A stretch of DNA of 64,000 nucleotides from Psychromonas sp. SP041 (GTDB taxonomy: Bacteria > Pseudomonadota > Gammaproteobacteria > Enterobacterales > Psychromonadaceae), in the NCBI RefSeq assembly GCF_000470315.2, contig NZ_CBRF02000001.1, forward strand, positions 124,001 through 188,000. Direction: 5' to 3'. Below, piece after piece: positions 1 through 64,000 of this stretch. The translations under genes were made by a program, and so were the position numbers. The notes beneath the pieces were generated by a model. That model worked only from the letters and a program-made list of their open reading frames with translations, searched no databases and was not told the DNA's origin. Positions within the stretch are counted from its first letter, which is position 1, and the number at the start of each line of letters is the position of its first letter.

Positions 1-1
1 G

Positions 2-418
2 AAGACCATGGATGATATTTTATCCCTTGCTACACGCCCAGTTATTGTTTCTCACACAGGTGTTAAAGGGACTTGTGACAATCAGAGGAATTTATCAGAT
101 GAGCATATTCGTAAAGTTGCAGGAAGCGGTGGATTGATTGGCATTGGATTTTGGCCTACAGCGGTTTGTGGATCTGAAATTAGTGACATTGTACGTGCCA
201 TAAAATATGTAATTGAGCTTGTGGGTGTTGACTATGTTGCATTAGGTTCCGATTTTGATGGTGCAGTATCTGTAATTATTGATGCAGGTCGACTGCCTGA
301 ATTAACTCAAGCTCTTATTACAGAAGGAATAAGCGATACTGATATTGAAAAAATAATGGGTGGAAATGTTGCTCAGTTCTTTCTTAAATCGCTACCTAAA
401 GAATCTATTGAGCAATAA
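2..418 (+). CDS. Membrane dipeptidase family (peptidase M19), 3' part only
   Basis: The frame is open at the left edge of the window, so this is the C-terminal part of a longer gene. The first ATG in view at position 8 is probably internal, because the frame continues upstream as Lys-Thr. Visible M19 features are the metal-ligand segment VIVSHTGVKG followed by CDNQRNLSDE, the glycine-rich GGLIGIGF, and the YVALGSDFDGAV segment with the conserved Asp pair. The family consists of zinc-dependent hydrolases that cleave dipeptides or related amide bonds, usually about 320-400 residues long. About 138 residues are visible here. It ends 11 bp before the VOC gene and is probably co-transcribed with it. 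The substrate is unknown; a role in processing an amino-acid-derived metabolite of this island is inference. Confidence 0.85.
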   Translation, partial: KTMDDILSLATRPVIVSHTGVKGTCDNQRNLSDEHIRKVAGSGGLIGIGFWPTAVCGSEISDIVRAIKYVIELVGVDYVALGSDFDGAVSVIIDAGRLPELTQALITEGISDTDIEKIMGGNVAQFFLKSLPKESIEQ

Positions 419-429
419 GGAAAGTAAGT

Positions 430-813
430 ATGTTTGATCATGTATCTATTAGTGTTCCGTCTATAGAAAGAAGTCGTTTGTTTTATATTAATATTATGAA
501 GGCGCTTAGCATACCTTTAGTTGGTGAGTCGTCTGTTTGGCTTGGTTTTGGTGAACGAGCAAACAAAGAGCAACCGTTACTATCTTATCTTTCAATATTA
601 GAAAGCGATGAATGTTCCAGTGATTATAAAAGGCACTTGTGTTTTAAAGCAAAGGATAGAGAGGAAGTTAATGCTTTCTATAAAGCAGGGTTAGCTAATG
701 GAGGGAAGTGCGATGGTGAAGTCGGACTCCGTGAAAACTACCATAGTCATTATTACGCATGTTTTCTTAAAGACCCTGCGGGAAACAGAATAGAAGTCGT
801 TTGCCATCAATAG
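430..813 (+). CDS. VOC-fold (glyoxalase/bleomycin-resistance/dioxygenase superfamily) protein
   Basis: This is a 127-residue protein. Its beginning, FDHVSISVPSIERSRLFY, is the typical opening strand-helix of a VOC beta-alpha-beta-beta-beta module with a metal-ligand His at residue 4. Its end, FLKDPAGNRIEVVCH, carries the characteristic DPxGNxIE signature with the second-module Glu ligand. The length fits a single two-module VOC domain with no extra domain. VOC proteins include glyoxalases, isomerases, extradiol dioxygenases and drug-binding proteins, so the reaction cannot be named. It follows the M19 dipeptidase by 11 bp with an AAGGAAAG ribosome-binding site before the ATG. It is separated by 199 bp from the next gene, which could therefore have its own promoter. 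Confidence 0.8.
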   Translation: MFDHVSISVPSIERSRLFYINIMKALSIPLVGESSVWLGFGERANKEQPLLSYLSILESDECSSDYKRHLCFKAKDREEVNAFYKAGLANGGKCDGEVGLRENYHSHYYACFLKDPAGNRIEVVCHQ

Positions 814-1012
814 CAAGATATCTGTTCAGAATATTTAGATTGTTTTGTCAATAATGATTGTTGCTTGTATGTGACCAAGTTAATTGCAAAACATTTAGAT
901 CTGTCTTCATTTAATAGTGCTTTAACTTAAATAATGGAGAGTAGAGAAAATTTAACCCAACTTAACAATTCGTTTGTTTAGTTTCAATATCTCATAATAT
1001 AAGGAAATTATA

Positions 1013-1597
1013 ATGCCTAAGATAGCTGTTTTAACTAATGATTTACAATATGAATTAGTAGAGAAAAATCAAGAAAGGATAAATGCTGTTAATGAAGTGA
1101 AAGATACTTTTTGTAACTTTTTATCTGAAATTAGAGCTAAAGGTCATATTGTGATTCATTTGCAGTTAATAAATCATGAAGGCGATCCTAATGCAGAACG
1201 CTATGATGGATATTTGCCGGTGCAAAAAGGAACACGAGGAGCAGAAATTTTAGAAGAGTTTGTTCATGAGTCTGACATTATTATGGAAAAAAACAAAGAT
1301 AGTGGATTTTATGAAACAGATCTTGATGAAGTGTTAAAGCAGCATGGTGTAGACACTGTTATTGTTACAGGTATGCAAACTCAAATTTGTGTTCAAACAA
1401 CAGCAGCAGACGCTTTCTTTAGAGGTTACAACATTTGGGTTCCTGAAGATGGTGTTGTTTCGGCAAATCCAGATGATAAAAAACGCTCTCTGGACTGGTT
1501 AGGCGGTTATTGCGCAACCATTAGTTCAACCGATGAAATCATATCTGTTTTAAATGAAAAAAATTATTTACCTCGCAAAGAAATATACATCCCATAA
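1013..1597 (+). CDS. Isochorismatase-like cysteine hydrolase
   Basis: This 194-residue protein is of the isochorismatase/nicotinamidase superfamily. The first strand ends in LTNDLQ, supplying the catalytic Asp. The segment VIVTGMQTQICVQTTAADAF holds the nucleophilic Cys and the cis-peptide region, followed by GYNIWVPEDG. The middle Lys of the Asp-Lys-Cys triad is probably in the LPVQKGTRG segment. Family members hydrolyse amides such as nicotinamide, ureides, carbamoyl compounds and aryl vinyl ethers. The substrate is unknown. Because HypF uses carbamoyl phosphate and HypE dehydrates a thiocarboxamide, a carbamoyl- or amide-type substrate in the same pathway is an attractive but untested idea. 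An AAGGAAATTATA leader precedes the ATG. It lies 46 bp upstream of hypE. Confidence 0.85.
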   Translation: MPKIAVLTNDLQYELVEKNQERINAVNEVKDTFCNFLSEIRAKGHIVIHLQLINHEGDPNAERYDGYLPVQKGTRGAEILEEFVHESDIIMEKNKDSGFYETDLDEVLKQHGVDTVIVTGMQTQICVQTTAADAFFRGYNIWVPEDGVVSANPDDKKRSLDWLGGYCATISSTDEIISVLNEKNYLPRKEIYIP

Positions 1598-1643
1598 TTA
1601 ACCGTTAATTTTTTTAATGATTTTTTTTTAATAATTTTATTTA

Positions 1644-2669
1644 GTGAGAATTAAAGTGAATTCAGAAAAATACGTTGAAATTGATCATGGTACTGGCGCG
1701 AAATTGAGCCATGACATTATTAAATTTATCACCGACACATTAGGTGAAGCCCACATTGGTGAAATGGAAGATAGTGCAATAGTGCCTTTTACAGGAAATA
1801 AGGTCGCTATTACTACAGATTCTTATGTGGTTACCCCAATTATATTCGGTAACGGTGACATTGGAAAAATTGCTGTATGCGGAACAGTTAATGATATTGC
1901 AGTTAGTGGTGCCAAACCCCTATATTTGACACTTGCAATGATTTTAGAAGTAGGCTTTAAGTTTTCTGAGCTAAAAACTATTGTGGAATCTATTAGGGAT
2001 ACGGCTATTGAAGCTGGCGTACTAATTGTTGCTGGAGATACGAAGGTAGTTAATAAGGGAGAGGCAGATAAAATATTTATTAATACAACTGGTGTTGGGG
2101 TTCTGGAACGTCCAGAGCTGCACAGTAAAGATGTGAAACCGGGAGACAAAATAATTCTTTCTGGCCCTATAGGCAATCATTCCATTCATTTATTGTCCAT
2201 TCGAGAAGGTTTAGGTTTTGAGACTCGTGTGTTAAGTGATTGTGCACCTTTAAATGGTGTGATTGAAAAGCTATTAACTTCAAAAGTTGGCTGCAATGTC
2301 CGCTCTATTCGAGATGTTACACGAGGCGGTTTGGCAGAGCTATTGCAGGCTTATACTTCAAGTACCGGATATGAAGTTCAAATCGAAGAATCAAGATTGC
2401 CCATTCAATTTGAAACTGTAATGGCTGCAGATATGCTAGGTGTTGATCCAATTCACTTGGCTAATGAGGGTTGTATGGCTTTATTTGTATCTCCTGAGTC
2501 TGCAGATGATGTTGTCTTAGCCCTTAGTAAGCATGAGTATACTAAAGATGCGGTGATTGTTGGTGAAGTAACTGATGTAAAGGCGAATAAGGTTACATTG
2601 ATTACTAAAGAAGGCAATAAGCAATCAATTTTACAGCTTGAAGGTGCTGAACTGCCTCGCTTATGTTAA
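1644..2669 (+). CDS. hypE: HypE, thiocarboxamide dehydratase of cyanide-ligand synthesis
   Basis: HypE takes the carbamoyl group that HypF puts on its C-terminal cysteine and dehydrates it with ATP to a thiocyanate, the source of the CN ligands of NiFe hydrogenases. The 341-residue length is normal. Family features are the AIRS/PurM-type core with DSYVVTPIIFGNGDIGKIAV, GDTKVVNKG, RDVTRGGLAELL and LANEGCM. The protein ends in ELPRLC, so the essential C-terminal Cys acceptor is retained and the enzyme looks intact. It starts with GTG, and the stretch before it is very T-rich. It is followed 153 bp later by hypF. No hypA, B, C or D and no hydrogenase subunit is visible, so its usual partner, the HypCD scaffold, is missing from the window. 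Confidence 0.95.
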   Translation: MRIKVNSEKYVEIDHGTGAKLSHDIIKFITDTLGEAHIGEMEDSAIVPFTGNKVAITTDSYVVTPIIFGNGDIGKIAVCGTVNDIAVSGAKPLYLTLAMILEVGFKFSELKTIVESIRDTAIEAGVLIVAGDTKVVNKGEADKIFINTTGVGVLERPELHSKDVKPGDKIILSGPIGNHSIHLLSIREGLGFETRVLSDCAPLNGVIEKLLTSKVGCNVRSIRDVTRGGLAELLQAYTSSTGYEVQIEESRLPIQFETVMAADMLGVDPIHLANEGCMALFVSPESADDVVLALSKHEYTKDAVIVGEVTDVKANKVTLITKEGNKQSILQLEGAELPRLC

Positions 2670-2768
2670 GGAATTCTTAGCTAATTAAAAAAAATAAGTA
2701 GGGGTGACTTGAATATTTGTTCGAGCACTTCTATTTAACTTTTTAGTTCTTTGATTGTGTCTAAAAAT

Positions 2769-2794
2769 TCATATCAATTATTCGCTTGATATGA
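2769..2794. promoter_or_regulatory. 9-bp inverted repeat upstream of hypF
   Basis: TCATATCAA (2769-2777) and TTGATATGA (2786-2794) form a perfect dyad with an 8-bp spacer. The dyad ends 28 bp before the hypF start. It could be an operator for a dimeric regulator or a leader hairpin. It has the ATCAA/TTGAT halves in the opposite order to an FNR site, so it is not a standard FNR box. Confidence 0.45.
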
Positions 2795-2822
2795 CGTTAA
2801 TATTTATGCCATTTGGTATGAT

Positions 2823-5138
2823 GTGGAGAAATATATCAATAATATTTTAAAGTGTTATAGAGCTAATGGGGTTGTGCAAGGTGTCGGTTTTCGACCTTTC
2901 GTTCACAAATTAGCCTTGGATCATAATTTAACCGGTTGGGTTCTTAATGATTCCAGAGGGGTTTTATTCGCTGTTCAAGGATCACAAGGATTGATCGACA
3001 ATTTTATAAAAACACTAAAGAAAAACCCACCACCTCTGGCACTTATTACAAGCGTAAAAGAAGAATACACAAAAGAATTTGATTCAGACATTATTGGCTT
3101 TAAAGTATTAAAAAGTGATTCGTCTGCAGATGTAAGAACAATTGTGCCACCTGATGCTCATGTTTGTGATGAATGTATAGCAGAGGTCAATGACCCTGAT
3201 AATCGTCGCTTTCAATACCCATTTATTAACTGCACCAACTGTGGTCCTCGATATTCTATAATCAATGGAATGCCATATGATCGACCAAGCACTTCAATGA
3301 GAGATTTTGAAATGTGCTATCAGTGTAATTCAGAGTATTCGGATATAGCTGACCGCCGCTATCATGCTCAGCCCAATGCTTGCTCAACTTGTGGGCCTAA
3401 GTTGTTGTACTGCGACTCTAATAAAATTTATCAAGATAAAAATATTTTAGAATTAGCCAGATTGCACTTGGCACAAGGCAAAATTCTAGCCATTAAATCT
3501 ATTGGCGGTTTTCATCTGTCAATTAATGCTGAAGATGAAGATGCTGTAAATGAGTTAAGAAAGCGTAAGAAGCGTGACTCAAAAGCTTTTGCAGTGATGG
3601 TTTCTGATATTGAGACAGCCAAAAAATATGCAGAAGTTAGTTTTGAGGAAGAGGCTTTGCTAACTAGCCCGCAACGACCTATTGTCCTGCTGAAAAAGAA
3701 AAATAGTAATTTACCTCGTTCATTAGCTCCTAATAATCCTAATTTGGGAGTTATGTTGCCTTCAGCGCCTTTGCATTATTTATTGTTTTCAAAGTCATAT
3801 TTGTCAGTCGTTGTAATGACAAGTGCGAACATTTCAAGCTATCCAACTATTTATAAAAACGATGTCGCTGTGGATAATTTATGTGATATTGCTGATTATT
3901 TCTTAATGAATGACCGTGATATATATACTCGTAATGATGACTCAGTTATTTGTCATTTTAATGAAGGTGGGAATAATAATGTTAGTTTTATCAGGCGGTC
4001 AAAAGGATATGCGCCATTCCCCATTAATGTAAAGTCGAGTATTGAATCAGTTTTAGCAATAGGAGCTGAGCTAAAAACAACATTGGCTTTAAGTAAGGGC
4101 GAGGACGTTTATCTAAGCCAGCATATCGGCGATTTGAAAAATGAGGAATCATTTTCATCTTTACTTGAGTCAGCAGATAAAATGCAGGAGCTATTGAGCA
4201 TCAAGCCTAAAGTGGTTGCTGGAGACCTCCATCCTGGATTCCACTCAACTCGGTATTTTGAAGAAAACTCAGAGCTGCCAGTAATAAGAGTTCAACATCA
4301 TCACGCTCATATGGCTTCATGTATGGCAGAAAACCAACTGGATGAACCTGTTATTGGCAGTATATTTGATGGCACAGGTTACGGGCTGGACGGAACAATA
4401 TGGGGAGGAGAGTTTTTAGTAGGAGGCTATGACCATTTTGAGCGAGCAGGTCACCTATTGCCTTTTAGTCTGCTAGGTGGTGACAAGTCAGTGAAAGAGC
4501 CTATAAGAGTTGCGGTATCTTTACTCCACAGTGCCTTTGGAATGGAAGCTGAAAGTTTGCCTTTGCAATTATATGAAGCAATTTCAGAGGACGAAAAAAG
4601 AGTTTTTCTTAAAATGGCCGATCGTAAAATAAATACATTTATCACAACGAGCATGGGGCGCTTATTCGATGGGGTTTCATCACTGATCGGTGTTTGCCAT
4701 AAAATCAACTATGACGCTCAAGCGGTTATAGAACTCGAAGGCTTGCTTAATAAGAATCATGAGACAACAGATTCTTTTAGTTACGAATTATTAGAGATTA
4801 ATGGTTGTGTTGTTTTAGACCATAGGCCAATTATTCGTGAGATTGTGCATGAATTGCTATCTGGAATAACTGACAAAGCATTACTAAGTCGTCGTTTCCA
4901 TAGCACTATTGTTAAAGCCAACTGTGAAATTTGCCATAAGATATCTCAAAAGACTGGCATTAAGAAAGTCGTCTTAAGTGGAGGTGTTTATATGAATGAA
5001 TTTTTACTGAGCAATACCATTAAAGAATTAAGCGAGAAAAATATAGGTGTTTTTAATCAGAGGCTTGTTCCCTCTAATGATGGAGGTATAGCTCTTGGAC
5101 AGATAATGGTGGCAAATGCTCAGATGAATAAATTCTGA
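2823..5138 (+). CDS. hypF: HypF, carbamoyltransferase of cyanide-ligand synthesis
   Basis: HypF converts carbamoyl phosphate to carbamoyl-AMP and transfers the carbamoyl group to the HypE C-terminal Cys. All four canonical parts are visible in 771 residues. These are an N-terminal acylphosphatase domain with VQGVGFRPFVHKLA (about residues 1-95), two zinc fingers built from CDEC/CTNC and CYQC/CSTC pairs (about 110-185), a YrdC-like domain with LAIKSIGGFHL (about 200-385) and a Kae1-like domain with QHHHAHMASC and VLSGGVYMNE (about 400-771). The start is a GTG; an ATG two bases upstream is in another frame. Length and motifs argue for a functional enzyme. It is followed after 64 bp by the ferredoxin gene. 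The absence of hydrogenase genes implies either trans action on a host hydrogenase or a different acceptor. Confidence 0.95.
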   Translation: MEKYINNILKCYRANGVVQGVGFRPFVHKLALDHNLTGWVLNDSRGVLFAVQGSQGLIDNFIKTLKKNPPPLALITSVKEEYTKEFDSDIIGFKVLKSDSSADVRTIVPPDAHVCDECIAEVNDPDNRRFQYPFINCTNCGPRYSIINGMPYDRPSTSMRDFEMCYQCNSEYSDIADRRYHAQPNACSTCGPKLLYCDSNKIYQDKNILELARLHLAQGKILAIKSIGGFHLSINAEDEDAVNELRKRKKRDSKAFAVMVSDIETAKKYAEVSFEEEALLTSPQRPIVLLKKKNSNLPRSLAPNNPNLGVMLPSAPLHYLLFSKSYLSVVVMTSANISSYPTIYKNDVAVDNLCDIADYFLMNDRDIYTRNDDSVICHFNEGGNNNVSFIRRSKGYAPFPINVKSSIESVLAIGAELKTTLALSKGEDVYLSQHIGDLKNEESFSSLLESADKMQELLSIKPKVVAGDLHPGFHSTRYFEENSELPVIRVQHHHAHMASCMAENQLDEPVIGSIFDGTGYGLDGTIWGGEFLVGGYDHFERAGHLLPFSLLGGDKSVKEPIRVAVSLLHSAFGMEAESLPLQLYEAISEDEKRVFLKMADRKINTFITTSMGRLFDGVSSLIGVCHKINYDAQAVIELEGLLNKNHETTDSFSYELLEINGCVVLDHRPIIREIVHELLSGITDKALLSRRFHSTIVKANCEICHKISQKTGIKKVVLSGGVYMNEFLLSNTIKELSEKNIGVFNQRLVPSNDGGIALGQIMVANAQMNKF

Positions 5139-5202
5139 ATTAGCTCTAATTTTGATTTTGCGCACTTTTACGTATTAAATTATAAGGGGAGTATGTAGTT
5201 AA

Positions 5203-5484
5203 ATGGCAAAAGTTCTTTTCCACCGTAATAATGAGCTTGTTGAGCTTATTACAGGCGATCGATTATTAAGTATTGACGATATAAAGTCTTCCCTTATAAG
5301 TTTTGGTTGCATGCGTGGCACTTGCGGTATGTGTACTATAAATGTTTTTGAAGGAGATGAGAATTTATCAGAAATGGGAGAAAGAGAATGCAATACCTTA
5401 AAAAAGTTTGGACACTGCCTCAAGCGCACTAGATTAGCTTGTCAGTGCAGTATAAAGGGGGATATTGTTATTGAAAAGCTGTAG
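5203..5484 (+). CDS. [2Fe-2S] ferredoxin, plant type, stand-alone
   Basis: This is a 93-residue ferredoxin. The cluster ligands are visible as GCMRGTCGMC (C-x4-C-x2-C) near residues 45-53 and the fourth Cys in RLACQC near the C-terminus, the usual arrangement of adrenodoxin/plant-type [2Fe-2S] domains. It is an electron carrier. Proteins of this type donate to oxygenases, reductases or radical enzymes, and none of these is encoded next to it in view. The spacing to hypF (64 bp) and to the exporter gene (59 bp) suggests one operon. A GGGGAG motif lies upstream of the ATG. An extra Cys beside the fourth ligand (CQC) is present and may be incidental. Confidence 0.88.
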   Translation: MAKVLFHRNNELVELITGDRLLSIDDIKSSLISFGCMRGTCGMCTINVFEGDENLSEMGERECNTLKKFGHCLKRTRLACQCSIKGDIVIEKL

Positions 5485-5543
5485 AACTCGCCTTTAATAA
5501 AAATACAGGCATTATTTAAATCACTAATGGAATATAGAATATT

Positions 5544-6434
5544 ATGAATTATAAAAGTATAGTTTTAGTTTTACTGGTTGTAATAATGTGGGGAGTGAAC
5601 TTCTCAATAATAAAAATTGGTCTAGAAGAACTTCCTCCAATATTGTTTTCTGCCCTGCGGTTTGCTGTAGTTGCCATACCTGCAATATTATTTATCCCTT
5701 TTCCAAAAACATCTATTTTGAATGTTATAGGGGTTGGCTTATTTCTTGGGATATTACAATTTTCCTTTTTGTTTGTCGCTATGGAAGCAGATGCCTCAGC
5801 GGGATTGTCATCTCTAATCCTGCAAACTCAGGTTCTATTTACAATTATTTTAAGTTCGCTTATTTACAAAGAGAAAGTAAGTAAGAGTCAATCATTTGGC
5901 ATTATCGTTGCGGTAATTGGTTTTAGTTTCTTCTTTTATAGCACAGGAGGGAATATAACCACCAAAGGACTGATTTTAATTGTATGCGCAGCATTTTTCT
6001 GGGCTGTTTCAAATGTAATAATGAAAAGAATAGGAAGTATTAATCTTTTACATTTCATGGTTTGGGTCAGTGTTGTACCTCCAATTCCACTTTTGTTTGT
6101 TTCATATTTTTTAGAGTCTCAAGAGCCAATATCTTTATTAATGGCCACAACAGAAAGAACATGGCTATCTGTTCTATTTGTTAGTTACATATCAACTCTT
6201 ATCGGATTTGCTATCTGGGGTTGGTTGCTAAAAAACAATACAGCAGCAACAGTTACTCCATTTGCATTATTAATTCCAGTAGTGGGCATTATTACTTCTA
6301 GTATTCTTTTAGGTGAAAGCTTAAGCATAATAGAAATAATTGGAACAGGTTTAATTATGCTTGGGTTGCTATTTTGTGTTGTTGGAAAAAGGATTTATTC
6401 TTATTTCAAGGCTACTTCAAGCCAATTAAATTGA
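5544..6434 (+). CDS. EamA/DMT-family inner-membrane transporter
   Basis: This 296-residue protein has about ten hydrophobic segments and two EamA repeats. The first begins at IMWGVNFSIIKIGLEELPP and the second at FFWAVSNVIMKR. This is the standard size and architecture of drug/metabolite exporters such as RhaT-like and amino-acid exporters. It closes the plus-strand cargo operon, directly after the ferredoxin, so it probably exports the product or intermediate of this pathway or a toxic side product; that is inference. A second, unrelated-looking EamA gene accompanies the indigoidine cluster at 23.6-24.5 kb. The gene is followed by a bidirectional terminator shared with the convergent pilS gene. 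Confidence 0.85.
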   Translation: MNYKSIVLVLLVVIMWGVNFSIIKIGLEELPPILFSALRFAVVAIPAILFIPFPKTSILNVIGVGLFLGILQFSFLFVAMEADASAGLSSLILQTQVLFTIILSSLIYKEKVSKSQSFGIIVAVIGFSFFFYSTGGNITTKGLILIVCAAFFWAVSNVIMKRIGSINLLHFMVWVSVVPPIPLLFVSYFLESQEPISLLMATTERTWLSVLFVSYISTLIGFAIWGWLLKNNTAATVTPFALLIPVVGIITSSILLGESLSIIEIIGTGLIMLGLLFCVVGKRIYSYFKATSSQLN

Positions 6435-6581
6435 ATGGCCAAGGGCGACATGAAGGCCTATATAGAAAAGACGGTTCATTAGGAGATGTTCTTAAGAATT
6501 AAACTAATCCATTACACTGCGTTCTAGTTTGTCGACAAAAAATTAAGATTTATAATTTTAAGTTTTATTTTCTTTCAAAAA

Positions 6582-6605
6582 AAAAGGAGCCAAAAGGCTC
6601 CTTTT
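6582..6605. terminator. Bidirectional intrinsic terminator between the EamA gene and pilS
   Basis: AAAAGGAGCC and GGCTCCTTTT form a perfect 10-bp stem around an AAAA loop, with an A-tract on the left side that becomes a U-tract for minus-strand transcripts. It ends the pil operon after pilS, 15 bp beyond the stop, and could also stop plus-strand readthrough from the cargo operon. Confidence 0.85.
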
Positions 6606-6619
6606 AAACTTTGTATAGT

Positions 6620-7165
6620 TTATCTATCAGTAAACGTAATGTCTTGATCACCATCACATGCCACAGCAGCAGAGGCAACGCCATCAATAGCTGAGCCATT
6701 TACACTTACTTCTTCAAAGTGTCTGTATGTTGACGAAACAATACTTGTACATGCACCTTCAGGAACGCCATACATTGTAATAATGAAACTGTCATCATCA
6801 CTATCTTGAGTTAGAGGCTCAACATTGTAACCATTGCTGTACCATGAGCTTTTAATATTTTGATCATCGTCATCACTGTTACGCATTTGCTCAGGAAAAG
6901 ATACGTCACTCATAATTACTGAGTTTTCTAAGCCTTCGTAGTCACCTTGTGTTTTAAACATGTGCTGAATAGAAGCACTTAGTGCATTAAGGTTTTGTGT
7001 TTCTTCTTGCGCATCTTCAGTATTTCCCGTGTTATTGAATGACGAGATAATCAAGATTGTTGCTGCACCAATGATGGTTAATGCAAAAATGATTTCCATT
7101 AACGTAAAGCCAAATTGCTCTTTACCTGGCTTACGTAGCTGTAAATTTCTGATACTTTTATTCAT
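6620..7165 (-). CDS. pilS: PilS, type IV prepilin of the thin mating pilus
   Basis: This is the major pilin precursor, 181 residues. A class-III-type leader of about 18 residues ends in a Gly followed by FTLMEIIFALTIIG, the hydrophobic assembly helix with the conserved Glu at +5. The globular domain is rich in Asp and Ser and has two late cysteines (GACTS and VACDGD) that can form the usual C-terminal disulphide loop. In IncI plasmids PilS builds the thin pilus needed for liquid mating. It is the last gene of the pil operon, 195 bp below pilR, and precedes a strong terminator. No prepilin peptidase (pilU) and no shufflon adhesin (pilV) follow it, so these would have to come from elsewhere. 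Confidence 0.88.
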   Translation of the reverse strand: MNKSIRNLQLRKPGKEQFGFTLMEIIFALTIIGAATILIISSFNNTGNTEDAQEETQNLNALSASIQHMFKTQGDYEGLENSVIMSDVSFPEQMRNSDDDDQNIKSSWYSNGYNVEPLTQDSDDDSFIITMYGVPEGACTSIVSSTYRHFEEVSVNGSAIDGVASAAVACDGDQDITFTDR

Positions 7166-7360
7166 GTGTTACTCCGATATTATTATTATTATTTTTATTA
7201 ATTATCAATTAAATATTAGCACAAAAAAGACACCAATCAATATTTAATATTACATTTTTTGTTTTTAAGTCAATACAATTAATTGCTACATTGACTTCTT
7301 TTCTTATTATTTCACTTAATATATCTTTTTTGGTCTGTCAGTCGGGGGTTTGGTGGGTGG

Positions 7361-8437
7361 TTATCCAACAACATTTCCCATAGATTGTGAAAGTGCCCAG
7401 AAACAGTAATAAATCCATCCAATAAATCCAGTTACACACATCATTGCAATAATATTTAGTGCACCAGAGATTGCATTGATTCTTTCGATAGAGTTCTTAA
7501 TTGACGCTCTACCAATAGAGTCCATTGCATCTTGAATATTGTCTGTTTGACTAAAAATGCTTATATCAATGCCTGTTTCTTTATCAAGGAATCCACTGTC
7601 TAGAGCTTCACCATTCTTAGCACCTTCTTCCATCTTCGTCATAATTATATCTAGATGAGAGGCAACATACTTAGAAGACATTTTTTTTAAACCTTTAAAA
7701 GACTCAAAAAGAGGAATACCTGTTTTAAGCATAGATGCTGAAGAAATTAGAAATATTGAGCTTTGAAATGACTTATACATGCTCCATGGTGGAATCTTAT
7801 CTAAAATTAGCCTAACTGAACCAGTAACATTGCCTAAGCTCCATCCAAGGGCATAGGTGCCACCTACGATTGCTAGTAAGACGGTCCACCAGTAACTTTC
7901 AACAAATTGCGATAGAACATATAGCTTTTTGGTAGCATCTGGCCATGATGCAGGATCTAATGTTTCCACTAACTCAGGAACTGCTTGAGTACTAAACATA
8001 TAAACTATAAAGAACAACATTGTGAACAAAATACATGGGTAAGCTAGTGAGCCAATAATTGCTCCTTTCATGTCTTTTGATGCCTGAGTACTGTCTAACG
8101 CATTTAAAAAGGCAACTCCCAGGTCATCAGACTGTTCCCCGGCACGAATAAGCATGGCTTCACCAGGCGGGACCCAGCTAGCCATGGCTTGGCTGAGTTT
8201 TTTACCATTTTCAATGTCTTTGTACCATTCGCCCAGCATGATCCCCCGAGCATCACTTGGACTAAGCTTGGTATAAGCATCAGAAAGCTTCATCAATATG
8301 ACGTCCAGTGGTACTTGTTCTTCTAGAAACACTGCAATTTTCTTATAAATAGAAAGTCGCTGACTAGTGCTTAGTGAGAATTTAGCCCAAGCTAATTTCA
8401 TTTTGTTACGGTCTAAGTCTTTTAATGAATGAATCAT
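7361..8437 (-). CDS. pilR: PilR, inner-membrane platform protein (type II secretion F family)
   Basis: This is a 358-residue polytopic protein of the GspF/PilC/PilR family, which anchors the assembly ATPase in the inner membrane. Hydrophobic segments are seen near residues 130-150 (CILFTMLFFIVYMF), 180-200 (WWTVLLAIVGGTYALG) and at the C-terminus (IIAMMCVTGFIGWIYYCFWA). Two GspF repeats are suggested by the motifs PLDVIL and GIPLFES. Size and position directly after the ATPase pilQ match R64 pilR. A GGAG ribosome-binding site lies seven bases before the ATG, immediately preceded by an ATTTTT hexanucleotide repeat that could affect translation. Confidence 0.88.
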   Translation of the reverse strand: MIHSLKDLDRNKMKLAWAKFSLSTSQRLSIYKKIAVFLEEQVPLDVILMKLSDAYTKLSPSDARGIMLGEWYKDIENGKKLSQAMASWVPPGEAMLIRAGEQSDDLGVAFLNALDSTQASKDMKGAIIGSLAYPCILFTMLFFIVYMFSTQAVPELVETLDPASWPDATKKLYVLSQFVESYWWTVLLAIVGGTYALGWSLGNVTGSVRLILDKIPPWSMYKSFQSSIFLISSASMLKTGIPLFESFKGLKKMSSKYVASHLDIIMTKMEEGAKNGEALDSGFLDKETGIDISIFSQTDNIQDAMDSIGRASIKNSIERINAISGALNIIAMMCVTGFIGWIYYCFWALSQSMGNVVG

Positions 8438-8447
8438 TTAGTACTCC

Positions 8448-8480
8448 ATTTTTATTTTTATTTTTATTTTTATTTTTTTT
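8448..8480. repeat. Hexanucleotide repeat (ATTTTT)4 plus T-run upstream of pilR
   Basis: Four ATTTTT units are followed by A and eight T in the 77-bp pilQ-pilR gap. On the transcribed strand it reads as AAAAAT units that abut the GGAG ribosome-binding site of pilR. Such tracts can change unit number by slippage and could tune translation or mRNA structure. This is inference. Confidence 0.7.
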
Positions 8481-8514
8481 GTATTGTGCCTGCTTTTCAA
8501 GCAGGGTTAACGAG

Positions 8515-10470
8515 TTAGCAATCTGTTTCGTCATCTTTACAAAACGAAAGCACTTGAGCAGGACTGTTGTTTTCTTCAGAGAGGTCATCTTCTTCTTTGA
8601 ACAACTTAGATTGAAATGACTCTTTTTCATCTTTGTTCTGTTTATGAATAGAGTCAGATCTTTTATCAGTTGATGAGACTTCTTCTGCAGTTAGTTTTAA
8701 ACTTTTTTCTAGTAAATCCAGATCAATGACATCGTCAAGTAAGTCGACTTTCTTTTCAGCATCTCTAGGGTCAGTAATACCGTTTAATACTTTTTCTATC
8801 GCGTGGTCTTTGATGAGTTTTCCACCCATTTTCACATGGTAGTAAGTTGCTAGATTAACCGAGCCTTTTTCGAATGCACTTAAAATTAACGGGTTAGGGC
8901 TTATAACTTCTGCTACAACTGTTCTTCCCACTACACCATTAACGCATTCAGGATTTTTGCATTTGTGTTCATTGCTGTAATTCCTGAATCTGACGTTTTC
9001 AACAGTAAGACCTTTTGCAGCACCTTTAACTCGTTTAATAATGCTAAGTGATTTTTTATTTTTAGATTTTTCTGCTTCTTTAACAAAATCGCTATAACTA
9101 ATAGAACAATCTGGACACGAGATTGGTAGTAATGTTTGGTAAATTAATGCAGATATAAAATCAGACGAACCCAATGTTTCAGAGTTAACACCAAAGCTTT
9201 TTAGTCTAGGAATAATACCTACAGCAGATGCCGCATGCACAGTGGTGAATGCAGTGTGACCTGACTGAACAGCGCCGACCAATAGTTTTGCAGAGTACTC
9301 ATCTCGAACCTCACCAACCATAAGTATGTCGGGGTCGCATCGCATTGCATGTTTAATCGCTTCTGCAAATGGGTTTTCATTTGGCCTATTTCTATTTCTT
9401 ACTACACCATGTTGAGTTGCACCTATGATAGTGTATTCCGTTGGATCTTCTACGGTAATAACTTTAATCTTAGGGCCATCATCTCCCCAGTTTTCTTTAA
9501 TGATAGTGTTGAGCATTGTACTGATGGTTGTAGATTTACCAGAGCCGGTAGTACCTGCCACAATAATTACACCTGTAGGCCTGCTCATTGCTCGATAAAT
9601 TTCAACTAGTGAGCCTTCCGAATACCCCAGAGTGTCAATTATTCTATCCGATTCAGATTCATCATCGAGCTTAAGTATTCTCATGATCAAATCAAAGCCC
9701 TGGCTTGCAGACAAAGTGTTTAATCGAATACCCAGGTCTTGTCCATCGATACGCCTCTCAATCCTTGCGGCCTGAGATTTGGTTTCAATAAAGCTTGGTT
9801 CTTTTTCATCTGCCATTACTTGATATACAACGCTCGACATATCCCGTGCATATGCAACAGTCCAAGGTGTAAATGTGTATAGCTCACCATGCTTACGGAA
9901 TCTAACTCTTGCTTCCTTGCGTCTCACTTCAAAATGAATATCCGATACTTTTTCTCGAAGCGCTTGAGTTACTAGTGAATCAAAGTCAGAAATAAAGCCT
10001 TCTTTTCTAGCACGATCAAAGCTATCAGTGTCTTTAATTTTTTCATCTTTTTCATAAGTGATTTGAATTATCTGTCTTGGCGCAATGAGTTTTGTTACAG
10101 AGTACCCTTTGTCGACACACTTATTCTTAATTGTAAGGTAGGTGTTATCTACTTGAGCCCTACTATTTGACTCAGTGGAGCAGATTATAGAAACCATTTT
10201 TTTTGAAGGATTTACAAGTAAAACAATGTAGTTTCTTCTTTGCTCCTCATTTAAAGGAATTTCTTCGTCTTGATAGGAAATTACCTTTTCGTAATTGGGA
10301 ACATTTTCTTTTTTTGTAATAGTTTCAGTGCCTGAAGTACTAGATTTAACTCTTGGTTTAGTTGGCACTTTACTGTTTGAACTATTTTTCTTTTTGATTA
10401 TTTGAGAGCCGGCCTTTTTTTTGGGCTTTTTTCTCTGAAATAAACTGTCAATAAAGTTATTTAGGCTCAT
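8515..10470 (-). CDS. pilQ: PilQ, pilus-assembly ATPase (GspE/PilB family)
   Basis: This 651-residue cytoplasmic ATPase powers thin-pilus extension. Visible motifs are Walker A GTTGSGKST near residue 310, the Asp box before VITVEDPTEY, Walker B ILMVGEVRDEYS, and the His box HTAFTTVHA. A CPDC...CKNPEC set of four cysteines further on is the zinc-binding module of GspE-type ATPases. The N-terminus (about 120 residues) is Lys/Ser-rich and probably flexible, and a charged tail of about 60 residues rich in Asp, Glu and Lys follows the core. It lies between pilP and pilR in the R64-like order. The pilP terminator about 130-165 bp upstream of its start implies that it has its own promoter or depends on readthrough. 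Confidence 0.93.
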   Translation of the reverse strand: MSLNNFIDSLFQRKKPKKKAGSQIIKKKNSSNSKVPTKPRVKSSTSGTETITKKENVPNYEKVISYQDEEIPLNEEQRRNYIVLLVNPSKKMVSIICSTESNSRAQVDNTYLTIKNKCVDKGYSVTKLIAPRQIIQITYEKDEKIKDTDSFDRARKEGFISDFDSLVTQALREKVSDIHFEVRRKEARVRFRKHGELYTFTPWTVAYARDMSSVVYQVMADEKEPSFIETKSQAARIERRIDGQDLGIRLNTLSASQGFDLIMRILKLDDESESDRIIDTLGYSEGSLVEIYRAMSRPTGVIIVAGTTGSGKSTTISTMLNTIIKENWGDDGPKIKVITVEDPTEYTIIGATQHGVVRNRNRPNENPFAEAIKHAMRCDPDILMVGEVRDEYSAKLLVGAVQSGHTAFTTVHAASAVGIIPRLKSFGVNSETLGSSDFISALIYQTLLPISCPDCSISYSDFVKEAEKSKNKKSLSIIKRVKGAAKGLTVENVRFRNYSNEHKCKNPECVNGVVGRTVVAEVISPNPLILSAFEKGSVNLATYYHVKMGGKLIKDHAIEKVLNGITDPRDAEKKVDLLDDVIDLDLLEKSLKLTAEEVSSTDKRSDSIHKQNKDEKESFQSKLFKEEDDLSEENNSPAQVLSFCKDDETDC

Positions 10471-10601
10471 GATGCATTATTCTTATAGTTATTATTTGCG
10501 CTATATAATATACATTAAATTATGTAAGTGGTCTATTAATGGTGGGGCGGAATGGTTATTTTGCAGTTTTAGTTATGGTAAGTGGTTTTTCTTAATGTGA
10601 C

Positions 10602-10634
10602 AAAAAAAGCCTCTTGTTTAAGGAGGCTTTTTTC
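10602..10634 (-). terminator. Intrinsic terminator downstream of pilP
   Basis: GCCTC (10609-10613) pairs with GAGGC (10623-10627), extended by A/T pairs, and is flanked by A and T runs on both sides. It lies just after the pilP stop on the minus strand, between pilP and pilQ. Partial termination here would set lower expression of pilQ-R-S than of pilL-N-O-P. Confidence 0.75.
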
Positions 10635-10639
10635 TTTTA

Positions 10640-11473
10640 CTATCTAGGCATAGGTGGGACGCTTCCAATATCTGATGGCGCTTTAACTATTCCAAGCTTA
10701 GCTTCTTCAAGAGATTTTTGGTATTCAAGCTCTTCTCTAGAGATTGTTTTAGAGTTTGCAAAAGCTTTGGTTGTAATACTTAAGAATGCTACTTTGCCTT
10801 TGTATGAAACTTCAGCACCGTGTGTGTTCACCTTCGTCACAATAGCACCAGGGATGATCTCTTCCCCAACACCGCGATCAGCAATGTTATTTTCAAAGTA
10901 AAACTGAGCACTTTTGTTTGTGCCAATTCCAGATGTTTTAGTAACAAACAGCTTTTCTTTTAGAAAGTCATTGACTTCCATTTGCTCATCAACTTTTTTA
11001 TTGTTATCTTCAATAGAAAGTTTTAGATCATCGATTTGTGCTTCATAATCAGAAATCAATTCTGCTTTTTCTTTTTCCCAAAGCTCTTTTTGCTCTTTGA
11101 CCATAGCTTCAACTTTAAGCTTACTTTGATTTTCTTTGATTTTATAAATCGCATCTTGAACTTCTAATGCAGACATATCGAGCTGTAACATTTCAAGCTC
11201 ATGTTGTTTGCGCGAAGTTTCAGCAGAACGGCTTGCTGAAATCTTAGGATCAATAAAAGCTTCTGCATTAGAATAAATGTCTTTTTCTTTATGCTTTAGC
11301 TTGTCTGTTTTTTCCGTAACTTTCGTTTTGTTATTACTTTCTTTTACCGAAACTTTGCCTTCATTGTCACTAATAACTTCACCTAAGAAGTCAGAAGTAC
11401 TTGCGGCATTCGCAGTCATTGACATCAAGATAGATGCCAGAGCAATTGTGATTAAATTTTTACTACTTTTCAT
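10640..11473 (-). CDS. pilP: PilP, periplasmic pilus assembly protein
   Basis: The chosen start gives a clean Sec signal peptide, MKSSKNLITIALASILMS, ending in TANA. An upstream in-frame start at 11515 would add 14 residues and spoil the signal. The mature protein has a long charged coiled-coil stretch (about residues 60-160, rich in Lys and Glu) followed by a small beta-rich domain with GIGTNKSAQF and a proline-containing end. R64 PilP is a periplasmic protein that links the inner- and outer-membrane parts of the thin pilus machine, like other PilP/GspC-type proteins. It overlaps the end of pilO by 11 bp, indicating translational coupling. A terminator lies directly downstream. Confidence 0.8.
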   Translation of the reverse strand: MKSSKNLITIALASILMSMTANAASTSDFLGEVISDNEGKVSVKESNNKTKVTEKTDKLKHKEKDIYSNAEAFIDPKISASRSAETSRKQHELEMLQLDMSALEVQDAIYKIKENQSKLKVEAMVKEQKELWEKEKAELISDYEAQIDDLKLSIEDNNKKVDEQMEVNDFLKEKLFVTKTSGIGTNKSAQFYFENNIADRGVGEEIIPGAIVTKVNTHGAEVSYKGKVAFLSITTKAFANSKTISREELEYQKSLEEAKLGIVKAPSDIGSVPPMPR

Positions 11474-12839
11474 AAAGAACCCCTTCAGCTTTCCACTTGA
11501 ATGAATTCTTAACAAGTGAAATAGAAATTTTGTTTAATGTAAATGTTTTTGCGGAATCAAAGATATTTATAAGTGCCGACAATTTATCTCGGTTATCACC
11601 TTGAATGACAACGCTAGTTGTTTTAAATTTTAACTGCCTAGTGTTCTCTTGTTTTCTAAGCTTTTTATCAAGACCTTTAATTTTTTCCTGCCTTTCACCA
11701 AGGTCAATTCGGTCCATGCCCCACATGTACCCCATTGAGATTAAATCATGCATCATATGTTCGTGTTGATATGTCGCAGTTTCAATGAATTTAACAAGAT
11801 CAAAATCGTCAGGAAGTTCATTGTTGATCTTGTCAATGGCTTCAAATTCACTTCTTGCATACCTACCAGTTAGGTCTGCAACAGTAGTTTTGTCATTTTT
11901 AATCCCAAGCTTTAATGAAAGGGGCGTCCCCACTTGAGAGCGCTCCCACAGCACATTTATACCATTTGGATTTTTAGAGTTAAAAGATATTTCATTTGCT
12001 TTCCAGCCATTAATATATTTTTCTTGAACAATATCAAAAGCAAGAATGCGTCTAATGATTTGAGATGAGTTTGAGTTATTAAACTCTTCCGTAAGCCATT
12101 TAAGCTCTTCTTTTTTTGCATCAGATAAAATTTCTTCAGTTGTTTTTACTTTAGTATGAATAAGCTTAGAAAAATCAACTTGAGGAGTGAACTCTTTCTC
12201 TTTTTCAAAAAGCGAACTTCCGAATTGAGAGTATGCGCCACCACCAATAACAGCTAAAATAACAATGGCCATCAATGTGTTTTTTGATTTTGACTCAGTG
12301 TTACCAATTCGGTAAGAATTAAATTCTTTCCCAATTTTTGTGATTTCTGCTTTAAGTAATAGCTCGTCAAAACTTAATGTTTCATCAGGACTTGGAAGTC
12401 CTTCAACACCAGTGCTTTCAACAAGCGATTGGCTGTACACAAATGGTGGAGATTCTTTGTAGTTATCTAAAATCTTTTCAAATTCGATAGCTACATTAGA
12501 GATATTGATAACAATATCTCCGCCAACTAACACTTCTGAATCAGCAATGGCACAAATCCAAACTTCTTGTGCAGAAACTTTTTCAACAAAGATAATGTTG
12601 CTATACCCATCAGCAAGAATAGCGGCACCAGATACAATGCCAATACCAGATTTTTCTTGAGTTAAAGCAACTTGATGTGAAGTTGAGCCGTCTTCTTTTA
12701 CGGATTTACGAATAAAACCATATGGACGGTCAACTTCATTAGCCATAACAAGCATTTCTGCGTTAGGCTTTTCACCCGACAAACTAGCCCAGTACAGGCC
12801 AGTAGCGATGGTGTGTTTATTTAGAGTGACCTTCTTCAT
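11463..12839 (-). CDS. pilO: PilO, pilus accessory protein with one transmembrane segment
   Basis: This is a 458-residue protein. An N-terminal cytoplasmic domain of about 190 residues precedes a single transmembrane helix (TLMAIVILAVIGGGAYSQF, about residues 197-215) and a periplasmic C-terminal domain. The family in IncI plasmids (PilO2/PilO) is needed for the thin pilus and probably joins the ATPase to the periplasmic complex. The place between the secretin gene pilN and pilP is the canonical one. It overlaps pilP by 11 bp and begins 15 bp after pilN. There are no catalytic motifs. The assignment rests on topology, length and gene order. Confidence 0.8.
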   Translation of the reverse strand: MKKVTLNKHTIATGLYWASLSGEKPNAEMLVMANEVDRPYGFIRKSVKEDGSTSHQVALTQEKSGIGIVSGAAILADGYSNIIFVEKVSAQEVWICAIADSEVLVGGDIVINISNVAIEFEKILDNYKESPPFVYSQSLVESTGVEGLPSPDETLSFDELLLKAEITKIGKEFNSYRIGNTESKSKNTLMAIVILAVIGGGAYSQFGSSLFEKEKEFTPQVDFSKLIHTKVKTTEEILSDAKKEELKWLTEEFNNSNSSQIIRRILAFDIVQEKYINGWKANEISFNSKNPNGINVLWERSQVGTPLSLKLGIKNDKTTVADLTGRYARSEFEAIDKINNELPDDFDLVKFIETATYQHEHMMHDLISMGYMWGMDRIDLGERQEKIKGLDKKLRKQENTRQLKFKTTSVVIQGDNRDKLSALINIFDSAKTFTLNKISISLVKNSFKWKAEGVLYEK

Positions 12840-12854
12840 AAATGGTAATGCCTA

Positions 12855-14507
12855 TTAGTTTTCCATGATGTAAGGAGTAATAACGATCAGGCTCATTACG
12901 CGAGTTTTACCACCTTCTTTAGAACCACCAAGTGCCCATAGATCTTCACCAGCAATACTTTCTACGCTGCTTTCGTTTGTTTCACGTTCGAAGCCAGCAA
13001 CGACAAGAGATTTCCCTGAGCGAATTGTTACATCTTGAATGAAAGATTTGAAACTTTTCTCTGGCACTTGAACAAACATGTTTGAGCTACTACTATCATC
13101 ATCATCACTATCGCTATCAACGTCTAAATTAACTGTTTCTAGGCTATCGAGTTGAGATAAGTCTGCAGCAAATTTAATGTCAATTTGACCTTGTGAGTTA
13201 ACTTTTGGCGTGATGTTCATAGTGACACCGGTAAGGATAGATGCAGTACTTACATCATAGCCAGTAACATCGCCGTCATCATTAAATGTCGGAGTGCTTT
13301 CTTCTACGTAGCCTTGCTCACTTGCAACTTGTACAGGAATGGTTTTGCCGTTTTTACTATAGTTGATAGTGCTCGTTTTCTTCGAGATATTAGTAATAGT
13401 AGATAGTGCATTGATCATCGCTTCAGAACCTGCAGCATTACCACTTAGAAGGCTAAGTGTTGCACCTGAACTTGATGAGTCATAGAACGTACTGGCAAGT
13501 GATGAACTAAAGCTACCTACTTTGTCATAAGCAACATCAAGATCGATACCATAATCACCAGTATTATCTGAGGTGATTTCATAAATTGTAGTTTTTACTG
13601 CAATTTTTTTATTGATAATTGCATTAATTTGTTCAATGTATTCTGATATCTTTTCTTGCACATCAGGAGTGTCGGTAACAGTAATAATCCCTTGTTGCTC
13701 AGATACTGAGAATCGACCTTCATCGCTAATCATTGACTCAATTGCTTGAATAACGTCGTCGAACTGATTGCCACTACTCTTAGTAACAGAGGTTGTTTGA
13801 CCAGATTCAGAGCTTTCAGAAGATGCACTTGTACTTGAACTTTCACCAGCACTTTTAGTTGAACTCATTTTGGCTTCAAAGTTATTTTCAGAAGAATCGC
13901 CATCAAAGATATGCTGTTTAGTTTCATGTCTGAAAACAACGATCTTGTTGCCTTTCCACTTCCAGTAAAGGTTTGCCTTCGCTGTGATGTAGTTTAATAG
14001 CCCTGCAACAGTGCCGTCATATTGAAGAGAAAAGGTTAATTCCGATCCAACAATGCCTGAACCACCAAAGTTAACCTGATCGGTTACACTTGATTCGCCA
14101 GATGACTGTTGGTTTGAGTTTGATGAAAGTGTTCTAATGTAAGAAATTGCATCATCTGTTAATTCAACACGAGTATTAAGTGAAAGCTGAACTTCACTGA
14201 TGATCTCCTGGAAAGAAAACGGCGTTAGCTGACTAAATGAAGTCGGCTCATTAAAGAAGTCTGGAAGAGTGTCTTTTTCGTCCATACGAAAAGATGAACC
14301 CGCAACGTACATATCATCGATAACGCTTACTGTTGTTGCCGAGCGAGTCATTGTTTCAGCTTGCTTTATTTTGTTGACCACTCTTTTTTCGTCAGATTCT
14401 GCAGTTTTTTTACTGTCGTTAATAGTGTCAAGAGCACTACAGCCAGTCATTGTTAAGACAGCAGTAGAAACTGATAAGGCTAGGGTATTTTTTTTAAGTA
14501 ATTGCAT
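12855..14507 (-). CDS. pilN: PilN, outer-membrane secretin lipoprotein
   Basis: This 550-residue secretin forms the outer-membrane channel for the thin pilus. It starts with a lipoprotein signal peptide whose lipobox TMTGC places the acylated Cys at about residue 23. The N-terminal ring-forming domains are followed by a Ser-rich linker (about 215-245) and the secretin core with GIDLDVAYDKVGSF, VQVASEQGYVEE and the end segment SGKSLVVAGFERE. The length matches R64 PilN. It starts directly after the stop of the upstream TcpQ-like gene, with no gap, so the two are probably translationally coupled. An acidic DSDSDDDDSSSS stretch near residue 460 is unusual for the core and may be a surface loop. 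Confidence 0.92.
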   Translation of the reverse strand: MQLLKKNTLALSVSTAVLTMTGCSALDTINDSKKTAESDEKRVVNKIKQAETMTRSATTVSVIDDMYVAGSSFRMDEKDTLPDFFNEPTSFSQLTPFSFQEIISEVQLSLNTRVELTDDAISYIRTLSSNSNQQSSGESSVTDQVNFGGSGIVGSELTFSLQYDGTVAGLLNYITAKANLYWKWKGNKIVVFRHETKQHIFDGDSSENNFEAKMSSTKSAGESSSTSASSESSESGQTTSVTKSSGNQFDDVIQAIESMISDEGRFSVSEQQGIITVTDTPDVQEKISEYIEQINAIINKKIAVKTTIYEITSDNTGDYGIDLDVAYDKVGSFSSSLASTFYDSSSSGATLSLLSGNAAGSEAMINALSTITNISKKTSTINYSKNGKTIPVQVASEQGYVEESTPTFNDDGDVTGYDVSTASILTGVTMNITPKVNSQGQIDIKFAADLSQLDSLETVNLDVDSDSDDDDSSSSNMFVQVPEKSFKSFIQDVTIRSGKSLVVAGFERETNESSVESIAGEDLWALGGSKEGGKTRVMSLIVITPYIMEN

Positions 14508-15299
14508 TTAGTTTGCGACCTCTTGGCGGTAACCTGCTTCTGTAATTAGCAGTACTTTATTCATTTTGTGGAACTTAGCCGTAAGCGGCACTTTGTTTTT
14601 TCTCATTGAGTAAAGCAGGGTGTCAACTACACCACCTTCGCCAATGAATTTACCTGTTAGTACAGCGCCTTTGACGACAGGGAAATCAACTTTAAGGCTT
14701 TCATCCCAAACCAAGCTCCAGCCTGCCTTTTTAGCCCATTCAGCAAGATTCTCTCTTAATGTTAGGCTTGATTTGATCTCCCATACTTCAGGCACTTCTT
14801 TTGCGAGCAAAACAGCAAGCTCTGCATTTTTAGAAACCCCGATAGCATGTTCGTCGTTATTAATCTTGATATTAAGGTTATTTTGAGCGCCAATTGCATA
14901 GACAACATCTTCCCAAGTTTGTCCGCCTTTCCAGCTAACAGCCATATTATCTAGGCCATCATCAATATGAATAAACCAGTCTTTCGAGTTCGGCACTACT
15001 TTCTCTAGAGCAATAAATAGTGGTACATTTTTACCAAATCTCATCGTAGAGGCGTTCGGTGCTTCAACCTCTTCTCTCATCAAGAAAGAACCATGAACTG
15101 TTGATTGACCACTAACAGAGGTTACTTCCTCTTTTACTGCAACCATTTCAGGGCTTTCTTTTTTATCAAAACTGTCAATTTTTACAGTTTGTCTAACAAC
15201 AGGAGATACGTAAAGCTGTGCGCTGGCTTGTTGCGAAAGTCCGCAAACAATAAGTGCTCCAACAGTGCGACCAGTTAATTTATTTTTATATTTATTCAT
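14508..15299 (-). CDS. pilL: PilL/TcpQ-like periplasmic pilus protein
   Basis: This 263-residue protein has a signal peptide ending near QASA and a C-terminal TcpQ/PilL-type domain: VWEIKSSLTLRENLAEWAKK, then GWSLVWDE, and YSMRKNKVPLTAKF near the end. Proteins with this domain dock on the secretin and help it insert. R64 pilL is the first gene of the pil cluster and encodes a lipoprotein; here the signal looks Sec-type rather than a lipobox. It is the first gene of the minus-strand pil operon, 26 bp below the -10 of a well-formed promoter inside a nested palindrome. The symbol is by position and domain, not by close match. Confidence 0.75.
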   Translation of the reverse strand: MNKYKNKLTGRTVGALIVCGLSQQASAQLYVSPVVRQTVKIDSFDKKESPEMVAVKEEVTSVSGQSTVHGSFLMREEVEAPNASTMRFGKNVPLFIALEKVVPNSKDWFIHIDDGLDNMAVSWKGGQTWEDVVYAIGAQNNLNIKINNDEHAIGVSKNAELAVLLAKEVPEVWEIKSSLTLRENLAEWAKKAGWSLVWDESLKVDFPVVKGAVLTGKFIGEGGVVDTLLYSMRKNKVPLTAKFHKMNKVLLITEAGYRQEVAN

Positions 15300-15324
15300 A
15301 ACTTGATGCCTTTATTTTTTCGAT

Positions 15325-15354
15325 ATTATATATGGTAAATTTCCTTAAAGTCAA
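15325..15354 (-). promoter_or_regulatory. Sigma-70-type promoter of the pil operon
   Basis: Reading the minus strand, TTGACT (15349-15354) is followed by an 18-bp spacer and TATAAT (15325-15330). The pilL start is 26 bp below the -10 box, leaving a leader of about 20 bases with an AAAGG ribosome-binding site. The -35 box lies inside the centre of an inverted repeat. Confidence 0.7.
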
Positions 15355-15375
15355 ATTTGACTCGGGAAATTTACC
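15334..15375. promoter_or_regulatory. Nested palindrome over the pil promoter
   Basis: GGTAAATTTCC (15334-15344) and GGAAATTTACC (15365-15375) form 11-bp outer arms. Between them AGTCAAATTTGACT (15349-15362) is itself a perfect 14-bp palindrome. The inner palindrome contains the -35 box of the pil promoter and the left arm fills the spacer. This geometry suits a repressor site controlling pilus synthesis. A cruciform or mRNA hairpin downstream of icmT/traK is the alternative. Confidence 0.65.
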
Positions 15376-15453
15376 GAAATATCATTATTTTTATTTTTCA
15401 TGGGTGAGGGTGGTTTTTGTTATAGTATGTCAGTGCGTGTTAGAGAACACTAA

Positions 15454-15699
15454 CTATCTGAATTTTCTCCATGGAGGCCGAATAAACCTGTGATTTCCAA
15501 CTATTTTAGACCTGATTGCTCTAAATAGCATAAGCACACTCATTCCTCTTTTTTCTAATATATACAGAATGACTATCATTCCTATAAGAAAATATAGCAT
15601 CCCCAGTGAAGGGAATAGCAATAGGAGTAAGATCGGGGCTGCCATAATTCCATCAACACCAAGAAATTTAACTTTTTTAGCAATATTATTAGTTGGCAT
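15454..15699 (-). CDS. traK: IcmT/TraK-family small membrane protein of the type IVB conjugation system
   Basis: This 81-residue protein follows the IcmT/TraK pattern: a short charged start, FLGVDGIMAAPILLLLLFPS, a second hydrophobic segment LYFLIGMIVILYILEKRGMS, then LFRAIRSKIVG and a basic end RPPWRKFR. In Legionella IcmT and in R64 TraK are small inner-membrane components needed for transfer. It lies 2 bp after the DotB/TraJ ATPase gene, the same neighbour as TraK-TraJ in R64, which supports the call. Its stop is 154 bp above the pil operon start. Confidence 0.75.
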   Translation of the reverse strand: MPTNNIAKKVKFLGVDGIMAAPILLLLLFPSLGMLYFLIGMIVILYILEKRGMSVLMLFRAIRSKIVGNHRFIRPPWRKFR

Positions 15700-15701
15700 T
15701 G

Positions 15702-16844
15702 CTATTCTCCTTCTTCGTAGTTTTTCTTTTGTCGCTCGTAAGTGCTTTGGCTAATTATGCCTTCGGCATAATATCTCTCTACATCTACCATCATTGGTTT
15801 TCCAAACTTGTTCATCATTTCAGTTGCTGCAAAAGAAATGTCGTTTGCGTTTGCCAAGTGGTCGCGTATTTCCTTGTTGAATATAAGAAATTCTCTTATT
15901 GCAATTTTCTTTCCATCAACAGTTTTTATTAATCTTTGAGCTACAACTAAATTTAATGCGCGCACAATACTAAGCTTTGCTTGTTTCTGTAGCTCCTCTG
16001 GATATACCTCAACCATCCTTTGGATGGAGTCTGCCGCAGTGTTAGCATGAATAGTACTAAACACAACATGACCAGTTACACTTGCCTCTACGGTCGTTTT
16101 CATCGTCTCGTAATCTCGAGATTCACCGATAAGGATTGTCGTTGGTGCCATTCTTAATGCGTTCCTAAGGCCCCTTTGAAATGATAAGACATTCTTTCCC
16201 ACTTCTAGCTGGGTAAATATAGAACCATTAGTCTCAACTTGGTCGAAAACAAATTCAATAGGTGATTCAATTGTAACCAAAACTCTGTCTTCACTAGGGT
16301 CTTCAAGCTGGTCTCTTAGCAGGCTGGCAAGTAATGTAGATTTACCATTGCCTGTTGCGCCAACGATTATGATTAGTCCTTGGTCAATGCCTTTACATAG
16401 ATCAATGATGTCCTGTTCTACTTTTAATTCTACAACAGAAGGGATTATCGTTGGTATGGTTCGGAAAGTCATTGTGACAGTCGTTTGTCCACCTCTTTCA
16501 CAAGAAACAATGTTAAGCCTAAACCTAAATCTTTTCTTTTTAGAGAACTCTGTGGTGGAAGACACTTCTTTCTTAAACTCATACAGGTAATCGATTTCTG
16601 TGGCTGAACCTAATAGGGATTTTGCATTTTCACCATATATTTCTGTAACTAAATCGTAGACTTCAGAGTAGCCCAATTTCTTTTTTGTTATCCATTCATT
16701 TCTACTGTGAACCTGCATAACAATAGGCATGCCACCAGAGATAAATAGATCACTGCCGCCCCTTTCTTGCATAATACAAAGTATGCTCTGAAGCTCTTTT
16801 GTATTTATTTGTCCAGGTAATTCGTAAGTGCAGGGGACAGTCAT
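15702..16844 (-). CDS. traJ: DotB/TraJ secretion ATPase (PilT/VirB11-like)
   Basis: This 380-residue hexameric ATPase is of the PilT-like class that drives the Dot/Icm and IncI systems. Motifs are Walker A VGATGNGKST near residue 165, an Asp-box region VLVTIESPIEF, Walker B TTILIGESRDYE and the His box GHVVFSTIHANTA. The N-terminal domain carries SDLFISGGMPIVMQV, the usual PilT/DotB opening. Its ATG overlaps the dotC/traI stop by one base (TAATG), indicating coupled translation. In Legionella DotB cycles on to the DotO-DotL complex; DotO/TraU is encoded 1.6 kb upstream on the same strand. Confidence 0.93.
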   Translation of the reverse strand: MTVPCTYELPGQINTKELQSILCIMQERGGSDLFISGGMPIVMQVHSRNEWITKKKLGYSEVYDLVTEIYGENAKSLLGSATEIDYLYEFKKEVSSTTEFSKKKRFRFRLNIVSCERGGQTTVTMTFRTIPTIIPSVVELKVEQDIIDLCKGIDQGLIIIVGATGNGKSTLLASLLRDQLEDPSEDRVLVTIESPIEFVFDQVETNGSIFTQLEVGKNVLSFQRGLRNALRMAPTTILIGESRDYETMKTTVEASVTGHVVFSTIHANTAADSIQRMVEVYPEELQKQAKLSIVRALNLVVAQRLIKTVDGKKIAIREFLIFNKEIRDHLANANDISFAATEMMNKFGKPMMVDVERYYAEGIISQSTYERQKKNYEEGE

Positions 16845-17776
16845 TATTTTGCATCTTCACTGTCTGCTGAATGCTTTACGCTGAACGACATTTCGTCAGG
16901 GTACCTCAAGGATTCTCTCCCATCCATGATCAGTGCTTTCCAGTTACTAGAATTATGATTAAGAGCTGCAGGTCTTGCAATTTTGATGGTTTTCTCATTG
17001 ATTCTCATCATATTGCTGCCACCTGTGGCATTTTGAGAAGAGGAAACAACAACCGGTGAATTAATCATGCCCTTGTTGACAAGCTGCATATAGATTGCCA
17101 TTCCCTTAAAGTCTTTGCCAAGTTTTCTTGAACGATAAGACATTTCCGAGTCAGCTTGTTTGTAACCTGCTAGCCAACCTTGTCTTACCCATTCTTTCCA
17201 TTTAGCTTTTTCTTTGTCATTTTGTGGAAGTAATTTAACGTTCGGTTTTGTTACATTAACGTCTTGATCAAATAGTAGGTATTGTCTCCAGTTTGGAGCA
17301 ACAGACACAAGCATTCCAGAACGATCAATTGAGTATTCATCTTCAATGATTGTCGCGATACTTGCATTGTCAGATATATGAACCCGGCTTTGTATTTTGG
17401 TGATTACAGGAGGTAAGAAGTGAAGCTCGCTTATTTCTCCACTAGACAGTTTCATTAGAGTATTGAAATCAAAATTCTTATCAAAATAAACAGATCTTTT
17501 TTCAATTTCTCCTTTGAACTCATTCATATAAAAAATATAGCCGTGTTGAGCGCCTAAAGCTAGGGCAGTGTTTCTTACTTCCCTAATTCTAACGTCATCT
17601 GAGCTAATCAAGCCCATTACAATGTTTTCATTTGCACCATCTTCAGAATATTCTAAATTCGAAAGTGTCTCTAGATCAATGCCATCATCTTGATATCCAA
17701 TTCCTAATGATAAAACAGGAAGTGATGCCATAATTAGCGAAGACAAGATCGATATTTTTAGAGATTTAAATTTCAT
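16844..17776 (-). CDS. traI: DotC/TraI outer-membrane core-complex protein
   Basis: This 310-residue protein has an N-terminal signal peptide (SLIMASLPVLSLG) and the DotC hallmarks: an early segment REVRNTALALGAQHG, the central SVAPNWRQYL, and the end-domain WKEWVRQGWLAGYKQAD. DotC with DotD and DotH forms the outer-membrane ring of type IVB systems. Legionella DotC is a lipoprotein. Here the signal has no obvious lipobox Cys, so lipid attachment is doubtful. It lies between dotD/traH and dotB/traJ with 9-bp and 1-bp junctions, the conserved traH-I-J order of R64. Confidence 0.88.
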   Translation of the reverse strand: MKFKSLKISILSSLIMASLPVLSLGIGYQDDGIDLETLSNLEYSEDGANENIVMGLISSDDVRIREVRNTALALGAQHGYIFYMNEFKGEIEKRSVYFDKNFDFNTLMKLSSGEISELHFLPPVITKIQSRVHISDNASIATIIEDEYSIDRSGMLVSVAPNWRQYLLFDQDVNVTKPNVKLLPQNDKEKAKWKEWVRQGWLAGYKQADSEMSYRSRKLGKDFKGMAIYMQLVNKGMINSPVVVSSSQNATGGSNMMRINEKTIKIARPAALNHNSSNWKALIMDGRESLRYPDEMSFSVKHSADSEDAK

Positions 17777-17785
17777 ATCTCAGCC

Positions 17786-18289
17786 CTAGTTTAAATTGCG
17801 GTATCTCATGATATTTGAATGAAGCTCAATAATAACTTTCTCACCTGTTTGTAGGCCTAGTTCAATTAGCGCTTCATTTAAAGGCTGCCCTTTAATGTCA
17901 ATATAGACCCATGGTTCTACTGCATTTTTTTTGCTATCAGAAATAAACTTATATCCTGCAGCCGCAGCGATTGCTCTTGTAGCTTTTACAGCAGGACCAG
18001 CGTATTGAAAGTCTCCAACTTTACTGAAGCCTTTTGGTACATTGGTCGCATTAATAAACCTTTCTTCATGCTGCTCTTTCGTCAATACCTTTTGGGCAAT
18101 TGATTCTTGAGACTTAGCAAGAAGTCTTAGCTCATCTCTTGCTTCAATAGAAATAGTAACCAGTTCATCAAGTGCATTGCTGTTTGGTATTTTTAAATCT
18201 TGAGGTTTCTCGGTCTTATTAAAAGAACACCCTCCAAGTAGGACGACTGCTACCGAAATAGCTGTTGCTTTAAGGAAATTTTGATTCAT
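17786..18289 (-). CDS. traH: DotD/TraH outer-membrane lipoprotein
   Basis: This 167-residue lipoprotein has a signal ending in the lipobox LLGGC with Cys at about residue 22. The C-terminal domain contains FQYAGPAVKATRAIAAAAGY and VYIDIKGQPLNEALIELG, the N0-like/secretin-associated fold of DotD. DotD lipoprotein helps place DotH in the outer membrane. It is the first gene of a minus-strand operon traH-traI-traJ-traK, with a promoter candidate 29 bp above the start. The 192-bp gap to traU contains a hairpin that probably ends the traU transcript. Confidence 0.88.
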   Translation of the reverse strand: MNQNFLKATAISVAVVLLGGCSFNKTEKPQDLKIPNSNALDELVTISIEARDELRLLAKSQESIAQKVLTKEQHEERFINATNVPKGFSKVGDFQYAGPAVKATRAIAAAAGYKFISDSKKNAVEPWVYIDIKGQPLNEALIELGLQTGEKVIIELHSNIMRYRNLN

Positions 18290-18317
18290 CTTTATTTACC
18301 GGAATTTATTATTATTG

Positions 18318-18347
18318 ATTTTAGAAGATACTAAACATTTAGCTCAA
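18318..18347 (-). promoter_or_regulatory. Candidate promoter of traH-I-J-K
   Basis: On the minus strand TTGAGC (18342-18347), an 18-bp spacer and TAAAAT (18318-18323) lie just upstream of dotD/traH. No dyad like that of the pil promoter is seen here. Confidence 0.45.
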
Positions 18348-18414
18348 AAAATGCAATTATTATATTAAAAATGGGGTTTTATGGCATGTTTTATTGGCTG
18401 TGTTGTTTAAATTA

Positions 18415-18444
18415 ATTGAGAAGACAAGTTAATGCCTTCTCAAT
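18415..18444 (-). terminator. Hairpin downstream of traU
   Basis: ATTGAGAAG (18415-18423) and CTTCTCAAT (18436-18444) form a 9-bp stem with a 12-base loop, 38 bp beyond the traU stop on the minus strand. The U-tract is weak, so it may be an imperfect terminator or an mRNA-stabilising hairpin. Confidence 0.45.
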
Positions 18445-18481
18445 AGATACTTTAGTTTTAAATCTATATAGATTTTTAGCT

Positions 18482-21475
18482 TTAACTATCTAGTGTATCA
18501 ATTTTGTCCTTGTTTTTAATTATTAGGTCACGTTTCACATCCTCGTAAATGTTTTCATCTTCGTTTTCTGCGTCCATCCCTTTCGACTTAAGGAAATCTT
18601 TTGCACTACCACCAGGGAACTCACTCGCCAATATTCTTAAAGCATTATTTAAACCGATTTCTGAGGTCAACCTTTCTCTTAGATTAACATCTTCTTTAGT
18701 TGTGCTATAAGCCCATCTTTCTAGAGGTCCTAGTGTTAATCTAACAATTATTTCAATGCTGCCGCTATCTTTCAGTTCACCAATGTAGAGCATTGACGAG
18801 CCTTCTCTGCCTGGCCCAGTACAATATCTTTTAAGCTGTTTAATCGCATCATCACTTGGATTAAACTTATCCTTAATTTTTTTAATTGTCTCTTCTGTAT
18901 TACCTTTAGACATTATGTAAATGTTATTCGCAAGTTCAATCATGTCATCATCGAAGTCATCAACCATTTGTGATAACAGGGAAATTTGAATGTTGAATTT
19001 ACGACCTTCTCTAACATCTTGTAATGTTTGAAGCCTAACTCCTGGAGAGAATCTTGTTCTGTGATACTCATCCATACAGATTCTTTTAGAAACATTTTCG
19101 TCGGTATCTATTATTTTCTGATGATAAGACTTAAAGTAATCTGGAATTTCTTCGAGGACATCTTTATCTAAGTAAAAAGTTCTACATGTCACCTGTCTCG
19201 CAAGCATGTACATTAATCCAGTACGCTTCTTGGCTTGAGGAGAATTGCCTTTTGCTACGTCCTGAAGATCGATGCTACAAATTCTTGCCTCTCCAATATC
19301 AAACTTAGATGGGCTACTGATAATTGGATAATCTGAAGTAACAGATGAAAGCATGCTTTCAATAAGTTTTAATGTATTTTCTTGCCCAACAGAAGCATCA
19401 CTGTAAATGTTTTTTATGTCTGCTGAAGAGTTAAGGACGGTTGTAGCGTCCGAAATATTGGGAACAGCGTACCTTTGTGCCATAACGGCCATTTGATATA
19501 AGTTGTTATCATATAAAAGAGTTGAAATTTTGTACCATGATACTTCTTCATCTTCTTCAATGTGAATACCAAGATCATCTAATGCATTATCAACTTCATC
19601 CAATGTTCCTTTTTCATACGGCTTCGGATATCTTTCTTCCGAGTAATAGCTGTACATTTCATCAATTAACTTGCTCGATATTTCTGGTAGTCTTGAAATA
19701 GGCGCAGAGCCTGCAGGCGTTAGCAAGTCTGTTAAAAAGTTAATTGCAAACTCTCTGTCCAATGAAACAGGGAATTGACACCCAAGCGGGGTATCCAAAA
19801 TATTAATACAATACTCTTTCGTCATTTGAAGCTTGTAAGATTGTGCCAAATGCTTCAATTCTTTTGGTAGCGCTGACTTAATCAAGCTAACAAATGCAGA
19901 TGAAGAGTATCCAATATCAATAATCGATATTCTAGGCAGTACCAGATTTTCTGGTGATGTTATTAGTGCAGTATTTAATGCAGACAAGAAAAAAGATTTA
20001 CCCATGCCAGGGGGAGCAAAAGTTATGTCGAACCAAGCCGCCTGCTTAGAGCTACCTGGAGTGTATGGGTAAAGGTGATTACTAACAGTTCTTAGTAGAC
20101 ACGAACCTGTATCCCAAGGCGACGTCTGGTGTGTAACTGGCAGGATGGTGAAAGCATCTGTCATGCAAATAGGAAATGGGGTAGATATTTTCCTTCTTGA
20201 CATGCATGGAACAGAATCCATCCATGCAGAAATTGGATCACCAAACTCCTCTAGCAATTCAACAGCACCCCAGTTAGATGCTTGTTGCATTATCATTTGC
20301 TTTCTTCTATTGGCTTGTCTTTCATCATCGGCCCAAGTACAAAATGTCATGGACCCCATTACCAGTGGTTCGCCTTCTCTTGCAAGTTCCATTAACTCTT
20401 CTGCAGCATCCCTGATAAGGCGATTGTCCGAAGAAAACATCGACAGGGCAGTTGCCATTGAGTTTTTATTTGCTACTTTTGATAGGACTTCTTTATGCCC
20501 CGTCTCCATGGTAAAAGAAAATCTCCATGGAATGGATTTATCAAGTTTCTCTATCAGTTCAGAAAAAGGCTTTGATTCCTGAGGAGGAAGATCAACTAAA
20601 ATTGGTGCAATTACTTTCCCGCCCATCTTAATTAAAGAGCTGTCGTTGTCACTAACGCGAGGCCTTTGATTAAACAGTTGAAAAGCAATATTTGGATTCA
20701 TAGTATGACTTGAATCTATGTCATTTCCAGCTTCTTTAGTCGACCTTATTTTTATTTTATCTCCAAGCAGAGATGCTTTCCACTGACTGCTTGTTACTTC
20801 AGCATTTATTTCAAATTTAATGCATCTAAGAGCTTCATGAACGTCCAATCTTTTAAATGCAGTATTAGATGCAGCAAGTGCATCTTCAAAGGTTGTTGTG
20901 AAGCCTAGGTGAATATCTCTTAACCCATCGATAGCAAAGTGAGGACTTAGCCCAAATTCACCAGGCTTAATTCCGATATTTAGGCCTTTAACTCTGTCTA
21001 ATCTTTCCTTAAGTTCTTGTGATAATGTTTTACCTGTCAGTACAGACGGCAGTGTCGTAAGAACCATGTAGCAGTTTTCATAAGTAGTTCGCTCAGATAA
21101 AACTTTAGCTCGCTCCTTTATGATATCTTCCATATTAAGGTTTAGTCTTTTGAGAGATTTATAGACAGGGTCAAGACTCTGATCTACCTTTCTCTTAGAT
21201 GAATATGGATCGTTGGTATAAAAAAAATCTATTTTGTACCCAGGCTTTCTTAATGTTCCTGAGAGGTCTTCAATTAAACCTAAGATTAGCTCTTTAAATC
21301 TTGCTGCACCAATTAGCTTGTATGATCCATTTATTTTTATAACAGTGGACATGCCGCCATCTTTGTTTACAAATGAAGAATCAGTCATGTCTTCTGAGTC
21401 ATTTGTTTCTAAGTTGCAGTAGTCATACATTCCAGATTTGAAAAACTTATTCAAGGACCTTATGGCTGTATACAT
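18482..21475 (-). CDS. traU: DotO/IcmB/TraU, VirB4-like secretion ATPase
   Basis: This 997-residue protein is the large energising ATPase of type IVB secretion, forming the inner-membrane cytoplasmic complex with DotB. The Walker A motif FAPPGMGKSFF is near residue 488. The N-terminal half is the VirB4/CagE-like non-catalytic domain, and the C-terminal half holds the second ATPase signature region around ICMDEYHRTRF. The length matches R64 TraU and Legionella DotO (about 1,000). It is preceded by an 86-residue gene 10 bp upstream and followed by a hairpin. Its normal upstream neighbour in Dot/Icm clusters is icmJ/dotN, which here lies 15 kb away beyond a cargo island. Confidence 0.92.
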   Translation of the reverse strand: MYTAIRSLNKFFKSGMYDYCNLETNDSEDMTDSSFVNKDGGMSTVIKINGSYKLIGAARFKELILGLIEDLSGTLRKPGYKIDFFYTNDPYSSKRKVDQSLDPVYKSLKRLNLNMEDIIKERAKVLSERTTYENCYMVLTTLPSVLTGKTLSQELKERLDRVKGLNIGIKPGEFGLSPHFAIDGLRDIHLGFTTTFEDALAASNTAFKRLDVHEALRCIKFEINAEVTSSQWKASLLGDKIKIRSTKEAGNDIDSSHTMNPNIAFQLFNQRPRVSDNDSSLIKMGGKVIAPILVDLPPQESKPFSELIEKLDKSIPWRFSFTMETGHKEVLSKVANKNSMATALSMFSSDNRLIRDAAEELMELAREGEPLVMGSMTFCTWADDERQANRRKQMIMQQASNWGAVELLEEFGDPISAWMDSVPCMSRRKISTPFPICMTDAFTILPVTHQTSPWDTGSCLLRTVSNHLYPYTPGSSKQAAWFDITFAPPGMGKSFFLSALNTALITSPENLVLPRISIIDIGYSSSAFVSLIKSALPKELKHLAQSYKLQMTKEYCINILDTPLGCQFPVSLDREFAINFLTDLLTPAGSAPISRLPEISSKLIDEMYSYYSEERYPKPYEKGTLDEVDNALDDLGIHIEEDEEVSWYKISTLLYDNNLYQMAVMAQRYAVPNISDATTVLNSSADIKNIYSDASVGQENTLKLIESMLSSVTSDYPIISSPSKFDIGEARICSIDLQDVAKGNSPQAKKRTGLMYMLARQVTCRTFYLDKDVLEEIPDYFKSYHQKIIDTDENVSKRICMDEYHRTRFSPGVRLQTLQDVREGRKFNIQISLLSQMVDDFDDDMIELANNIYIMSKGNTEETIKKIKDKFNPSDDAIKQLKRYCTGPGREGSSMLYIGELKDSGSIEIIVRLTLGPLERWAYSTTKEDVNLRERLTSEIGLNNALRILASEFPGGSAKDFLKSKGMDAENEDENIYEDVKRDLIIKNKDKIDTLDS

Positions 21476-21485
21476 TGTTGTATCC

Positions 21486-21746
21486 TTATAGAGTTATTTG
21501 CTCTTCTTCTTCTTCTTGATTCGGGGCGCTTGATATTTTTGCTTTCAATTCTTCAAAAAAATCATTCAAGTATTTTTTTTGTTCTTCTGCAGGAGCAAGA
21601 AGGTGAGAGTCCATACCTAGTATCGCCTCTCTGTCTATTTCATTCGTATTCTGAGATGATACGAAATATAGAAATAGGTAGTCTTTATTGCATTTTTGTA
21701 CCAGATCGGCAGGCACACTCCCAGACAGTATTTGTTCTAATATCAT
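21486..21746 (-). CDS. Small acidic protein of the transfer operon, unknown
   Basis: This 86-residue protein has no recognised domain. It has an N-terminal helix-like half with hydrophobic YLFLYFVSS and a C-terminal acidic stretch rich in Glu (EEEEEQITL). It is cytoplasmic by appearance, with no signal and no convincing membrane helix. It is packed between the 395-residue gene (5 bp) and traU (10 bp), so it is almost certainly part of the transfer operon. By size it could be a chaperone or adaptor like the small Icm proteins (IcmS, IcmW), but no sequence support for that is seen. Confidence 0.6.
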   Translation of the reverse strand: MILEQILSGSVPADLVQKCNKDYLFLYFVSSQNTNEIDREAILGMDSHLLAPAEEQKKYLNDFFEELKAKISSAPNQEEEEEQITL

Positions 21747-21751
21747 GACAG

Positions 21752-22939
21752 TTACCTTAAAAGGTTTTTCAGCGGTGGAATAAGGCCATTTCTTATTGCA
21801 ATGTTGTTTGCATCTTTAATATCTGATGGTCGAACATATGCAGTTACTCTTCCTGTTCCGAAAGAGCCGGTGATAATGGAACCGTCTTTATAGAAAGCTT
21901 CTGCAGCATTTGCACAAGCTATTCTGTCATAAGCCCTCATATATGCAGCAGTAGCAGTGTTAATCGTTGGCTTAGCATTAAGGGGAGTTGCTATTCCTAC
22001 CCATAGACAATCTAAAAAAATACTTCGTGTTAGTGAGAATTCATTTTCATCAGTATTTAAAGGTATTTTTAATCCTATGTCAGATAAGCTACACATAAAT
22101 CCACCCTCAATTTTTATTTTTGAGAATCTTGAAATATGGATGATTTCTGGAAGAGTTGCCCATCTTCTTGCTACATTGGATCCGCTGCCGAAACTCTGAT
22201 AGTCAATGAACTCTCTGTTTTGGCTTAAGACAGTTACTCTTAATAAAACTGCCTTTGTTTTACCTAGCTCAAGAAGGGCGCCAAGAATAGTTTTGGTTCC
22301 TTTTATTTGAATGTTGTCCTCATGGCCAAAAACACCAGAGAATTTCTTTTCTGGCAAAATCTCCCAATCATCACCGCCAGGGTAAGGCAGGCTCATTAAC
22401 CATCTTGAGTACGCACCACGAGGAAAGATGAAGTTCATTGTCGTTGAGCCCTGAGGGGCATTACCGGTCATCTTTTGCATCGTTTGAGTTGATTGAGTTA
22501 TTGCATTGTTTATTTCAAGCGAATGAACTCCTGATGGTTGTTTTTTTAATGAGCTAGAAGCAAGGTAATCTCTTAGCAAGTGAGGGATTCTGTACCCACA
22601 TTCAGAAATGTTTATATTTAATTTGTTGTACAAATAATGTGAAAATCGAGTGAATACTTCTGAGAAGAATTTTACCTGTTCTTTTGGCTCATTTTCAAAG
22701 CCCAGCTCTCTTCCGTAGAAAGTATATGAATTCCTGAAGAACTGGTCATCAAACACATGGCCAAGTCTATTTAGATTTAGCCTTAGGTAGTCTCTCCAAA
22801 GAATATTTGTTATCCAGACTGCATCTGTTCTTAGATCTCCACGACTTTTGATTCTAAAAGGCGTACTGCCATTAATTGAAGCCCAGCCTGATGTTGCCAT
22901 TTTAGAGTCATCAAAATGGCAAACTCCTACGTTTTGCAT
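21752..22939 (-). CDS. Conserved-looking transfer-operon protein upstream of traU, unknown
   Basis: This 395-residue soluble protein has no signal peptide, no transmembrane segment and no nucleotide-binding motif that I recognise. Segments of note are the aromatic-rich middle (FPRGAYSRWLMSLPYPGGDDWE) and the late FGTGRVTAYVRPSDI. It is the first gene of the minus-strand block that includes the 86-residue gene and traU, the place where R64 has traT-type genes. By position it is likely a cytoplasmic or inner-membrane-associated component of the conjugation complex, but I cannot name it. The ATG lies just below a T-rich leader and the cargo island starts about 670 bp upstream. Confidence 0.6.
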   Translation of the reverse strand: MQNVGVCHFDDSKMATSGWASINGSTPFRIKSRGDLRTDAVWITNILWRDYLRLNLNRLGHVFDDQFFRNSYTFYGRELGFENEPKEQVKFFSEVFTRFSHYLYNKLNINISECGYRIPHLLRDYLASSSLKKQPSGVHSLEINNAITQSTQTMQKMTGNAPQGSTTMNFIFPRGAYSRWLMSLPYPGGDDWEILPEKKFSGVFGHEDNIQIKGTKTILGALLELGKTKAVLLRVTVLSQNREFIDYQSFGSGSNVARRWATLPEIIHISRFSKIKIEGGFMCSLSDIGLKIPLNTDENEFSLTRSIFLDCLWVGIATPLNAKPTINTATAAYMRAYDRIACANAAEAFYKDGSIITGSFGTGRVTAYVRPSDIKDANNIAIRNGLIPPLKNLLR

Positions 22940-23540
22940 GTTATTACCTTTATTATTATCTTTATTGGCACTGCGTCTATTTATACCTTATTTTTTTGGT
23001 TGTTTCCAATAAAAGTGTTATAAAAAGTCAAAGGGCTAGGTTTCAGTTGTTAACGGATAATTAAATTTGTTTGGGAAGACAGTAGGGATTATCTTAAGAA
23101 ATTAAGTTGGCAAATAACGGTGTTACTATAAGTTATTTTGTTTTAATGTCATGTTCGTTGGGGCGGGCCAGTCTCTAACGGTACGAGTATGCGAATACTC
23201 TTGATTGTAACAATGGGGATATTTTTAATTATTCATCGCCATCGATTACGCCAGTGCAAAAGAAGGCAAAGTTCTTTTTTAAAGTTTGTATATCGGTCAC
23301 TACCGTTCAGCCTGTTAATCACGATTTACTTTTGTCGTTTTGTCTTAATGCACATATCTTTTCTGCAAATTTTTGTTGGGTTCAGCCAGCTTCATTACTT
23401 GAAATTCATTATTTAAATTATATTTAAGCAGATCTTAGTTTGCACTCTATGTTTTTAGATGTCATTTTAGGTGGGGTTTATTGCCAGAACGCTTATTCAA
23501 GGGCTGCAGATTTAGGAGTGTTATCGTTCTGAACTCAGAC
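22940..23540. other. Intergenic region between the transfer block and the indigoidine island
   Basis: No gene can be supported here. A frame on the plus strand from about 23179 to 23424 stays open without a start codon, and an overlapping frame with an ATG at 23189 has no ribosome-binding site. Both could be remnants. The first ~100 bp probably hold the promoter of the minus-strand block that begins at 22939. This is the left junction of the cargo island. No terminal repeat or target duplication was recognised. Confidence 0.4.
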
Positions 23541-23596
23541 AAAAAAACGTTTTGATAGTCAAAGCTAGAGTGCGAAAAACTCATTCTATCAAAACG
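23541..23596 (-). terminator. Terminator of the EamA exporter gene
   Basis: CGTTTTGATAG (23548-23558) and CTATCAAAACG (23586-23596) form an 11-bp perfect stem, with an inner GAGT/ACTC pair in the loop. Seven A on the left (23541-23547) give a U-tract for minus-strand transcripts. It lies 10 bp after the EamA stop. Confidence 0.8.
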
Positions 23597-23606
23597 AAGT
23601 TAATAA

Positions 23607-24497
23607 TTAAGTGGAAGAGTCATTTTTAGATTTTTTCGTCATTACTTGATTTATAAATAACGCAGAAAGAATAGTGGATAAAGCAATCCAGGTATTTGTG
23701 CTAATGTTTTCATTGGTCAACAGCGCGCCAATTAAAACACCAACGGCTGGAACAATGTAGTTAGTCATAGAAGTAAAGACAGGGCCGGTTCTTTTAATGC
23801 ACATCATGTAAAGGTAATAAACAACTCCTGCACATATAGCTCCCAAATAAAGTACTGAGATTAACGCAATGGAAGATGTTTCTTTGTACTCAAAGGGAGT
23901 GGTTAATGTTGCGATGACTATTAACTGGATGCTAGCTGCAGAAAGTACATTTCTAGCTACAATTAAAGGATGCTCATTTCGGACTCGATTTAACAGTAAT
24001 AATGCAATAGCAAAGCATATTGCAGCAACAATAATAGATAGAGAGCTAATAAGGTTAATGTCTCCTGTTCCAGCAGATAGTTGAGGATAAAACAATATTA
24101 TTAAGCCACAAAACCCAACCACTACACTGATGGTGTTCGCAGCACTAATACTTGCGCCTTTTATAAAAACGGGTGTAAGTAGCAGAACGTAAAAAGGCAG
24201 TGTTCCCATCAATATTGCTGCGATAGAGCTATCTAGATCCTGTTGCCCCCATGGCACAAGAACAAATGGAATCGATGCCTCTAGGAGCCCAATAACGCTA
24301 AATAGCGCCCATTGTTTGCTTGAGCTCTTTACTCCTATTGCTTTGCAAATGACAATTAAAGTAATTGCACCAATTACTGCACGAATAGCGCCAATCCAAA
24401 TGGGAGAGAAGCTTACCAAGGCAAGTTCCTGAAATATAAATTGAGACCCCCAAATAAATCCAATTGATAGAAGTATTAAGTAATTTTTTAAAACCAT
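23607..24497 (-). CDS. EamA/DMT-family exporter of the indigoidine island
   Basis: This is a 296-residue, ten-segment membrane protein with two EamA repeats. The N-terminal repeat begins IGFIWGSQFIFQELAL and the later helices include YIVPAVGVLIGALLTNE. It resembles YdcZ/RhaT-type drug/metabolite exporters. It is the last gene of the minus-strand group that starts with the indigoidine synthetase, followed by a strong terminator, so it probably exports the pigment precursor, glutamine or a by-product. The pairing of pigment NRPS genes with DMT exporters is plausible, but the substrate is inference. Confidence 0.85.
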   Translation of the reverse strand: MVLKNYLILLSIGFIWGSQFIFQELALVSFSPIWIGAIRAVIGAITLIVICKAIGVKSSSKQWALFSVIGLLEASIPFVLVPWGQQDLDSSIAAILMGTLPFYVLLLTPVFIKGASISAANTISVVVGFCGLIILFYPQLSAGTGDINLISSLSIIVAAICFAIALLLLNRVRNEHPLIVARNVLSAASIQLIVIATLTTPFEYKETSSIALISVLYLGAICAGVVYYLYMMCIKRTGPVFTSMTNYIVPAVGVLIGALLTNENISTNTWIALSTILSALFINQVMTKKSKNDSST

Positions 24498-24612
24498 ATT
24501 TAATCGCCTTTTTAGGGGTAAGAAAAAGAAACATCTTACATCCAGTTTAATTTAGCCCTCTTGTAGGGCAGCAGTATTATTTACATTAAAGTCACTATGT
24601 ATGTGCATCGGC

Positions 24613-25539
24613 CTAGTGATCTCGAAAGATGCGGCTTGATTTTTTGAGTTTATCAGTAATTCCTTTGGTTCTAAGTGCATGCCAGAGAACAACAGCATTT
24701 ATGCTAAGTATTGGTATGCCAATCATGGGTTCTAGTCGTTCTGCGATATGAATAAAGCTCATATTTGTACCGCACTGAACTATAGCATCCAGACCTCTTT
24801 CTTTTGCACTTAGCAGTTCCAATATGGAGCTTTCTTTAAGTTGGTCTGGAATATGAGCAATATGCTGTGTGTTGCCACAGGCAAGACCAACATCAACCAA
24901 GACGTCGTACCCTAGATCCTTAAACATCTTTTTAGCTGAAGCATTTCCCTTGTCTTCGAACGGAGTAATTATTCCTATCTTTTTTGCGTTGTATTTACCT
25001 AATGCGCTATTTATCGCATCATGGCATGTTGTCCACCCTAAGTCTGTTTCAGATACCATTTTTTTAATAGGTGAGGTTACTTCATCAATTCCATACAATA
25101 TATGTTCTAGGCTCATTCCTAATATAATGTGTTCAGGATCAGATAAAAGAGCTGTATTCACAGATTCCTGCAACCCACTTAGAAATGCTTCTTTGTAACG
25201 CTCAAGGTCTTCCTTGTTTTGAATATCAGGGTTTGGTGTAACAACATTAGAGGTGTGAAATCCAATCTCGCGCAGAGATTTAGTCTCATTGTTATTGACT
25301 AGTATATTGCAAATCTCCTTTTCCATGGTCGTATTGGTTGCTGGTACAATAAGAGAGAACTTTGTATGTAAGTGCAATGGATCTTTATGGTGCTTGTTTC
25401 TATCTATTCCTCCAAAATCTTGAATTAGACTTCCATTTAAATAAACACCTTGCTTTGAGAAATTAGGTTTTATCACTTTATTACTTAATTTTGTATTTGA
25501 ATTTTTCTTGTTGCTTTCATAAGGAGATATATTATTCAT
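24613..25539 (-). CDS. Asp/Glu racemase superfamily protein, arylmalonate-decarboxylase-like
   Basis: The superfamily (Asp/Glu/hydantoin racemase, maleate isomerase, arylmalonate decarboxylase) uses two cysteines, or one in decarboxylases. Here FSLIVPATNTTMEKE begins the core. The N-terminal Cys position reads IILGMSLEHILYG, with no Cys, while the C-terminal site QCGTNMSFI keeps its Cys. One-Cys members are decarboxylases rather than racemases, so enolate-type decarboxylation or a tautomerisation is more likely than racemisation. The start at 25539 was chosen because AGGAATTATA precedes that ATG; a start 36 bp upstream is less well placed. About 60 residues precede the core, which is longer than usual. 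It lies between the tautomerase and exporter genes and is probably co-transcribed with them. Confidence 0.75.
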   Translation of the reverse strand: MNNISPYESNKKNSNTKLSNKVIKPNFSKQGVYLNGSLIQDFGGIDRNKHHKDPLHLHTKFSLIVPATNTTMEKEICNILVNNNETKSLREIGFHTSNVVTPNPDIQNKEDLERYKEAFLSGLQESVNTALLSDPEHIILGMSLEHILYGIDEVTSPIKKMVSETDLGWTTCHDAINSALGKYNAKKIGIITPFEDKGNASAKKMFKDLGYDVLVDVGLACGNTQHIAHIPDQLKESSILELLSAKERGLDAIVQCGTNMSFIHIAERLEPMIGIPILSINAVVLWHALRTKGITDKLKKSSRIFRDH

Positions 25540-25639
25540 TATAATTCCTGTGTGATTTCTTGACTTAACCTTCACTTATAAATAAATGAAGGTTAATTAT
25601 TAAATAAAACTTGTTTATTACATCTAGTTTTTCTAAAGC

Positions 25640-25864
25640 CTAATATTGTGGAACTTTTATTAAAATCTCTTGTTTTCCTTTGATTTCTGGTTCGTAAATT
25701 TCCTTATTCCAAAGTTCTTTACGTACAGGTTCCATTGACACAGATATGGCGTCATATGGACAAGATAATCTTTTGGAAATTATTTTAGATATTTCACTGG
25801 CAATATCTTCTTTATCCTCTGTTGAAATATCAACAGGAAAATGCTTAATTAGTATATGTGGCAT
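25640..25864 (-). CDS. PptA-like 4-oxalocrotonate tautomerase family enzyme
   Basis: From the chosen ATG the protein begins MPHILIKHFP, so Pro becomes the N-terminal catalytic residue after Met removal, the defining feature of the tautomerase superfamily. The rest (KRLSCPYDAISVSMEPV, then ILIKVPQY at the end) follows the E. coli PptA (YdcE) pattern closely. It has about 74 residues, as expected for a small oligomeric tautomerase. An ATG two codons upstream would bury the Pro, so it is rejected as start; AGGAG lies nine bases before the chosen one. It lies 14 bp after the indigoidine synthetase gene. A keto-enol step on the cyclised glutamine product is a possible role but is inference. Confidence 0.82.
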   Translation of the reverse strand: MPHILIKHFPVDISTEDKEDIASEISKIISKRLSCPYDAISVSMEPVRKELWNKEIYEPEIKGKQEILIKVPQY

Positions 25865-25878
25865 AATCATACTCTCCT

Positions 25879-28800
25879 TTACGATGCTTTAGTTTTTATT
25901 GTATTTGTTGGATTTAATGGTTCAATAAACATTGATATTTCTTTAGAGCCTTCTTTAGAAAGTGCTTGATAATGATCATGTGTTAGGCTAAAAATATCAG
26001 GTTTAACCGAGCAATAATTATTACTTCCATCAATAAAAGAATAGTCATCTCCAATTGATTTTAGTATTGATATTGCAGCTTTTATGCTTCTTGTTTGCAA
26101 TTCTTTGAATGTGTATTTAAAGTCATATGTCTCTTCAACAATTGAAACAATTCTTTCGATCGTGCCTGTATCTATTTCGGGTATACGACTCTTAATAAAT
26201 TCAATAAATGTTTCTTTGCTGGAAACTAAACTTATGCACAAGTCGAGTTCATCTCCAGATATGCACCTAAAGAAAACGGAAAAAAGTATCGTTACAAATT
26301 TAATGTTTTTGTATGATGTGAGTTCTACGACATTGCAATGTGGAGTATATATTTTAGGGGAACCTGGAGCGATCATCGCTAAGTGTTTTACAGTGTCCCC
26401 GTTTTGCTCAAGTTGATATGCCGTTTCAAAGGCCACTTTAGCTCCAAAAGAATACCCCCATAAGTAGTATGGTCCAGTTTTTTGGATTTCCTTAATTGCC
26501 TTAATGTCAGCGGTAGCCATCTCTTTTATAGTGGAATAAGGGACTTCCCCTAAGTTAATGCCATATGACTGGATTCCATAAAAAGAACTATTAACACTTT
26601 CAGCTAAGTTCTTAAGGCCCATAGGATAGCCGCCAAGTCCCGGCCAACAGAATATTTTTTTGTCGCTACTAATACTGTTTAAATGAATGACTCTTGTCGC
26701 TTCAATGTCTTTGTTGTTTATTATGTGATCTTCAATTTTCTTTATCGTACAGCCATCGAAAAGTATTTGAAGGGGTAATGAGAGCTCCATTACTTCGTTT
26801 ATTTTTGATATTAGCATTACTCCAGTTAATGAGTTTCCACCTGATGTAAAGAATTCATCATCTATCGATACATCGCAGTAATCTAATGTCGAAGCCCATA
26901 GGATAGCTAATTCTTTTTGTAATTTAGTTTTAGGTTCTATGACAATCAAATTGCCAAGATTAGAAGATTTTTCCCAAATCAATTTAAGCTCTTTATTGTC
27001 AACCTTACCATTTGGAGTTTGTGGGATTTCATGTAGTATTGATATATTGTTTGGAATCATGTGTGTTGGAAGTGTTCTCTTTAAGTCATCTTTAAGTATT
27101 TCTGTCGGTCCTCTTGAATGAATTAAATCTTCGTCCATTCCTTGCGAAAGGATTTGCTCTTCAGAAATAGGCCCACCAATTGCAACATATAATGCCCCTA
27201 ATTTTTCGTTTCTTTCACCAAGTATCTCTTTTAGTCTAGTAGAGGCTAGTAAATCGTTTCCTGTTTTAGAACTGTATCCTGATGACATTAATCCAAAGCC
27301 TAAGTTGTTAAGTTGAATTTTTTGTAATTCTCTTCCTAACCAGATATATGAGTCCCACTTGTCTTCATCTCGTATTACCATGCAAATTGCGAAATGAGAT
27401 TCATCATATACACTTTGATTTATTGCAATAACGTCTTTTTTTCTTATTGTTTTATCGGATATAATTTTAATTTCATTTTCATCTAGTTTATATATTCCTG
27501 ATTTCATATCAGGAATTTTTGAATTGTTGTTTTGTAGGTAGAGTTCTACAGGAGAATTCTTTGAATGATTTTCCCCTTCTTTTAAGTTAAAGGAAGCAAT
27601 GTGTAAAGAATCCGCGTCTTGCAGAATACCTTTAGGTAGTAAAGCTGTCTGTCGTAGTTCTTGAATATGCATGTTGTATTTTTTTAAAGTATCATCAAAC
27701 ATTCCGATAATATGTCCAGCTTCCATCTCTAAAACTTCTATTACGTTATTTTTGTATACAGAAGAAATAGCAGTAGTAATACCAATTAAGTGGACCTCTA
27801 ATTTATATTCGCTATTAGATTTCCCCACAAGAGTGAATGTATGATTTATAGGGTTGTAATAATATGTGCCATCATCAATGCCAGTAATTCCTGTTAGTCC
27901 AATGTAGAGCTGAACAGCATAAAGAGCACCAGGTGAGGCATATGAGTACTTAGGTAAAAGTCTGGTTTTACTGCGGAATTGGCCAAACATCCTCATTATA
28001 TGTCCAACATCTTCAATGGAATTATTGAATTTGGAACGTTCAATGTTTTTTGTGTCAGCAGAAATAAGATTTATTAAATCAATAGAGCAAATGTCCTTCC
28101 CTTTAAATGTTCTATATGTCTTACGTGCAAAAGCTTTCTTTGATTGATCTACATTTTCTTGCTTGCAAGGAAGATCTATTTTGATTTCATCTATAGGAAA
28201 ACATCTCACGCCTGCATTAGAAAGTTGTGCTAATACTTGTGTTTTACTACTTTTAGATATGTGGTGACTTTGATCGAGTCCTTGATCCATAAGAGCTGCC
28301 TCTCTAGGATTGAGCTCAATGTAGGCAGTTAGTTCTTCAAACTCAGTTCGTTGATTTTTAGTTAAAATAACGCCTGCATTCTTCACCCAGTCATGGTTTT
28401 CTATAGAGACTTTGACCTCGTCTAGTTCAACCCTATATCCTCGCACCTTTACTTGATTGTCTTTTCTTGATACGAAGTTTATGTTTCCAAAAGGGTCTTT
28501 GTATCCTAAATCTCCAGTATGGTAAATAATATTGCCTAGTTCATTGCAAATAAACTTGTCTGCAGTTGACTTTGAGTTGTTGTGATATCCTGATGAAACT
28601 TGCGAGCCAGTTATGCAGATCTCACCGACTTCTTTGTCTAAAGCAATTTTATTGGAATCATTGATTATAAATATTTCTGTGTTTTTTACGGCAAGTCCTA
28701 TAGGGATTACATCAGGATAGTCATCAAGTTCGTTTAGATTTACATTTAGGTAGGTTGCGTTAATGGTGCATTCGGTAGGGCCATAGAGATTTATTAGCTT

Positions 28801-29682
28801 TCTGCCAGGCATCTTTTCTTTGAAATCTAGGGCTAGCTTTTTGGTTAATGCTTCGCCCCCACAGTAGATCTCAGTTAAAGTGTTGCATGAATTAAACTCA
28901 TCGCATGACAAAAGCGCTTTAAGGAGAGTGGGGACGCATTGGATTGATGTTATACCATGCATCTTTATGTTTGATATTATTTTATTTGGGTTTTTATATA
29001 GATCTGAATCACCGATAATAACAGTTGTGCCACAGCATACTGACAGAATTTCCCATTGTGCTGCGTCAAAACTGATTGGGGTTTTTTGAAGAATAGTTTT
29101 TTCTTCATTGATGCTTAGAGTTTCTGAAAGCCACTCCATTTGGTTTGTTATATTTTTATTGCTTATAGGTACGCCTTTAGGAACACCAGTGCTTCCTGAG
29201 GTATAGATCATATAAGCAGGGGCATCATCATGTGAATAAATATCAGTAAGAAAATTGTTTTTTGTTATTTTTTTGCTTACTAATTCCTCGTTAATCACAA
29301 TAACTGTATTTTCATCAATAAAACCTTGGAGTTTATTTACATACTTTTGTTTTGTAAAAATAATTTTAATGTCAGAATCAGAAATCATATGTTCTACTCT
29401 GTTGTCTGGATACTCCGGTGATAGTGGTACGTATCCATTACCAGAGAATAATGCCCCAAAAACTCCAAAATACATGCTTTGATCTTGATCTGTGTATATT
29501 CCAATGTATTTGCCTTTATTGGAAGTAAGTTCATTTATAACCCTTGATAAAGATTCGGCTCCCAATGCTATGTCTTTATAGGTTAACTCCACTGAATTAT
29601 TTTTTAAAATAATACGATTTGGATTACTTTGATACTGATCCATAAACATGGATACAATTCCTGCTTTATTTTTAGTTCTCAT
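25879..29682 (-). CDS. Indigoidine synthetase (A-Ox-T-TE NRPS), IndC/BpsA/IgiD type
   Basis: This single-module NRPS activates L-Gln, cyclises and oxidises it, and dimerises two units to the blue pigment indigoidine. It has about 1,267 residues, as in BpsA. Domain order: adenylation with MIYTSGSTGVPKG, the pocket segment FDAAQWE (first code residues D-A-W, as for Gln), NLYGPTECT and VKVRGYRVELDE. Then an inserted FMN-dependent oxidase (about 570-830) with LLPKYSYASPGALYA and SSGYSSKTGND. Then the A10 lysine in PNGKVDNKEL, the carrier Ser in SGGNSLTG near residue 948, and a thioesterase with GYSFGAK near 1077 and a late His in THDHYQAL. Every catalytic motif I looked for is present. A phosphopantetheinyl transferase must come from the host. 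The ATG at 29682 was chosen for full N-terminal alignment to the family, although its ribosome-binding site is weak. Confidence 0.95.
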   Translation of the reverse strand: MRTKNKAGIVSMFMDQYQSNPNRIILKNNSVELTYKDIALGAESLSRVINELTSNKGKYIGIYTDQDQSMYFGVFGALFSGNGYVPLSPEYPDNRVEHMISDSDIKIIFTKQKYVNKLQGFIDENTVIVINEELVSKKITKNNFLTDIYSHDDAPAYMIYTSGSTGVPKGVPISNKNITNQMEWLSETLSINEEKTILQKTPISFDAAQWEILSVCCGTTVIIGDSDLYKNPNKIISNIKMHGITSIQCVPTLLKALLSCDEFNSCNTLTEIYCGGEALTKKLALDFKEKMPGRKLINLYGPTECTINATYLNVNLNELDDYPDVIPIGLAVKNTEIFIINDSNKIALDKEVGEICITGSQVSSGYHNNSKSTADKFICNELGNIIYHTGDLGYKDPFGNINFVSRKDNQVKVRGYRVELDEVKVSIENHDWVKNAGVILTKNQRTEFEELTAYIELNPREAALMDQGLDQSHHISKSSKTQVLAQLSNAGVRCFPIDEIKIDLPCKQENVDQSKKAFARKTYRTFKGKDICSIDLINLISADTKNIERSKFNNSIEDVGHIMRMFGQFRSKTRLLPKYSYASPGALYAVQLYIGLTGITGIDDGTYYYNPINHTFTLVGKSNSEYKLEVHLIGITTAISSVYKNNVIEVLEMEAGHIIGMFDDTLKKYNMHIQELRQTALLPKGILQDADSLHIASFNLKEGENHSKNSPVELYLQNNNSKIPDMKSGIYKLDENEIKIISDKTIRKKDVIAINQSVYDESHFAICMVIRDEDKWDSYIWLGRELQKIQLNNLGFGLMSSGYSSKTGNDLLASTRLKEILGERNEKLGALYVAIGGPISEEQILSQGMDEDLIHSRGPTEILKDDLKRTLPTHMIPNNISILHEIPQTPNGKVDNKELKLIWEKSSNLGNLIVIEPKTKLQKELAILWASTLDYCDVSIDDEFFTSGGNSLTGVMLISKINEVMELSLPLQILFDGCTIKKIEDHIINNKDIEATRVIHLNSISSDKKIFCWPGLGGYPMGLKNLAESVNSSFYGIQSYGINLGEVPYSTIKEMATADIKAIKEIQKTGPYYLWGYSFGAKVAFETAYQLEQNGDTVKHLAMIAPGSPKIYTPHCNVVELTSYKNIKFVTILFSVFFRCISGDELDLCISLVSSKETFIEFIKSRIPEIDTGTIERIVSIVEETYDFKYTFKELQTRSIKAAISILKSIGDDYSFIDGSNNYCSVKPDIFSLTHDHYQALSKEGSKEISMFIEPLNPTNTIKTKAS

Positions 29683-29778
29683 AAATAATAAGCCCAATAA
29701 TTAAGATGAAAAGGATTGCTTGGAGTTTGAATTAATACACTTCAAACTTACGGGTTAAATTACTTTATATGACTAATA

Positions 29779-29807
29779 AATAAACCTACGATTGCCGTAG
29801 GTTTATT
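29779..29807. promoter_or_regulatory. 12-bp inverted repeat upstream of the indigoidine synthetase
   Basis: AATAAACCTACG (29779-29790) and CGTAGGTTTATT (29796-29807) form a perfect 12-bp stem with loop ATTGC. It lies about 97 bp above the chosen start codon. It may be an operator, a leader hairpin, or a terminator with only a weak U-tract. Confidence 0.55.
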
Positions 29808-30000
29808 AAAATAATGAATAAAACATGAATATTTTTTTATGTAGATTTCTGCTGTTGAATGTGGTTTATTTTAATGAATAATGATTGTTTTATGTCTTGT
29901 TATGCTTAATAAAAGTGAATTTTAAGGGAAGTTTGTTGATGGCGTTTTAGTCACAAGAAAATAGATGCTGATACATTGGTCGATATTTTGAATTAATTAA

Positions 30001-30024
30001 ATACTTCTATGAACTCAGAAGTAT
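30001..30024. promoter_or_regulatory. 8-8-8 dyad in the indigoidine upstream region
   Basis: ATACTTCT (30001-30008) and AGAAGTAT (30017-30024) form a dyad with an 8-bp spacer, the size range bound by LuxR-type dimers. It lies about 320 bp above the indigoidine start. A role as regulator site is inference. Confidence 0.4.
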
Positions 30025-30712
30025 ATTTAGATAAGTATAAAAAATGCGATATAAGTATGTATGGCCGTTTTCAAGCATATACAGATTTATTGCTCGACAA
30101 TCCACTTTAACTTATTCGTATAAATTTCAATTTCTTAAGGGAGGAGGTTCCACATTATTAGTCATCGAAGTTGTTATTTTTGTTTGTTGAGCTTTTATAT
30201 TTCAGCTAACTAGGTTTGCTTCAATGTGAGTAGGTGTTTTTTTAGATTGATATTTTTGTTGTTCGTAAAAGTTTAATTTTTCTGCCTAGGCTTCTGGTTA
30301 ATTTAGATCGATTGCTTCTATTTAGCAGCAACTAGTGTATGTAATTTTCTTTTTCTATTAATCATTCAATAAGCTTAGCGTACTAAATCCTTTATTAACT
30401 AGGTCTTACTAGTTTTTGTTTTCACATCGTTTAATCTAGCTCACAAAGTTGATTTAAGGTTCAGTAATATTATATGTTGCTATGCAGTTAGATTGGAGAC
30501 AACATTCAAAATCTCTATCATCAAAGTTTTGGGTATATAAGATGATTGATTAAGGTGTGAATCAGTACTTCAGGAATGTCGATAAACCCCCATGATTTTG
30601 AGTTATGAAGGTTTATATTCTACGTATCAAAACAAACTAATTTCTCTTAACTAATCGGCATTACTTCCATGGCTGTTTTTATTGAAGATATGCCAATTAA
30701 TTATTTTATTTT

Positions 30713-31354
30713 TCAGAAGTGTTTATTATGTTTAAGTGGATAAATGTTTTCAAATCCTAACTGATAACAAAGAATTAGTAATTCTTGCGTTGTGTCTACC
30801 TTGAACTTGTTTTTAATATTACGAATGTGAAAGTCATAAGTGTGCTGTGAGAATTGTAGTTTTATTGATATCTTTTGTCTCTTATACCCTTTAATGAAGT
30901 AGTATAAAACTTTAGCCTCTGTTTTCGTTAATTTGTAGTCTCCGTATCCGCCAACCACTAAAGATTCACTGGCTCCCCCTAAGTTTGAATATTGAATATG
31001 CTTATTGTGTATTGATGCATTTGCTATAGTTCCTGATATATGACCAAAGGCATCATATATTCTAGTCTTACGAGTAAAGAGGTGTACATTAGATGTCCCA
31101 TTTAGAGATTCTATAACTGGATAGTCCAGCCCAGCAATGATGTCTTTTTCATGCTTTCTGTATTTTTCACATTCGTGTGCCCATGGAAGGTCATAGTCAG
31201 ATAACCCAATTAGCTTTTTTTGTGAAACTCCTGATAATTTAGAGAAAATAGTGTTAGATGCCACAAATTTGTGGTTATTATCCTTAACAATAAGAATATC
31301 GAAATTAAAGTCTATGAAAGGATTGGCTTTATATTTTTCAATTGTATCTTGCAA
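30713..31354 (-). CDS. PAS-LuxR-type transcription regulator
   Basis: This 213-residue protein has an N-terminal PAS-like sensor domain (DILIVKDNNHKFVASNTIF, then a GLSDYDLPW motif typical of PAS folds) and a C-terminal LuxR-type helix-turn-helix of about 60 residues (LTKTEAKVLYYFIKGYKRQK, then QHTYDFHIRNIKNKF). It probably regulates the indigoidine operon it faces across the 1-kb region, in response to a small ligand, redox state or host signal. The start is TTG with AGGAG seven bases upstream; no other start has such a site. It follows the alpha/beta hydrolase gene by 45 bp on the same strand, so the two may be one operon. Confidence 0.82.
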   Translation of the reverse strand: MQDTIEKYKANPFIDFNFDILIVKDNNHKFVASNTIFSKLSGVSQKKLIGLSDYDLPWAHECEKYRKHEKDIIAGLDYPVIESLNGTSNVHLFTRKTRIYDAFGHISGTIANASIHNKHIQYSNLGGASESLVVGGYGDYKLTKTEAKVLYYFIKGYKRQKISIKLQFSQHTYDFHIRNIKNKFKVDTTQELLILCYQLGFENIYPLKHNKHF

Positions 31355-31399
31355 GATTTATCTCCTATTATTATTTTGGCTTATTGCTATCTACTAGGG

Positions 31400-32221
31400 C
31401 TAAAATGAGCTTGCGATGTTTGATAAGAATCTAAGGATTATGTTGTTGAATTCGTCGCTAGAGTCGACGTTGCTTAGATGTGCAGATCTATTAATATTTA
31501 TATATGTTGAACCTTTAACTCTATTGGCCATCATCTTGCTGATTGCCTTGTCTGACATTGCATCTTCTTCACCGCTAATAAAGAGCATCGGAATTTTGAT
31601 GTCTGCTAATTTTTCAGTGATGTCGAAGCTGGCAATTTCTGCAATTATATTTGCTAGAGAATTCCCATTAGCCATCGCAGCTTGATGGTGCCAAATTTTC
31701 TGAGTAATTATCCCATCTCTGGATTTAATGAAATTTAAATTAACCAAACTTGTCCAAGATTTTTCAAAACGCTTAATTGGCCCTTCGTTCTCCATCATGT
31801 CTCTAGCCCATTCGCTAGACATTACCTTAAATTCATTAGAAGACGTTTTGCAGAAACTATTGGATATAATTCCGTAAGAAAACAAACTTGGTTGGCTGGT
31901 GATGAGCTCCAATGCAACCATCCCGCCCAAAGAAACACCGCAGATTGCTAAATTCTCTAATTTCAAGTGTCGTATCAGCTCAAGTGTATCTGCAGCTATT
32001 TCAGTTACGCCAAATGGGCTTTCCACATTATCTGAAGCGCCATGACCAGCATGATCTGGCACAATCACCTGGAAGCCTGAAGATGTTAACGCCTCTAACT
32101 GAAAGGCAAAGGCTTGTCCGGTATTAGTCACTCCATGTAAGAGAAGAATAGGCATCCCCTCTCCATGAACAGTATAATAATTTCTTCTGGTTTGTAGTTT
32201 GTCTACTTGGTAATAGGCCAT
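31400..32221 (-). CDS. Alpha/beta-hydrolase fold enzyme
   Basis: This 273-residue hydrolase begins with the oxyanion-hole strand ILLLHGVTNTG and the DHAGHGAS loop. Its nucleophile elbow is GVSLGG (Ser near residue 96). The acid and base are probably the Asp in SGEEDAMS and the His in NRSAHLSN, which completes a Ser-Asp-His triad. The size fits small esterases, lactonases and 3-oxoadipate enol-lactonase-like enzymes. A quorum-signal lactonase or an ester/lactone hydrolase are options. It is divergent from the MarR-type gene across 160 bp that carries three 26-bp repeats, the classic arrangement of a MarR repressor and its target, so this gene is probably MarR-controlled. Confidence 0.82.
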   Translation of the reverse strand: MAYYQVDKLQTRRNYYTVHGEGMPILLLHGVTNTGQAFAFQLEALTSSGFQVIVPDHAGHGASDNVESPFGVTEIAADTLELIRHLKLENLAICGVSLGGMVALELITSQPSLFSYGIISNSFCKTSSNEFKVMSSEWARDMMENEGPIKRFEKSWTSLVNLNFIKSRDGIITQKIWHHQAAMANGNSLANIIAEIASFDITEKLADIKIPMLFISGEEDAMSDKAISKMMANRVKGSTYININRSAHLSNVDSSDEFNNIILRFLSNIASSF

Positions 32222-32273
32222 TGTTTCCTCTTCTTCTAAGTTTGAGGTTCGGTTAATTATTTTTATTTTAATG

Positions 32274-32350
32274 TAGCTCTACATCAAGATATATTAATAT
32301 AGCTCTACGTCAAGATATATTAAAATAGCTCTACGTCAAGATAAATGATA
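32274..32350. repeat. Three 26-bp direct repeats between the hydrolase and marR-type genes
   Basis: The core TAGCTCTACGTCAAGATA (first copy ACATC) starts at 32274, 32300 and 32326, an exact 26-bp period. On the minus strand each unit reads as a TTGACG-like -35 followed by TAGAGCTA. They occupy the divergent promoter region and are probably binding sites of the adjacent MarR-type protein. Confidence 0.75.
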
Positions 32351-32381
32351 TTCTTCGAAAATAAACTAATAGGAGGATGAA

Positions 32382-32867
32382 ATGGACAGAGCAGGTCGGG
32401 CAAGATTACAATGGCAGGCAGAACGGCCAGATATTGATAGCGACTCAATGAAACTTTTTGGTCGAATAGCTCAGCTTAATCAGTTGACGTTTCAGCATGT
32501 ACTTACACCTTTTTTTAGTGAACATGGATTGCAAAGCGGTGAATTCGATGTTCTCGCAACATTAAGGCGTAGTGGGGCCCCTTATTCATTAACGCCAACA
32601 GAAATGTATGAAGATGCGCTAATATCTTCAGGAAGCATGACAAATAGAATTAATAGATTGACAAATGCAGGCCTGGTAAAAAGATCTGAAAATCCACAAG
32701 ACAAACGTGGTGTGTTTGTCACATTGACAAATAAGGGGTTCAACCTAATTGATGGGCTAATGGTTCAACATGTCGAAAATTTAAAGAAAGTGTTGTCTCC
32801 GCTTGATGAACAAGAAAAGGAACAGTTGGGCAATATTTTATTGTCTTTAATAAAGGGATTTGACTGA
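32382..32867 (+). CDS. MarR-family transcription regulator
   Basis: This 161-residue winged-helix repressor is of MarR/EmrR type. The first dimerisation helix is followed by SGEFDVLATLRRSG, the recognition helix region SSGSMTNRINRLTNAGLVKR, and the wing ENPQDKRGVFVTLTNKG with the conserved DxRG arginine. MarR proteins bind phenolic or other small ligands and repress divergent genes. AGGAGG precedes the ATG. Three 26-bp repeats in the divergent region are likely its operators, controlling the alpha/beta hydrolase and possibly itself. Confidence 0.92.
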   Translation: MDRAGRARLQWQAERPDIDSDSMKLFGRIAQLNQLTFQHVLTPFFSEHGLQSGEFDVLATLRRSGAPYSLTPTEMYEDALISSGSMTNRINRLTNAGLVKRSENPQDKRGVFVTLTNKGFNLIDGLMVQHVENLKKVLSPLDEQEKEQLGNILLSLIKGFD

Positions 32868-33362
32868 TATTTACGATTGCAATTGAATTAATACAAATAT
32901 TCAAACCTATATTAAGCTTGAATTTGATGAATTGGTAGTTCGAGTCATTTTTATACAGTAGCGTTGCTTAGTATCGATAAACCAAAAACTGTGTATGAGA
33001 TTCTAAGCGATGACTTTTACGGTAGCATCGGATGTTTCAAAGCTTCAATGGTACAGTTTGCTTATTCGTTAGAGGAAATATATTCGTATTTGGGGCTGCT
33101 GACGACTCTCATACATTTTCCGTAAATATATCAGAAAAGTCTAACGTCAAAAGGTTTATTGCTATTTCAGAAGAACAAATAGCTCTGACCATTTATCCAA
33201 ACAACTTAATAATAGAAATAGTTTTCAATAAGTAGTCACCAGCCAAAATAAGATTTTTCTTAGTTGTAGTTCTCTAAATAATTCTTTTGTTTCTAAGTTA
33301 AGGTGTAAGCTTTAGTAAACTAAAGTTATTGTGATAACATAGAGTTATGCTGGGGAGCCTTT
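32868..33362. other. Intergenic region upstream of the GHKL operon
   Basis: No gene is convincing. An open frame at 33032-33235 (67 codons) has no ribosome-binding site and no recognisable motif; an overlapping frame without a start codon is also open. The segment may hold a decayed gene. The last 60 bp probably carry the promoter of the GHKL operon; a GGGGAG ribosome-binding site is seen right before its ATG. Confidence 0.4.
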
Positions 33363-34499
33363 ATGAAACAAACTAAATCTATTAGCCATAGAGCTATTAA
33401 GAAACGTGCCTTTAGAACTAGAAAAAGTAAGCTGAAACGTAAATTAAGAAATAGCTTTTTATGCTCTTGGGATGTTATTGAAAAGGCAAAGGATTCTCTT
33501 AGAAAAATAAAATGCCCTCATCACTATATTACTCGTCCAAGTAATTACTTATCAAACAAAAGAATTCATTTAATTGTACCTACTGAAGTAGATTATTATC
33601 TAAAAAGTAACTATGAAATTAACAATCATTTCTTGAACCAAATCAAAAGCTGCGCCTTGGGCTCGAATAGAAGAGTATATTTGGATTTTTCTTTAACAAC
33701 AAAAATTAGTGCGGCTGCTATGCTATCCCTTTTGGCTGAAATAGATGTTATTACCAAAAAAAGTCCTTTTGGAACATACGCTGTATCGTTTAATCACCCG
33801 AAAGATCCTAAAATAGAAAGCATCTTAAAGCAGGTAGGTTTTTATGGGTTACTTAAAAAAGGTAAACGAGAAACCCCTGAATATGATGATGTAAATTTCT
33901 GGAAGTATACCTCAGGGGTTTGTTCTGAGCCTATTTTAGCTAAGTCGATGATCGCGGAAATAAAAGTTGAGCTAGAAAGAAAAGCCAGTAGAAGGTTATA
34001 TAGGGGCTTTGTTGAAGCAATGTCAAACTCTGTTGAGCATGCCTATACTGATGATAGCGAACACGATGAAGAAGATCAGACTGCTAAGTGGTGGACATTT
34101 GCAGGAATCAAAGGTTCTGACCTGGTTGTTGTTATTTGTGACAAAGGGGTTGGCATACCTAGAACATTGCCTAAAACGCAAGGTGCCAGTCAACTAACTA
34201 ATTTACTTAAAGTTTTGGGATATGATCCCTTTAAAGTTAAAGATTCAACCTTTATTAAGGCTGCTACAAGCTTATCTAGTACGCGGACAGGAAAATCAAA
34301 TCGCGGTAAGGGTTTAACAGATATAAAATCAGTTATTGACTCAACAGGGGTTGGAATTTTGTCTATTTTTTCTAATAATGGAAGATATATGTATAAAGGC
34401 GAGAAAGGAATAGTCAAAGAACTTATGTTTGATTATAAACACTCAGTTTCAGGAACCATAATCGAATGGACAATACCCTTAAGAGGGGATGAACAATGA
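33363..34499 (+). CDS. GHKL (histidine-kinase-like) ATPase with N-terminal STAS-like region
   Basis: This 378-residue protein has a basic N-terminus of about 60 residues, a middle region with VYLDFSLTTKISAAAMLSLL that resembles a STAS-like strand-helix unit, and a C-terminal GHKL ATPase. The ATP-binding boxes are the N box GFVEAMSNSVEHAY, the G1 box VVICDKGVGIPRTL and the G2 box KSNRGKGLTDI. No phospho-acceptor His domain or membrane segment is seen, so it is not a normal sensor kinase; RsbT/SpoIIAB-like or MORC-like ATPases are better models. It overlaps the DUF4325 gene by 4 bp. The three-gene operon is either a partner-switching signal module or a defence-type system. That reading is inference. 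Confidence 0.8.
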   Translation: MKQTKSISHRAIKKRAFRTRKSKLKRKLRNSFLCSWDVIEKAKDSLRKIKCPHHYITRPSNYLSNKRIHLIVPTEVDYYLKSNYEINNHFLNQIKSCALGSNRRVYLDFSLTTKISAAAMLSLLAEIDVITKKSPFGTYAVSFNHPKDPKIESILKQVGFYGLLKKGKRETPEYDDVNFWKYTSGVCSEPILAKSMIAEIKVELERKASRRLYRGFVEAMSNSVEHAYTDDSEHDEEDQTAKWWTFAGIKGSDLVVVICDKGVGIPRTLPKTQGASQLTNLLKVLGYDPFKVKDSTFIKAATSLSSTRTGKSNRGKGLTDIKSVIDSTGVGILSIFSNNGRYMYKGEKGIVKELMFDYKHSVSGTIIEWTIPLRGDEQ

Positions 34500-34816
34500 A
34501 AATATTAAAAGTTTTAGATAGATACACATGCCCAGGACCTAGATATAAAAGATTAGGAGCAAGTTCTGGAGAAGATTTCAAAGAATGGCTAATAAAGGCA
34601 TTAAATAAAGATAAAGACTTAACAGTAGATCTTGATGATACCGAGGGTTACGGTTCTTCATTTTTGGAAGAAGCTTTTGGTGGCTTAATAAGAGAAGGCA
34701 TTAATATTGATGATGTAAAAAATATACAATTTATTTCGAATGAGGAGCCTGAGCTTATCGATGAAATAAAAGAATACATTGATGATGCGATAGAAGAGTT
34801 AGGAGATTGTAAATGA
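34496..34816 (+). CDS. STAS-like DUF4325 protein
   Basis: This is a 106-residue protein. The segment VDLDDTEGYGSSFLEEAFGGL is the DUF4325 signature (strand, then Ser-Ser-Phe-x-x-Glu-x-Phe-Gly), a STAS-like fold related to anti-anti-sigma factors. Proteins of this family commonly sit beside GHKL ATPases, as here. The ATG lies inside the end of the ATPase gene (ATGA overlap of 4 bp), and the stop overlaps the following membrane-protein gene in the same way. The tight coupling suggests a stoichiometric complex: the ATPase may phosphorylate or bind the STAS-like protein. The Ser pair in YGSSF is a candidate phosphorylation site by analogy with SpoIIAA, not shown. Confidence 0.75.
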   Translation: MKILKVLDRYTCPGPRYKRLGASSGEDFKEWLIKALNKDKDLTVDLDDTEGYGSSFLEEAFGGLIREGINIDDVKNIQFISNEEPELIDEIKEYIDDAIEELGDCK

Positions 34817-35343
34817 CAAAGTTTGAACCTGCGATAAGTTTAGCAGAACAATGCAAATGGGACGCTGATAAGCTTTGTTACTTAACTGAACTTCTTAAAG
34901 ACGATAGTCAATATGTCACATGGGTTTTGGTCTTTTTAGGTTGGGCAATTACAGTTGTAATTGCATATTCACAATGGCGATATGGATCTAAATCCTCTCA
35001 AAACTCTTGTCATAATGAATGGGTTAGGGAGTTCAGAGAGAAATTAGAAATTCTTGAGGATGATGCATTGTTATTCTGGACAACTACAAATCAAAGCCTT
35101 AGTAGTACGATAATGCTGACAAAGCTTACCAGAGGTGTAAAAGAACTTACTACTATCGCCAATGATATTAAAAAGGTTGGAGGCGGGGAGTATCAATCTT
35201 CGTCTTTCAAGGAATTAAGACAATCTATTACAAATGACAAGGAACTAGATGCAAGACCAATAGCTGATACTCACTATAGAATTGTCGCTATTAGAACTGC
35301 ATGTTCAGATCTTCGACGTTACTATCGTCGTAAAAGTGATTAG
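34813..35343 (+). CDS. Single-pass membrane protein of the GHKL/DUF4325 operon
   Basis: This 176-residue protein has one clear transmembrane helix near residues 34-54 (YVTWVLVFLGWAITVVIAY). It is followed by a mostly helical, charged region (EWVREFREKLEILEDDALLF and later helices) with no catalytic motif that I recognise. The ATG overlaps the DUF4325 stop by 4 bp. In a partner-switch or defence operon it would be the membrane-anchored effector or output. The charged cytoplasmic part resembles coiled-coil regions of membrane effectors, but the function is unknown. The stop is followed by a 1-kb gene-free stretch. Confidence 0.7.
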   Translation: MTKFEPAISLAEQCKWDADKLCYLTELLKDDSQYVTWVLVFLGWAITVVIAYSQWRYGSKSSQNSCHNEWVREFREKLEILEDDALLFWTTTNQSLSSTIMLTKLTRGVKELTTIANDIKKVGGGEYQSSSFKELRQSITNDKELDARPIADTHYRIVAIRTACSDLRRYYRRKSD

Positions 35344-36432
35344 CATAATTAATGAAAGTTACTTTTTAATGACTTTTTAATAGAACAAGGTTGTGCCCGT
35401 TTTGTATTGGAATAAAGGTTGGGATATTTCTATCTAGCCTTGAGCTATATCTTCTTAATTGACACAACTTTACCTCTTCTTAGGCTGTATTTTCTTTTTT
35501 GAGCTTTACATTCGAAAATATTAAGCATGTTCAGGCAAGTCAAATCGGACACGTTTGTAATTGATTGTTTAAACTCAATTGGGTACTGATCATAATTAAC
35601 TTAGTGCCGGCTTTAATGATTGGTATACTTAATATCAATCTACATCATCACGCATATGTGTGTTAGCTGATTGTGGGACTTTAAATAAGTTGTCTTGCTT
35701 AAAACCTCCAGAAAAATCGTTCTACAATTTCATTATCAATGCATGCGCTAACATCTTCTTTCAGTTAAATTGTTTAAACGTTTTCTAAAGTCGCCACTAG
35801 TTTATTTAGATTCTTGGCCACTATGAAAAACGATGCTTTGGTTGTTTCTTAATCTGTAAGCGTTAATTAACGCTTTTTAGATCTGATTTTTGCCATTCTT
35901 TTGGGCATGCAAAACACAATATGGAGAGAATATGGGACAGTGACAGTAGCTAAATAGGTTCAGCCTTTGCCCGTCTGTAAACAATTGTCATCGCCTGAAA
36001 GTAGTTGATTGGGATCAACAGCGTTCACGTCGTTACAGTCATGGTGTTTGGACGCTAATTAACTCATCTGGTCTTTTATGGTAAGTTTAATAGGCTGACG
36101 AACTAACTCTTATAGCTTCATAAGCAGCGGATACGTTATATTTAGCATCGAGTTCATTTATAAAAGAATATTTTACTTAATCCTGCTCTCTCATCAATAT
36201 ACAATGAATTACCTTTCGCTGCTTTTATATACTTTGGAGCCACTGCTTCTTTCTTTTCAGCATCTATAATGGGGCTATAAATCCTTAATAGAGATTTCCG
36301 GCTAATTCAGCCACAATAATTCTAAATATAATTATCGAATTTTCTTAGAACTAATTATGTCTATAATGTTCTTTTTCTGAGGTACGTCGTAAAGCCAAAA
36401 AAATTTTATTGTGAATACACATTTGGGCAAAA
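35344..36432. other. 1.1-kb gene-poor junction with decayed remnants
   Basis: No intact gene. A decayed IS3-like transposase fragment (35641-35770, minus) is listed separately. Further to the right, 35950-36110 on the plus strand keeps a short protein-like frame (KVVDWDQQRSRRYSHGVW) that ends at a stop and that I could not place. The stretch separates the second cargo island from the transfer genes and looks like a scar of past insertions. Confidence 0.45.
35641..35770 (-). pseudogene. Decayed IS3-family transposase fragment (OrfB end)
   Basis: Reading the minus strand, CIDNEIVERFFWRF followed, after one frame change, by KQDNLFKVPQSANTHM matches the IS3-family OrfB pattern xxDNAxxERFFxxLKxExL near the catalytic Glu of the DDE domain. 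Stops and a frameshift interrupt it. No terminal repeats were found. This is a weak but specific resemblance. Confidence 0.4.
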
Positions 36433-36456
36433 AAAAACCTGCATAAGCAGGTTTTT
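36433..36456 (-). terminator. Intrinsic terminator after the IcmD-like gene
   Basis: AAAAACCTGC (36433-36442) and GCAGGTTTTT (36447-36456) form a 10-bp stem with loop ATAA. An A-run to its left supplies a U-tract on the minus strand. It ends the dot/icm block just before the cargo island. Confidence 0.85.
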
Positions 36457-36474
36457 CGTAAGAATAGTTTATGA

Positions 36475-36858
36475 CTAGAAATCTTCTGAAACCTCAGTTT
36501 CCATGTCTGAAGATTTTGCACCTACTGACACAACAGACCAACCAATTGCAGTTGGAAGAATTAAAAGAATTGAACCGATGATTAAGGCATAAATACCGTT
36601 CTTAAAGTGGCCTCGACCTTCTTCTTTGTTGTCCTTATAGATAAGAAACAAACCAATTACGAATAGAATTACACCACCTGTGTATGCTATTGCAACAACA
36701 AACGCCTTAATAGCATCGAGAGTTTCTGTTCCTGTCTCAAGAGCTTCTGCCCACCCATCTTCTGCCGCTACATCCAGTGAAACAGACATAGCAAGGATAG
36801 TCATAAGTGACAAAATTACGCTTTTGTTAGATAGCATTTTCTTAATTTTTAAAAACAT
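36475..36858 (-). CDS. Small two-helix transfer protein, IcmD/DotP- or TraR-like
   Basis: This 127-residue protein has a signal-like N-terminus ending near DVAAEDG, and two transmembrane helices (AFVVAIAYTGGVILFVIGLF and ALIIGSILLILPTAIGWSVV) separated by a short charged loop, the VirB2/TrbC-like topology of IcmD/DotP and R64 TraR. The position directly after icmJ/dotN on the same strand fits, as icmD and icmJ are adjacent in Legionella (in the order icmD-J). The call is by topology and context only; IcmC/DotE or TraQ are alternatives. A strong terminator follows. Confidence 0.6.
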   Translation of the reverse strand: MFLKIKKMLSNKSVILSLMTILAMSVSLDVAAEDGWAEALETGTETLDAIKAFVVAIAYTGGVILFVIGLFLIYKDNKEEGRGHFKNGIYALIIGSILLILPTAIGWSVVSVGAKSSDMETEVSEDF

Positions 36859-36936
36859 TTTTTAAAGCCTTTTTATTATTGTTATTGTTTATGTTTTTTA
36901 TTTAATATATACCAAGTGAGCCATAGTGGCAATATT

Positions 36937-37677
36937 TTATTGGTCATGAGTAAGCACTGAAATAATACTTTCATTAGAGTCATTCCCATACTTGTTATTT
37001 GACCACGATCTGAGCTTTTGCTCTGACACTTCTAGCCAGTCACTTGATGGTATGTTTTTAAATGAATTAGACGACCAATGATTGAATTGTGGACCATAGC
37101 CGGATTTCTTTGGTAAAAAATAGTACTCAGATAATGCAAGGTCACGCTGACTATAATCTTCATCGCTCAATTGAAGTAACCAATCGCCTACAACAAGTGG
37201 ATCTGATGTTCCTAACTTTCTAATCGCAGAAACTTTCTGATTCGCCAGTCTAGCTAAGTTCTTGACTGAAATCATTTTTATTGACTGTTCCGTACTCTCC
37301 TCTGCTATCCATAGTACTCTCACAAGCTGATTAAGTTCAGCCTGTGATATGTTCAGCTTAGGATCAAGTCTAATTATATCCCCGCGATTAAATGTGCCGC
37401 TCAACCCAATGTGGAAGCAAGAATGGCAGAGGGCACATATCGTGATAAGGTTATCTTCACTATTGTTAGAGTGATTGTCATCAATATGATGTACCTCCTG
37501 ATATTTATCTGCAGTGAACCCGCAATATTGACAAGTGTTGCTATCCCTAGTGAGAACACTACGTCGAACAAGCTGAAATTCTTTATCTGCCTCTTCCGAT
37601 GATGGGTCATCGCTTCTAAAAGCACTTCGTTTTACTGAAAGAGAAATCTTTCTTTTATTATTGTTATTCAAATGCAT
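36937..37677 (-). CDS. IcmJ/DotN-like zinc-finger (HNH-fold) transfer protein
   Basis: This 246-residue protein contains an HNH-like zinc module: RDSNTCQYCGFTADKYQEVHH, then NLITICALCHSCFH, with two CxxC pairs. In DotN/IcmJ of type IVB systems the fold binds zinc but serves as an adaptor on the coupling-protein complex (DotL-DotN), and the same pattern (TCQFCG...NLVTACCFCAQCF) is seen there. Further agreement is LDPKLNISQAELNQLVRVLW. Here an intact HNH-like VHHIDDNHSNN is present, whereas Legionella DotN lacks the HNH histidines, so nuclease activity cannot be excluded. The partner DotL is not in view. It has its own promoter region after a terminator. Confidence 0.75.
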   Translation of the reverse strand: MHLNNNNKRKISLSVKRSAFRSDDPSSEEADKEFQLVRRSVLTRDSNTCQYCGFTADKYQEVHHIDDNHSNNSEDNLITICALCHSCFHIGLSGTFNRGDIIRLDPKLNISQAELNQLVRVLWIAEESTEQSIKMISVKNLARLANQKVSAIRKLGTSDPLVVGDWLLQLSDEDYSQRDLALSEYYFLPKKSGYGPQFNHWSSNSFKNIPSSDWLEVSEQKLRSWSNNKYGNDSNESIISVLTHDQ

Positions 37678-37711
37678 TCTCTATTTGTTTTTTAAAATAT
37701 ACTATATTAAG

Positions 37712-37747
37712 TAAAAAAAAATGCCAACCCATAATGGGTTAGCATTT
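37712..37747 (-). terminator. Intrinsic terminator downstream of the dotF-like gene
   Basis: AATGCCAACCC (37720-37730) pairs with GGGTTAGCATT (37736-37746) with one mismatch and a short loop. A run of A at 37713-37721 gives a U-tract on the minus strand. It splits dotJ-I-H-G-F from icmJ. Confidence 0.75.
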
Positions 37748-37775
37748 ATTTAATTTTGGTAGGGGTTTATTGTAT

Positions 37776-39245
37776 TTAGTTTGGTAGTTTAACTAATTTA
37801 ATTAAAAACTTGTCTACAATAAGGTTTCCAGAATCATCTAATCCTTGAACAATACCCATTTCCGGTATGCTTTCACCGACCACTTTTGTTATCCATTCAC
37901 CAGTTGGGCTTTCAATGAGAAACCCATCAGGGTAAACACCATTTAGTTTCCAGCCACGCGCAAAACTTTTAAAGGCTATTGGCTTAGCTATAGAGCCGGT
38001 AACCACTTGTGATTTCTGCTCAGGCTTTTTCTTTAGCATAGGTGCTTTTTTATGCTCTTTTTTAGCCACTTCTTTTTTAGATTCTTTTTTAGATTCTTTT
38101 TTATGGCTTGTTTTTTTATCTGATGACGCTATGTATGGGATGTAAGTATCATCCATAAAGTATCTGTTACCTACAAGGGCTAAGTGACCACTGTCTTTGA
38201 TTTCTTGAACATTCAGGACACCTTTACCAGAAACAATCATCTTCTCGCCTTTAAAGAACACACTGATTCGTTCTTTCCCGTATTTAACTGAGCGAACAAT
38301 TGACATGTCGCCTTCTACTGAAGTTGAAATAACACTATATCCAGGTATTCTACTTCTGTTTTTAATCAGTGATTTTTTTTCAGAGAAGCTTAGTCGAGGA
38401 AGTTCTTTTTCCACCTCAACTACTTTAGATTTCCCGTCGGCTCTAGACAAATCTGTTAATTTATTGATTTTAGCAATAAGCATATCGAAATGATCTGATT
38501 CCGATTGTTTGATTTGATTAATGCCAGTATTTACACCATTCAGTAAAACAGTATTATTGTTTACATTATTTAACTTAACATTTATTTCAGAGATCAGATC
38601 TTGATCATTGCCTACATTTAAATAGCCTTCGTCTTCAACGACAGGCATCTTAGCTTCTGGCTGCCTTTTAATTTCAGGCTTGCTTACAGGCTTTGTTTCT
38701 ACTGGTTCATCTTTATCTAAGTTAATAACCAATGCATTTGACTTAGGCTTAGGCTTACTTTCAACTTCTTCAGTTGTAAAAGAGCCTTCATTGTCAGCAA
38801 CTTCTTTAGCTTTATTGTCAGAAGCTGCTTTTGATTTAGAATCTTTATCATCTAAAACAATGAAGGTATCATTTTCATGAGATGGGGGAGTAGCTGAGTG
38901 GCTACTTTTATGTCCACCAATAAGATTAAAATGCACACCAGCGAAGTATGTTGCTGTACTCGCACCAAGAATAACGGCAGAAAGCATTACAGCATTTTTA
39001 ATAAAAGATTTTCGACCACTAGAAGTATTAGATTCGTCTTCATCTTCATCTTCTTCTTCAAACTCAACAACTTTACCGCTGTTATCTTCTACATTTTCCA
39101 CTTCCACCAATGATTCATCTTCCTCTTCTGAAAGAGACGCAATTGCTTCATCATATTCAGAATATTCTTGGCCAGGAGCATGGTTCGAGCTGTCCAAACC
39201 GTCTAAATTATCTAAATCGCCTAGCTTTTTATCTTTATCACTCAT
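37776..39245 (-). CDS. DotF/IcmG-like (TraP-position) inner-membrane protein
   Basis: This is a 489-residue bitopic protein. A very acidic cytoplasmic N-terminus (about 80 residues rich in Asp and Glu) precedes one transmembrane helix (KNAVMLSAVILGASTATYFAG, about residues 85-105). A long periplasmic region follows with Lys/Glu-rich linkers and a KKESKKESKKE-type low-complexity stretch near 385-405. The C-terminal domain (GWKLNGVYPDGFLIESP, then GIVQGLDDSGNLIV) looks globular. Position and topology match DotF/IcmG in Legionella (about 270 residues) and TraP in R64, but this protein is much longer. It follows dotG by 122 bp with a hairpin between. The assignment is by context. Confidence 0.65.
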   Translation of the reverse strand: MSDKDKKLGDLDNLDGLDSSNHAPGQEYSEYDEAIASLSEEEDESLVEVENVEDNSGKVVEFEEEDEDEDESNTSSGRKSFIKNAVMLSAVILGASTATYFAGVHFNLIGGHKSSHSATPPSHENDTFIVLDDKDSKSKAASDNKAKEVADNEGSFTTEEVESKPKPKSNALVINLDKDEPVETKPVSKPEIKRQPEAKMPVVEDEGYLNVGNDQDLISEINVKLNNVNNNTVLLNGVNTGINQIKQSESDHFDMLIAKINKLTDLSRADGKSKVVEVEKELPRLSFSEKKSLIKNRSRIPGYSVISTSVEGDMSIVRSVKYGKERISVFFKGEKMIVSGKGVLNVQEIKDSGHLALVGNRYFMDDTYIPYIASSDKKTSHKKESKKESKKEVAKKEHKKAPMLKKKPEQKSQVVTGSIAKPIAFKSFARGWKLNGVYPDGFLIESPTGEWITKVVGESIPEMGIVQGLDDSGNLIVDKFLIKLVKLPN

Positions 39246-39282
39246 AATTTACTTCCTGACATTTTTTATATTACAGATATAT

Positions 39283-39310
39283 TTAAGGCGAATTTTAACA
39301 TTCGCCTTAA
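39283..39310 (-). terminator. Hairpin between the dotG- and dotF-like genes
   Basis: TTAAGGCGAAT (39283-39293) and ATTCGCCTTAA (39300-39310) form an 11-bp perfect stem with a 6-base loop, beyond the dotG stop on the minus strand. Without a strong U-tract it may attenuate rather than stop transcription. Confidence 0.6.
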
Positions 39311-39367
39311 ACCATTACAATAAATTATCGACCTAATAGTGTAATTATATATAGTATGTCGATAATA

Positions 39368-40900
39368 TTAATTTGAAGGGATATCTATCCCAGACATAAA
39401 CATGATCAGTATGTTGCTGTTCTGATTTACTGTAATTGTTGGATCCATATTAAAATCTTCTTCAAAGATAGGAACAAGAACCTCACCAACCTTACCTACA
39501 GCAGTCGCAATCTGGTCACTAGCATCTGGAAGTGCCTCATAGATGGTTTCAGTAGTCCCATCAGAAGTCGTCGTTGTATAGCTAGAAATAGCATCAACAT
39601 ATCCATCAGCCGCCGCCGCTATAGCAAGCTTAAAATAGCGCTCGAATATATGTCTGTCTACGTCATCAGCAAGACCTGGTCTCATTGTCTCCGGATCAAG
39701 TGCAATTGCACTTATAGGATACTCTTTACCATCAATGGTCATTGTTTTGAATGAAATAGATGCTTTCTCTCCAATGCGCACTGGAGTGCCGATTAGGATA
39801 GCTTCACCAATTTTACCATTGCCGGGAACAATTGCACGTACAGGACCAATCTCATCGGTGTTTATGCCTATTTGCAGTATTGCATAATGCATTTCACCAA
39901 CAGATATGTGCTGACTGTGACTTACTTTTTCAGAACCAAGAGGATTTACAACGTTCGAGTAATTCGAGCTCTGGCTTGATTGTGAGCCTGATCTTGAATT
40001 AGAGCTATTGTTAGAGTTCTGACCTTGGCCGTTTTTCTCATTGTTGCCACCATTAGATGACCCATTTGTTCCCGTTCTTTCACTTGCCAGTCCTCTTGCA
40101 TTATTTAATGTGCTAAGCGCAGAGCTGCCATTGTTATTATTGGATTTGTTTGTTTTAGAATATTTACTTGAGGTAACAGAGCTAAAGCTTCCATTGCCTG
40201 AACGATTAGAAGATTGGCCTTGTTGCTCTTCCCCAAACACATTAGGCTGGTAACCAGAACTGGTACCATTCTGGGTAAAGATGCTCTCACTGTTTAATTT
40301 TTCTGAATATATGTTTTCAGCATATTTTTCAAGTTCATTATTGATGAAATCGTCATCGCTCTTTACTTGATCTTCATAGGCCTTTTTAGCATCTTTATCA
40401 GTGTTTTTATTTTTAGCGCCACTGTTTCTGTTACGTTTTGCCTGAGCTAGATTTTCTCTTTGCTGCTTTATTTCATCTTTTTGATTAATTTTGTCATCGA
40501 TGCTTCCACCTATGTTGTAATCAATTAGTGATGATGATTCTTTATTTAAATCAGCAATAACAGCCTTAGAGTTAGAAATTTCAATTTTATCCATAAAACC
40601 GCCGCCAGATTTCTTAGCCGTTTCTATTTCCTTAACTCTTTCTTCTGCTATTTCAATACCATAAGGAGACTCTTCTGGAATTATTGATTTATCACCTGGT
40701 TTGGCTTTATCAATATCATCCTTATTTGGAGGTGAGATTAAATTACTCTTATTAGATTGTGAATCATTGCTATTGCCGCCAGACGCCAATGAGTTAATCC
40801 CATAAATTACACAGCCCCCGGTTAACACGAAAGTAATCCCAAGAACCATTCTAGCCTTAGGCGGTATATTTTTTTTGAGGTTTTCTACGAATTTTGCCAT
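39368..40900 (-). CDS. traO: DotG/IcmE/TraO, VirB10-like core protein
   Basis: This 510-residue protein has a short N-terminus, one transmembrane helix (MVLGITFVLTGGCVIYGIN, about residues 18-36), a long Ser/Asn/Gly-rich periplasmic linker (about 190-320) and a conserved C-terminal VirB10-like domain. In that domain MHYAILQIGINTDEIGPVRA, LIGTPVRIGEKASISF and IDGKEYPISAIALDPET are typical of DotG/TraO. The end TVNQNSNILIMFMSG fits. DotG spans the envelope and forms the central channel. Legionella DotG is twice as long because of pentapeptide repeats that are absent here; IncI TraO is of similar length to this one. It lies between dotH (20 bp) and dotF. Confidence 0.9.
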   Translation of the reverse strand: MAKFVENLKKNIPPKARMVLGITFVLTGGCVIYGINSLASGGNSNDSQSNKSNLISPPNKDDIDKAKPGDKSIIPEESPYGIEIAEERVKEIETAKKSGGGFMDKIEISNSKAVIADLNKESSSLIDYNIGGSIDDKINQKDEIKQQRENLAQAKRNRNSGAKNKNTDKDAKKAYEDQVKSDDDFINNELEKYAENIYSEKLNSESIFTQNGTSSGYQPNVFGEEQQGQSSNRSGNGSFSSVTSSKYSKTNKSNNNNGSSALSTLNNARGLASERTGTNGSSNGGNNEKNGQGQNSNNSSNSRSGSQSSQSSNYSNVVNPLGSEKVSHSQHISVGEMHYAILQIGINTDEIGPVRAIVPGNGKIGEAILIGTPVRIGEKASISFKTMTIDGKEYPISAIALDPETMRPGLADDVDRHIFERYFKLAIAAAADGYVDAISSYTTTTSDGTTETIYEALPDASDQIATAVGKVGEVLVPIFEEDFNMDPTITVNQNSNILIMFMSGIDIPSN

Positions 40901-40920
40901 TTTAAATTGTTCTCCAGGCC

Positions 40921-42060
40921 TTATTCAAAAATCGATTGTTTTTGCTTTAATTTAACTTCAAAACTGTTTTTGATTGTTGCTCTTCTGATTTCACCATCAA
41001 CAGTAAATAGGAGGTTACTTACAGGAGGAACCTTATAAACGTTGTATCCTGTCGGAGAACTAACAGATTCTTTCCAAGGGGGAGAAATTAAGTTATCTCT
41101 GGTTCTAATATAAAGGTAATCATCTTTATACCAGGCCGTTCCATTGGTGCCCTCTAAATCATAAAGTTTTGCATCATTAATCTTGTCACCATTAAGGACA
41201 TTGAGCATCATAGTGCTTGTCTTTTCTCTAGACTTAGATGAATAACCCATGCTTGTTGACTCTGGTCCAAACTTCGGGATTCTAACGCTAATTCGAGCAT
41301 CAATGTCTGTTTCACTTCCGCTCAATCTAATGACAATAGGTACGTTTAGATCTTTTAAATTAATAAGAGCGTTGCTCTCTTTAAATCGTGTCGTTATTTC
41401 AAAAACACCAATGTGTTCTTTTCCTTCTATTGGGTATGATTTAAAAGAGTCACCATCACCAATAATATTACCTTCAATAGGCCATGGATTTCCTGTTTGG
41501 TCAAAAAACATAATAGATGAGGAATATCCCTTAGCAACATTCACAACAATTGGATCAGGCGCATCAACATCAATAGTGATTGTCTTTATTTTGAATTTAA
41601 CAGGATCAACAGGAGAATTAGTTGCTTCAGCAATTTTACTGTCGATTTGTCTCAATTCTTTCAATTCAGAAAGGGTATAAGGAAATTTCTTATTTAGAGC
41701 ATCTGCTTTCTGCTCCTCAATTTTTGAATCACCAAGAACATTTCGTAAGTTTTCCAATTGCTCTTGCTCATAAAGATACTTAAACAAAATATGCTGTTTG
41801 TTTTTAATCTTGGTAACTTCATCTGAAGATAAGTAGCCTTCATTATCGGCTTTATTTAAAACCTTGTTGAAGAATTCTTTATCTTCACTACTTACCTCTG
41901 TGCTAATTGAGTTAGGCTGCTCTTTAGCCTGACTAGTAGACACCGTTTTTTTTGCTGTGTCACTAATATCTATTTCTAAACCAGTATCAGCAGCAAGTAC
42001 TGAATACGAAAATAAGGCAGAAAGAACCGCTATAGAGGTCGCTTTTAATTTAGTTTTCAT
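40921..42060 (-). CDS. traN: DotH/IcmK/TraN outer-membrane ring protein
   Basis: This 379-residue secreted protein has a signal peptide (SIAVLSALFSYSVLAADTG). The conserved DotH core shows IVVNVAKGYSSSIMFFDQTGNPWPI, then a beta-rich part, and late TAWYKDDYLYIRTRDNLISP with VSSPTGYNVYKVPPVS. These PWP and DxLYIRT motifs are hallmarks of DotH/TraN. DotH is placed in the outer membrane by DotC and DotD, whose genes are in this window (traI, traH). It lies 20 bp before dotG and 22 bp after dotI on the minus strand. Confidence 0.9.
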   Translation of the reverse strand: MKTKLKATSIAVLSALFSYSVLAADTGLEIDISDTAKKTVSTSQAKEQPNSISTEVSSEDKEFFNKVLNKADNEGYLSSDEVTKIKNKQHILFKYLYEQEQLENLRNVLGDSKIEEQKADALNKKFPYTLSELKELRQIDSKIAEATNSPVDPVKFKIKTITIDVDAPDPIVVNVAKGYSSSIMFFDQTGNPWPIEGNIIGDGDSFKSYPIEGKEHIGVFEITTRFKESNALINLKDLNVPIVIRLSGSETDIDARISVRIPKFGPESTSMGYSSKSREKTSTMMLNVLNGDKINDAKLYDLEGTNGTAWYKDDYLYIRTRDNLISPPWKESVSSPTGYNVYKVPPVSNLLFTVDGEIRRATIKNSFEVKLKQKQSIFE

Positions 42061-42082
42061 TTTGTGTTCCGTTTTATTTTTC

Positions 42083-42799
42083 TTATTGTTCTTGCTTTTC
42101 TATAACAATTCTATGAATGCCGATTCCGCTTGAATTTGACAACAAACTGTCTCTCGCAACAGTTACAGTAAAAAGAACCTTGTTAGAAAATTCTTTTGCT
42201 TCTGTTCTGTATGTGAGAGTTGCCTGAGCCTCGATCTTCCATAAGTACCGATTAGAAAAACTCGGCTTTCCCTTTTTAAGAATTAAAGGAACAGAGTCAA
42301 TAGATAAAGATACGATCATTTTTCTATCGACAATTGCTTTTAAGTTCCCTGTTTTTTCAAGCGCGTTAAGCAACTCTTGTCTGCCACTATCTGTGAAATA
42401 TTCCATCGTCGCTTGGTTTAAGTGCGACTTTATATTTGAGTAACTAAAGTCAAAAGTATCGACTAAAGAATTAGACAGCCAGCTTGCTACAACTGAGTCT
42501 TTTTGATTCGGGCGAGATAAAGGAATTAGCTTGGTAAGTGTTTTGTCTTCGTTTACAGCAATATAAACAGTGCCAGGCTCTTTCATCACAGAATATGTAA
42601 CACCAGCTATAGAGGTTGCAAAACAGATAAGGCTTGCAGCAGCCATTTTTGTCATTTTGGTATATTGGTCTTTGTAGAATAATTTTCTTAGTTCTACGTC
42701 AATAAGAGGGTCGTTTGTCGTACCTCTTTCTTTTTTTGTTTTGTCTTGTTTTTCAGGCTTTACGCCTTTTTTGAGAAGTATTTTTTTCTTATCAGACAT
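42083..42799 (-). CDS. traM: DotI/IcmL/TraM inner-membrane protein
   Basis: This 238-residue bitopic protein has a charged N-terminus, one transmembrane helix (MAAASLICFATSIAGVTYSV, about residues 51-70), then a periplasmic VirB8-like domain with LIPLSRPNQKDSVVASWLSN and a C-terminal LFTVTVARDSLLS. DotI (TraM in R64) forms VirB8-like rings with DotJ in the inner membrane. The small gene just upstream is a shortened paralogue with the same membrane segment pattern. Its start is 9 bp after that gene and its stop is 22 bp before dotH. Confidence 0.9.
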   Translation of the reverse strand: MSDKKKILLKKGVKPEKQDKTKKERGTTNDPLIDVELRKLFYKDQYTKMTKMAAASLICFATSIAGVTYSVMKEPGTVYIAVNEDKTLTKLIPLSRPNQKDSVVASWLSNSLVDTFDFSYSNIKSHLNQATMEYFTDSGRQELLNALEKTGNLKAIVDRKMIVSLSIDSVPLILKKGKPSFSNRYLWKIEAQATLTYRTEAKEFSNKVLFTVTVARDSLLSNSSGIGIHRIVIEKQEQ

Positions 42800-42808
42800 A
42801 GAAAGCCT

Positions 42809-43111
42809 TTATTTTTTTCTTATATTTATTACTTTTTCAACATCACCATTGCGACTTGTTGTGTATATTTCTACGTCGCTTTTTGTGGATAACACTATGG
42901 TAGAAGCAATATTAATTAAAAAGGAAACTGTCATTAAAAGAACAAACAAACCCGTCATAAACCTTAAACCATCGCGAAATTGTTCGTATGAGGTTTCATC
43001 AACTTTAAAATCAGATTCATGACCTTCAAGTTGTTTTTGGAGTGATTCGTTTGCCTTTTTAATTTCTGCAGTAATTTCTTTGATTGTTTTTTTGTTGTTT
43101 TTTTTCATCAC
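42809..43111 (-). CDS. DotJ/IcmM-like short paralogue of DotI
   Basis: This 100-residue protein has a charged helical N-terminus (about 40 residues), then YEQFRDGLRFMTG, one transmembrane helix (LFVLLMTVSFLINIASTIVL) and a short tail VEIYTTSRNGDVEKVI. That layout aligns by eye with the N-terminal part of the neighbouring DotI (YKDQYTKMTKMAA, helix, TVYIAVNEDKTLTKLIPL), just as Legionella DotJ is a truncated paralogue of DotI. It is the first gene of the dot/icm block at 36.9-43.1 kb. Its region upstream has AT-rich repeats. Two ATGs are adjacent and either could be the start. Confidence 0.7.
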   Translation of the reverse strand: MMKKNNKKTIKEITAEIKKANESLQKQLEGHESDFKVDETSYEQFRDGLRFMTGLFVLLMTVSFLINIASTIVLSTKSDVEIYTTSRNGDVEKVINIRKK

Positions 43112-43700
43112 AAGAGCTCACTTTTATAGCTTTGGCGATATTATCATCTGCCTGACACATAATCTATATTTAATTAGACAATATTGGAGTTAATGGTCAA
43201 GTTTTGGGTGGTGGTTGATTCAATTTATAAGGGAGACTGTAAAAAAATAAATCATTATTTTTTGTTCGTAATATTGCTTTGTGTAGATGTTATTTACAAA
43301 CAGTGAGTGTGAGCGAACGAAAACAAAGAAAATATAGCTAACTAAAAAGGAGTGTCGATCAAATTAATTTTGATAAATAGGGGTTGTGGACTGGTGACAA
43401 CAATAATGCCGAATTTGGCACTGGATTTGTCGCTGGTGGCATTGATTTTGTCACTGGTGGCAATAAATATTAGTCGCATTTTTTATCTTGCTGGCAAATA
43501 TTGCGTTTAACGTCTTTTGAGTCCTTATATTAGTTATATAAAGGTTATAATAGTTACAATAGTTATAATAGTTATAACATGTAATTTGCCAGTTTTCAAA
43601 TATATTTTATGGAAATTGGATGTAAGTGGCAAAAATAAGCACTTATTTAAAAGCACTTAATGATATTACAGAGCAGGACAGTGATTCATTGGAAGGATGA
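43112..43700. other. Regulatory region upstream of dotJ with short repeats
   Basis: No gene is supported. Three copies of CTGGTG(G/A)CA occur at about 43391, 43432 and 43454, two of them in a 22-bp tandem unit (GATTTGTCGCTGGTGGCA and GATTTTGTCACTGGTGGCA). Four 9-bp units of GTTAYAAYA lie at 43544-43579. The promoter of the dot/icm block must lie in the left part, above 43111. The repeats could be iterons or operators. Confidence 0.5.
43544..43579. repeat. Four 9-bp tandem repeats (GTTATAATA-like)
   Basis: Units are GTTATAATA, GTTACAATA, GTTATAATA and GTTATAACA in perfect 9-bp register. Each contains a -10-like TATAAT, so they could be a promoter cluster, regulator sites, an AT-rich opening element of an origin, or a neutral microsatellite. 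Nothing nearby decides it. Confidence 0.7.
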
Positions 43701-44108
43701 TTATAGGTTTTTCTTAAACTCAATTGCTCTTTTTAGCGCCTCCTTGTAGGTGAGGCTTTCTATGTTATATCTCTTTCTTGTCGGTTTTTTATTTTGGGTG
43801 TAGTTGACCACAACATACAGTAGTTTTTTCCTAGAGTATCCGAGCGATATTCCAGGGGGAAGTTCTGGGTTTAAGGAGTTCTTCTTTTTTAATATGTGTG
43901 TAAAGTTTTTGCTAATAGGTTGCCCAAATAAATCCATGTGTACCAGATCTCTTTTTGATCTTGCAGCCGCGAGAGTTTTATCTTTGCCGCCGTGTTTTCT
44001 GTATAGAAAAAGTTCTTTGTGTTTTTTCATTCCTCTATTTATGTAGAGCCTAATTCCATTACTCTGTTCAGTAAGATATTTGAGTTCTATGTTTTGACAT
44101 TCAGACAT
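43701..44108 (-). CDS. AP2/ERF-like DNA-binding protein
   Basis: This 135-residue basic protein has a C-terminal half GISLGYSRKKLLYVVVNYTQ followed by KRYNIESLTYKEALKRAIEF, which reads as an AP2/ERF-like three-strand-plus-helix unit (GxxxxxxxxW/YxV...KRYxx...xxEAxxxAxxxxK), common in phage and plasmid proteins. It is probably a small DNA-binding protein. The first 80 residues are charged with no recognised motif. It is on the minus strand 589 bp upstream of the dotJ block and could regulate it; that is inference from position only. Confidence 0.55.
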   Translation of the reverse strand: MSECQNIELKYLTEQSNGIRLYINRGMKKHKELFLYRKHGGKDKTLAAARSKRDLVHMDLFGQPISKNFTHILKKKNSLNPELPPGISLGYSRKKLLYVVVNYTQNKKPTRKRYNIESLTYKEALKRAIEFKKNL

Positions 44109-44627
44109 TATTATTCTCTTTATACTTTATAGCCTAGGTGCGTTGTTATTCGCCCATTTTTAATTGAAGCTTATCTTGCTTAATTGATTATATGTAAAAA
44201 AAAATAATTAAAGAAAATAAGTTTGTTTTCAAAAAAGTCTTTTTGGTCAAAGTCAGTCTAAAGCCTGACTTTAAGAGATAAACCAAAGTGTTCGTAGTCT
44301 CGTGTTATTTACTTGTTCTTTAATGTTTTAGGGTTTTCAATAACTTATTATTATTAAGTATTAGTCATTAGTTTTCATTTAGTACTTAAAATATATGTGT
44401 TGGGTTTCCTGATTTGTGATTAGTAAATATGTAAGATCTGATTTTTTAAGTTTTACGTTATTGCTTGTATTTATATATGTAGGACCTATTTTTCCATTTT
44501 TACATTTTATTTTTTAAAAAAGAGTTTGTTTGATTAAAATGCATGCGAACAGGTTAAGTTTAAGGCGTTTTTAGGAGTCTGGTAAGAGGTTGGGTTGGAT
44601 TTGTAATTATTGGCTTAGAGTCCTTTT
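44109..44627. other. 519-bp AT-rich intergenic region, nothing supportable
   Basis: The region is strongly AT-rich with no open frame of note, no clear dyad and no repeat array. The promoter of the AP2-like gene is presumably in its left part. Confidence 0.5.
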
Positions 44628-44954
44628 TTAAGCCTGTATGAAGCTTGTTGTTAGTTCCCAGTTGTGAAGACCTGTATTTAGAAGACCTCTTTTTTTTAGT
44701 GAATTGAAATTAGATTCTATTTGGCCGATTGTCACATCTTCAGAAATTGGTTTGTGGGTGTTTTTTATGCGCAGAATGGTTGTGAAAGTGTCTTTGCTTG
44801 ATTGTAATATCGAGAAAGTAATACCAAAAGAATTCGGAATCTTTCTTTTTAGACTGGCTATGTTTGAATAGATGTTTGACTCTATCTGATCCATTGTTTC
44901 AAACGTATTCCCGTTAAATTCATATAGGTGAAATTTGATAGAGATATTAATCAT
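44628..44954 (-). CDS. Hypothetical 108-residue protein
   Basis: I do not recognise this protein. It starts MINISIKFHLYEFNG and ends LHNWELTTSFIQA, has no signal or membrane segment, and alternates short beta-like and helical stretches. An AGGA ribosome-binding site is six bases before the ATG. A promoter of the recurrent TTGACT-N17-TATAGT form lies about 36 bp above the start, which supports that it is expressed. The neighbouring gene on the other side is divergent. Confidence 0.6.
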   Translation of the reverse strand: MINISIKFHLYEFNGNTFETMDQIESNIYSNIASLKRKIPNSFGITFSILQSSKDTFTTILRIKNTHKPISEDVTIGQIESNFNSLKKRGLLNTGLHNWELTTSFIQA

Positions 44955-44989
44955 TTTATGTCCTTTAACGGGTGGGATTTAAGCTTTAA

Positions 44990-45018
44990 ACTATACCAAA
45001 TTACATGAAGTCAGTCAA
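44990..45018 (-). promoter_or_regulatory. Promoter with half of the shared TATACCAA dyad
   Basis: On the minus strand TTGACT (45013-45018), 17-bp spacer, TATAGT (44990-44995). The plus-strand TATACCAA of the recurrent operator overlaps the -10 box. It drives the 108-residue gene that starts at 44954. Confidence 0.6.
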
Positions 45019-45224
45019 TAAATCCCATTTAAAACAATAGCTTAATTCAGCCTTTGTTTGTCTTTGCTTTATTCTTAAAACAAGTATGAACAACAATCAA
45101 ACGGAAGTGGGTGTATCTAAAACTTTGTTTTAGGTTCAGATAAAAATCTGCTTTATATTTTAGGGTTGCCTCTATTGCTATAAATTAGTATAAAAAAAAG
45201 ATTGAAATTAGCTTTAAGGTGTGG

Positions 45225-45253
45225 TTGACACATGGTGCGTTAACTGTTATAAT
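45225..45253 (+). promoter_or_regulatory. Consensus sigma-70 promoter of the 80-residue membrane protein gene
   Basis: TTGACA (45225-45230), exactly 17 bp, TATAAT (45248-45253): both hexamers match the consensus fully. The leader to the ATG is about 72 bases and ends with an AGAGGAG ribosome-binding site. Confidence 0.85.
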
Positions 45254-45331
45254 ATAGGTTGATTTTAGGGGAATTATGCATTAAGAACTTATAACTAAAA
45301 TCGATAGTATTAAATTAAAGAGGAGATTATT

Positions 45332-45574
45332 ATGTTTATATTTGCAATTATTGGATACACGCTACTAAGAATTTTTTCTGGTGATGTTGCTCATTGGCTT
45401 CGTTGGGAAAATGCGGAGTGGATTCATTCAGATTGGGTCGCTATGCTTGCAAACGATCTTAAAGGTGAGGGGCTTGTTTCTACATTAGTTTGGATGGCAC
45501 CATTCATTCTTGTAGCTGCGCTTGGGACAGTTAGATCTGGCTTCAGCGGGCTTAACGCTTCAGGTGAACTATAG
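45332..45574 (+). CDS. Small 80-residue membrane protein with very strong expression signals
   Basis: I do not recognise a family. There are two hydrophobic stretches: residues 1-16 (FIFAIIGYTLLRIFSG) and 50-66 (TLVWMAPFILVAALGTV). Between them is a Trp-rich loop (HWLRWENAEWIHSDW). This implies an inner-membrane hairpin protein. Expression signals are unusually good: a perfect consensus promoter with 17-bp spacing, a strong AGAGGAG ribosome-binding site and an intrinsic terminator right after the stop. This monocistronic layout resembles plasmid entry-exclusion, stress or toxin-like membrane peptides, but no function can be assigned. Confidence 0.75.
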   Translation: MFIFAIIGYTLLRIFSGDVAHWLRWENAEWIHSDWVAMLANDLKGEGLVSTLVWMAPFILVAALGTVRSGFSGLNASGEL

Positions 45575-45577
45575 AAG

Positions 45578-45599
45578 AGGACTTAACTGTCCTTTTTTA
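45578..45599 (+). terminator. Intrinsic terminator of the 80-residue membrane protein gene
   Basis: AGGAC (45578-45582) and GTCCT (45589-45593) form a short stem with a 6-base loop, followed by six further T. It starts three bases after the stop codon. Confidence 0.75.
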
Positions 45600-45702
45600 G
45601 TTTTTAAAATAGCTAGTCGTACAATTGTTTTTAATAGAAATTAAATAGCCCACATTAATAGTCTCGATTCTCTCTGCCTTATAAATTATCTAAAACAACA
45701 TC

Positions 45703-45753
45703 AATACACAGTAATACACAATAATACACCACTCAAAACACATTATAATACAC
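45703..45753. repeat. Phased AATACAC repeats
   Basis: AATACAC occurs at 45703, 45713, 45723 and 45747. The first three are exactly 10 bp apart, about one helical turn, which suits a protein binding one DNA face (initiator, ParB-like or integration-host-type protein). They lie just before two hairpins and the 52-bp repeat array. Confidence 0.6.
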
Positions 45754-45780
45754 GCCAATTTGCCATTAATTGTTCTAAAG

Positions 45781-45828
45781 GACTAATGGCCTGTTTGGCC
45801 ATTAGTCATCTTGGTGTAATTCAAGATG
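45781..45828. other. Two consecutive perfect hairpins next to the repeat array
   Basis: GACTAATGGCC (45781-45791) and GGCCATTAGTC (45797-45807) form an 11-bp stem with loop TGTTT. Immediately after, CATCTTG (45807-45813) and CAAGATG (45822-45828) form a second stem with an 8-base loop. Neither has a U-tract. Such paired hairpins occur at plasmid origins of replication or transfer and in regulatory RNAs. Confidence 0.65.
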
Positions 45829-45922
45829 TTGGTCGCTGTGCCTGAACTCAGCGCCTAAGACTTGGCCTATCTTTCACTCTTTAGCTAAATCAGGTTTGAA
45901 CAACACAACTAAGAAAGGGCTT

Positions 45923-46363
45923 TGACTGCGAGCTTTAGCGATGCATTCTTGTGACCGCAGGGCACATGTTGTTTGGACTGCGAGCGTTAGCGATGCATTC
46001 TTGTGACCGCAGGGCACATGTTGTTTGGACTGCGAGCTTTAGCGATGCATTCTTGTGACCGCAGGGCACATGTTGTTTGGACTGCGAGCTTTAGCGATGC
46101 ATTCTTGTGACCGTAGGGCGCATGTTGTTTGGACTGCGAGCTTTAGCGATGCATTCTTGTGACCGTAGGGCGCATGTTGTTTGGACTGCGAGCGTTAGCG
46201 ATGCATTCTTGTGACCGTAGGGCGCATGTTGTTTGGACTGCGAGCGTTAGCGATGCATTCTTGTGACCGCAGGGCGCATGTTGTTTGGACTGCGAGCTTT
46301 AGCGATGCATTCTTGTGGCCGTAGGACACATGTTGTTTATGCTGCGAGCTTTAGCGATGCATT
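45923..46363. repeat. Tandem 52-bp repeat, eight full copies and a partial ninth
   Basis: Units begin with the GACTGCGAG motif at about 45924, 45976, 46028, 46080, 46132, 46184, 46236 and 46288, with a partial copy from 46339 that ends in GATGCATT. The unit also contains TTAGCGATGCATTC and ACATGTTGTTT (or GCATGTTGTTT). Copies differ at a few sites (GAGCTTT or GAGCGTT; CCGCAGGGC or CCGTAGGGC) in a pattern of shared blocks, which points to duplication and conversion. The period is not a multiple of three and no frame spans it, so it is not a coding repeat. No unique spacers exist, so it is not a CRISPR array. Confidence 0.95.
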
Positions 46364-46411
46364 GAGTGTATTCAGTGTATTTTATTTTGGCTACAATAAT
46401 TAATTGCTTAA

Positions 46412-46438
46412 GAAAATGCCCACGGATGTGAGCATTTT
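46412..46438 (-). terminator. Hairpin terminator after the Nudix gene
   Basis: AAAATGC (46413-46419) and GCATTTT (46432-46438), extended by CAC/GTG inside with one mismatch, form a stem-loop 9 bp beyond the Nudix stop on the minus strand. Confidence 0.6.
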
Positions 46439-46446
46439 GTATGGTG

Positions 46447-47028
46447 TTATTTACTGATTTCTGATTTCACATTAAGAAGTGCCGCATACAGAGTTACGTT
46501 GATGTTTAGGTTTTTAGCGTCGTTCAATACAGAGTCGACATGCTGAATGGTAACTTTGATAGATTCGCTTTCATGCTCTAATCCATACACTTTATTTAGA
46601 TCTATCTTGGATAGGTCAGTCATCCCTGTAAATATATGAGCTCTTTCTGTAGAGCCGCCAGGTGAAAGATAAAATGCGCCAATTTCTTTAATATTCTTTA
46701 TGTCTGCACCAATCACGCCTGATTCTTCTTCAGACTCTCTAATGGCTGTTTCAATTGGGCTATCGTTGCCTTCAATTACACCTGAAATCATTTCTAGAAC
46801 TTCAGGGTTGTTTGGCGAGTGGCAAACTGCACCAGGTCTGAATTGTGAAAGCAAAAGTACATTGCCTGACTGATCGTAAAGCAAGATGCTTGCGCAGTCG
46901 CTTCTTTCAAGCAGTTCAAATTTGGCCTTTACTTTTTTCCCATCACTTGAAGTATATGAGGCAATCATTTCGACGAGGCTCATAAACCCCTTGTGCAGTG
47001 TTCGTTTTTCTGTAGTTAAGTTATTCAT
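46447..47028 (-). CDS. Nudix hydrolase, ADP-sugar pyrophosphatase type
   Basis: This 193-residue protein has a Nudix box GVIEGNDSPIETAIRESEEE followed by SGV. It fits the G-x5-E-x7-RE-U-x-EE-x-G-U pattern except that the first Glu is Asp. The Arg-Glu and Glu-Glu metal-binding residues are kept. The upstream sheet (SILLYDQSGNVLLLSQFRPG) and the later FYLSPGGSTERAHIF are typical of NudF/NudK-like dimeric enzymes that hydrolyse ADP-ribose or GDP-sugars. Members can also be NAD-related housekeeping or defence-linked. A promoter TTGATA-N17-TATAAT is visible at 47050-47078. It is separated from the 52-bp repeats by a terminator. Confidence 0.9.
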   Translation of the reverse strand: MNNLTTEKRTLHKGFMSLVEMIASYTSSDGKKVKAKFELLERSDCASILLYDQSGNVLLLSQFRPGAVCHSPNNPEVLEMISGVIEGNDSPIETAIRESEEESGVIGADIKNIKEIGAFYLSPGGSTERAHIFTGMTDLSKIDLNKVYGLEHESESIKVTIQHVDSVLNDAKNLNINVTLYAALLNVKSEISK

Positions 47029-47106
47029 AGTTCGCCTCTTTTTTTATTTATTATACATTAGCATTAGGTTAATATCAATGTGATTGTAACCTAATGCAAA
47101 CATATA

Positions 47107-47595
47107 TTAAAAGGGCAGGGAGTCACTTCTTTTTATTTCTGGTGCACACTCTGTGGTTATGTATAGTCTATTATCTTTTTCTGAAATAAGGATCTTCTCT
47201 ACGTATAATCCCTTTAGCGGATAGTCAACCAAGAATGATTGAATGCCGCCCTTTGTTGTGACTGTCTCCCACCTTGCAGATGTTCCTTGATTGTGTCTGA
47301 ATACAGCCCTATATGCTCGGCGAATTTCATTAATGATAAGTAATCTTGAAAAGCCTTTATCTGTTGGGTATATGGTGAACTCAGACTCTTTATTGAACGG
47401 GAATAGTATTGAGAATGAGAGCACTTCATTGTTCACAATGATTTCATCAAGATTTGGAATGTCCTGGACAGAGGCCGATATACTTTTTTTGTTTCCGTCA
47501 AAGTAAATCATAGGTGAGACGTATTGGTTTCCCATTACTTTAAATGGTGTAATGGGAAGAGCTTTTCGTTTGGTTTCCATCTTTTGCTCGATCAA
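47107..47595 (-). CDS. Hypothetical 162-residue protein
   Basis: I do not recognise a family. The protein has no signal peptide or membrane helix and appears beta-rich, with segments MGNQYVSPMIYFDGN, TIYPTDKGFSRLLIIN and ILISEKDNRLYITTECAPE. It begins MIEQKMETKRKALPIT; a start at the second Met cannot be excluded. It is 78 bp upstream of the Nudix gene on the same strand with a Nudix promoter between, so it is probably a separate unit. No neighbour suggests a job. Confidence 0.55.
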   Translation of the reverse strand: MIEQKMETKRKALPITPFKVMGNQYVSPMIYFDGNKKSISASVQDIPNLDEIIVNNEVLSFSILFPFNKESEFTIYPTDKGFSRLLIINEIRRAYRAVFRHNQGTSARWETVTTKGGIQSFLVDYPLKGLYVEKILISEKDNRLYITTECAPEIKRSDSLPF

Positions 47596-47712
47596 TTTAT
47601 TAGCCCTTGTGATTATACAGACACTAATATTAGTTGATAAGTTAGATATTGAGTAGGGTTTATTATCAAAAAGTAATATTTTGCGAGGTGTTATGTTTTG
47701 ACGAAGTTGTTT

Positions 47713-47802
47713 TTATTTGAATAAATCTGTTTCATTGATAATGATAATGTCATCTTCATCATATTCATTTTGCTCGAGTTTAGTTTCTTTATTTTTGTTC
47801 AT
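47713..47802 (-). CDS. Possible 29-residue acidic peptide
   Basis: The ATG frame encodes MNKNKETKLEQNEYDEDD and a short hydrophobic IIII stretch before a final NETDLFK. It has a weak ribosome-binding site (GAG ten bases upstream). The biased composition is coding-like and it lies in a 284-bp gap between two minus-strand genes. It may also be chance. Confidence 0.25.
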   Translation of the reverse strand: MNKNKETKLEQNEYDEDDIIIINETDLFK

Positions 47803-47879
47803 TATTGACTCAGGTTTAATTTTTATTCTGAAAGCTAGACCAATTAATCAAATAAAGGCCTAGCTTTATTTGTGTTGGT

Positions 47880-48152
47880 TTATGCCTTTCTTTTTTTGCT
47901 TAAGCTTGGCACCGTAAATAGTATTCTACAAACAATTCGACCTTTATTTCCCAAAAGACGACCTAACTTAGTTGAAAGTAATCGTTCGACAACCGGATTT
48001 ATTGTAATAGAAAGTATAGGTGTAAGCATTAGCGATGTAATTGTTGCCCCCAATGCAACTAGTCCATATGCCATTATTTCATTAGTACTCATTACAGATG
48101 ATATTATTGCTACAGTTCCGATAAGAGCTGTTATTGTTTTTTGCTTATTCAT
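47880..48152 (-). CDS. Small two-helix membrane protein, hypothetical
   Basis: This 90-residue protein has two hydrophobic helices (TALIGTVAIISSVMS and IMAYGLVALGATITSLML) followed by a basic tail (KLGRLLGNKGRIVCR, then SLSKKRKA). The minus strand was preferred over an overlapping plus-strand frame, because a GGGGA ribosome-binding site precedes this ATG and a promoter TTGACC-N17-TATATT (48181-48209) is correctly placed. The function is unknown. A small basic membrane protein of this kind could be a holin-like, exclusion or toxin-like protein, but nothing in view supports one of these. Confidence 0.55.
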   Translation of the reverse strand: MNKQKTITALIGTVAIISSVMSTNEIMAYGLVALGATITSLMLTPILSITINPVVERLLSTKLGRLLGNKGRIVCRILFTVPSLSKKRKA

Positions 48153-48338
48153 AAATTTCCCCGTTTTGTAAAGCCATTTAAATATAACTAATTATATAGT
48201 ATTGGTCAACTTTTAAAGCGGTGTTTTTAAAAAAATAATATAATAAATGATATCTTTCGCAACTAATGTTTATTGTCAGTTTATCTATAAAGGTATATAA
48301 TAAGTGATAAGTTAAAGTATATTAAAGGAATGTAAATT

Positions 48339-48620
48339 TTGAATAATGAGATATCAATTCATACGCTTACCGTAACGCTATCTAGAGATGCATATATTGA
48401 GAAAGATTTTGCTTGTGACAGTGATCGGCTAGTTATGTCTTTTTCTGATGACCGATTTGATTACCCTTTAAAACTGGTTAGTGTTTATAGCTCGGGGCAT
48501 TTTGACTCTTCACTTGATAAGTTCAAAAAGGGCTGCATGGTATATGCGACAGGAATGTTAAAGAGTGGCAGCCGTGAGATTGTCGCATCGTTTCCGTTCG
48601 GTAGTATCACTGCTGTTTAG
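48339..48620 (+). CDS. Hypothetical 93-residue protein, possibly OB-fold-like
   Basis: The start is TTG with AAAGGAATG ahead of it; the nearby ATG is in another frame. The sequence alternates strand-like stretches (SIHTLTVTLSRDA, RLVMSFSDDRF, YPLKLVSVYSSG, GCMVYATGMLKSGSREI). It is compatible with a small beta-barrel such as an OB fold of single-strand-binding proteins, but no DNA-binding signature can be named. A weak suggestion only. It is 52 bp upstream of the secreted protein gene and on the same strand. Confidence 0.5.
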   Translation: MNNEISIHTLTVTLSRDAYIEKDFACDSDRLVMSFSDDRFDYPLKLVSVYSSGHFDSSLDKFKKGCMVYATGMLKSGSREIVASFPFGSITAV

Positions 48621-48672
48621 ATCAATAATGCTTGGTTTTATGATGCTCTTTTAGAGGTGAATTGGTGAGATT

Positions 48673-49290
48673 ATGATTAAAGGTTATGTAATGACGGGCG
48701 TTATGCTTTATTCGGCTGTGGCGCCATCATTAGTCTTTGGTGAAGAGCTTGAGCACCCATATTCAATATGTCAGGTGATGTCTAACTATGGCGTTCAGGC
48801 GGCTCAAGAAAAGATTGCTAACAAAGAAAGCAGTCTAAATGAATCTTATACTATATTGGTTTATGGCTTATCTAAAGAAGATAGTTTTAAGTCGCTTGAT
48901 GTTGCGGCAAAGGAAACATTCTTAAATACTGTTTATGACACCTTCACCTATGTGTACGGAGATGAGTCTATTTCGCTTGATAATGCCCAGTCTAAGTCCC
49001 TTGAGCACTGTTTAGGTCGGACAAATATAGCTTGGCAGAAGATCATACCCAATCTTGAATTTTGTCAATTAAGGGGAAGACTTTATGAATCATCAACAAT
49101 GTTGCGTGACAAAGGTCAACCTAAGGCCGTTACATTAAGCTACTTTGATTCCAATGCCCGCAATGGAGGTGATAAGCATTATTTGAATGCAATAAAAGAT
49201 GCAGTTGATTTTGCTTATTCGAACAGTAATACGCCAGAAGCTAATGGCTCACTTGCCTATGCGGATTGCATGAAGTCGGCCACTAGGTAA
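48673..49290 (+). CDS. Secreted/periplasmic hypothetical protein
   Basis: This 205-residue protein has an N-terminal signal peptide (VMTGVMLYSAVAPSLVFG) and a helical mature part. The mature part contains at least four Cys (SICQVM, EHCLGR, EFCQLR, ADCMKS), a pattern that suggests disulphide bonds and thus periplasmic location. I do not recognise a family. It precedes, convergently, a DsbD-N-like gene and lies near a DsbA-like gene, so it may be a folding client of that small thiol set. This is inference from place and cysteines. Confidence 0.6.
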   Translation: MIKGYVMTGVMLYSAVAPSLVFGEELEHPYSICQVMSNYGVQAAQEKIANKESSLNESYTILVYGLSKEDSFKSLDVAAKETFLNTVYDTFTYVYGDESISLDNAQSKSLEHCLGRTNIAWQKIIPNLEFCQLRGRLYESSTMLRDKGQPKAVTLSYFDSNARNGGDKHYLNAIKDAVDFAYSNSNTPEANGSLAYADCMKSATR

Positions 49291-49304
49291 TAGTTTGTTG
49301 AAAG

Positions 49305-49697
49305 TTAATAATGGATTATTGCTTGCTGGACTGGGTAGCATATAACCTTATCTTTGCAGCCTTGATAGAATAAGTTGAATTCGCGTTTACTCACATTGCC
49401 TTTATCTATGAGTAGCGTTGCAATGTTTTTACTTACAGTGACATTTCCTAAAAACTCGTCGTTTTCATTGGTGCCTTCACTTATTTCAATGATGTTTGCA
49501 TTAGAATCAACTTCAAACATATTGTTATAAAGTTTGTATCCATCAGCTATCTTAAATTGAACAAATACGTTTCCATTTGAAGTTGATGTGTATGAAGGTT
49601 GAAATGCTTCATCCGCTGAGAGGATCAACTCATCAGCCTGTATGTTAGATGAAATAGCCAGTGCGGTTAAGATTATTAGCTTATTAAGTGTTAGCAT
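49305..49697 (-). CDS. Stand-alone DsbD N-terminal-domain-like periplasmic protein
   Basis: This 130-residue protein has a signal peptide ending near NIQA and resembles the N-terminal (alpha) domain of DsbD: ADEAFQPSY at the start, IADGYKLYNNMFEV in the middle and FYQGCKDKVICYPVQ at the end. That last segment carries the two-Cys pattern (YQGC...CYP) of the reductant-donating active site. Full DsbD also has a membrane domain and a C-terminal thioredoxin-like domain, which are missing here. It could pass electrons to a periplasmic thiol protein on its own, or be an antagonist. A DsbA-like lipoprotein is encoded 0.8 kb away. Confidence 0.8.
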   Translation of the reverse strand: MLTLNKLIILTALAISSNIQADELILSADEAFQPSYTSTSNGNVFVQFKIADGYKLYNNMFEVDSNANIIEISEGTNENDEFLGNVTVSKNIATLLIDKGNVSKREFNLFYQGCKDKVICYPVQQAIIHY

Positions 49698-49771
49698 TGT
49701 TTCTGCCTTTGTTGACTGTTTTTGTATTTTAATTATATTATATTTAAGTTTGTTTAAATAAAAGGATATTT

Positions 49772-50389
49772 ATGAGTTTTAAAGATATGGCCTTGTCATT
49801 TTCATCAATGGTTGCAGATGATGCAATGCTTTTTGGTATGTCAGACGAAAGAGAGAAGGCTTTACTTCGCTTTGTTGCATTTCTTAATGAAGAAGGTGAA
49901 GAAATACCTGTGAGCATTAAAGAGCTCTTAACTGGAGAAGATAAGCCTGAGGATGCCCACCAGCAAGTTTCTGATACATCAGGAGATTTTATTTACATTA
50001 TTAACTCTGTTGAGGCGACTATATCGTTTTTGTTAAAGATTAATTCTAACTCTTGGGGTAAGGCTAATTCTATTGCTAGAGAAGAGATTGAGAAGCACTT
50101 TACAGATACTGAGTGGGCTTTTCAGGGTGGTTTGATGCTGAAGGAGATGGCAATTGAAGAAGGGCCACTTTCGCTCATTGAAAAGCTAAAGAAAAGGCCC
50201 AAGTATTTTATGGTGAGCTTCAAGGCGAATAATTTCAAGGCATTTGACGGAGATTCTGAAGAGGAAGTGTTAAATAAGCTTTATAGCTTAAAGGAAGCAG
50301 AGTTTGAAATCCTTAGAGGAATTTTTGGTATAACGCTAACATTGGATCTTATTACAGATGAGTCTGATATTGTTGTTATTCCTGATTAG
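49772..50389 (+). CDS. Hypothetical 205-residue cytoplasmic protein
   Basis: I do not recognise this protein. It is acidic and helical with no signal and no membrane helix. Segments include FSSMVADDAMLFGMSDERE near the start and LRGIFGITLTLDLITDE at the end. Promoter TTGACT followed by 16 bp and TATATT lies in the 74-bp divergent region that also carries the DsbD-N-like start. A perfect palindromic terminator follows, facing a convergent gene. The role is unknown. Confidence 0.6.
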   Translation: MSFKDMALSFSSMVADDAMLFGMSDEREKALLRFVAFLNEEGEEIPVSIKELLTGEDKPEDAHQQVSDTSGDFIYIINSVEATISFLLKINSNSWGKANSIAREEIEKHFTDTEWAFQGGLMLKEMAIEEGPLSLIEKLKKRPKYFMVSFKANNFKAFDGDSEEEVLNKLYSLKEAEFEILRGIFGITLTLDLITDESDIVVIPD

Positions 50390-50395
50390 TTATTA

Positions 50396-50416
50396 GCGCA
50401 CCTTAATAAGGTGCGC
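50396..50416. terminator. Palindromic terminator between convergent genes
   Basis: GCGCACCTTA and TAAGGTGCGC flank one central A, a perfect 21-bp palindrome placed between the ends of the 205-residue gene and the DsbA-like gene. It probably serves both directions; U-tracts are weak. Confidence 0.7.
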
Positions 50417-50424
50417 CAATTATA

Positions 50425-51078
50425 TTATTTGCCGTCTAAAGCAGATAGGTAGTTAATTAGACCAGGTACTGCTTTCCACCCGCCTATCTTCGAAAGGCCG
50501 CGAACTAGGACTATATATTTCCCTTCAACAATAAATGCGGGAACACCGGTTGAGCCAGTGCTGCGCTCTTCTTTTAGTGTTTGTTCACGTTCAGCAATAA
50601 GTTTTGGAGCTTTCAAAGCGTTGAAGAACTGATCTTGATTTATGCCTTTGCTTTGGATCCAATTATTAATGTCTTTTGTGCTTTTGAATTGCCCTTGTTG
50701 CCTTTTGTCGAAATACTCTTGTCTAAGTTCCGTTTTATCAATCAACTGAAGTCCATAGAAGACATTTGCATCAAACATGAATCTTTCTGAAAGTTGTGAG
50801 TGTTTTTGAACGAGAGTGTGAGTTAGTTTTTTGTCTTGTTCCCACTGTAAGATAATTGGGTTTACAGCATAGCAGTGAGGGCAGCCGTACCAAAGAAACT
50901 CTGTGATCTCATTGTTTTTATATTGCAGAGGTTTTTCTAGCACTCTGTATTGGACACCTTCAGTGTATGTTATAGGGGTGGGTGTTTGTTTTTGGGTTTC
51001 TGTGTTGTTTGCATCACAACCAGCTAGGGAAATTGTTCCAATAATTACTGATGCGGCTAATAGAGTTTTTTTTAACAT
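50425..51078 (-). CDS. DsbA-like thiol:disulphide oxidoreductase, lipoprotein
   Basis: This protein of about 217 residues has a lipoprotein signal ending in the lipobox SLAGC and a thioredoxin/DsbA fold with the active site WYGCPHCYAVNP (CPHC) and the cis-Pro loop TGSTGVPAF. DsbA oxidises periplasmic proteins. Chromosomal DsbA is not lipid-anchored, so a plasmid lipoprotein form is unusual but known in mobile elements. Conjugation proteins need disulphides; pilin PilS has a Cys pair, making it a possible client. The start at the second Met (51078) gives the cleanest signal; a GTG four codons upstream is possible. Promoter TTGACT-N17-TATATT precedes it. Confidence 0.9.
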   Translation of the reverse strand: MLKKTLLAASVIIGTISLAGCDANNTETQKQTPTPITYTEGVQYRVLEKPLQYKNNEITEFLWYGCPHCYAVNPIILQWEQDKKLTHTLVQKHSQLSERFMFDANVFYGLQLIDKTELRQEYFDKRQQGQFKSTKDINNWIQSKGINQDQFFNALKAPKLIAEREQTLKEERSTGSTGVPAFIVEGKYIVLVRGLSKIGGWKAVPGLINYLSALDGK

Positions 51079-51117
51079 GTTAAGTGTCACTTATGGGATT
51101 ATTTTATTTAGTGCCTT

Positions 51118-51146
51118 AATATAATGAAGTAGTGTTGTTCAGTCAA
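51118..51146 (-). promoter_or_regulatory. Promoter of the DsbA-like gene
   Basis: On the minus strand TTGACT (51141-51146), 17-bp spacer, TATATT (51118-51123). It belongs to the recurrent TTGACT-N16/17-TATAAT/TATATT class but lacks the TATACCAA dyad in the spacer. Confidence 0.65.
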
Positions 51147-51225
51147 ATGCTAAGCATTTCGTGTGGTTGGTTATTGCATTATTTAATTTAATTCCGAATA
51201 GTTTATGGTATTAATTTTATTTTAA

Positions 51226-51248
51226 GGCGCCTAATAGCAATAGGCGCC
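51226..51248 (-). terminator. Intrinsic terminator of the 219-residue gene
   Basis: GGCGCCTA (51226-51233) and TAGGCGCC (51241-51248) form an 8-bp GC-rich stem with a 7-base loop, followed on the minus strand by a T-rich stretch. It lies 6 bp after the stop of the gene at 51255. Confidence 0.75.
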
Positions 51249-51254
51249 ATTAAG

Positions 51255-51911
51255 TTAAGCGAAGAATTCAGCGACTTCAAGCTGTCCCGACGGGCATAGT
51301 GAAGAAAAGTCTGTGTTTTTATCTGCGATATTGTGAGGAATGCAGCCATCGATAACGAGATAAGCATAAGCGATTTCTGCAGCCATTAGTTGGCCTGAGC
51401 ATGTTAAGTATGCAAAATAGTTATTGTCTACAATAGCGAACGCGACGTTTGGACATTTTTCTATAAAGTGTTTTATTTCTTCTTTGCACGGTTTTGAATA
51501 AAGAGGGTAAAGCTCTCTTGTTGCAAAGTTTGTTGCTCTTTCTATGTGTGTTTCCGTAAATTCGTGTGATGCGTCAAAAAGATTTAGAACAGGGCAGCTT
51601 AAACTCAACTTTTGTTGCACTTTACATGCAGGAGTATCTTTCAATAGCTCCAAGGCCATCTCTGCCACATTAATATTACTGAAAAAGAATAGTGCGTCTT
51701 CAGTCTCGAAGTTTTCGACTAGGTTCTTGACTCTTGTTAGATCACTACAATCTGTTTCAACTAATTTGTCTAGTACTTGAAATAGAGATATTGCACTGCA
51801 CACGGCGTCTGTGTTGTCGTTAATATACTCTAACGTTAATGAAGATAATTCCTGTTCGTTAAGTGCACTTGTACTAATTGAAGGAATTCTGATGTAATTT
51901 TCGTTTTTCAT
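51255..51911 (-). CDS. Hypothetical 218-residue protein, Cys-containing
   Basis: I do not recognise a family. The ATG at 51911 was chosen because AGGAA lies seven to ten bases upstream; a longer start at 51941 has none. The sequence is helical (SLTLEYINDNTDAVCSAISL, then ALFFFSNINVAEMALELL) with eight Cys scattered along it. The end has CPSGQLEVAEFFA after an earlier CSGQLMAAEIAYAYL, a repeated xSGQLxxAE motif. No signal is visible, so it is probably cytoplasmic. The function is unknown. Confidence 0.6.
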   Translation of the reverse strand: MKNENYIRIPSISTSALNEQELSSLTLEYINDNTDAVCSAISLFQVLDKLVETDCSDLTRVKNLVENFETEDALFFFSNINVAEMALELLKDTPACKVQQKLSLSCPVLNLFDASHEFTETHIERATNFATRELYPLYSKPCKEEIKHFIEKCPNVAFAIVDNNYFAYLTCSGQLMAAEIAYAYLVIDGCIPHNIADKNTDFSSLCPSGQLEVAEFFA

Positions 51912-51964
51912 TAAATATTTCCTAAATTGTATGTTTGGCACTTAACGTGCCGTGATTGTGAGCG

Positions 51965-52225
51965 CTATAGGATGACGATTAGCCACAAATTAGAGTTAAA
52001 TTGAATTGAGACTGTTTCTGAGTCTTTATGTCCAGATTGGCTTGAAGAGACTATGTAGAACTTACCGTCGACTTCGAATTTTTGCTCTGGCCACTTAACA
52101 GAAACTCGAATTATTTTTTCAAGATTTCCAACGATATCGGTATCGATTTTAAGATATTTTGCTAATGCTTCTTTTTGATTATCGATTGCCGGAATGTTGA
52201 ATGGTTTTTGATCTTGCTTGCTCAT
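51965..52225 (-). CDS. Hypothetical 86-residue protein
   Basis: This small cytoplasmic protein starts MSKQDQKPFNIPAID and ends VSIQFNSNLWLIVIL. A beta-strand-rich centre FEVDGKFYIVSSSQSGH follows a helical start. No family is recognised. It is expressed from a clear promoter that carries the shared dyad (52264-52291), with a GAGG ribosome-binding site before the ATG. It lies 53 bp upstream of the 218-residue gene and could be co-transcribed with it. Confidence 0.55.
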   Translation of the reverse strand: MSKQDQKPFNIPAIDNQKEALAKYLKIDTDIVGNLEKIIRVSVKWPEQKFEVDGKFYIVSSSQSGHKDSETVSIQFNSNLWLIVIL

Positions 52226-52263
52226 ATTAAATCCTCAATTAGTATCTCTTTGGTATGCTGATT

Positions 52264-52291
52264 ATTATACCAATATTGATATAATAGTCAA
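52264..52291 (-). promoter_or_regulatory. Promoter with shared dyad TATACCAATATTGATATA
   Basis: On the minus strand TTGACT (52286-52291), 16-bp spacer, TATAAT (52264-52269). The near-palindrome TATACCAATATTGATATA (52266-52283) fills the spacer and overlaps the -10 box. It is the clearest example of the recurrent operator in this region. Confidence 0.7.
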
Positions 52292-52364
52292 TATAGTTGT
52301 GTTGCTAATAGTAGTTATTTTGAAACAACTGAAATAATGATGCGCTTTACAAATGGGCGGATTT

Positions 52365-52392
52365 ATTAGGTGACGGTGTTGTGTCACCTAAT
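52365..52392 (-). terminator. Hairpin after the 207-residue gene
   Basis: ATTAGGTGAC (52365-52374) and GTCACCTAAT (52383-52392) form a perfect 10-bp stem with loop GGTGTTGT, 11 bp after the stop of the gene at 52404. The U-tract is weak. Confidence 0.6.
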
Positions 52393-52403
52393 GATTTATT
52401 GAT

Positions 52404-53027
52404 CTAAATAAAGAGGTTTTTATTCTCTTTCAATATTTTGGCCATGTCGGGCCCGCTTATGTCTCCATAGAACAATGAGTCCGTCTCATCATTTTCTCTT
52501 AATGAGTTATTTTTGAAGCCAAAAAAATCTGCTACTTCTGGATGGATGGCTGTAGACGCGAGATAGATGTCAGTGCCTTTGTACATGTAGTTTTCACCAT
52601 TAGCCGGGTCTGTTTCGCATTCTAGTTCGTCTTCGGTTAGCATTTCATATGTTTCACTGATAATGCACTGTAGTTCCTTATCTTTATTTGTATCGCTTTT
52701 CAGTTCATCAATAAGAATATTTAGGGGGCATGTACTGTCCACACCGCGTCTAGTGCGATATTCGTCGATTGCTTCATAGAGGTATTGAAACAAAGCTGGT
52801 GAGCCATCTAATTCACATTCCATTATCATAAGGTGGTCGACTGCAGCCTCCCACATGAGAGAAGGGCTCTTTTTGGTAATTGCATTATCTAGCGCACTAA
52901 AAAGTGCTAGCCACTCTTCTTTGATGTTTTGTGGCTTCATTTGAAAGATTTGGCCTTCAGTTAGCCAGCGAAAGTATTTGCCTTTCAGTACGCGAATATT
53001 GCTTGGTGTTATTCTTTTTGTGTACAT
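52404..53027 (-). CDS. Hypothetical 207-residue protein
   Basis: I do not recognise a family. The protein is acidic, without signal or membrane helix. Notable pieces are LFSALDNAITKKSPSLMWEA, LMIMECELDGSPALFQYLYE and the end GPDMAKILKENKNLFI. Its promoter region contains the shared palindrome (53058-53077) with a TATAAT but a poor -35 box. A hairpin follows the stop. It appears to be monocistronic. No role can be given. Confidence 0.55.
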   Translation of the reverse strand: MYTKRITPSNIRVLKGKYFRWLTEGQIFQMKPQNIKEEWLALFSALDNAITKKSPSLMWEAAVDHLMIMECELDGSPALFQYLYEAIDEYRTRRGVDSTCPLNILIDELKSDTNKDKELQCIISETYEMLTEDELECETDPANGENYMYKGTDIYLASTAIHPEVADFFGFKNNSLRENDETDSLFYGDISGPDMAKILKENKNLFI

Positions 53028-53057
53028 TCTATTTCTCTTTGAATTGTTATTTTGTCC

Positions 53058-53077
53058 ATTATATACAATTTGGTATA
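53058..53077 (-). promoter_or_regulatory. Shared palindrome and -10 box upstream of the 207-residue gene
   Basis: TATACAATTTGGTATA (53062-53077) overlaps a minus-strand TATAAT (53058-53063). No good -35 hexamer lies 16-18 bp upstream; TATATA-rich sequence follows instead. It is a weaker member of the operator family. Confidence 0.5.
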
Positions 53078-53203
53078 ATAAGTATATAAAGGCAGGTGTA
53101 ATACTCTGCTTTTTTGCACTTTATTTGCAGTCGATTACGAGTGTACAGATGAAGAGAGAGATTAATATTCTCTTCATCTTTGTACGTTTAATTGATGGGG
53201 TTA

Positions 53204-53752
53204 TTACGAGTCTATTGACTCAAGTTGCTTATTGAGGACTCTTTTAGACACGGCCATGAAATGTCTTTTACTAATAATGTTGCTAAATGCTTCCTTTAAT
53301 TTGAAGCCTCTAGCGTTTTGTCGTGACTTAAGGTGCGCTTCGTAAGCACTGGTAGTTTTTGATAGTAGCAAGTCCTCATACGCTTTGTTTGGAAGCATTG
53401 CTAGGTAAGCTTCCCCTAGTGTTTTTTCAGGATTTGCTTGAATGTCTTTAGCACACCAAAAATTAACTTCTTCGCCATTTAGTTCAAAGCGGATGCCGTC
53501 TAGCTCTTTTGATATGTGCATTGAGTAGTTGTTTTCTTGATCGATGATAATGCTTAACTCTTCATCTGAATTGATAGAACAAAATTGGCGAATTTTATCT
53601 AATCCGAATTGTGCATTTTCTTTAAAGTCTAGAGCAGAAAGAGAGATTCTTTTATTGTTACTAAGGCGAATAAACAAAAAAGCCAGTTCGCTATTTGTTG
53701 GAAAATTCATAGTAATTTGTGATTTATTTAAAAGTGCTTTAACTGTGTTCAT
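53204..53752 (-). CDS. Hypothetical 182-residue protein
   Basis: I do not recognise a family. It has a helical N-terminus, a beta stretch SIIIDQENNYSMHISKELDG followed by a sheet FELNGEEVNFWC, and a basic helical end (KSRQNARGFKLKEAFSNIIS). No signal or membrane helix is seen. A GGGGAGAG ribosome-binding site precedes the ATG, and the promoter at 53840-53868 carries the shared dyad. The imperfect inverted repeat at about 53143-53185, which pairs ATGAAGAGA with TCTCTTCAT, lies downstream of the stop and may end transcription. Confidence 0.55.
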   Translation of the reverse strand: MNTVKALLNKSQITMNFPTNSELAFLFIRLSNNKRISLSALDFKENAQFGLDKIRQFCSINSDEELSIIIDQENNYSMHISKELDGIRFELNGEEVNFWCAKDIQANPEKTLGEAYLAMLPNKAYEDLLLSKTTSAYEAHLKSRQNARGFKLKEAFSNIISKRHFMAVSKRVLNKQLESIDS

Positions 53753-53839
53753 GATTCTCTCCCCAGAGTATTTCGCTTTATTGCGAATTATATATTGTTT
53801 ATTGAGAAGAGAACTTCCGTCCCCTCACTCAGTAAAGAT

Positions 53840-53868
53840 ATTATATCAATATTGGTATATCAGGTCAA
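53840..53868 (-). promoter_or_regulatory. Promoter with shared dyad TATATCAATATTGGTATA
   Basis: On the minus strand TTGACC (53863-53868), 17-bp spacer, TATAAT (53840-53845). The dyad TATATCAATATTGGTATA (53842-53859) fills the spacer. It drives the 182-residue gene at 53752 with a leader of about 80 bases. Confidence 0.7.
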
Positions 53869-53948
53869 TACTAAAGGGGTAAATAGGTATATAAACTTAT
53901 AAAGTCAGAAAAAGGCGTAGAGGCGTAAGATTGTCGGTCTTCCTTTTG

Positions 53949-53992
53949 AAAAAAGGCCCAATAAAAGAGATTTGTATTCTGCTCTAATGGGC
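53949..53992 (-). terminator. Intrinsic terminator of the HAD-like gene
   Basis: GCCCAATAAAAGAG (53956-53969) and CTCTAATGGGC (53982-53992) form a long interrupted stem, and the A-run at 53949-53954 gives a U-tract on the minus strand. It lies about 30 bp after the stop at 54023. Confidence 0.75.
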
Positions 53993-54022
53993 GATATTGA
54001 TTCTATTCACTTTATGGGGTTA

Positions 54023-54724
54023 CTAAGATAGTAGTTTATAGGCCTCATCGAAGTGTTCTTGTAGTAAGCCAACCCTATAATTTGTTCTTATTGGATTTAG
54101 ACGAGAGTCGATAAAGTGATCATCTTCAAATACAACGCAGTGTGTTACGTTGTTCTCTCTTGCATGCCGTTCAATCTCATTTGTTCGAGGCCCAGAGTTT
54201 TCGGTAATGTCCATTCCAATGTCTGGGAGAGCATTTTTGTGTTCAATATAATACTCATTGTACTCTGGTATTCCACAGTTTTTAAGAAATCTAAATATAT
54301 TAAGGAAATTAACGCCATAGTTCCTCCACATTGAAGTCAGCACTACTTGCGATTGTGTATCGATGGCCAGCTTAAGCAAAAGGTAAAGATTTTTAATGTT
54401 TACCGTTTCACTTAACATGCCTAGGGTGCTGCTACGGTTGCACGACATTGTTTTTTCATGCACATCTAATACGCCGTTGAAGTCACAGTAAATAACTTTA
54501 ACCGGGTCTTGATCATCACTTACTTGTTTAAGGATTTGAAATTTTTGTGCTTTGTGATTGTTTGGGTTTAATTTTTTAAACTTGGAAAGGGCCAGCATTT
54601 TGTTTGTGCTGCTTACCTTCCCGGAATAAGTGTATCCTTCTAGAAAGTGGCAAGAAGACTCTTTTTTTATTTTTTCGGCGATGACCGGTTGGCCAAGCTT
54701 ATCTGAGAAAATTGCGAAATTCAT
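54023..54724 (-). CDS. HAD-like phosphatase domain protein (Swiss-army-knife RNA-repair type)
   Basis: This is a 233-residue protein. The HAD motif I is YCDFNGVLDVHE (DxN in place of DxD, as in the HAD domain of Swiss-army-knife RNA-repair proteins), motif II is VVLTSMWRNYG and motif IV-like is CVVFEDDHFIDSRL. This fits a stand-alone HAD phosphatase of that group, found with RNA ligases and kinases in mobile elements. About 75 N-terminal residues precede it with no recognised domain. No RNA ligase partner is encoded in view, so a self-contained nucleotide or RNA-end phosphatase is suggested. The gene starts 8 bp after the 118-residue gene and is probably co-transcribed with it. Confidence 0.75.
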   Translation of the reverse strand: MNFAIFSDKLGQPVIAEKIKKESSCHFLEGYTYSGKVSSTNKMLALSKFKKLNPNNHKAQKFQILKQVSDDQDPVKVIYCDFNGVLDVHEKTMSCNRSSTLGMLSETVNIKNLYLLLKLAIDTQSQVVLTSMWRNYGVNFLNIFRFLKNCGIPEYNEYYIEHKNALPDIGMDITENSGPRTNEIERHARENNVTHCVVFEDDHFIDSRLNPIRTNYRVGLLQEHFDEAYKLLS

Positions 54725-54732
54725 TTTAACCC

Positions 54733-55089
54733 TTATCGTAAGATGGTATCGATATATATTTCTGAGGCGTTAATAGTTTCAACGAAACCTTCGTCACTTT
54801 TAAATCCAATGGCAAAGTCTGCTGAGATATCTTCCGAATTTGACAGTCCGATAGGCGCATCGTCGTCGAGGTGCTGCAATTCGTTAAGCAGGTGCTGTAG
54901 GCTGTTTTCATTGATGCATGAATCGTTTTCATTCAGGCAATCCATAACATTTTGATTGTTTACTGTGAGGAAAATAGAATGCTGAGTGTCAGGTAGTATG
55001 AAAATCTTGTGGTCGCCGTGAACGCAAAGCTGAGATTCTACGATGTCTTTTAGTTCTAAAACGTTAAGTTGCTTATATTGGTTAGTCAT
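54733..55089 (-). CDS. Hypothetical 118-residue acidic protein
   Basis: I do not recognise a family. The sequence is acidic, with ELKDIVESQLCVHGDHKIFI near the start and LLNELQHLDDDAPIGLSNSE in the middle. It has no signal peptide. Its promoter (55124-55151) carries the shared dyad. Its stop is 8 bp before the HAD-like gene, so it may be an adaptor or inhibitor of that enzyme; this is inference from the tight linkage. Confidence 0.55.
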   Translation of the reverse strand: MTNQYKQLNVLELKDIVESQLCVHGDHKIFILPDTQHSIFLTVNNQNVMDCLNENDSCINENSLQHLLNELQHLDDDAPIGLSNSEDISADFAIGFKSDEGFVETINASEIYIDTILR

Positions 55090-55123
55090 TTTAATTTTCC
55101 TGATTAATTACTTGATGCTGATA

Positions 55124-55151
55124 TTATATCAATATTAACATAAAAGTCAAA
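55124..55151 (-). promoter_or_regulatory. Promoter with shared dyad, upstream of the 118-residue gene
   Basis: On the minus strand TTGACT (55146-55151), 16-bp spacer, TATAAT (55124-55129). The dyad-like TATATCAATATTAACATA (55126-55143) spans the spacer, with the right half degraded. Confidence 0.65.
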
Positions 55152-55480
55152 TGTATTGTGTCTTTTATATTGGTTTAAGATGGATGTTTCTTTTAGAGCG
55201 GTGTTCTGGTCTGGGCCTAAAGATGCCTGCAGCACTGGAGGTTGTGTTTTACTGTATTAAATACGTAATACTGTATTTACATAGTTATGTATTTAATTGT
55301 TATCTGCTTGATTAACCCCTTTACAGTAGGTCTTTTTCTTGACGACGTGCCGCCCGGTAGGTGTACTTGTTTTGGGTTGTTTAATTCCTATGTGTCGTTT
55401 TAGGTGTTTTTGCGGTGCATCTAAGCTAGCGCTGGTTGGGTTTGATATTTGAGTTGCTTCATTAATCGCAAGGAAAGAAA
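55152..55480. other. 329-bp intergenic region without a gene
   Basis: It separates divergent units. No open frame with a ribosome-binding site is seen. Near 55250-55295 TACTGTATT appears twice in an AT-rich setting, and GACGACGTGCCGCCCGGTAGGTG near 55338 is a GC-rich island unlike its surroundings. Nothing further can be claimed. Confidence 0.4.
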
Positions 55481-55484
55481 TACA

Positions 55485-55513
55485 TTGACTTAATATACCA
55501 AAATTGATATATT
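55485..55513 (+). promoter_or_regulatory. Promoter with shared dyad TATACCAAAATTGATATA (plus strand)
   Basis: TTGACT (55485-55490), 17-bp spacer, TATATT (55508-55513). The dyad TATACCAAAATTGATATA (55494-55511) fills the spacer. It drives the short gene at 55543 and probably the following 116-residue gene. Confidence 0.7.
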
Positions 55514-55542
55514 AAAGGCGTCTAATTAACACGGAGGTATTT

Positions 55543-55689
55543 GTGAAAAAGGTTATTAAAATGGTGCTTATCTTAAGTATCGCAAAGCACTCCATTTTCG
55601 GAGGGGCACCCAAGTCAAAGGATTACCATATTCATCCGTCTGACTTTCGTAGAAGAGCAAGAACAACGATATCTTTAGTTATCAACTAG
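55543..55689 (+). CDS. Short 48-residue basic peptide with strong translation signals
   Basis: The GTG start has ACGGAGG six bases upstream and a complete shared-type promoter ahead. The peptide begins with two Lys and a hydrophobic stretch (VIKMVLILSIAKHSIFGG) followed by a basic, histidine-containing tail (DYHIHPSDFRRRARTTIS). It resembles a small membrane-associated peptide or a cleaved signal. It ends 35 bp before the 116-residue gene. It may be a leader peptide or a toxin-like peptide. No family is recognised. The codon pattern and signals support that it is translated. Confidence 0.6.
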   Translation: MKKVIKMVLILSIAKHSIFGGAPKSKDYHIHPSDFRRRARTTISLVIN

Positions 55690-55724
55690 AATCAATTAAA
55701 GCTACATTAACCGGGGAGATAATA

Positions 55725-56075
55725 ATGAGCAAGCACATAGGTTTTAATCAATATTTGGAAGGCATTTACAATGAACTGTCAGTTGTCGTCAAATATTGTT
55801 ATGGCGCATTTACATTTGAAGATTATAAAGAAAGCATTCATGTACAAGGTGTGTTTTCTGATTGGTTAGAGTTATTCAAGGATAGCAAATTAACAAAGCA
55901 GGAGATGGAAGGTTTAGCATCTGACTTTGTTAGTTATGCAAGCATTAAGCCTGAAGACATCCACCAGAAGCTTGCCATGTTGTCTCACTCATCAAATGTA
56001 ACATTGCCAGAGGTTGGCGGCTGTCTAACGGCCAGTTATTGGATTGATTATTTTGGCGCTAGAAGCAGCAGCTAA
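55725..56075 (+). CDS. Hypothetical 116-residue protein
   Basis: I do not recognise a family. It has no signal peptide. It is helical, with YLEGIYNELSVVVKYCYGAF and a second stretch FVSYASIKPEDIHQKLAML. The GGGGAG ribosome-binding site is well spaced before the ATG. It follows the 48-residue peptide gene, probably on the same transcript. A terminator follows at about 56146. The role is unknown. Confidence 0.6.
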   Translation: MSKHIGFNQYLEGIYNELSVVVKYCYGAFTFEDYKESIHVQGVFSDWLELFKDSKLTKQEMEGLASDFVSYASIKPEDIHQKLAMLSHSSNVTLPEVGGCLTASYWIDYFGARSSS

Positions 56076-56145
56076 TAGTTAAGGTTTCTGCTGGCACTTT
56101 TGTCAGCAGTAGTTATAAGCCTGGAACACTCTACCTCTTTTATGA

Positions 56146-56168
56146 AAAGCCGCTGATGCGGTTTTTTT
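56146..56168 (+). terminator. Intrinsic terminator after the 116-residue gene
   Basis: CCGC (56150-56153) and GCGG (56158-56161) with flanking A and T runs form a short hairpin with loop TGAT, followed by seven T. Confidence 0.7.
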
Positions 56169-56292
56169 GTTGGGTTTTTTATCGGTTATGTTGATCTGGA
56201 GTGATTTAAATAGAAGGGGGTATTCAGCGATATTCTTTTAAGCGTTATGAAGATAGAGGAGCAAGTTGCTCCTCTTTGTTTGCATATGTTTA

Positions 56293-57123
56293 TTAAAGAA
56301 GTAATTCTCTAATGCTTTTTGAGATCACCTTGTGTTCGGTTAATGTTAATAGTCGTTTCTTTGACTCCATGAATAGTGGTGTTTTATCTCTCATTTTTCT
56401 GACGAACTCTAGGTAGTCGTATTGAAATTTTCTGCTGTAGAAGAGTTCGCCATATATGGCTTTTGTTTCATCTGATAATTTTTCGTTATCTGCCATTTCA
56501 ATAAGCGCTTTATTGTATACAGCAGACATTTTTGGAGGCAAATCTGATTGCACTTTGTATTCAGTGCCTTTATTTGTTTTAAGGATTAGCTCAGAGATAA
56601 CAGTCACTAGTGCCATACCTCTAAATGCGTCCGTATTACATGCTGTGTCGGTTTTAAGTGTAAACTCTAGTTCATCATCAGTTTCTGCCGTTACGTTACC
56701 TACAAACGCACTATGTAAGCCAAAGAAATTTGTTTCTCTCTGTTTTTTATATAAGCCCATAAACATTTTTTTACTGACGATTTCAGGATCTTCTTCAGGC
56801 AGTAGTGGTGTGTCTATCATTGCTATCGAGCCGCCCATGGTATCAAGCGCTGAATCCTTAAATCCTCTCCAAACGTCATAATTTGACATGTCAAAAAGCG
56901 CTGAGTCTTTAATATTTTCTCTGTACTCATTTTCTGGGGTTGTTGTGCTTTTTTGTAGTCGCACTTGAATTAATGCGGTGTCTTCTACTTTCATGAATCT
57001 GCTTAAAAAGGTCGACATAAGAACATGATCTGATGCTGGGAAGTTGCTTTTGGTGCTGGTTAACACGCCTGCAATGATAATGTGGTCGCCAGTATCTCTT
57101 GTAACTAGGTTAATTATGCTCAT
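56293..57123 (-). CDS. Hypothetical 276-residue protein
   Basis: I do not recognise a family. The protein is soluble and mixed helical/strand. Segments: NLVTRDTGDHIIIAGVLTST at the start, MLAYKK-free middle TNFFGLHSAFVGNVTAET, and a helical end (FVRKMRDKTPLFMESKK). A promoter TTGCCT-N17-TATAAT is placed at 57148-57176. The gene appears to be monocistronic and convergent with the 116-residue gene. No function can be given. Confidence 0.55.
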   Translation of the reverse strand: MSIINLVTRDTGDHIIIAGVLTSTKSNFPASDHVLMSTFLSRFMKVEDTALIQVRLQKSTTTPENEYRENIKDSALFDMSNYDVWRGFKDSALDTMGGSIAMIDTPLLPEEDPEIVSKKMFMGLYKKQRETNFFGLHSAFVGNVTAETDDELEFTLKTDTACNTDAFRGMALVTVISELILKTNKGTEYKVQSDLPPKMSAVYNKALIEMADNEKLSDETKAIYGELFYSRKFQYDYLEFVRKMRDKTPLFMESKKRLLTLTEHKVISKSIRELLL

Positions 57124-57147
57124 TTATTTCTCCTTTGAATTTACTAT

Positions 57148-57176
57148 ATTATATATAAATTAGTATATAAAGGCAA
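57148..57176 (-). promoter_or_regulatory. Promoter of the 276-residue gene
   Basis: On the minus strand TTGCCT (57171-57176), 17-bp spacer, TATAAT (57148-57153). The spacer is AT-rich and only distantly resembles the shared dyad. Confidence 0.6.
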
Positions 57177-57368
57177 CTTGAATGCTGTGTTTTTGGCAAT
57201 GAATTTGAGGTCTTGCCAATCAGTAAGGCGAGATAATTGATTTGTGCCTGCACCAGGCGTTGAATATTTGGGTTATTTTGTTGATTTCAAATAGGCATGG
57301 GAGGTTTGTTGATTGATTTAAACGATGCAGGGCGCGAACGCCCATTAATTTTAAGAATTTATCGTAAT

Positions 57369-57923
57369 TTAGAATGTAGAGGAAAGGTTTACGCCATAGC
57401 CACCATCTTCGCTAACAAAAGGAGACACAATAAATTTAGTTGGAGAGAACCCCATTTCAGTAATAGCGTATTGTACACCCCATGCAATAGCAGTACCTGC
57501 TAGTACGTCATGAGTATAGTGATAGTCGCCTTCAACACGGGTATAGCCAACAAACGCTGCAACGGCTGTAGCTGGCACACCGATTTCCCAACCGTAGCGC
57601 ATAGTAAGGAACGCAGCCCCTTGCATGGCGGCAGAAGTGTGACCTGACGGAAAAGAATCGTAATCTGCGCCATTAGGGCGTTCCTCGTCAACAGTTGCTT
57701 TTAGCGCATGCGTTACAAGAGAAGTATAAACTGCGCCCTCTGCGGCTTGCCAGAACCCTTCCATGTCACCTTTAGCTAGGCTGTATGTTGCTGCAAATAG
57801 AGGAACACCTATCTGTAAGTAATCACCTGCCATTGTAAGGTTTTCGTTTTCTGCAAAAGCTGAAGATGAGATAAGGGCAGAAGACAGAGCGATTGCGGCG
57901 ATAGTGTTTGTTTTAAAAGACAT
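57369..57923 (-). CDS. PAP2-family phosphatase, secreted
   Basis: This 184-residue protein has a signal peptide ending near SAFAEN and the PAP2 (phosphatidic-acid phosphatase type 2) signature in three parts: KATVDEERPNG, SFPSGHTSAAM and RVEGDYHYTHDVLAG (K-x6-RP, PSGH, R-x5-H-x2-D). PAP2 enzymes remove phosphate from lipids or isoprenoid pyrophosphates at the membrane surface. The short length and soluble start suggest a periplasmic form with membrane-facing helices. It is far from other lipid genes, so the substrate is unknown. A GGGCG/CGCCC hairpin (57330-57343) follows the stop. The promoter region upstream contains one copy of the shared dyad (58090-58106). Confidence 0.9.
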   Translation of the reverse strand: MSFKTNTIAAIALSSALISSSAFAENENLTMAGDYLQIGVPLFAATYSLAKGDMEGFWQAAEGAVYTSLVTHALKATVDEERPNGADYDSFPSGHTSAAMQGAAFLTMRYGWEIGVPATAVAAFVGYTRVEGDYHYTHDVLAGTAIAWGVQYAITEMGFSPTKFIVSPFVSEDGGYGVNLSSTF

Positions 57924-58320
57924 AGTATTATCCTCTACTATTTTTAATTATGTGGGCAAAGCCCTGTTTATCTGCTTAGTATAACGCAATTTAAAGTTTC
58001 GTCAATTGGTAAGTCACTGTTAGTACAGACAAACTTAGTGCATTTGGCTTACTTCAAACTAAGGCTTATTCCTTAGCAAGTAGGGATATTATACACTATT
58101 TGGTATGTTTGTATAGTTAAAGCACCTATAATGAGGTAATTTAGGCTTATAAATCAAGAAGTAACGTAGAGAGCTGGCTTTAACCGACATAGTCGGCACA
58201 ACTTAGATTTGATATTTGATATAGTAAGTGCATATATTTAACTGACGCACTTACTAATAGTTATTTCTATTTTATTTTTTGTTTTTGTTTAACTTCGTTT
58301 TAATAACGAGTTCTGCCTTC
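57924..58320. other. Intergenic region upstream of the PAP2 gene
   Basis: About 400 bp without a gene. A shared-type dyad TATACACTATTTGGTAT lies at 58090-58106, about 170 bp above the PAP2 start, and might regulate that gene. No frame with a ribosome-binding site is visible. The right part borders the stop of the 72-residue gene at 58321. Confidence 0.5.
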
Positions 58321-58539
58321 CTAGGCATTTAGGCGTTGAGACCACTCACCAGTAGCAAGTGCTTCAGCCGCTTCTTCATATGAAGCAAAGTACTCATTTG
58401 ATTCTCGGGTATTTGGGCACCCCATTTCTTCATCAAGTGTCCCTAAATAGTGACCATTAGCAGAGCGACAAACCTGCAATGGAAGTGTTTCGCCAAGAAT
58501 ACTCTTAGCTAGGTGGCCTATTGCTTGTTTCTCATTCAT
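58321..58539 (-). CDS. Hypothetical 72-residue protein
   Basis: This small cytoplasmic protein begins MNEKQAIGHLAKSILGE and ends EAAEALATGEWSQRL. No family is recognised. A strong AGGAA ribosome-binding site is five bases before the ATG. A promoter with the shared dyad lies at 58658-58686. It probably is a plasmid maintenance or regulatory peptide of unknown function. Confidence 0.6.
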   Translation of the reverse strand: MNEKQAIGHLAKSILGETLPLQVCRSANGHYLGTLDEEMGCPNTRESNEYFASYEEAAEALATGEWSQRLNA

Positions 58540-58657
58540 GATAATTCCTTGTTTTATGTTGTTCTATGTTGTTCTAGCTTAGCCACTTTATGGGGGCCGC
58601 ACTATTTAAAATACTGCTGACAAATTAAGTAGCGGTACCGCGTAATCAATATCTAAC

Positions 58658-58686
58658 ATAATATACACTATTTGGTATAAAGTCAA
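58658..58686 (-). promoter_or_regulatory. Promoter with shared dyad TATACACTATTTGGTATA
   Basis: On the minus strand TTGACT (58681-58686), 17-bp spacer, TATTAT (58658-58663). The dyad TATACACTATTTGGTATA (58662-58679) spans the spacer. It drives the 72-residue gene. Confidence 0.65.
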
Positions 58687-58720
58687 TGCAAGGGGAGGTT
58701 TTATTATTAGAAAAGAAAAC

Positions 58721-58756
58721 AAAAAAAGTGACCAGCACTAAAGTAAGTGCTAGTCA
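58721..58756 (-). terminator. Intrinsic terminator of the LemA operon
   Basis: TGACCAGCACT (58729-58739) pairs with AGTGCTAGTCA (58746-58756) with one mismatch; the A-run at 58721-58727 becomes a U-tract on the minus strand. It lies 16 bp after the lemA stop. Confidence 0.75.
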
Positions 58757-58772
58757 TGCCGTTAACCCCTCA

Positions 58773-59342
58773 TTAATCTATATTCGGCGAGAACTCAAAC
58801 TCACTCTGAGCTTCACTGTCAGTAAACAAGGCGATTTCTTCTTTTTTGTTTAGCAAATTGTTAATTATAGAATTTGGGAATGTTTGGATCCCCGTATTGA
58901 ATATTTCCACGTTTTGATTATAGATGCGGATAGCAGCACCAACATTTTCTTGTTGCTCCGAAATCTCTGCCATTATGGCCTTAAACAAGGGAGATGCTTT
59001 TAGCTCTGGGTAATCTTCTGATGTTAGCTTTAAACTTGAAACAAGGGCCTGTGCTTTATGCTCTGCACTTCTTAACGTTTGGTTATTAACATTTGAATCA
59101 TCCAATTCATTAAGGGCTGCTCTCAACTGCGTTATTTTTACCAACACTCCCTTTTCAAAATCTTCATATTGTGAAATTACTACTTCAAGATGAGGAAGTA
59201 TCTTGTTTTTCTGCCTTGCATGAACGATCACATTAGACCATGCTCGCTTAACAGAATTAAATCTGCCTATGATGCCGTTATAGATAATCATAACGGTGAC
59301 TGCTGTCAGGACTAAGGCGCCCAATACGTAAAATATTTCCAT
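58773..59342 (-). CDS. lemA: LemA-family membrane-anchored protein
   Basis: This 189-residue protein has the LemA signature: an N-terminal helix VLGALVLTAVTVMIIYNGII, then GRFNSVKRAWSNVIVHARQK (the usual YN-LVxxRxxVxxAWxxIDVQLxRR position, here diverged), and helical stretches with YEDFEKGVLVKITQLRAAL. LemA proteins form four-helix bundles anchored in the inner membrane and face the cytoplasm or periplasm. Their role is unclear; they often pair with a TPM- or DUF3137-type protein. Here the upstream gene is the DUF3137-like membrane protein (37 bp apart), the usual pair. A strong terminator follows. Confidence 0.85.
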   Translation of the reverse strand: MEIFYVLGALVLTAVTVMIIYNGIIGRFNSVKRAWSNVIVHARQKNKILPHLEVVISQYEDFEKGVLVKITQLRAALNELDDSNVNNQTLRSAEHKAQALVSSLKLTSEDYPELKASPLFKAIMAEISEQQENVGAAIRIYNQNVEIFNTGIQTFPNSIINNLLNKKEEIALFTDSEAQSEFEFSPNID

Positions 59343-59379
59343 GTTGCTATCCTTTATCTAAGTTTATTTTAAAAAGTTA

Positions 59380-60405
59380 TTATTTAAAGTTGTTGTCAGT
59401 TTTATCGTTAATGAATACGGCAAACGATAGAAGCTTATCTAACTTCTTAAGTTGGTTATTTTGCTCAATCTCTTCCTTGAAAGAAATCGCATATTCAAGC
59501 CCAGCCTTTCTTGTCACGCCCATTAAATTGTTTCGCACGGAAAGGCATGCGCGTCCGTTCTCACTAGCCTCAAAATTAAGGCCATCAAACTCATCTGCCA
59601 TCTCTTCAAACTTCAACACAACTGTTGGCTTGGTTAGTTTAGAAGCCTCCATCTGGTCAGCACAGGTAACTGAAAATTCCTTTCTGAACTTTAACGATGC
59701 GGGTTCAAATTTTTGCTCAAGCTTTGACAGTGGTGTGCTTGAACAAATCATTACTGAGCTTGCTGCATTGTGGTCGAACATTATTCCGTAACGATGAAAA
59801 TGGTCATAAACGGTTCTGGTGGAAGTGGTTGTTCCTCCTTTCCCATTTGAGGTTACCACAACCTCTGTTCTTTGGTTTACGTAATGAAAAGAGTAATAAT
59901 CGTAAGGAAGCTTGCAACCATTATTATCGTAGTTTCCTTCTGCTAAAAAACTTATTTCTCTTGAGTAGTTACCTCTGTCGAATTCACAAAACTGGCCTTT
60001 TAATTTTTTTGCATACCCTTTGCCAATGCGTGTTTTGATTGGCTTTAGTTTGTTGTCAAAAATAAGGTCCATTTTAAATATTTCGTCGGACAATTCACTT
60101 ACGCTATTCGTTCGCATGAGTGCATACCCAAAAAACGAAGCTGCAACAATAAGCGGGCATGCCAACATAAAGTAATGCGCGAGTAAGAAGTAGTTAGTGA
60201 CCTCAAGAAAGTAGAAATAAAGCGGCACCGAAGTAGCGGCAAAGGCCGTTCCGACAGACCATTGGACGGTATTGTCGTATTTCAATGGGTAGTCCAGTGC
60301 AATCACTTTGTCGATAATTGTTACCAGGTCTTTTTCGCTTTCTGCTTTAGCTAGTTCTTCTTTTGCAGATAACACTATTTCTTTTATTTTCTTATTCACA
60401 CTCAT
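59380..60405 (-). CDS. DUF3137-like membrane protein partnered with LemA
   Basis: From the chosen ATG it has about 341 residues, with a helical N-terminus and two hydrophobic helices (VGTAFAATSVPLYFYFLEV and YFMLACPLIVAASFFGYAL, about residues 50-100). A long beta-rich cytoplasmic or periplasmic domain follows with FHYVNQRTEVVVTSNGKGG. A longer start at 60429 lacks a ribosome-binding site, while AAAGGA lies nine bases before 60405. DUF3137 proteins commonly occur next to lemA, and the pairing here supports the call, though the match itself is by architecture and not by exact motif. Confidence 0.6.
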   Translation of the reverse strand: MSVNKKIKEIVLSAKEELAKAESEKDLVTIIDKVIALDYPLKYDNTVQWSVGTAFAATSVPLYFYFLEVTNYFLLAHYFMLACPLIVAASFFGYALMRTNSVSELSDEIFKMDLIFDNKLKPIKTRIGKGYAKKLKGQFCEFDRGNYSREISFLAEGNYDNNGCKLPYDYYSFHYVNQRTEVVVTSNGKGGTTTSTRTVYDHFHRYGIMFDHNAASSVMICSSTPLSKLEQKFEPASLKFRKEFSVTCADQMEASKLTKPTVVLKFEEMADEFDGLNFEASENGRACLSVRNNLMGVTRKAGLEYAISFKEEIEQNNQLKKLDKLLSFAVFINDKTDNNFK

Positions 60406-60522
60406 TGCATGAGTCCTTTCGTTTGCCATAATGGATGCATGTGGCTGTGTTTAATTTATTGGATACAAAAGCCTGTCTTGGGAACGGGTACGTCCTTAAA
60501 TGGCGTACTGTTCCTATTCGCT

Positions 60523-60906
60523 TTAGCGTTCGTTTGTAAAAATGTATTTTTCTTTGCTGAAGATATCGGGACCATCGTCAAGAGGGTCATATTCAGCACT
60601 GGCATGCGCACTGTCTATAATAGGGTTGCCTTCTTCATCGCGATAACCGATATTTATTTGGTAGCGACACGGCACGTTTGAATCTGTGAAGTGGTATGCA
60701 AGCATGTCATTAATATTAGCAAAAACGAACACTTCTTCATTGTGGCTTTCGTAGGTAACTTCACCCTGAGGGAAAGAGCTCTCCTCTATTGTATAGAATA
60801 CATTAGAGCCGAATTGTCCTGTGTGACCATATGACGAAACTTCCTCTGTCAGAGGCACTTGTTTTAATAGGTTGCTGTTGAATTGCAGTGCTGCTGAAGA
60901 GTGCAT
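60523..60906 (-). CDS. Hypothetical 127-residue protein
   Basis: I do not recognise a family. It contains VFVFANINDMLAYHFTDSNV followed by RYQINIGYRDEEGNP. The sequence is acidic with beta-strand character and no signal peptide. An AGGGA ribosome-binding site is five bases before the ATG. The small basic stretch found in DNA-binding proteins is absent. The role is unknown. Confidence 0.55.
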   Translation of the reverse strand: MHSSAALQFNSNLLKQVPLTEEVSSYGHTGQFGSNVFYTIEESSFPQGEVTYESHNEEVFVFANINDMLAYHFTDSNVPCRYQINIGYRDEEGNPIIDSAHASAEYDPLDDGPDIFSKEKYIFTNER

Positions 60907-60945
60907 GCTGTTCCCTAATAAATAATTAATATGAGCTGGCGGTTT

Positions 60946-60969
60946 TTGGCAACTGACTTGTCAATTGCC
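60946..60969 (-). terminator. Hairpin after the 79-residue gene
   Basis: TTGGCAA (60946-60952) and TTGCCAA pair at the ends of an imperfect stem, 12 bp downstream of the stop at 60981 on the minus strand. It may end that transcript. Confidence 0.5.
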
Positions 60970-60980
60970 AAGCTACTTGC

Positions 60981-61220
60981 TTAGTGAAACGTAAACGGAG
61001 TTTCGCCTAAAACGTGCTCTGATTTAACGGCCATAGGATCATTAAATTTGGTTTCCATGATAAGGCGCTCTAAGGTAATTGAGTTTGTACTTTTTTCATT
61101 ACTTAGTGACTCAATGAAAGCGTGAACTTGCTGCTTAGTAACAAGCGCATTGCCAGGGTTTGAATTAATTGCGTCAGTAAGTGTGATGGTTTCTAAGTAA
61201 ACTGGAGCGACTTGTTTCAT
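60981..61220 (-). CDS. Hypothetical 79-residue protein
   Basis: A small soluble protein with no recognised family. It begins MKQVAPVYLETITLTDAIN and has a polar helical middle (SNEKSTNSITLERLIMETKF). The promoter TTGACC-N17-TATATT (61296-61324) lies about 75 bp above the start. A weak AGG-containing leader precedes the ATG. A hairpin follows the stop. Its place next to the divergent thermonuclease-like gene suggests no obvious job. Confidence 0.5.
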   Translation of the reverse strand: MKQVAPVYLETITLTDAINSNPGNALVTKQQVHAFIESLSNEKSTNSITLERLIMETKFNDPMAVKSEHVLGETPFTFH

Positions 61221-61295
61221 GATGTAAATGACCTATAAATATAATAATAGCCGATAAGGCTTATAATAAGGGAGAACTCTCCCGACTGAGGCTAT

Positions 61296-61324
61296 AATAT
61301 ATCAATAATTATATTATAGGTCAA
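61296..61324 (-). promoter_or_regulatory. Promoter of the 79-residue gene
   Basis: On the minus strand TTGACC (61319-61324), 17-bp spacer, TATATT (61296-61301). The spacer contains ATATCAATAATTATAT, a distant form of the shared dyad. Confidence 0.6.
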
Positions 61325-61378
61325 ATCTATTCTGTTGTTTAATAAAGAAAATTAAATTGTGGTGCAAGTATCTTTGCA

Positions 61379-61406
61379 TTGACTGTTGACTCTATTATTA
61401 TATAAT
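61379..61406 (+). promoter_or_regulatory. Promoter of the thermonuclease-like gene
   Basis: TTGACT (61379-61384), 16-bp spacer, TATAAT (61401-61406). The predicted start of transcription, near 61413, lies downstream of an ATG at 61409, which helps to place the true start at TTG 61436. Confidence 0.65.
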
Positions 61407-61435
61407 ATATGAAATATTTTATAAGGAGATTTCGC

Positions 61436-62068
61436 TTGAATCCATTTACTGCACTAAAAATAAATAAAGCCCCTTTAATACTCGCACTGGGACTATTAAG
61501 TCCTGTCGTCAATGCAGACACTTCTTTGCTTTCTGCAAATACCTTTTACTCAATTAAAAATGCGCTCAATAGTGCGGTGTCTACGGTATCTGACACATCA
61601 AAGGGTCGTGGCGCTACACTGACCACCAGCAATGAAATCTCAGGCAAAGGAAAGATTGCCTATGTTATCGATGGTGATACGGCCTGGGTTTCTGTTAATC
61701 GCACTGAATTTAACGAATTTCTAGCCGTTGCAGACACCAAGGATAAGAAGAAAGCGCTACGAACCGATTCAATGCAGGTAAAAATGCGCATTGGTGGCAT
61801 TAATACGGCAGAATCTGAACATCGTATTAAAAGCAAAAACAGTGCGTTCGGTAAGGCGGCATCAAATTATCTAAAAGGATGGGCGAGCGGTGGTAGTGCT
61901 GAGTATTCTTGTTATGCCCATGGTTATTACTCACGCCCAATTTGTGCCGTTTCGGCTAATGGCTTTGATATTGGCTATGACATGATTAAGAACGGTTACA
62001 GCGATTACGACACCTCATGGGGCAAGCACCCGTATTTTGATGCACAGTATAAAAAGGTAAGTAAATAA
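61436..62068 (+). CDS. Secreted thermonuclease-like (SNase-fold) nuclease
   Basis: The TTG start is chosen because ATAAGGAG lies seven bases before it and it gives a compact signal peptide (NKAPLILALGLLSPVVNA); an earlier ATG at 61409 would sit before the transcription start. The mature part shows the SNase-like core IAYVIDGDTAWVSV, KMRIGGINTAESEH with the catalytic Arg and Glu-type residues, and GYSDYDTSW near the end. Staphylococcal-nuclease-fold enzymes cut DNA or RNA with calcium. A secreted plasmid nuclease may help recipient-cell DNA handling or nutrition. It is 52 bp upstream of the DUF7768 protein on the same strand. Confidence 0.8.
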   Translation: MNPFTALKINKAPLILALGLLSPVVNADTSLLSANTFYSIKNALNSAVSTVSDTSKGRGATLTTSNEISGKGKIAYVIDGDTAWVSVNRTEFNEFLAVADTKDKKKALRTDSMQVKMRIGGINTAESEHRIKSKNSAFGKAASNYLKGWASGGSAEYSCYAHGYYSRPICAVSANGFDIGYDMIKNGYSDYDTSWGKHPYFDAQYKKVSK

Positions 62069-62120
62069 AAAATCGAGTTAATATCTTAACCAATAAACCG
62101 TTTAATAAGAGAAATATACT

Positions 62121-63056
62121 ATGGCCAAAACAGTCGTTTTAACAACAAAGTCTATTCATATTCAAAGAGAAAGAGCCCAAATGCCACGAGTCATGGTCGA
62201 ATCTCCTTTAGGCGGTGACTACTGGAAGAATGTCGAATATGCAAGAATGGCAATGAGGCATTCAATGATGATGGTGGGTGAGTCTCCAATGGCGCTCCAT
62301 CTTCTTTATAATAAGTCATTAAGAGACGGCAACGACGTAGAACGCTCTATTGGAATCAAAAGAAGTTTTGACTGGCACTCTCATGCAGAGAAAAAGGCGT
62401 TTTATATTGATAGAGGTTTATCAAACGGCATGATCATGGGTTACCTAGATGCATGCGCAAAAGGTCAGCAAACTGAATTTAGATTTATAGCGGGTAGCAA
62501 AGAAACCGATGAGATTTTAGGCCGAGCAAACAAGAAGACTTTAACGTTACCTCAACTTGAGAAATTAAGCACTGAACTCAAAGTGATAATTTGCAATAAC
62601 GCAGCGACTAAAGGTATCCCAACTGGCGCGGTGACGGATTATCAAGAGAGATATACTGCTCTAGTGAACTTGATAGATAAATTAAATGTTAATGTAGATA
62701 ACGAAGAAAGTTTATTTAATTGCTTGGCGATGCGCGAGTCGTTGATGCGTAGAAATGAAAGCCCACTCATTGTTGAAGAGCTTTATAGCCAGTTCTTAGA
62801 TATTAACGACAAAGAAAAAGCGTTTTATTTAGATGCGTCTCAGTCATGGTTGCAGGTTGTCGATGAGATCATTCCTTTTGTTAATCCGCATGCTGAACTT
62901 GATGAAGGGCTAATGGATTTAGATAAGCGAAGTTATGACCAGTCAGTGATTGACGAGTTGCCGATTATTGAAGAGGTTCTGTCTCATGGTTATTCATCTG
63001 CAGCGCGTCAACTAAACGATAATATTGAGATGTCACAACCTTCATTTGCAATGTAG
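62121..63056 (+). CDS. DUF7768-type (nucleoside 2-deoxyribosyltransferase-like) protein
   Basis: This is a 311-residue protein. The first 120 residues carry PRVMVESPLGGDYWKNVEYA, LHLLYNKSLRDGNDVERSIG and a Glu in DRGLSNGMIMGYLDACAKG, the layout of DUF7768 and nucleoside 2-deoxyribosyltransferase-like proteins (SP-x-G start, LxxPHxLY region, D-x-x-x-x-x-G-x-S-x-GM). The C-terminal 180 residues are helical and unrecognised. Related proteins modify or hydrolyse nucleotides in phages and mobile elements, with DNA-modification and anti-defence roles proposed. It follows the secreted nuclease gene. The catalytic Glu/Asp positions cannot be fixed from sequence alone. Confidence 0.7.
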   Translation: MAKTVVLTTKSIHIQRERAQMPRVMVESPLGGDYWKNVEYARMAMRHSMMMVGESPMALHLLYNKSLRDGNDVERSIGIKRSFDWHSHAEKKAFYIDRGLSNGMIMGYLDACAKGQQTEFRFIAGSKETDEILGRANKKTLTLPQLEKLSTELKVIICNNAATKGIPTGAVTDYQERYTALVNLIDKLNVNVDNEESLFNCLAMRESLMRRNESPLIVEELYSQFLDINDKEKAFYLDASQSWLQVVDEIIPFVNPHAELDEGLMDLDKRSYDQSVIDELPIIEEVLSHGYSSAARQLNDNIEMSQPSFAM

Positions 63057-63105
63057 TACTGGTTTTTGATTTGAGAGTACCTGGCATTTATGCCAGGTGT
63101 GTTGG

Positions 63106-63456
63106 CTATTCTGAGGGGGATGTTTTATTAATGTTAGTTATTTTGCCTTCTTCATTGAATTCAATATTCTTCACGTCGTAGCCAAGCCCATGAAAGTGCC
63201 TTAGCAGCTCAGAGGCGAGGCATTCAGGCATATTGACCCCTTTGGTGCCCGCTTCTTTAGCCGCGACGTTGGGTTGCCCTTTTTGGCGGCACCCCGCGCC
63301 TGCTTTGGAATCTAAATTAAAGAGCCTTGCCCACTCATTTTGAGAGCAGCCCGTTGATTTTCTTGCTTCGAGATAGTGTTGTCGGTTGCGCTCTTTTTTT
63401 GACATTGTAAGCCTATAAGGTTTAGCTGCAGTTGCAGTTTTGTTAGGCGCGCTCAT
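63106..63456 (-). CDS. Hypothetical basic protein after the DUF262 gene
   Basis: From the ATG at 63456 the protein has about 116 residues: MSAPNKTATAAKPYRLTMSK, then a helix KERNRQHYLEARKSTGCSQN that looks DNA-binding-like, and an end domain LRHFHGLGYDVKNIEFNEE. A longer start at 63501 lacks a ribosome-binding site and overlaps the upstream gene heavily; the chosen start overlaps it by 14 bp. A small helix-turn-helix is possible (KSTGCSQNEWARLFNL) but not certain. The overlap with the DUF262 gene suggests a functional pair. Confidence 0.55.
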   Translation of the reverse strand: MSAPNKTATAAKPYRLTMSKKERNRQHYLEARKSTGCSQNEWARLFNLDSKAGAGCRQKGQPNVAAKEAGTKGVNMPECLASELLRHFHGLGYDVKNIEFNEEGKITNINKTSPSE

Positions 63457-63961
63457 CACTTTTGTGTTGTACGCCAGAGAAATTAAGGTGATTATACACA
63501 TGTTTTAGTTTGCTCTCGTCAAAACAGCGCACTGTTTTCTTACCAATTTCTCGCTCTAGGAAAGTTCGTTTCTCGATTCTATTCAATTCACGCCAGTAAA
63601 ACCCAAGCACTTTGAATTCATTATTAGTATAACTAATCAGTGCATTGATTCGCTGTTGTCCATCGATGATGATATCACTTAGAGGCACAGTTTTTTCACT
63701 TCCACGGAAATGCTCGTAGTCGTTGATCATGATACTGCCTAGGTCATATCCGATGTAGACAGATTCTATAAACGAAATATTTTGCTCAATCGTCCAAACT
63801 AAGCCGCGTTGCCATGATGGTAAAGGAAATTGTCCGATGAAGCGTGTTGCCCAAGGGTAGTTTTCTTTTCCATACGATGAAATGCCGACGAGTGTCGCTA
63901 TTTGTGTTGATGTAGGATTAAATCGTATAACGGGTTTAGGAATTCTGCTTGATGTGCTCAT
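63443..63961 (-). CDS. Short DUF262 (GmrS/ParB-like) domain protein
   Basis: This 172-residue protein has the DUF262 signature: LPSWQRGLVWTIEQNISFIE, then GYDLGSIMINDYE and DIIIDGQQRINALISY, the DGQQR motif of GmrSD-type restriction and ParB-like nucleases. GmrS-like proteins are usually several hundred residues with a DUF1524 HNH partner; here only the DUF262 part is present before the stop, and no HNH partner follows. It may be a short regulatory or anti-restriction form, or the remnant of a longer gene. It overlaps the downstream basic-protein gene by 14 bp. Confidence 0.8.
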   Translation of the reverse strand: MSTSSRIPKPVIRFNPTSTQIATLVGISSYGKENYPWATRFIGQFPLPSWQRGLVWTIEQNISFIESVYIGYDLGSIMINDYEHFRGSEKTVPLSDIIIDGQQRINALISYTNNEFKVLGFYWRELNRIEKRTFLEREIGKKTVRCFDESKLKHVYNHLNFSGVQHKSDERA

Positions 63962-64000
63962 TTTTATCTCTTTTTATAATAATTTTTGATTTTAAGTCAC

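What the first reader, a model, noticed from the sequence alone, without database searches (positions are those of the whole stretch)
1013..6434. HypE and HypF with a ferredoxin and an amidase-like hydrolase, but no hydrogenase
Seen in sequence: intact HypE with its C-terminal Cys and full-length HypF, together with an isochorismatase-like hydrolase, a stand-alone [2Fe-2S] ferredoxin and an exporter, preceded by an M19 dipeptidase and a VOC protein. Known: HypF and HypE together make an enzyme-bound thiocyanate that normally goes to Fe on HypCD. Here HypA-D and the hydrogenase are absent from the window. The inference is that the carbamoyl/cyano chemistry is used to build or modify a small molecule (a nitrile, thiocyanate or carbamoyl compound) that the EamA protein exports. 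I know of no described pathway with this exact gene set.
Basis: partly seen in the sequence, partly recalled or inferred. Interest (0 to 1): 0.85.

Follow-up and report, generated by a model that had tools for sequence, protein, structure and literature searches.

The report
HypE–HypF repurposed for small-molecule biosynthesis
Two enzymes known for making the cyanide ligands of hydrogenases occur here, and in other bacteria, as a separate family that travels with a small cysteine hydrolase, often in biosynthetic gene clusters, so they probably build cyano- or carbamoyl-modified small molecules instead of hydrogenases.

Summary
The genome has HypE and HypF but no HypC, HypD or [NiFe] large subunit. 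The conserved unit is a triad: isochorismatase-like cysteine hydrolase (ISO), HypE, HypF. Of 81 other loci found by ISO, 73 hold HypE and 75 HypF; the ferredoxin is in none. Cassette HypE is one clade (100/100) apart from 31 comparison HypEs, nearly all beside HypD. Catalytic residues are kept, but the tail is PRLC in 71 of 71 intact cassette HypEs and PRIC in 31 of 31 others. HypD is absent from 25 of 49 cassette genomes searched. Amino-acid ligases or NRPSs lie within the fetched stretch in 39 of 81. Left of the window the gene run continues with a diiron oxidase, an acetyltransferase-like protein and a diaminobutyrate transaminase. Best reading: HypEF makes a protein-bound carbamoyl/cyano group that ISO, in place of HypCD, helps pass to a small molecule, here probably diaminobutyrate. 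Acceptor, product and ISO's step are inferred. The hydrogenase-complement rival fails for this genome.

The parts
2..418 (+). M19 dipeptidase, 3' part (complete gene C1:123216-124418)
   Evidence: Peptidase_M19 127.5 bits for the window part, 235.6 bits whole; no match in 81 other ISO loci
430..813 (+). VOC/glyoxalase-fold protein, role unknown
   Evidence: PF00903 26.9 bits; no match in 81 other ISO loci
1013..1597 (+). ISO: isochorismatase-like cysteine hydrolase, usual partner of this HypEF pair; Asp10, Lys93, Cys126
   Evidence: PF00857 116 bits; AlphaFold model pLDDT 94 matches triuret, biuret and N-carbamoylsarcosine hydrolases; Cys126 in 81 of 82 rows, one gap
1644..2669 (+). HypE of the cassette clade, tail LPRLC, Lys134/Glu275/Cys341 present
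   Evidence: TIGR02124 406.7 bits; clade 100/100; residues
2823..5138 (+). HypF of the cassette clade, full-length carbamoyltransferase
   Evidence: TIGR00143 775.5 bits; clade SH-aLRT 100
5203..5484 (+). stand-alone [2Fe-2S] ferredoxin; possible electron donor of the upstream diiron oxidase (inference)
   Evidence: PF00111 27.5 bits; weak NqrF/ferredoxin matches; 0 of 81 other loci
5544..6434 (+). EamA/DMT exporter; nearest NCBIfam model O-acetylserine/cysteine exporter, below its cut-off
   Evidence: PF00892 127.5 bits; NF008523 203.7 bits, cut-off 472; 9 of 81 other loci
6582..6605 (-). terminator-like hairpin after EamA, near the end of the gene run
   Evidence: 2 such sites in the region against 3.7 on average in shuffles, so weak

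Best explanation
ISO-HypE-HypF is a biosynthetic module that split off from hydrogenase maturation. HypF activates carbamoyl phosphate and loads the C-terminal Cys of HypE with a carbamoyl group; HypE dehydrates it with ATP to a Cys-bound (iso)thiocyanate (known chemistry of the family; inferred here because the residues are kept). In place of HypCD-Fe, the acceptor is reached through ISO, whose conserved Cys126 takes or directs the cyano/carbamoyl group onto a small-molecule nucleophile (inferred). In the window the nucleophile is most likely L-2,4-diaminobutyrate made by the upstream transaminase, giving a carbamoyl, cyanamide or cyclic-guanidine amino acid that the diiron oxidase and acetyltransferase-like protein modify and EamA exports (inferred). 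In other lineages the product goes to ATP-grasp ligases or NRPSs (inferred from neighbours). My odds: dedicated non-hydrogenase small-molecule role 0.85; cyano rather than carbamoyl group delivered 0.6; ISO as the transfer partner rather than a plain hydrolase 0.45; diaminobutyrate as acceptor in this locus 0.5.
For: No HypC, HypD or [NiFe] large subunit in the genome. HypD has no match in 25 of 49 whole cassette genomes searched. Separate clade for HypE (71 cassette against 31 comparison rows, one branch, 100/100) and HypF (73 against 23), also where a genome holds both kinds. Lys134, Glu275, Cys341 in 71 of 71 and 31 of 31; tail residue 340 Leu in 71 of 71 against Ile in 31 of 31. HypE in 73 and HypF in 75 of 81 ISO loci; ISO in 0 of 31 comparison HypE loci. 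CarA and CarB directly after HypF in L102, CarB-like proteins in 5 more of 81 loci. ATP-grasp ligase or NRPS in 39 of 81 cassette loci and 0 of 31 comparison loci (the comparison stretches are shorter, 14 against 19 kb on average). Diaminobutyrate: the window transaminase passes TIGR00709 (554.5 bits, cut-off 401.6); P. phymatum carries an EctB-type diaminobutyrate transaminase (606.4 bits, cut-off 552.2) beside the cassette; in P. phymatum nifA-mutant nodules these genes and the diaminobutanoate level fall together (PMC8305402, passages).
Against: No product, assay or mutant is known. Enterobacterial cassettes opened have only LysR, a HAD phosphatase and an MFS exporter beside the triad, so one acceptor pathway cannot serve all lineages. 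A transaminase match is in 21 of 81 loci, some weak or fragments. The nearest solved structures of ISO are hydrolases, and most ISO rows keep the Asp-Lys-Cys triad, which fits hydrolysis too. The nifA data are correlative: the hydrogenase genes next door fall as well. HypD does match in 24 of 49 cassette genomes (23 over the cut-off). G+C of the cassette does not differ from the rest of the window (0.359 against 0.363).
Confidence: 0.72

Rival explanations
1. The pair is a spare or remnant of hydrogenase maturation and serves a hydrogenase elsewhere.
For: HypE and HypF pass the hydrogenase-maturation models; in P. phymatum the cassette lies beside a hydrogenase operon; HypD matches in 24 of 49 cassette genomes.
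Against: No HypC, HypD or [NiFe] large subunit in this genome; no HypD in 25 of 49 cassette genomes; separate clades; different tail; ISO seen at 0 of 31 comparison loci.
Confidence: 0.03
2. HypE acts only as a carbamoyl carrier (thiocarbamate, no cyano step) and the product is a ureido or carbamate compound; ISO is an ordinary amidohydrolase that trims or edits carbamoylated intermediates.
For: ISO's nearest structures include triuret, biuret, N-carbamoylsarcosine and ureidoacrylate hydrolases. MboA, the closest solved relative of the window run's diiron oxidase, belongs to a pathway that ends in a citrulline (ureido) peptide.
Against: Direct carbamoylation of metabolites is done by HypF-like enzymes without HypE (class III, TobZ/GdmN; PMC9633730 passages), so keeping HypE with Lys134 and Glu275 in 71 of 71 would need another reason. 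Seven Nocardia ISOs have lost the Asp and Lys of the triad but keep Cys126, beside HypE/HypF.
Confidence: 0.25
3. HypEF builds an iron-cyanide cofactor on another scaffold, for example for the diiron oxidase or the ferredoxin.
For: CN on iron is the only fate of the HypE group that I know of; an iron oxidase (by homology) and a ferredoxin are in the gene run.
Against: The diiron oxidase matches in 9 and the ferredoxin in 0 of 81 other ISO loci. A search for some other shared metalloprotein was not made.
Confidence: 0.04
4. The module releases free cyanide, thiocyanate or cyanamide as the product.
For: Minimal enterobacterial cassettes hold little beyond the triad, a phosphatase, an exporter and a regulator; one simple product could serve many pathways.
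Against: A HAD phosphatase and exporters suggest an organic product; other loci add ligases or NRPSs.
Confidence: 0.1

Closest known systems
[NiFe]-hydrogenase maturation proteins HypE and HypF
   Same: Same domains and same catalytic residues
   Different: No HypC/HypD/hydrogenase in this genome; separate clade; tail PRLC instead of the published PR(I/V)C; ISO partner
Class III carbamoyltransferases of natural products (TobZ, GdmN)
   Same: Use carbamoyl phosphate and a Kae1-like domain to modify secondary metabolites (PMC9633730, passages)
   Different: As described there they transfer from carbamoyl-AMP straight to the metabolite; here full-length HypF comes with HypE that keeps the dehydration residues
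Mangotoxin cluster (mboA-F)
   Same: A heme-oxygenase-like diiron oxidase (MboA, E 1.6e-15); 23 of 81 related cassettes have an ATP-grasp ligase; MboA needs a flavin/[2Fe-2S] redox partner
   Different: In the passages seen, mangotoxin is made by MboA-E from Leu, Ala and Arg, with no HypE or HypF named; no arginine deiminase or ATP-grasp ligase among the genes of the window run that were scanned
Isochorismatase-like hydrolases (triuret/biuret hydrolase, N-carbamoylsarcosine amidase)
   Same: Fold, and Asp-Lys-Cys triad in most members
   Different: Window ISO is 45-71% identical to 32 cassette ISOs but 20-29% to the 50 best-listed solved chains; Asp and Lys lost in 7 Nocardia members
Ectoine genes (EctB)
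   Same: Diaminobutyrate transaminase family; an EctB equivalog beside the cassette in P. phymatum
   Different: The acetyltransferase-like proteins matched no NCBIfam model; ectoine synthase was not noted among the genes scanned and not searched for

Membership tests
[NiFe]-hydrogenase maturation (Hyp) system | HypE and HypF with catalytic residues | tested here: met
[NiFe]-hydrogenase maturation (Hyp) system | HypC-HypD acceptor complex in the genome | tested here: not met
   no match in the own genome; controls rang
[NiFe]-hydrogenase maturation (Hyp) system | a [NiFe] hydrogenase to mature | tested here: not met
   PF00374 no match
[NiFe]-hydrogenase maturation (Hyp) system | HypE tail PR(I/V)C | tested here: not met
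   PRLC in 71 of 71 intact cassette HypEs, PRIC in 31 of 31 comparison HypEs; motif from PMC4506123 passages
[NiFe]-hydrogenase maturation (Hyp) system | nickel insertion proteins HypA/HypB | not tested
   not searched in the genome
[NiFe]-hydrogenase maturation (Hyp) system | HypE carbamoylated and cyanated by HypF | not testable with these tools
   residues kept; needs an assay
Class III (TobZ/GdmN) carbamoyltransferases | carbamoyl transfer to the metabolite without a HypE partner | tested here: not met
   HypE matches in 73 of 81 ISO loci; window HypF has the acylphosphatase and zinc-finger domains as well
Mangotoxin-type cluster | MboA-like diiron oxidase | tested here: met
   phmmer E 1.6e-15 to 9ypi over residues 41-228 of 264
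Mangotoxin-type cluster | ATP-grasp ligases and arginine deiminase | tested here: inconclusive
   none among the genes of the window run scanned; ATP-grasp in 23 of 81 related loci; deiminase not searched
Isochorismatase-like cysteine hydrolases | fold | tested here: met
   Foldseek best E 1.1e-16, TM 0.70-0.89 among the top ten
Isochorismatase-like cysteine hydrolases | Asp-Lys-Cys triad | tested here: met
   window D10, K93, C126; over 82 rows Asp 74, Lys 75, Cys 81; 7 Nocardia rows have Gly and Arg instead of Asp and Lys; the triad itself is recalled from family knowledge

The most novel reading that the evidence does not exclude
A biological cyanation module for metabolites: HypF and HypE make a protein-bound thiocyanate, ISO Cys126 accepts the CN in the place that HypD-Fe holds in hydrogenase maturation, and hands it to an amine. 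With diaminobutyrate this gives an N-cyano amino acid that can close to a cyclic guanidine (an amino analogue of ectoine), which is then oxidised, ligated or exported; other lineages cyanate other nucleophiles for peptide products.
Probability: 0.2. Interest if true: 0.95.

Novelty: new variant of a known kind. Interest (0 to 1): 0.82.

Why it matters
HypE and HypF are read as markers of [NiFe]-hydrogenase capacity; this clade shows that reading to be unsafe in genomes of Streptomyces, Nocardia, Sorangium, enterobacteria and beta-rhizobia. If the module delivers a cyano group to metabolites it would be a new enzymatic route to nitriles, cyanamides or guanidines from carbamoyl phosphate and ATP, with a one-residue tail marker (PRLC against PRIC) for genome mining, and in P. 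phymatum one whose genes depend on NifA in root nodules. The biochemical test is short: three proteins and a mass measurement.

Tried and rejected
Rejected: hydrogenase complement for this genome; ferredoxin, M19 and VOC as parts of the core (0 of 81 loci each at tblastn E 1e-4); chance pairing (72 of 72 complete loci within 6.5 kb). HypD in relatives: of the 74 loci I asked for the genomes of 50 (a choice of mine that left out mostly MAGs and close relatives), 49 were held, 24 have a match (23 over the cut-off, the 24th partial), 25 none; completeness of these genomes is not stated. Genus: 7 of 24 genomes have a full HypF, 6 of those 7 have HypD, only the window's genome lacks it. HypE has no match in 8 of 81 loci (L058, L093, L101, L104, L106, L108, L109, L110) and HypF in 6 (L099, L101, L104, L108, L109, L110); some of these are short contigs or MAGs, others appear to lack the gene. 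One opened plasmid record (L036) has a HypE fragment of this kind among transposases with no ISO annotated; it was not in the 81. Dropped before counts: L096 (HypE cut short) from the HypE tree and residue counts; HypE/HypF sequences with under 70% coverage of a query. Of the 31 comparison HypE loci, 25 show HypD in the stretch fetched; in L023-L026 HypD lies just outside, and L117 and L119 show none, so their hydrogenase role is assumed. My own ORF calls in GC-rich loci fused or missed genes, hence the tblastn counts. Promoter and terminator scans gave no more sites than shuffles. Literature: ten searches of the open library listed no paper on HypE/HypF in biosynthetic clusters that I could recognise, and on the P. 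phymatum locus tags only PMC8305402; most listed papers were not opened, and subscription journals are mostly missing. PMC13260591, which mentions HypE and 'hydrogenase-independent', proved on its passages to be about carbamoyl phosphate supply in Thermococcus. Papers seen as passages: PMC8305402, PMC13185094, PMC13108848, PMC9633730, PMC13260591; PMC4506123 as outline, abstract and passages. The roles of HypE Lys134/Glu275 are recalled, not from a call; the residues were only counted. Group letters and 'cassette' are mine.
Full report
WHAT IS THERE. The window is C1:124001-188000 of a 4.8 Mb genome. HypE passes TIGR02124 (406.7 bits) and ends LPRLC; HypF passes TIGR00143 (775.5 bits) with acylphosphatase, zinc-finger, YrdC and Kae1-like domains. 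The genome holds no match to HypD, HypC or the [NiFe] large subunit; each search rang in E. coli and other control genomes. HypA and HypB were not searched.

THE GENE RUN STARTS LEFT OF THE WINDOW. C1:108001-126000 (L003) gives on the same strand: LysR (C1:118484-119455), a heme-oxygenase-like protein (119881-120675; nearest solved structure MboA of mangotoxin, E 1.6e-15, then BesC at E 0.004; its Pfam match PF14518 is just under the cut-off), an acetyltransferase-like protein (120665-121294, weak PF13420, below cut-off), a 166-aa protein with no Pfam match (121206-121706), a diaminobutyrate transaminase (121789-123219; TIGR00709 554.5 bits, cut-off 401.6), then M19, VOC, ISO, HypE, HypF, ferredoxin, EamA. 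Divergent to LysR lie a 2OG-Fe dioxygenase (PF10014) and a LysE exporter. On both sides are pilin genes in the other orientation, a prepilin-like protein (C1:114121-115788) and PilS (window 6620-7165), and the window carries DotH, DotI, DotG-like and DotB-like proteins of an I-type conjugation system (the DotG and DotB matches are below those models' cut-offs). So the run looks like cargo of a conjugative element, though its G+C equals that of the rest. ISO of this kind is in 3 of 394 genomes of the order, the own one included, and in none of the 20 other genomes of the genus that the answer lists.

A FAMILY OF CASSETTES. Window HypE is 52-61% identical to HypEs on 10 plasmids of Streptomyces, Paraburkholderia, Salmonella, Citrobacter and Rhizobium; apart from one fragment (59%), the other records among the 60 of 147 listed are at 42% or less. 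Six of the ten were opened and have an isochorismatase-like gene at the cassette; three of the other four have an ISO match in the listing (Streptomyces NBC_01445, P. phenoliruptrix, P. sabiae), as has the fourth (second Citrobacter plasmid). The fragment has none annotated. The cassette is on the chromosome of 14 of 5426 E. coli genomes (one opened). A scan of 84,980 species genomes with an alignment of 8 ISO proteins gave 74 loci. With 7 plasmid or E. coli loci that is 81: HypE matches in 73, HypF 75, transaminase 21, acetyltransferase 13, LysR 10, diiron oxidase 9, EamA 9, 2OG dioxygenase 7, the 166-aa protein 4, ferredoxin, M19, VOC and LysE 0. The loci were found by ISO, so the HypE and HypF counts are what inform. 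In the 72 loci with all three genes they span under 6.5 kb, and 66 run ISO-HypE-HypF on one strand. Pairwise distances of ISO and HypE correlate at 0.81, HypE and HypF at 0.93, over 71 loci, as expected of a unit inherited together, though relatedness alone contributes.

NOT THE HYDROGENASE KIND. A tree of 71 cassette and 31 comparison HypEs (6 from the own genus, 9 from plasmids, 16 from 15 genomes that also carry the cassette) parts the two by one branch, 100/100, length 0.78. 25 of the 31 have HypD in the stretch fetched, four more just outside it, two (L117, L119) show none. HypF gives the same split (73 against 23, SH-aLRT 100, short search). Both trees carry long-branch warnings for some rows, not for the split itself. 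Lys134, Glu275 and Cys341 are in 71 of 71 and 31 of 31; 57 positions are nearly invariant in both. Three positions pass my test for clade-specific residues, and two lie in the tail: Ala335 against Glu, and Leu340 against Ile, the latter 71 of 71 against 31 of 31. The published tail motif is PR(I/V)C, and the outward tail has been interpreted as contacting HypD or HypF (PMC4506123, passages). So the loading and dehydration residues are kept and the tail that meets the acceptor has changed. HypD was sought in 49 whole cassette genomes: 24 match, 25 do not. Within 84 cassette stretches (the 81, L124, L125 and the window) HypD is in none and HypC in 2, both Paraburkholderia.

WHAT THE NEIGHBOURS SAY. 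Partners differ by lineage: Streptomyces NRPS clusters with an SHMT-like enzyme (11 of 81) and a peptidase C26 protein (10); Streptomyces with ATP-grasp amino-acid ligases; Amycolatopsis and Saccharothrix with a DegT aminotransferase and CarB-like proteins; the S. clavuligerus type with an arginase-family protein (7) and a protein annotated DUF3865; enterobacteria with LysR, HAD phosphatase (10) and MFS exporter (8); Sorangium with an NRPS. ATP-grasp ligase in 23 and NRPS in 16 of 81, together 39; in the 31 comparison loci (14 kb on average against 19 kb) none. L102 has CarA and CarB over their cut-offs right after HypF; CarB-like proteins lie in 5 other loci, one of them (L100) on the other strand, which may be the housekeeping gene. 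This fits carbamoyl phosphate as donor.

DIAMINOBUTYRATE. A transaminase relative accompanies the cassette on several branches of the HypE tree: for 17 marked rows the tree needs at least 6 changes of state (rows marked by hand, weak ones included). In P. phymatum the transaminase beside the cassette is of another subfamily, EctB (606.4 bits, cut-off 552.2), while pieces of a window-type gene lie after HypF (tblastn in L044 and L045; read by eye in L032). Two kinds of diaminobutyrate transaminase in one neighbourhood point to the same substrate. L055 adds an aspartate-kinase-like protein (below the models' cut-offs). In P. phymatum nodules the genes depend on NifA (log2 change in a nifA mutant: EctB -7.58, acetyltransferase -8.06, ISO -6.29, HypE -5.17, HypF -7.47), and the authors report less aspartate semialdehyde and 2,4-diaminobutanoate in mutant nodules, which they suggest could be connected with EctB (PMC8305402, passages). 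The hydrogenase genes next door fall too, so this is correlation. The diiron oxidase is absent from the Paraburkholderia and Photobacterium loci.

ISO. The AlphaFold model (pLDDT 94.2) matches triuret hydrolase, N-carbamoylsarcosine amidase, biuret hydrolase and RutB at 20-29% identity among the 50 rows shown; maleamate amidase, nicotinamidase and isochorismate lyase are in that list too. Cys126 is in 81 of 82 rows (one gap), Cys167 in 80; Asp10 and Lys93 are Gly and Arg in the 7 Nocardia rows, all beside HypE and HypF matches. A plain amidohydrolase should need that Asp; a Cys that takes a group from HypE need not. Suggestive, not proof.

MECHANISM AND CONFIDENCE. Shown: gene content, absence of HypC, HypD and hydrogenase, clades, residue conservation, tail change, partners. 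From known family chemistry: HypF carbamoylates HypE and HypE dehydrates to (iso)thiocyanate; the CN ligands come from carbamoyl phosphate (PMC4506123 and PMC13260591, passages). Inferred: ISO as partner in transfer, small-molecule acceptor, diaminobutyrate here, later oxidation and acetylation, export by EamA, ferredoxin as electron source for the oxidase by analogy with the [2Fe-2S] partner MboB (PMC13185094, passages).

NOVELTY. Ten full-text searches of the open library listed no description of HypE/HypF in biosynthetic clusters; most subscription journals are not in it. HypF-like enzymes that carbamoylate metabolites directly are known (PMC9633730, passages). I rate this a new variant of a known kind: a known enzyme pair with a new partner and, most likely, a new acceptor; a cyanation of metabolites, if shown, would deserve more.

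Noticed in passing
window 6620-21475, 36937-42799: I-type (type IVB) conjugation genes: PilS, a T2SSF protein, a T2SSE ATPase, DotB-like, DotI, DotH and DotG-like proteins; the contig is probably a conjugative plasmid or integrative element, and the HypEF run sits between a prepilin-like gene and pilS.
   Followed up: partly
window 23607-29697: A one-module NRPS-like protein (AMP-binding, carrier, thioesterase; 1272 aa) next to an arylmalonate-decarboxylase-like protein and what reads as an EamA-like exporter (by eye): perhaps a second small biosynthetic cluster.
   Followed up: partly
L003:1506-3884 (C1:109506-111884): Two neighbouring radical SAM/SPASM-like proteins, weak matches to peptide-maturase models (below those models' cut-offs), possibly a peptide-modifying system.
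   Followed up: partly
L003:8835-10226: 2OG-Fe dioxygenase (PF10014) with a LysE exporter, divergent from LysR of the cassette; relatives of the dioxygenase occur in 7 of 81 cassette loci, which are loci with NRPS genes.
   Followed up: partly
L076, L080, L083, L085, L086, L089, L091: Seven Nocardia ISO proteins lost the catalytic Asp and Lys but keep the Cys, beside HypE and HypF.
   Followed up: partly
L101 and L125: Gilliamella has LysR, ISO and HAD phosphatase without HypE/HypF matches; another genome of the window's order has ISO and HypF without HypE and an ATP-grasp gene in two pieces, apparently a decaying copy.
   Followed up: partly
L035 (E. coli chromosome): The enterobacterial cassette lies a few genes from tRNA-Asn and integrase remnants in the one E. 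coli genome opened; it is in 14 of 5426 genomes.
   Followed up: no
L036 (Streptomyces sp. NBC_01591 plasmid): A fragment of a cassette-type HypE (AIR synthase-related) among transposases, with no ISO annotated.
   Followed up: no
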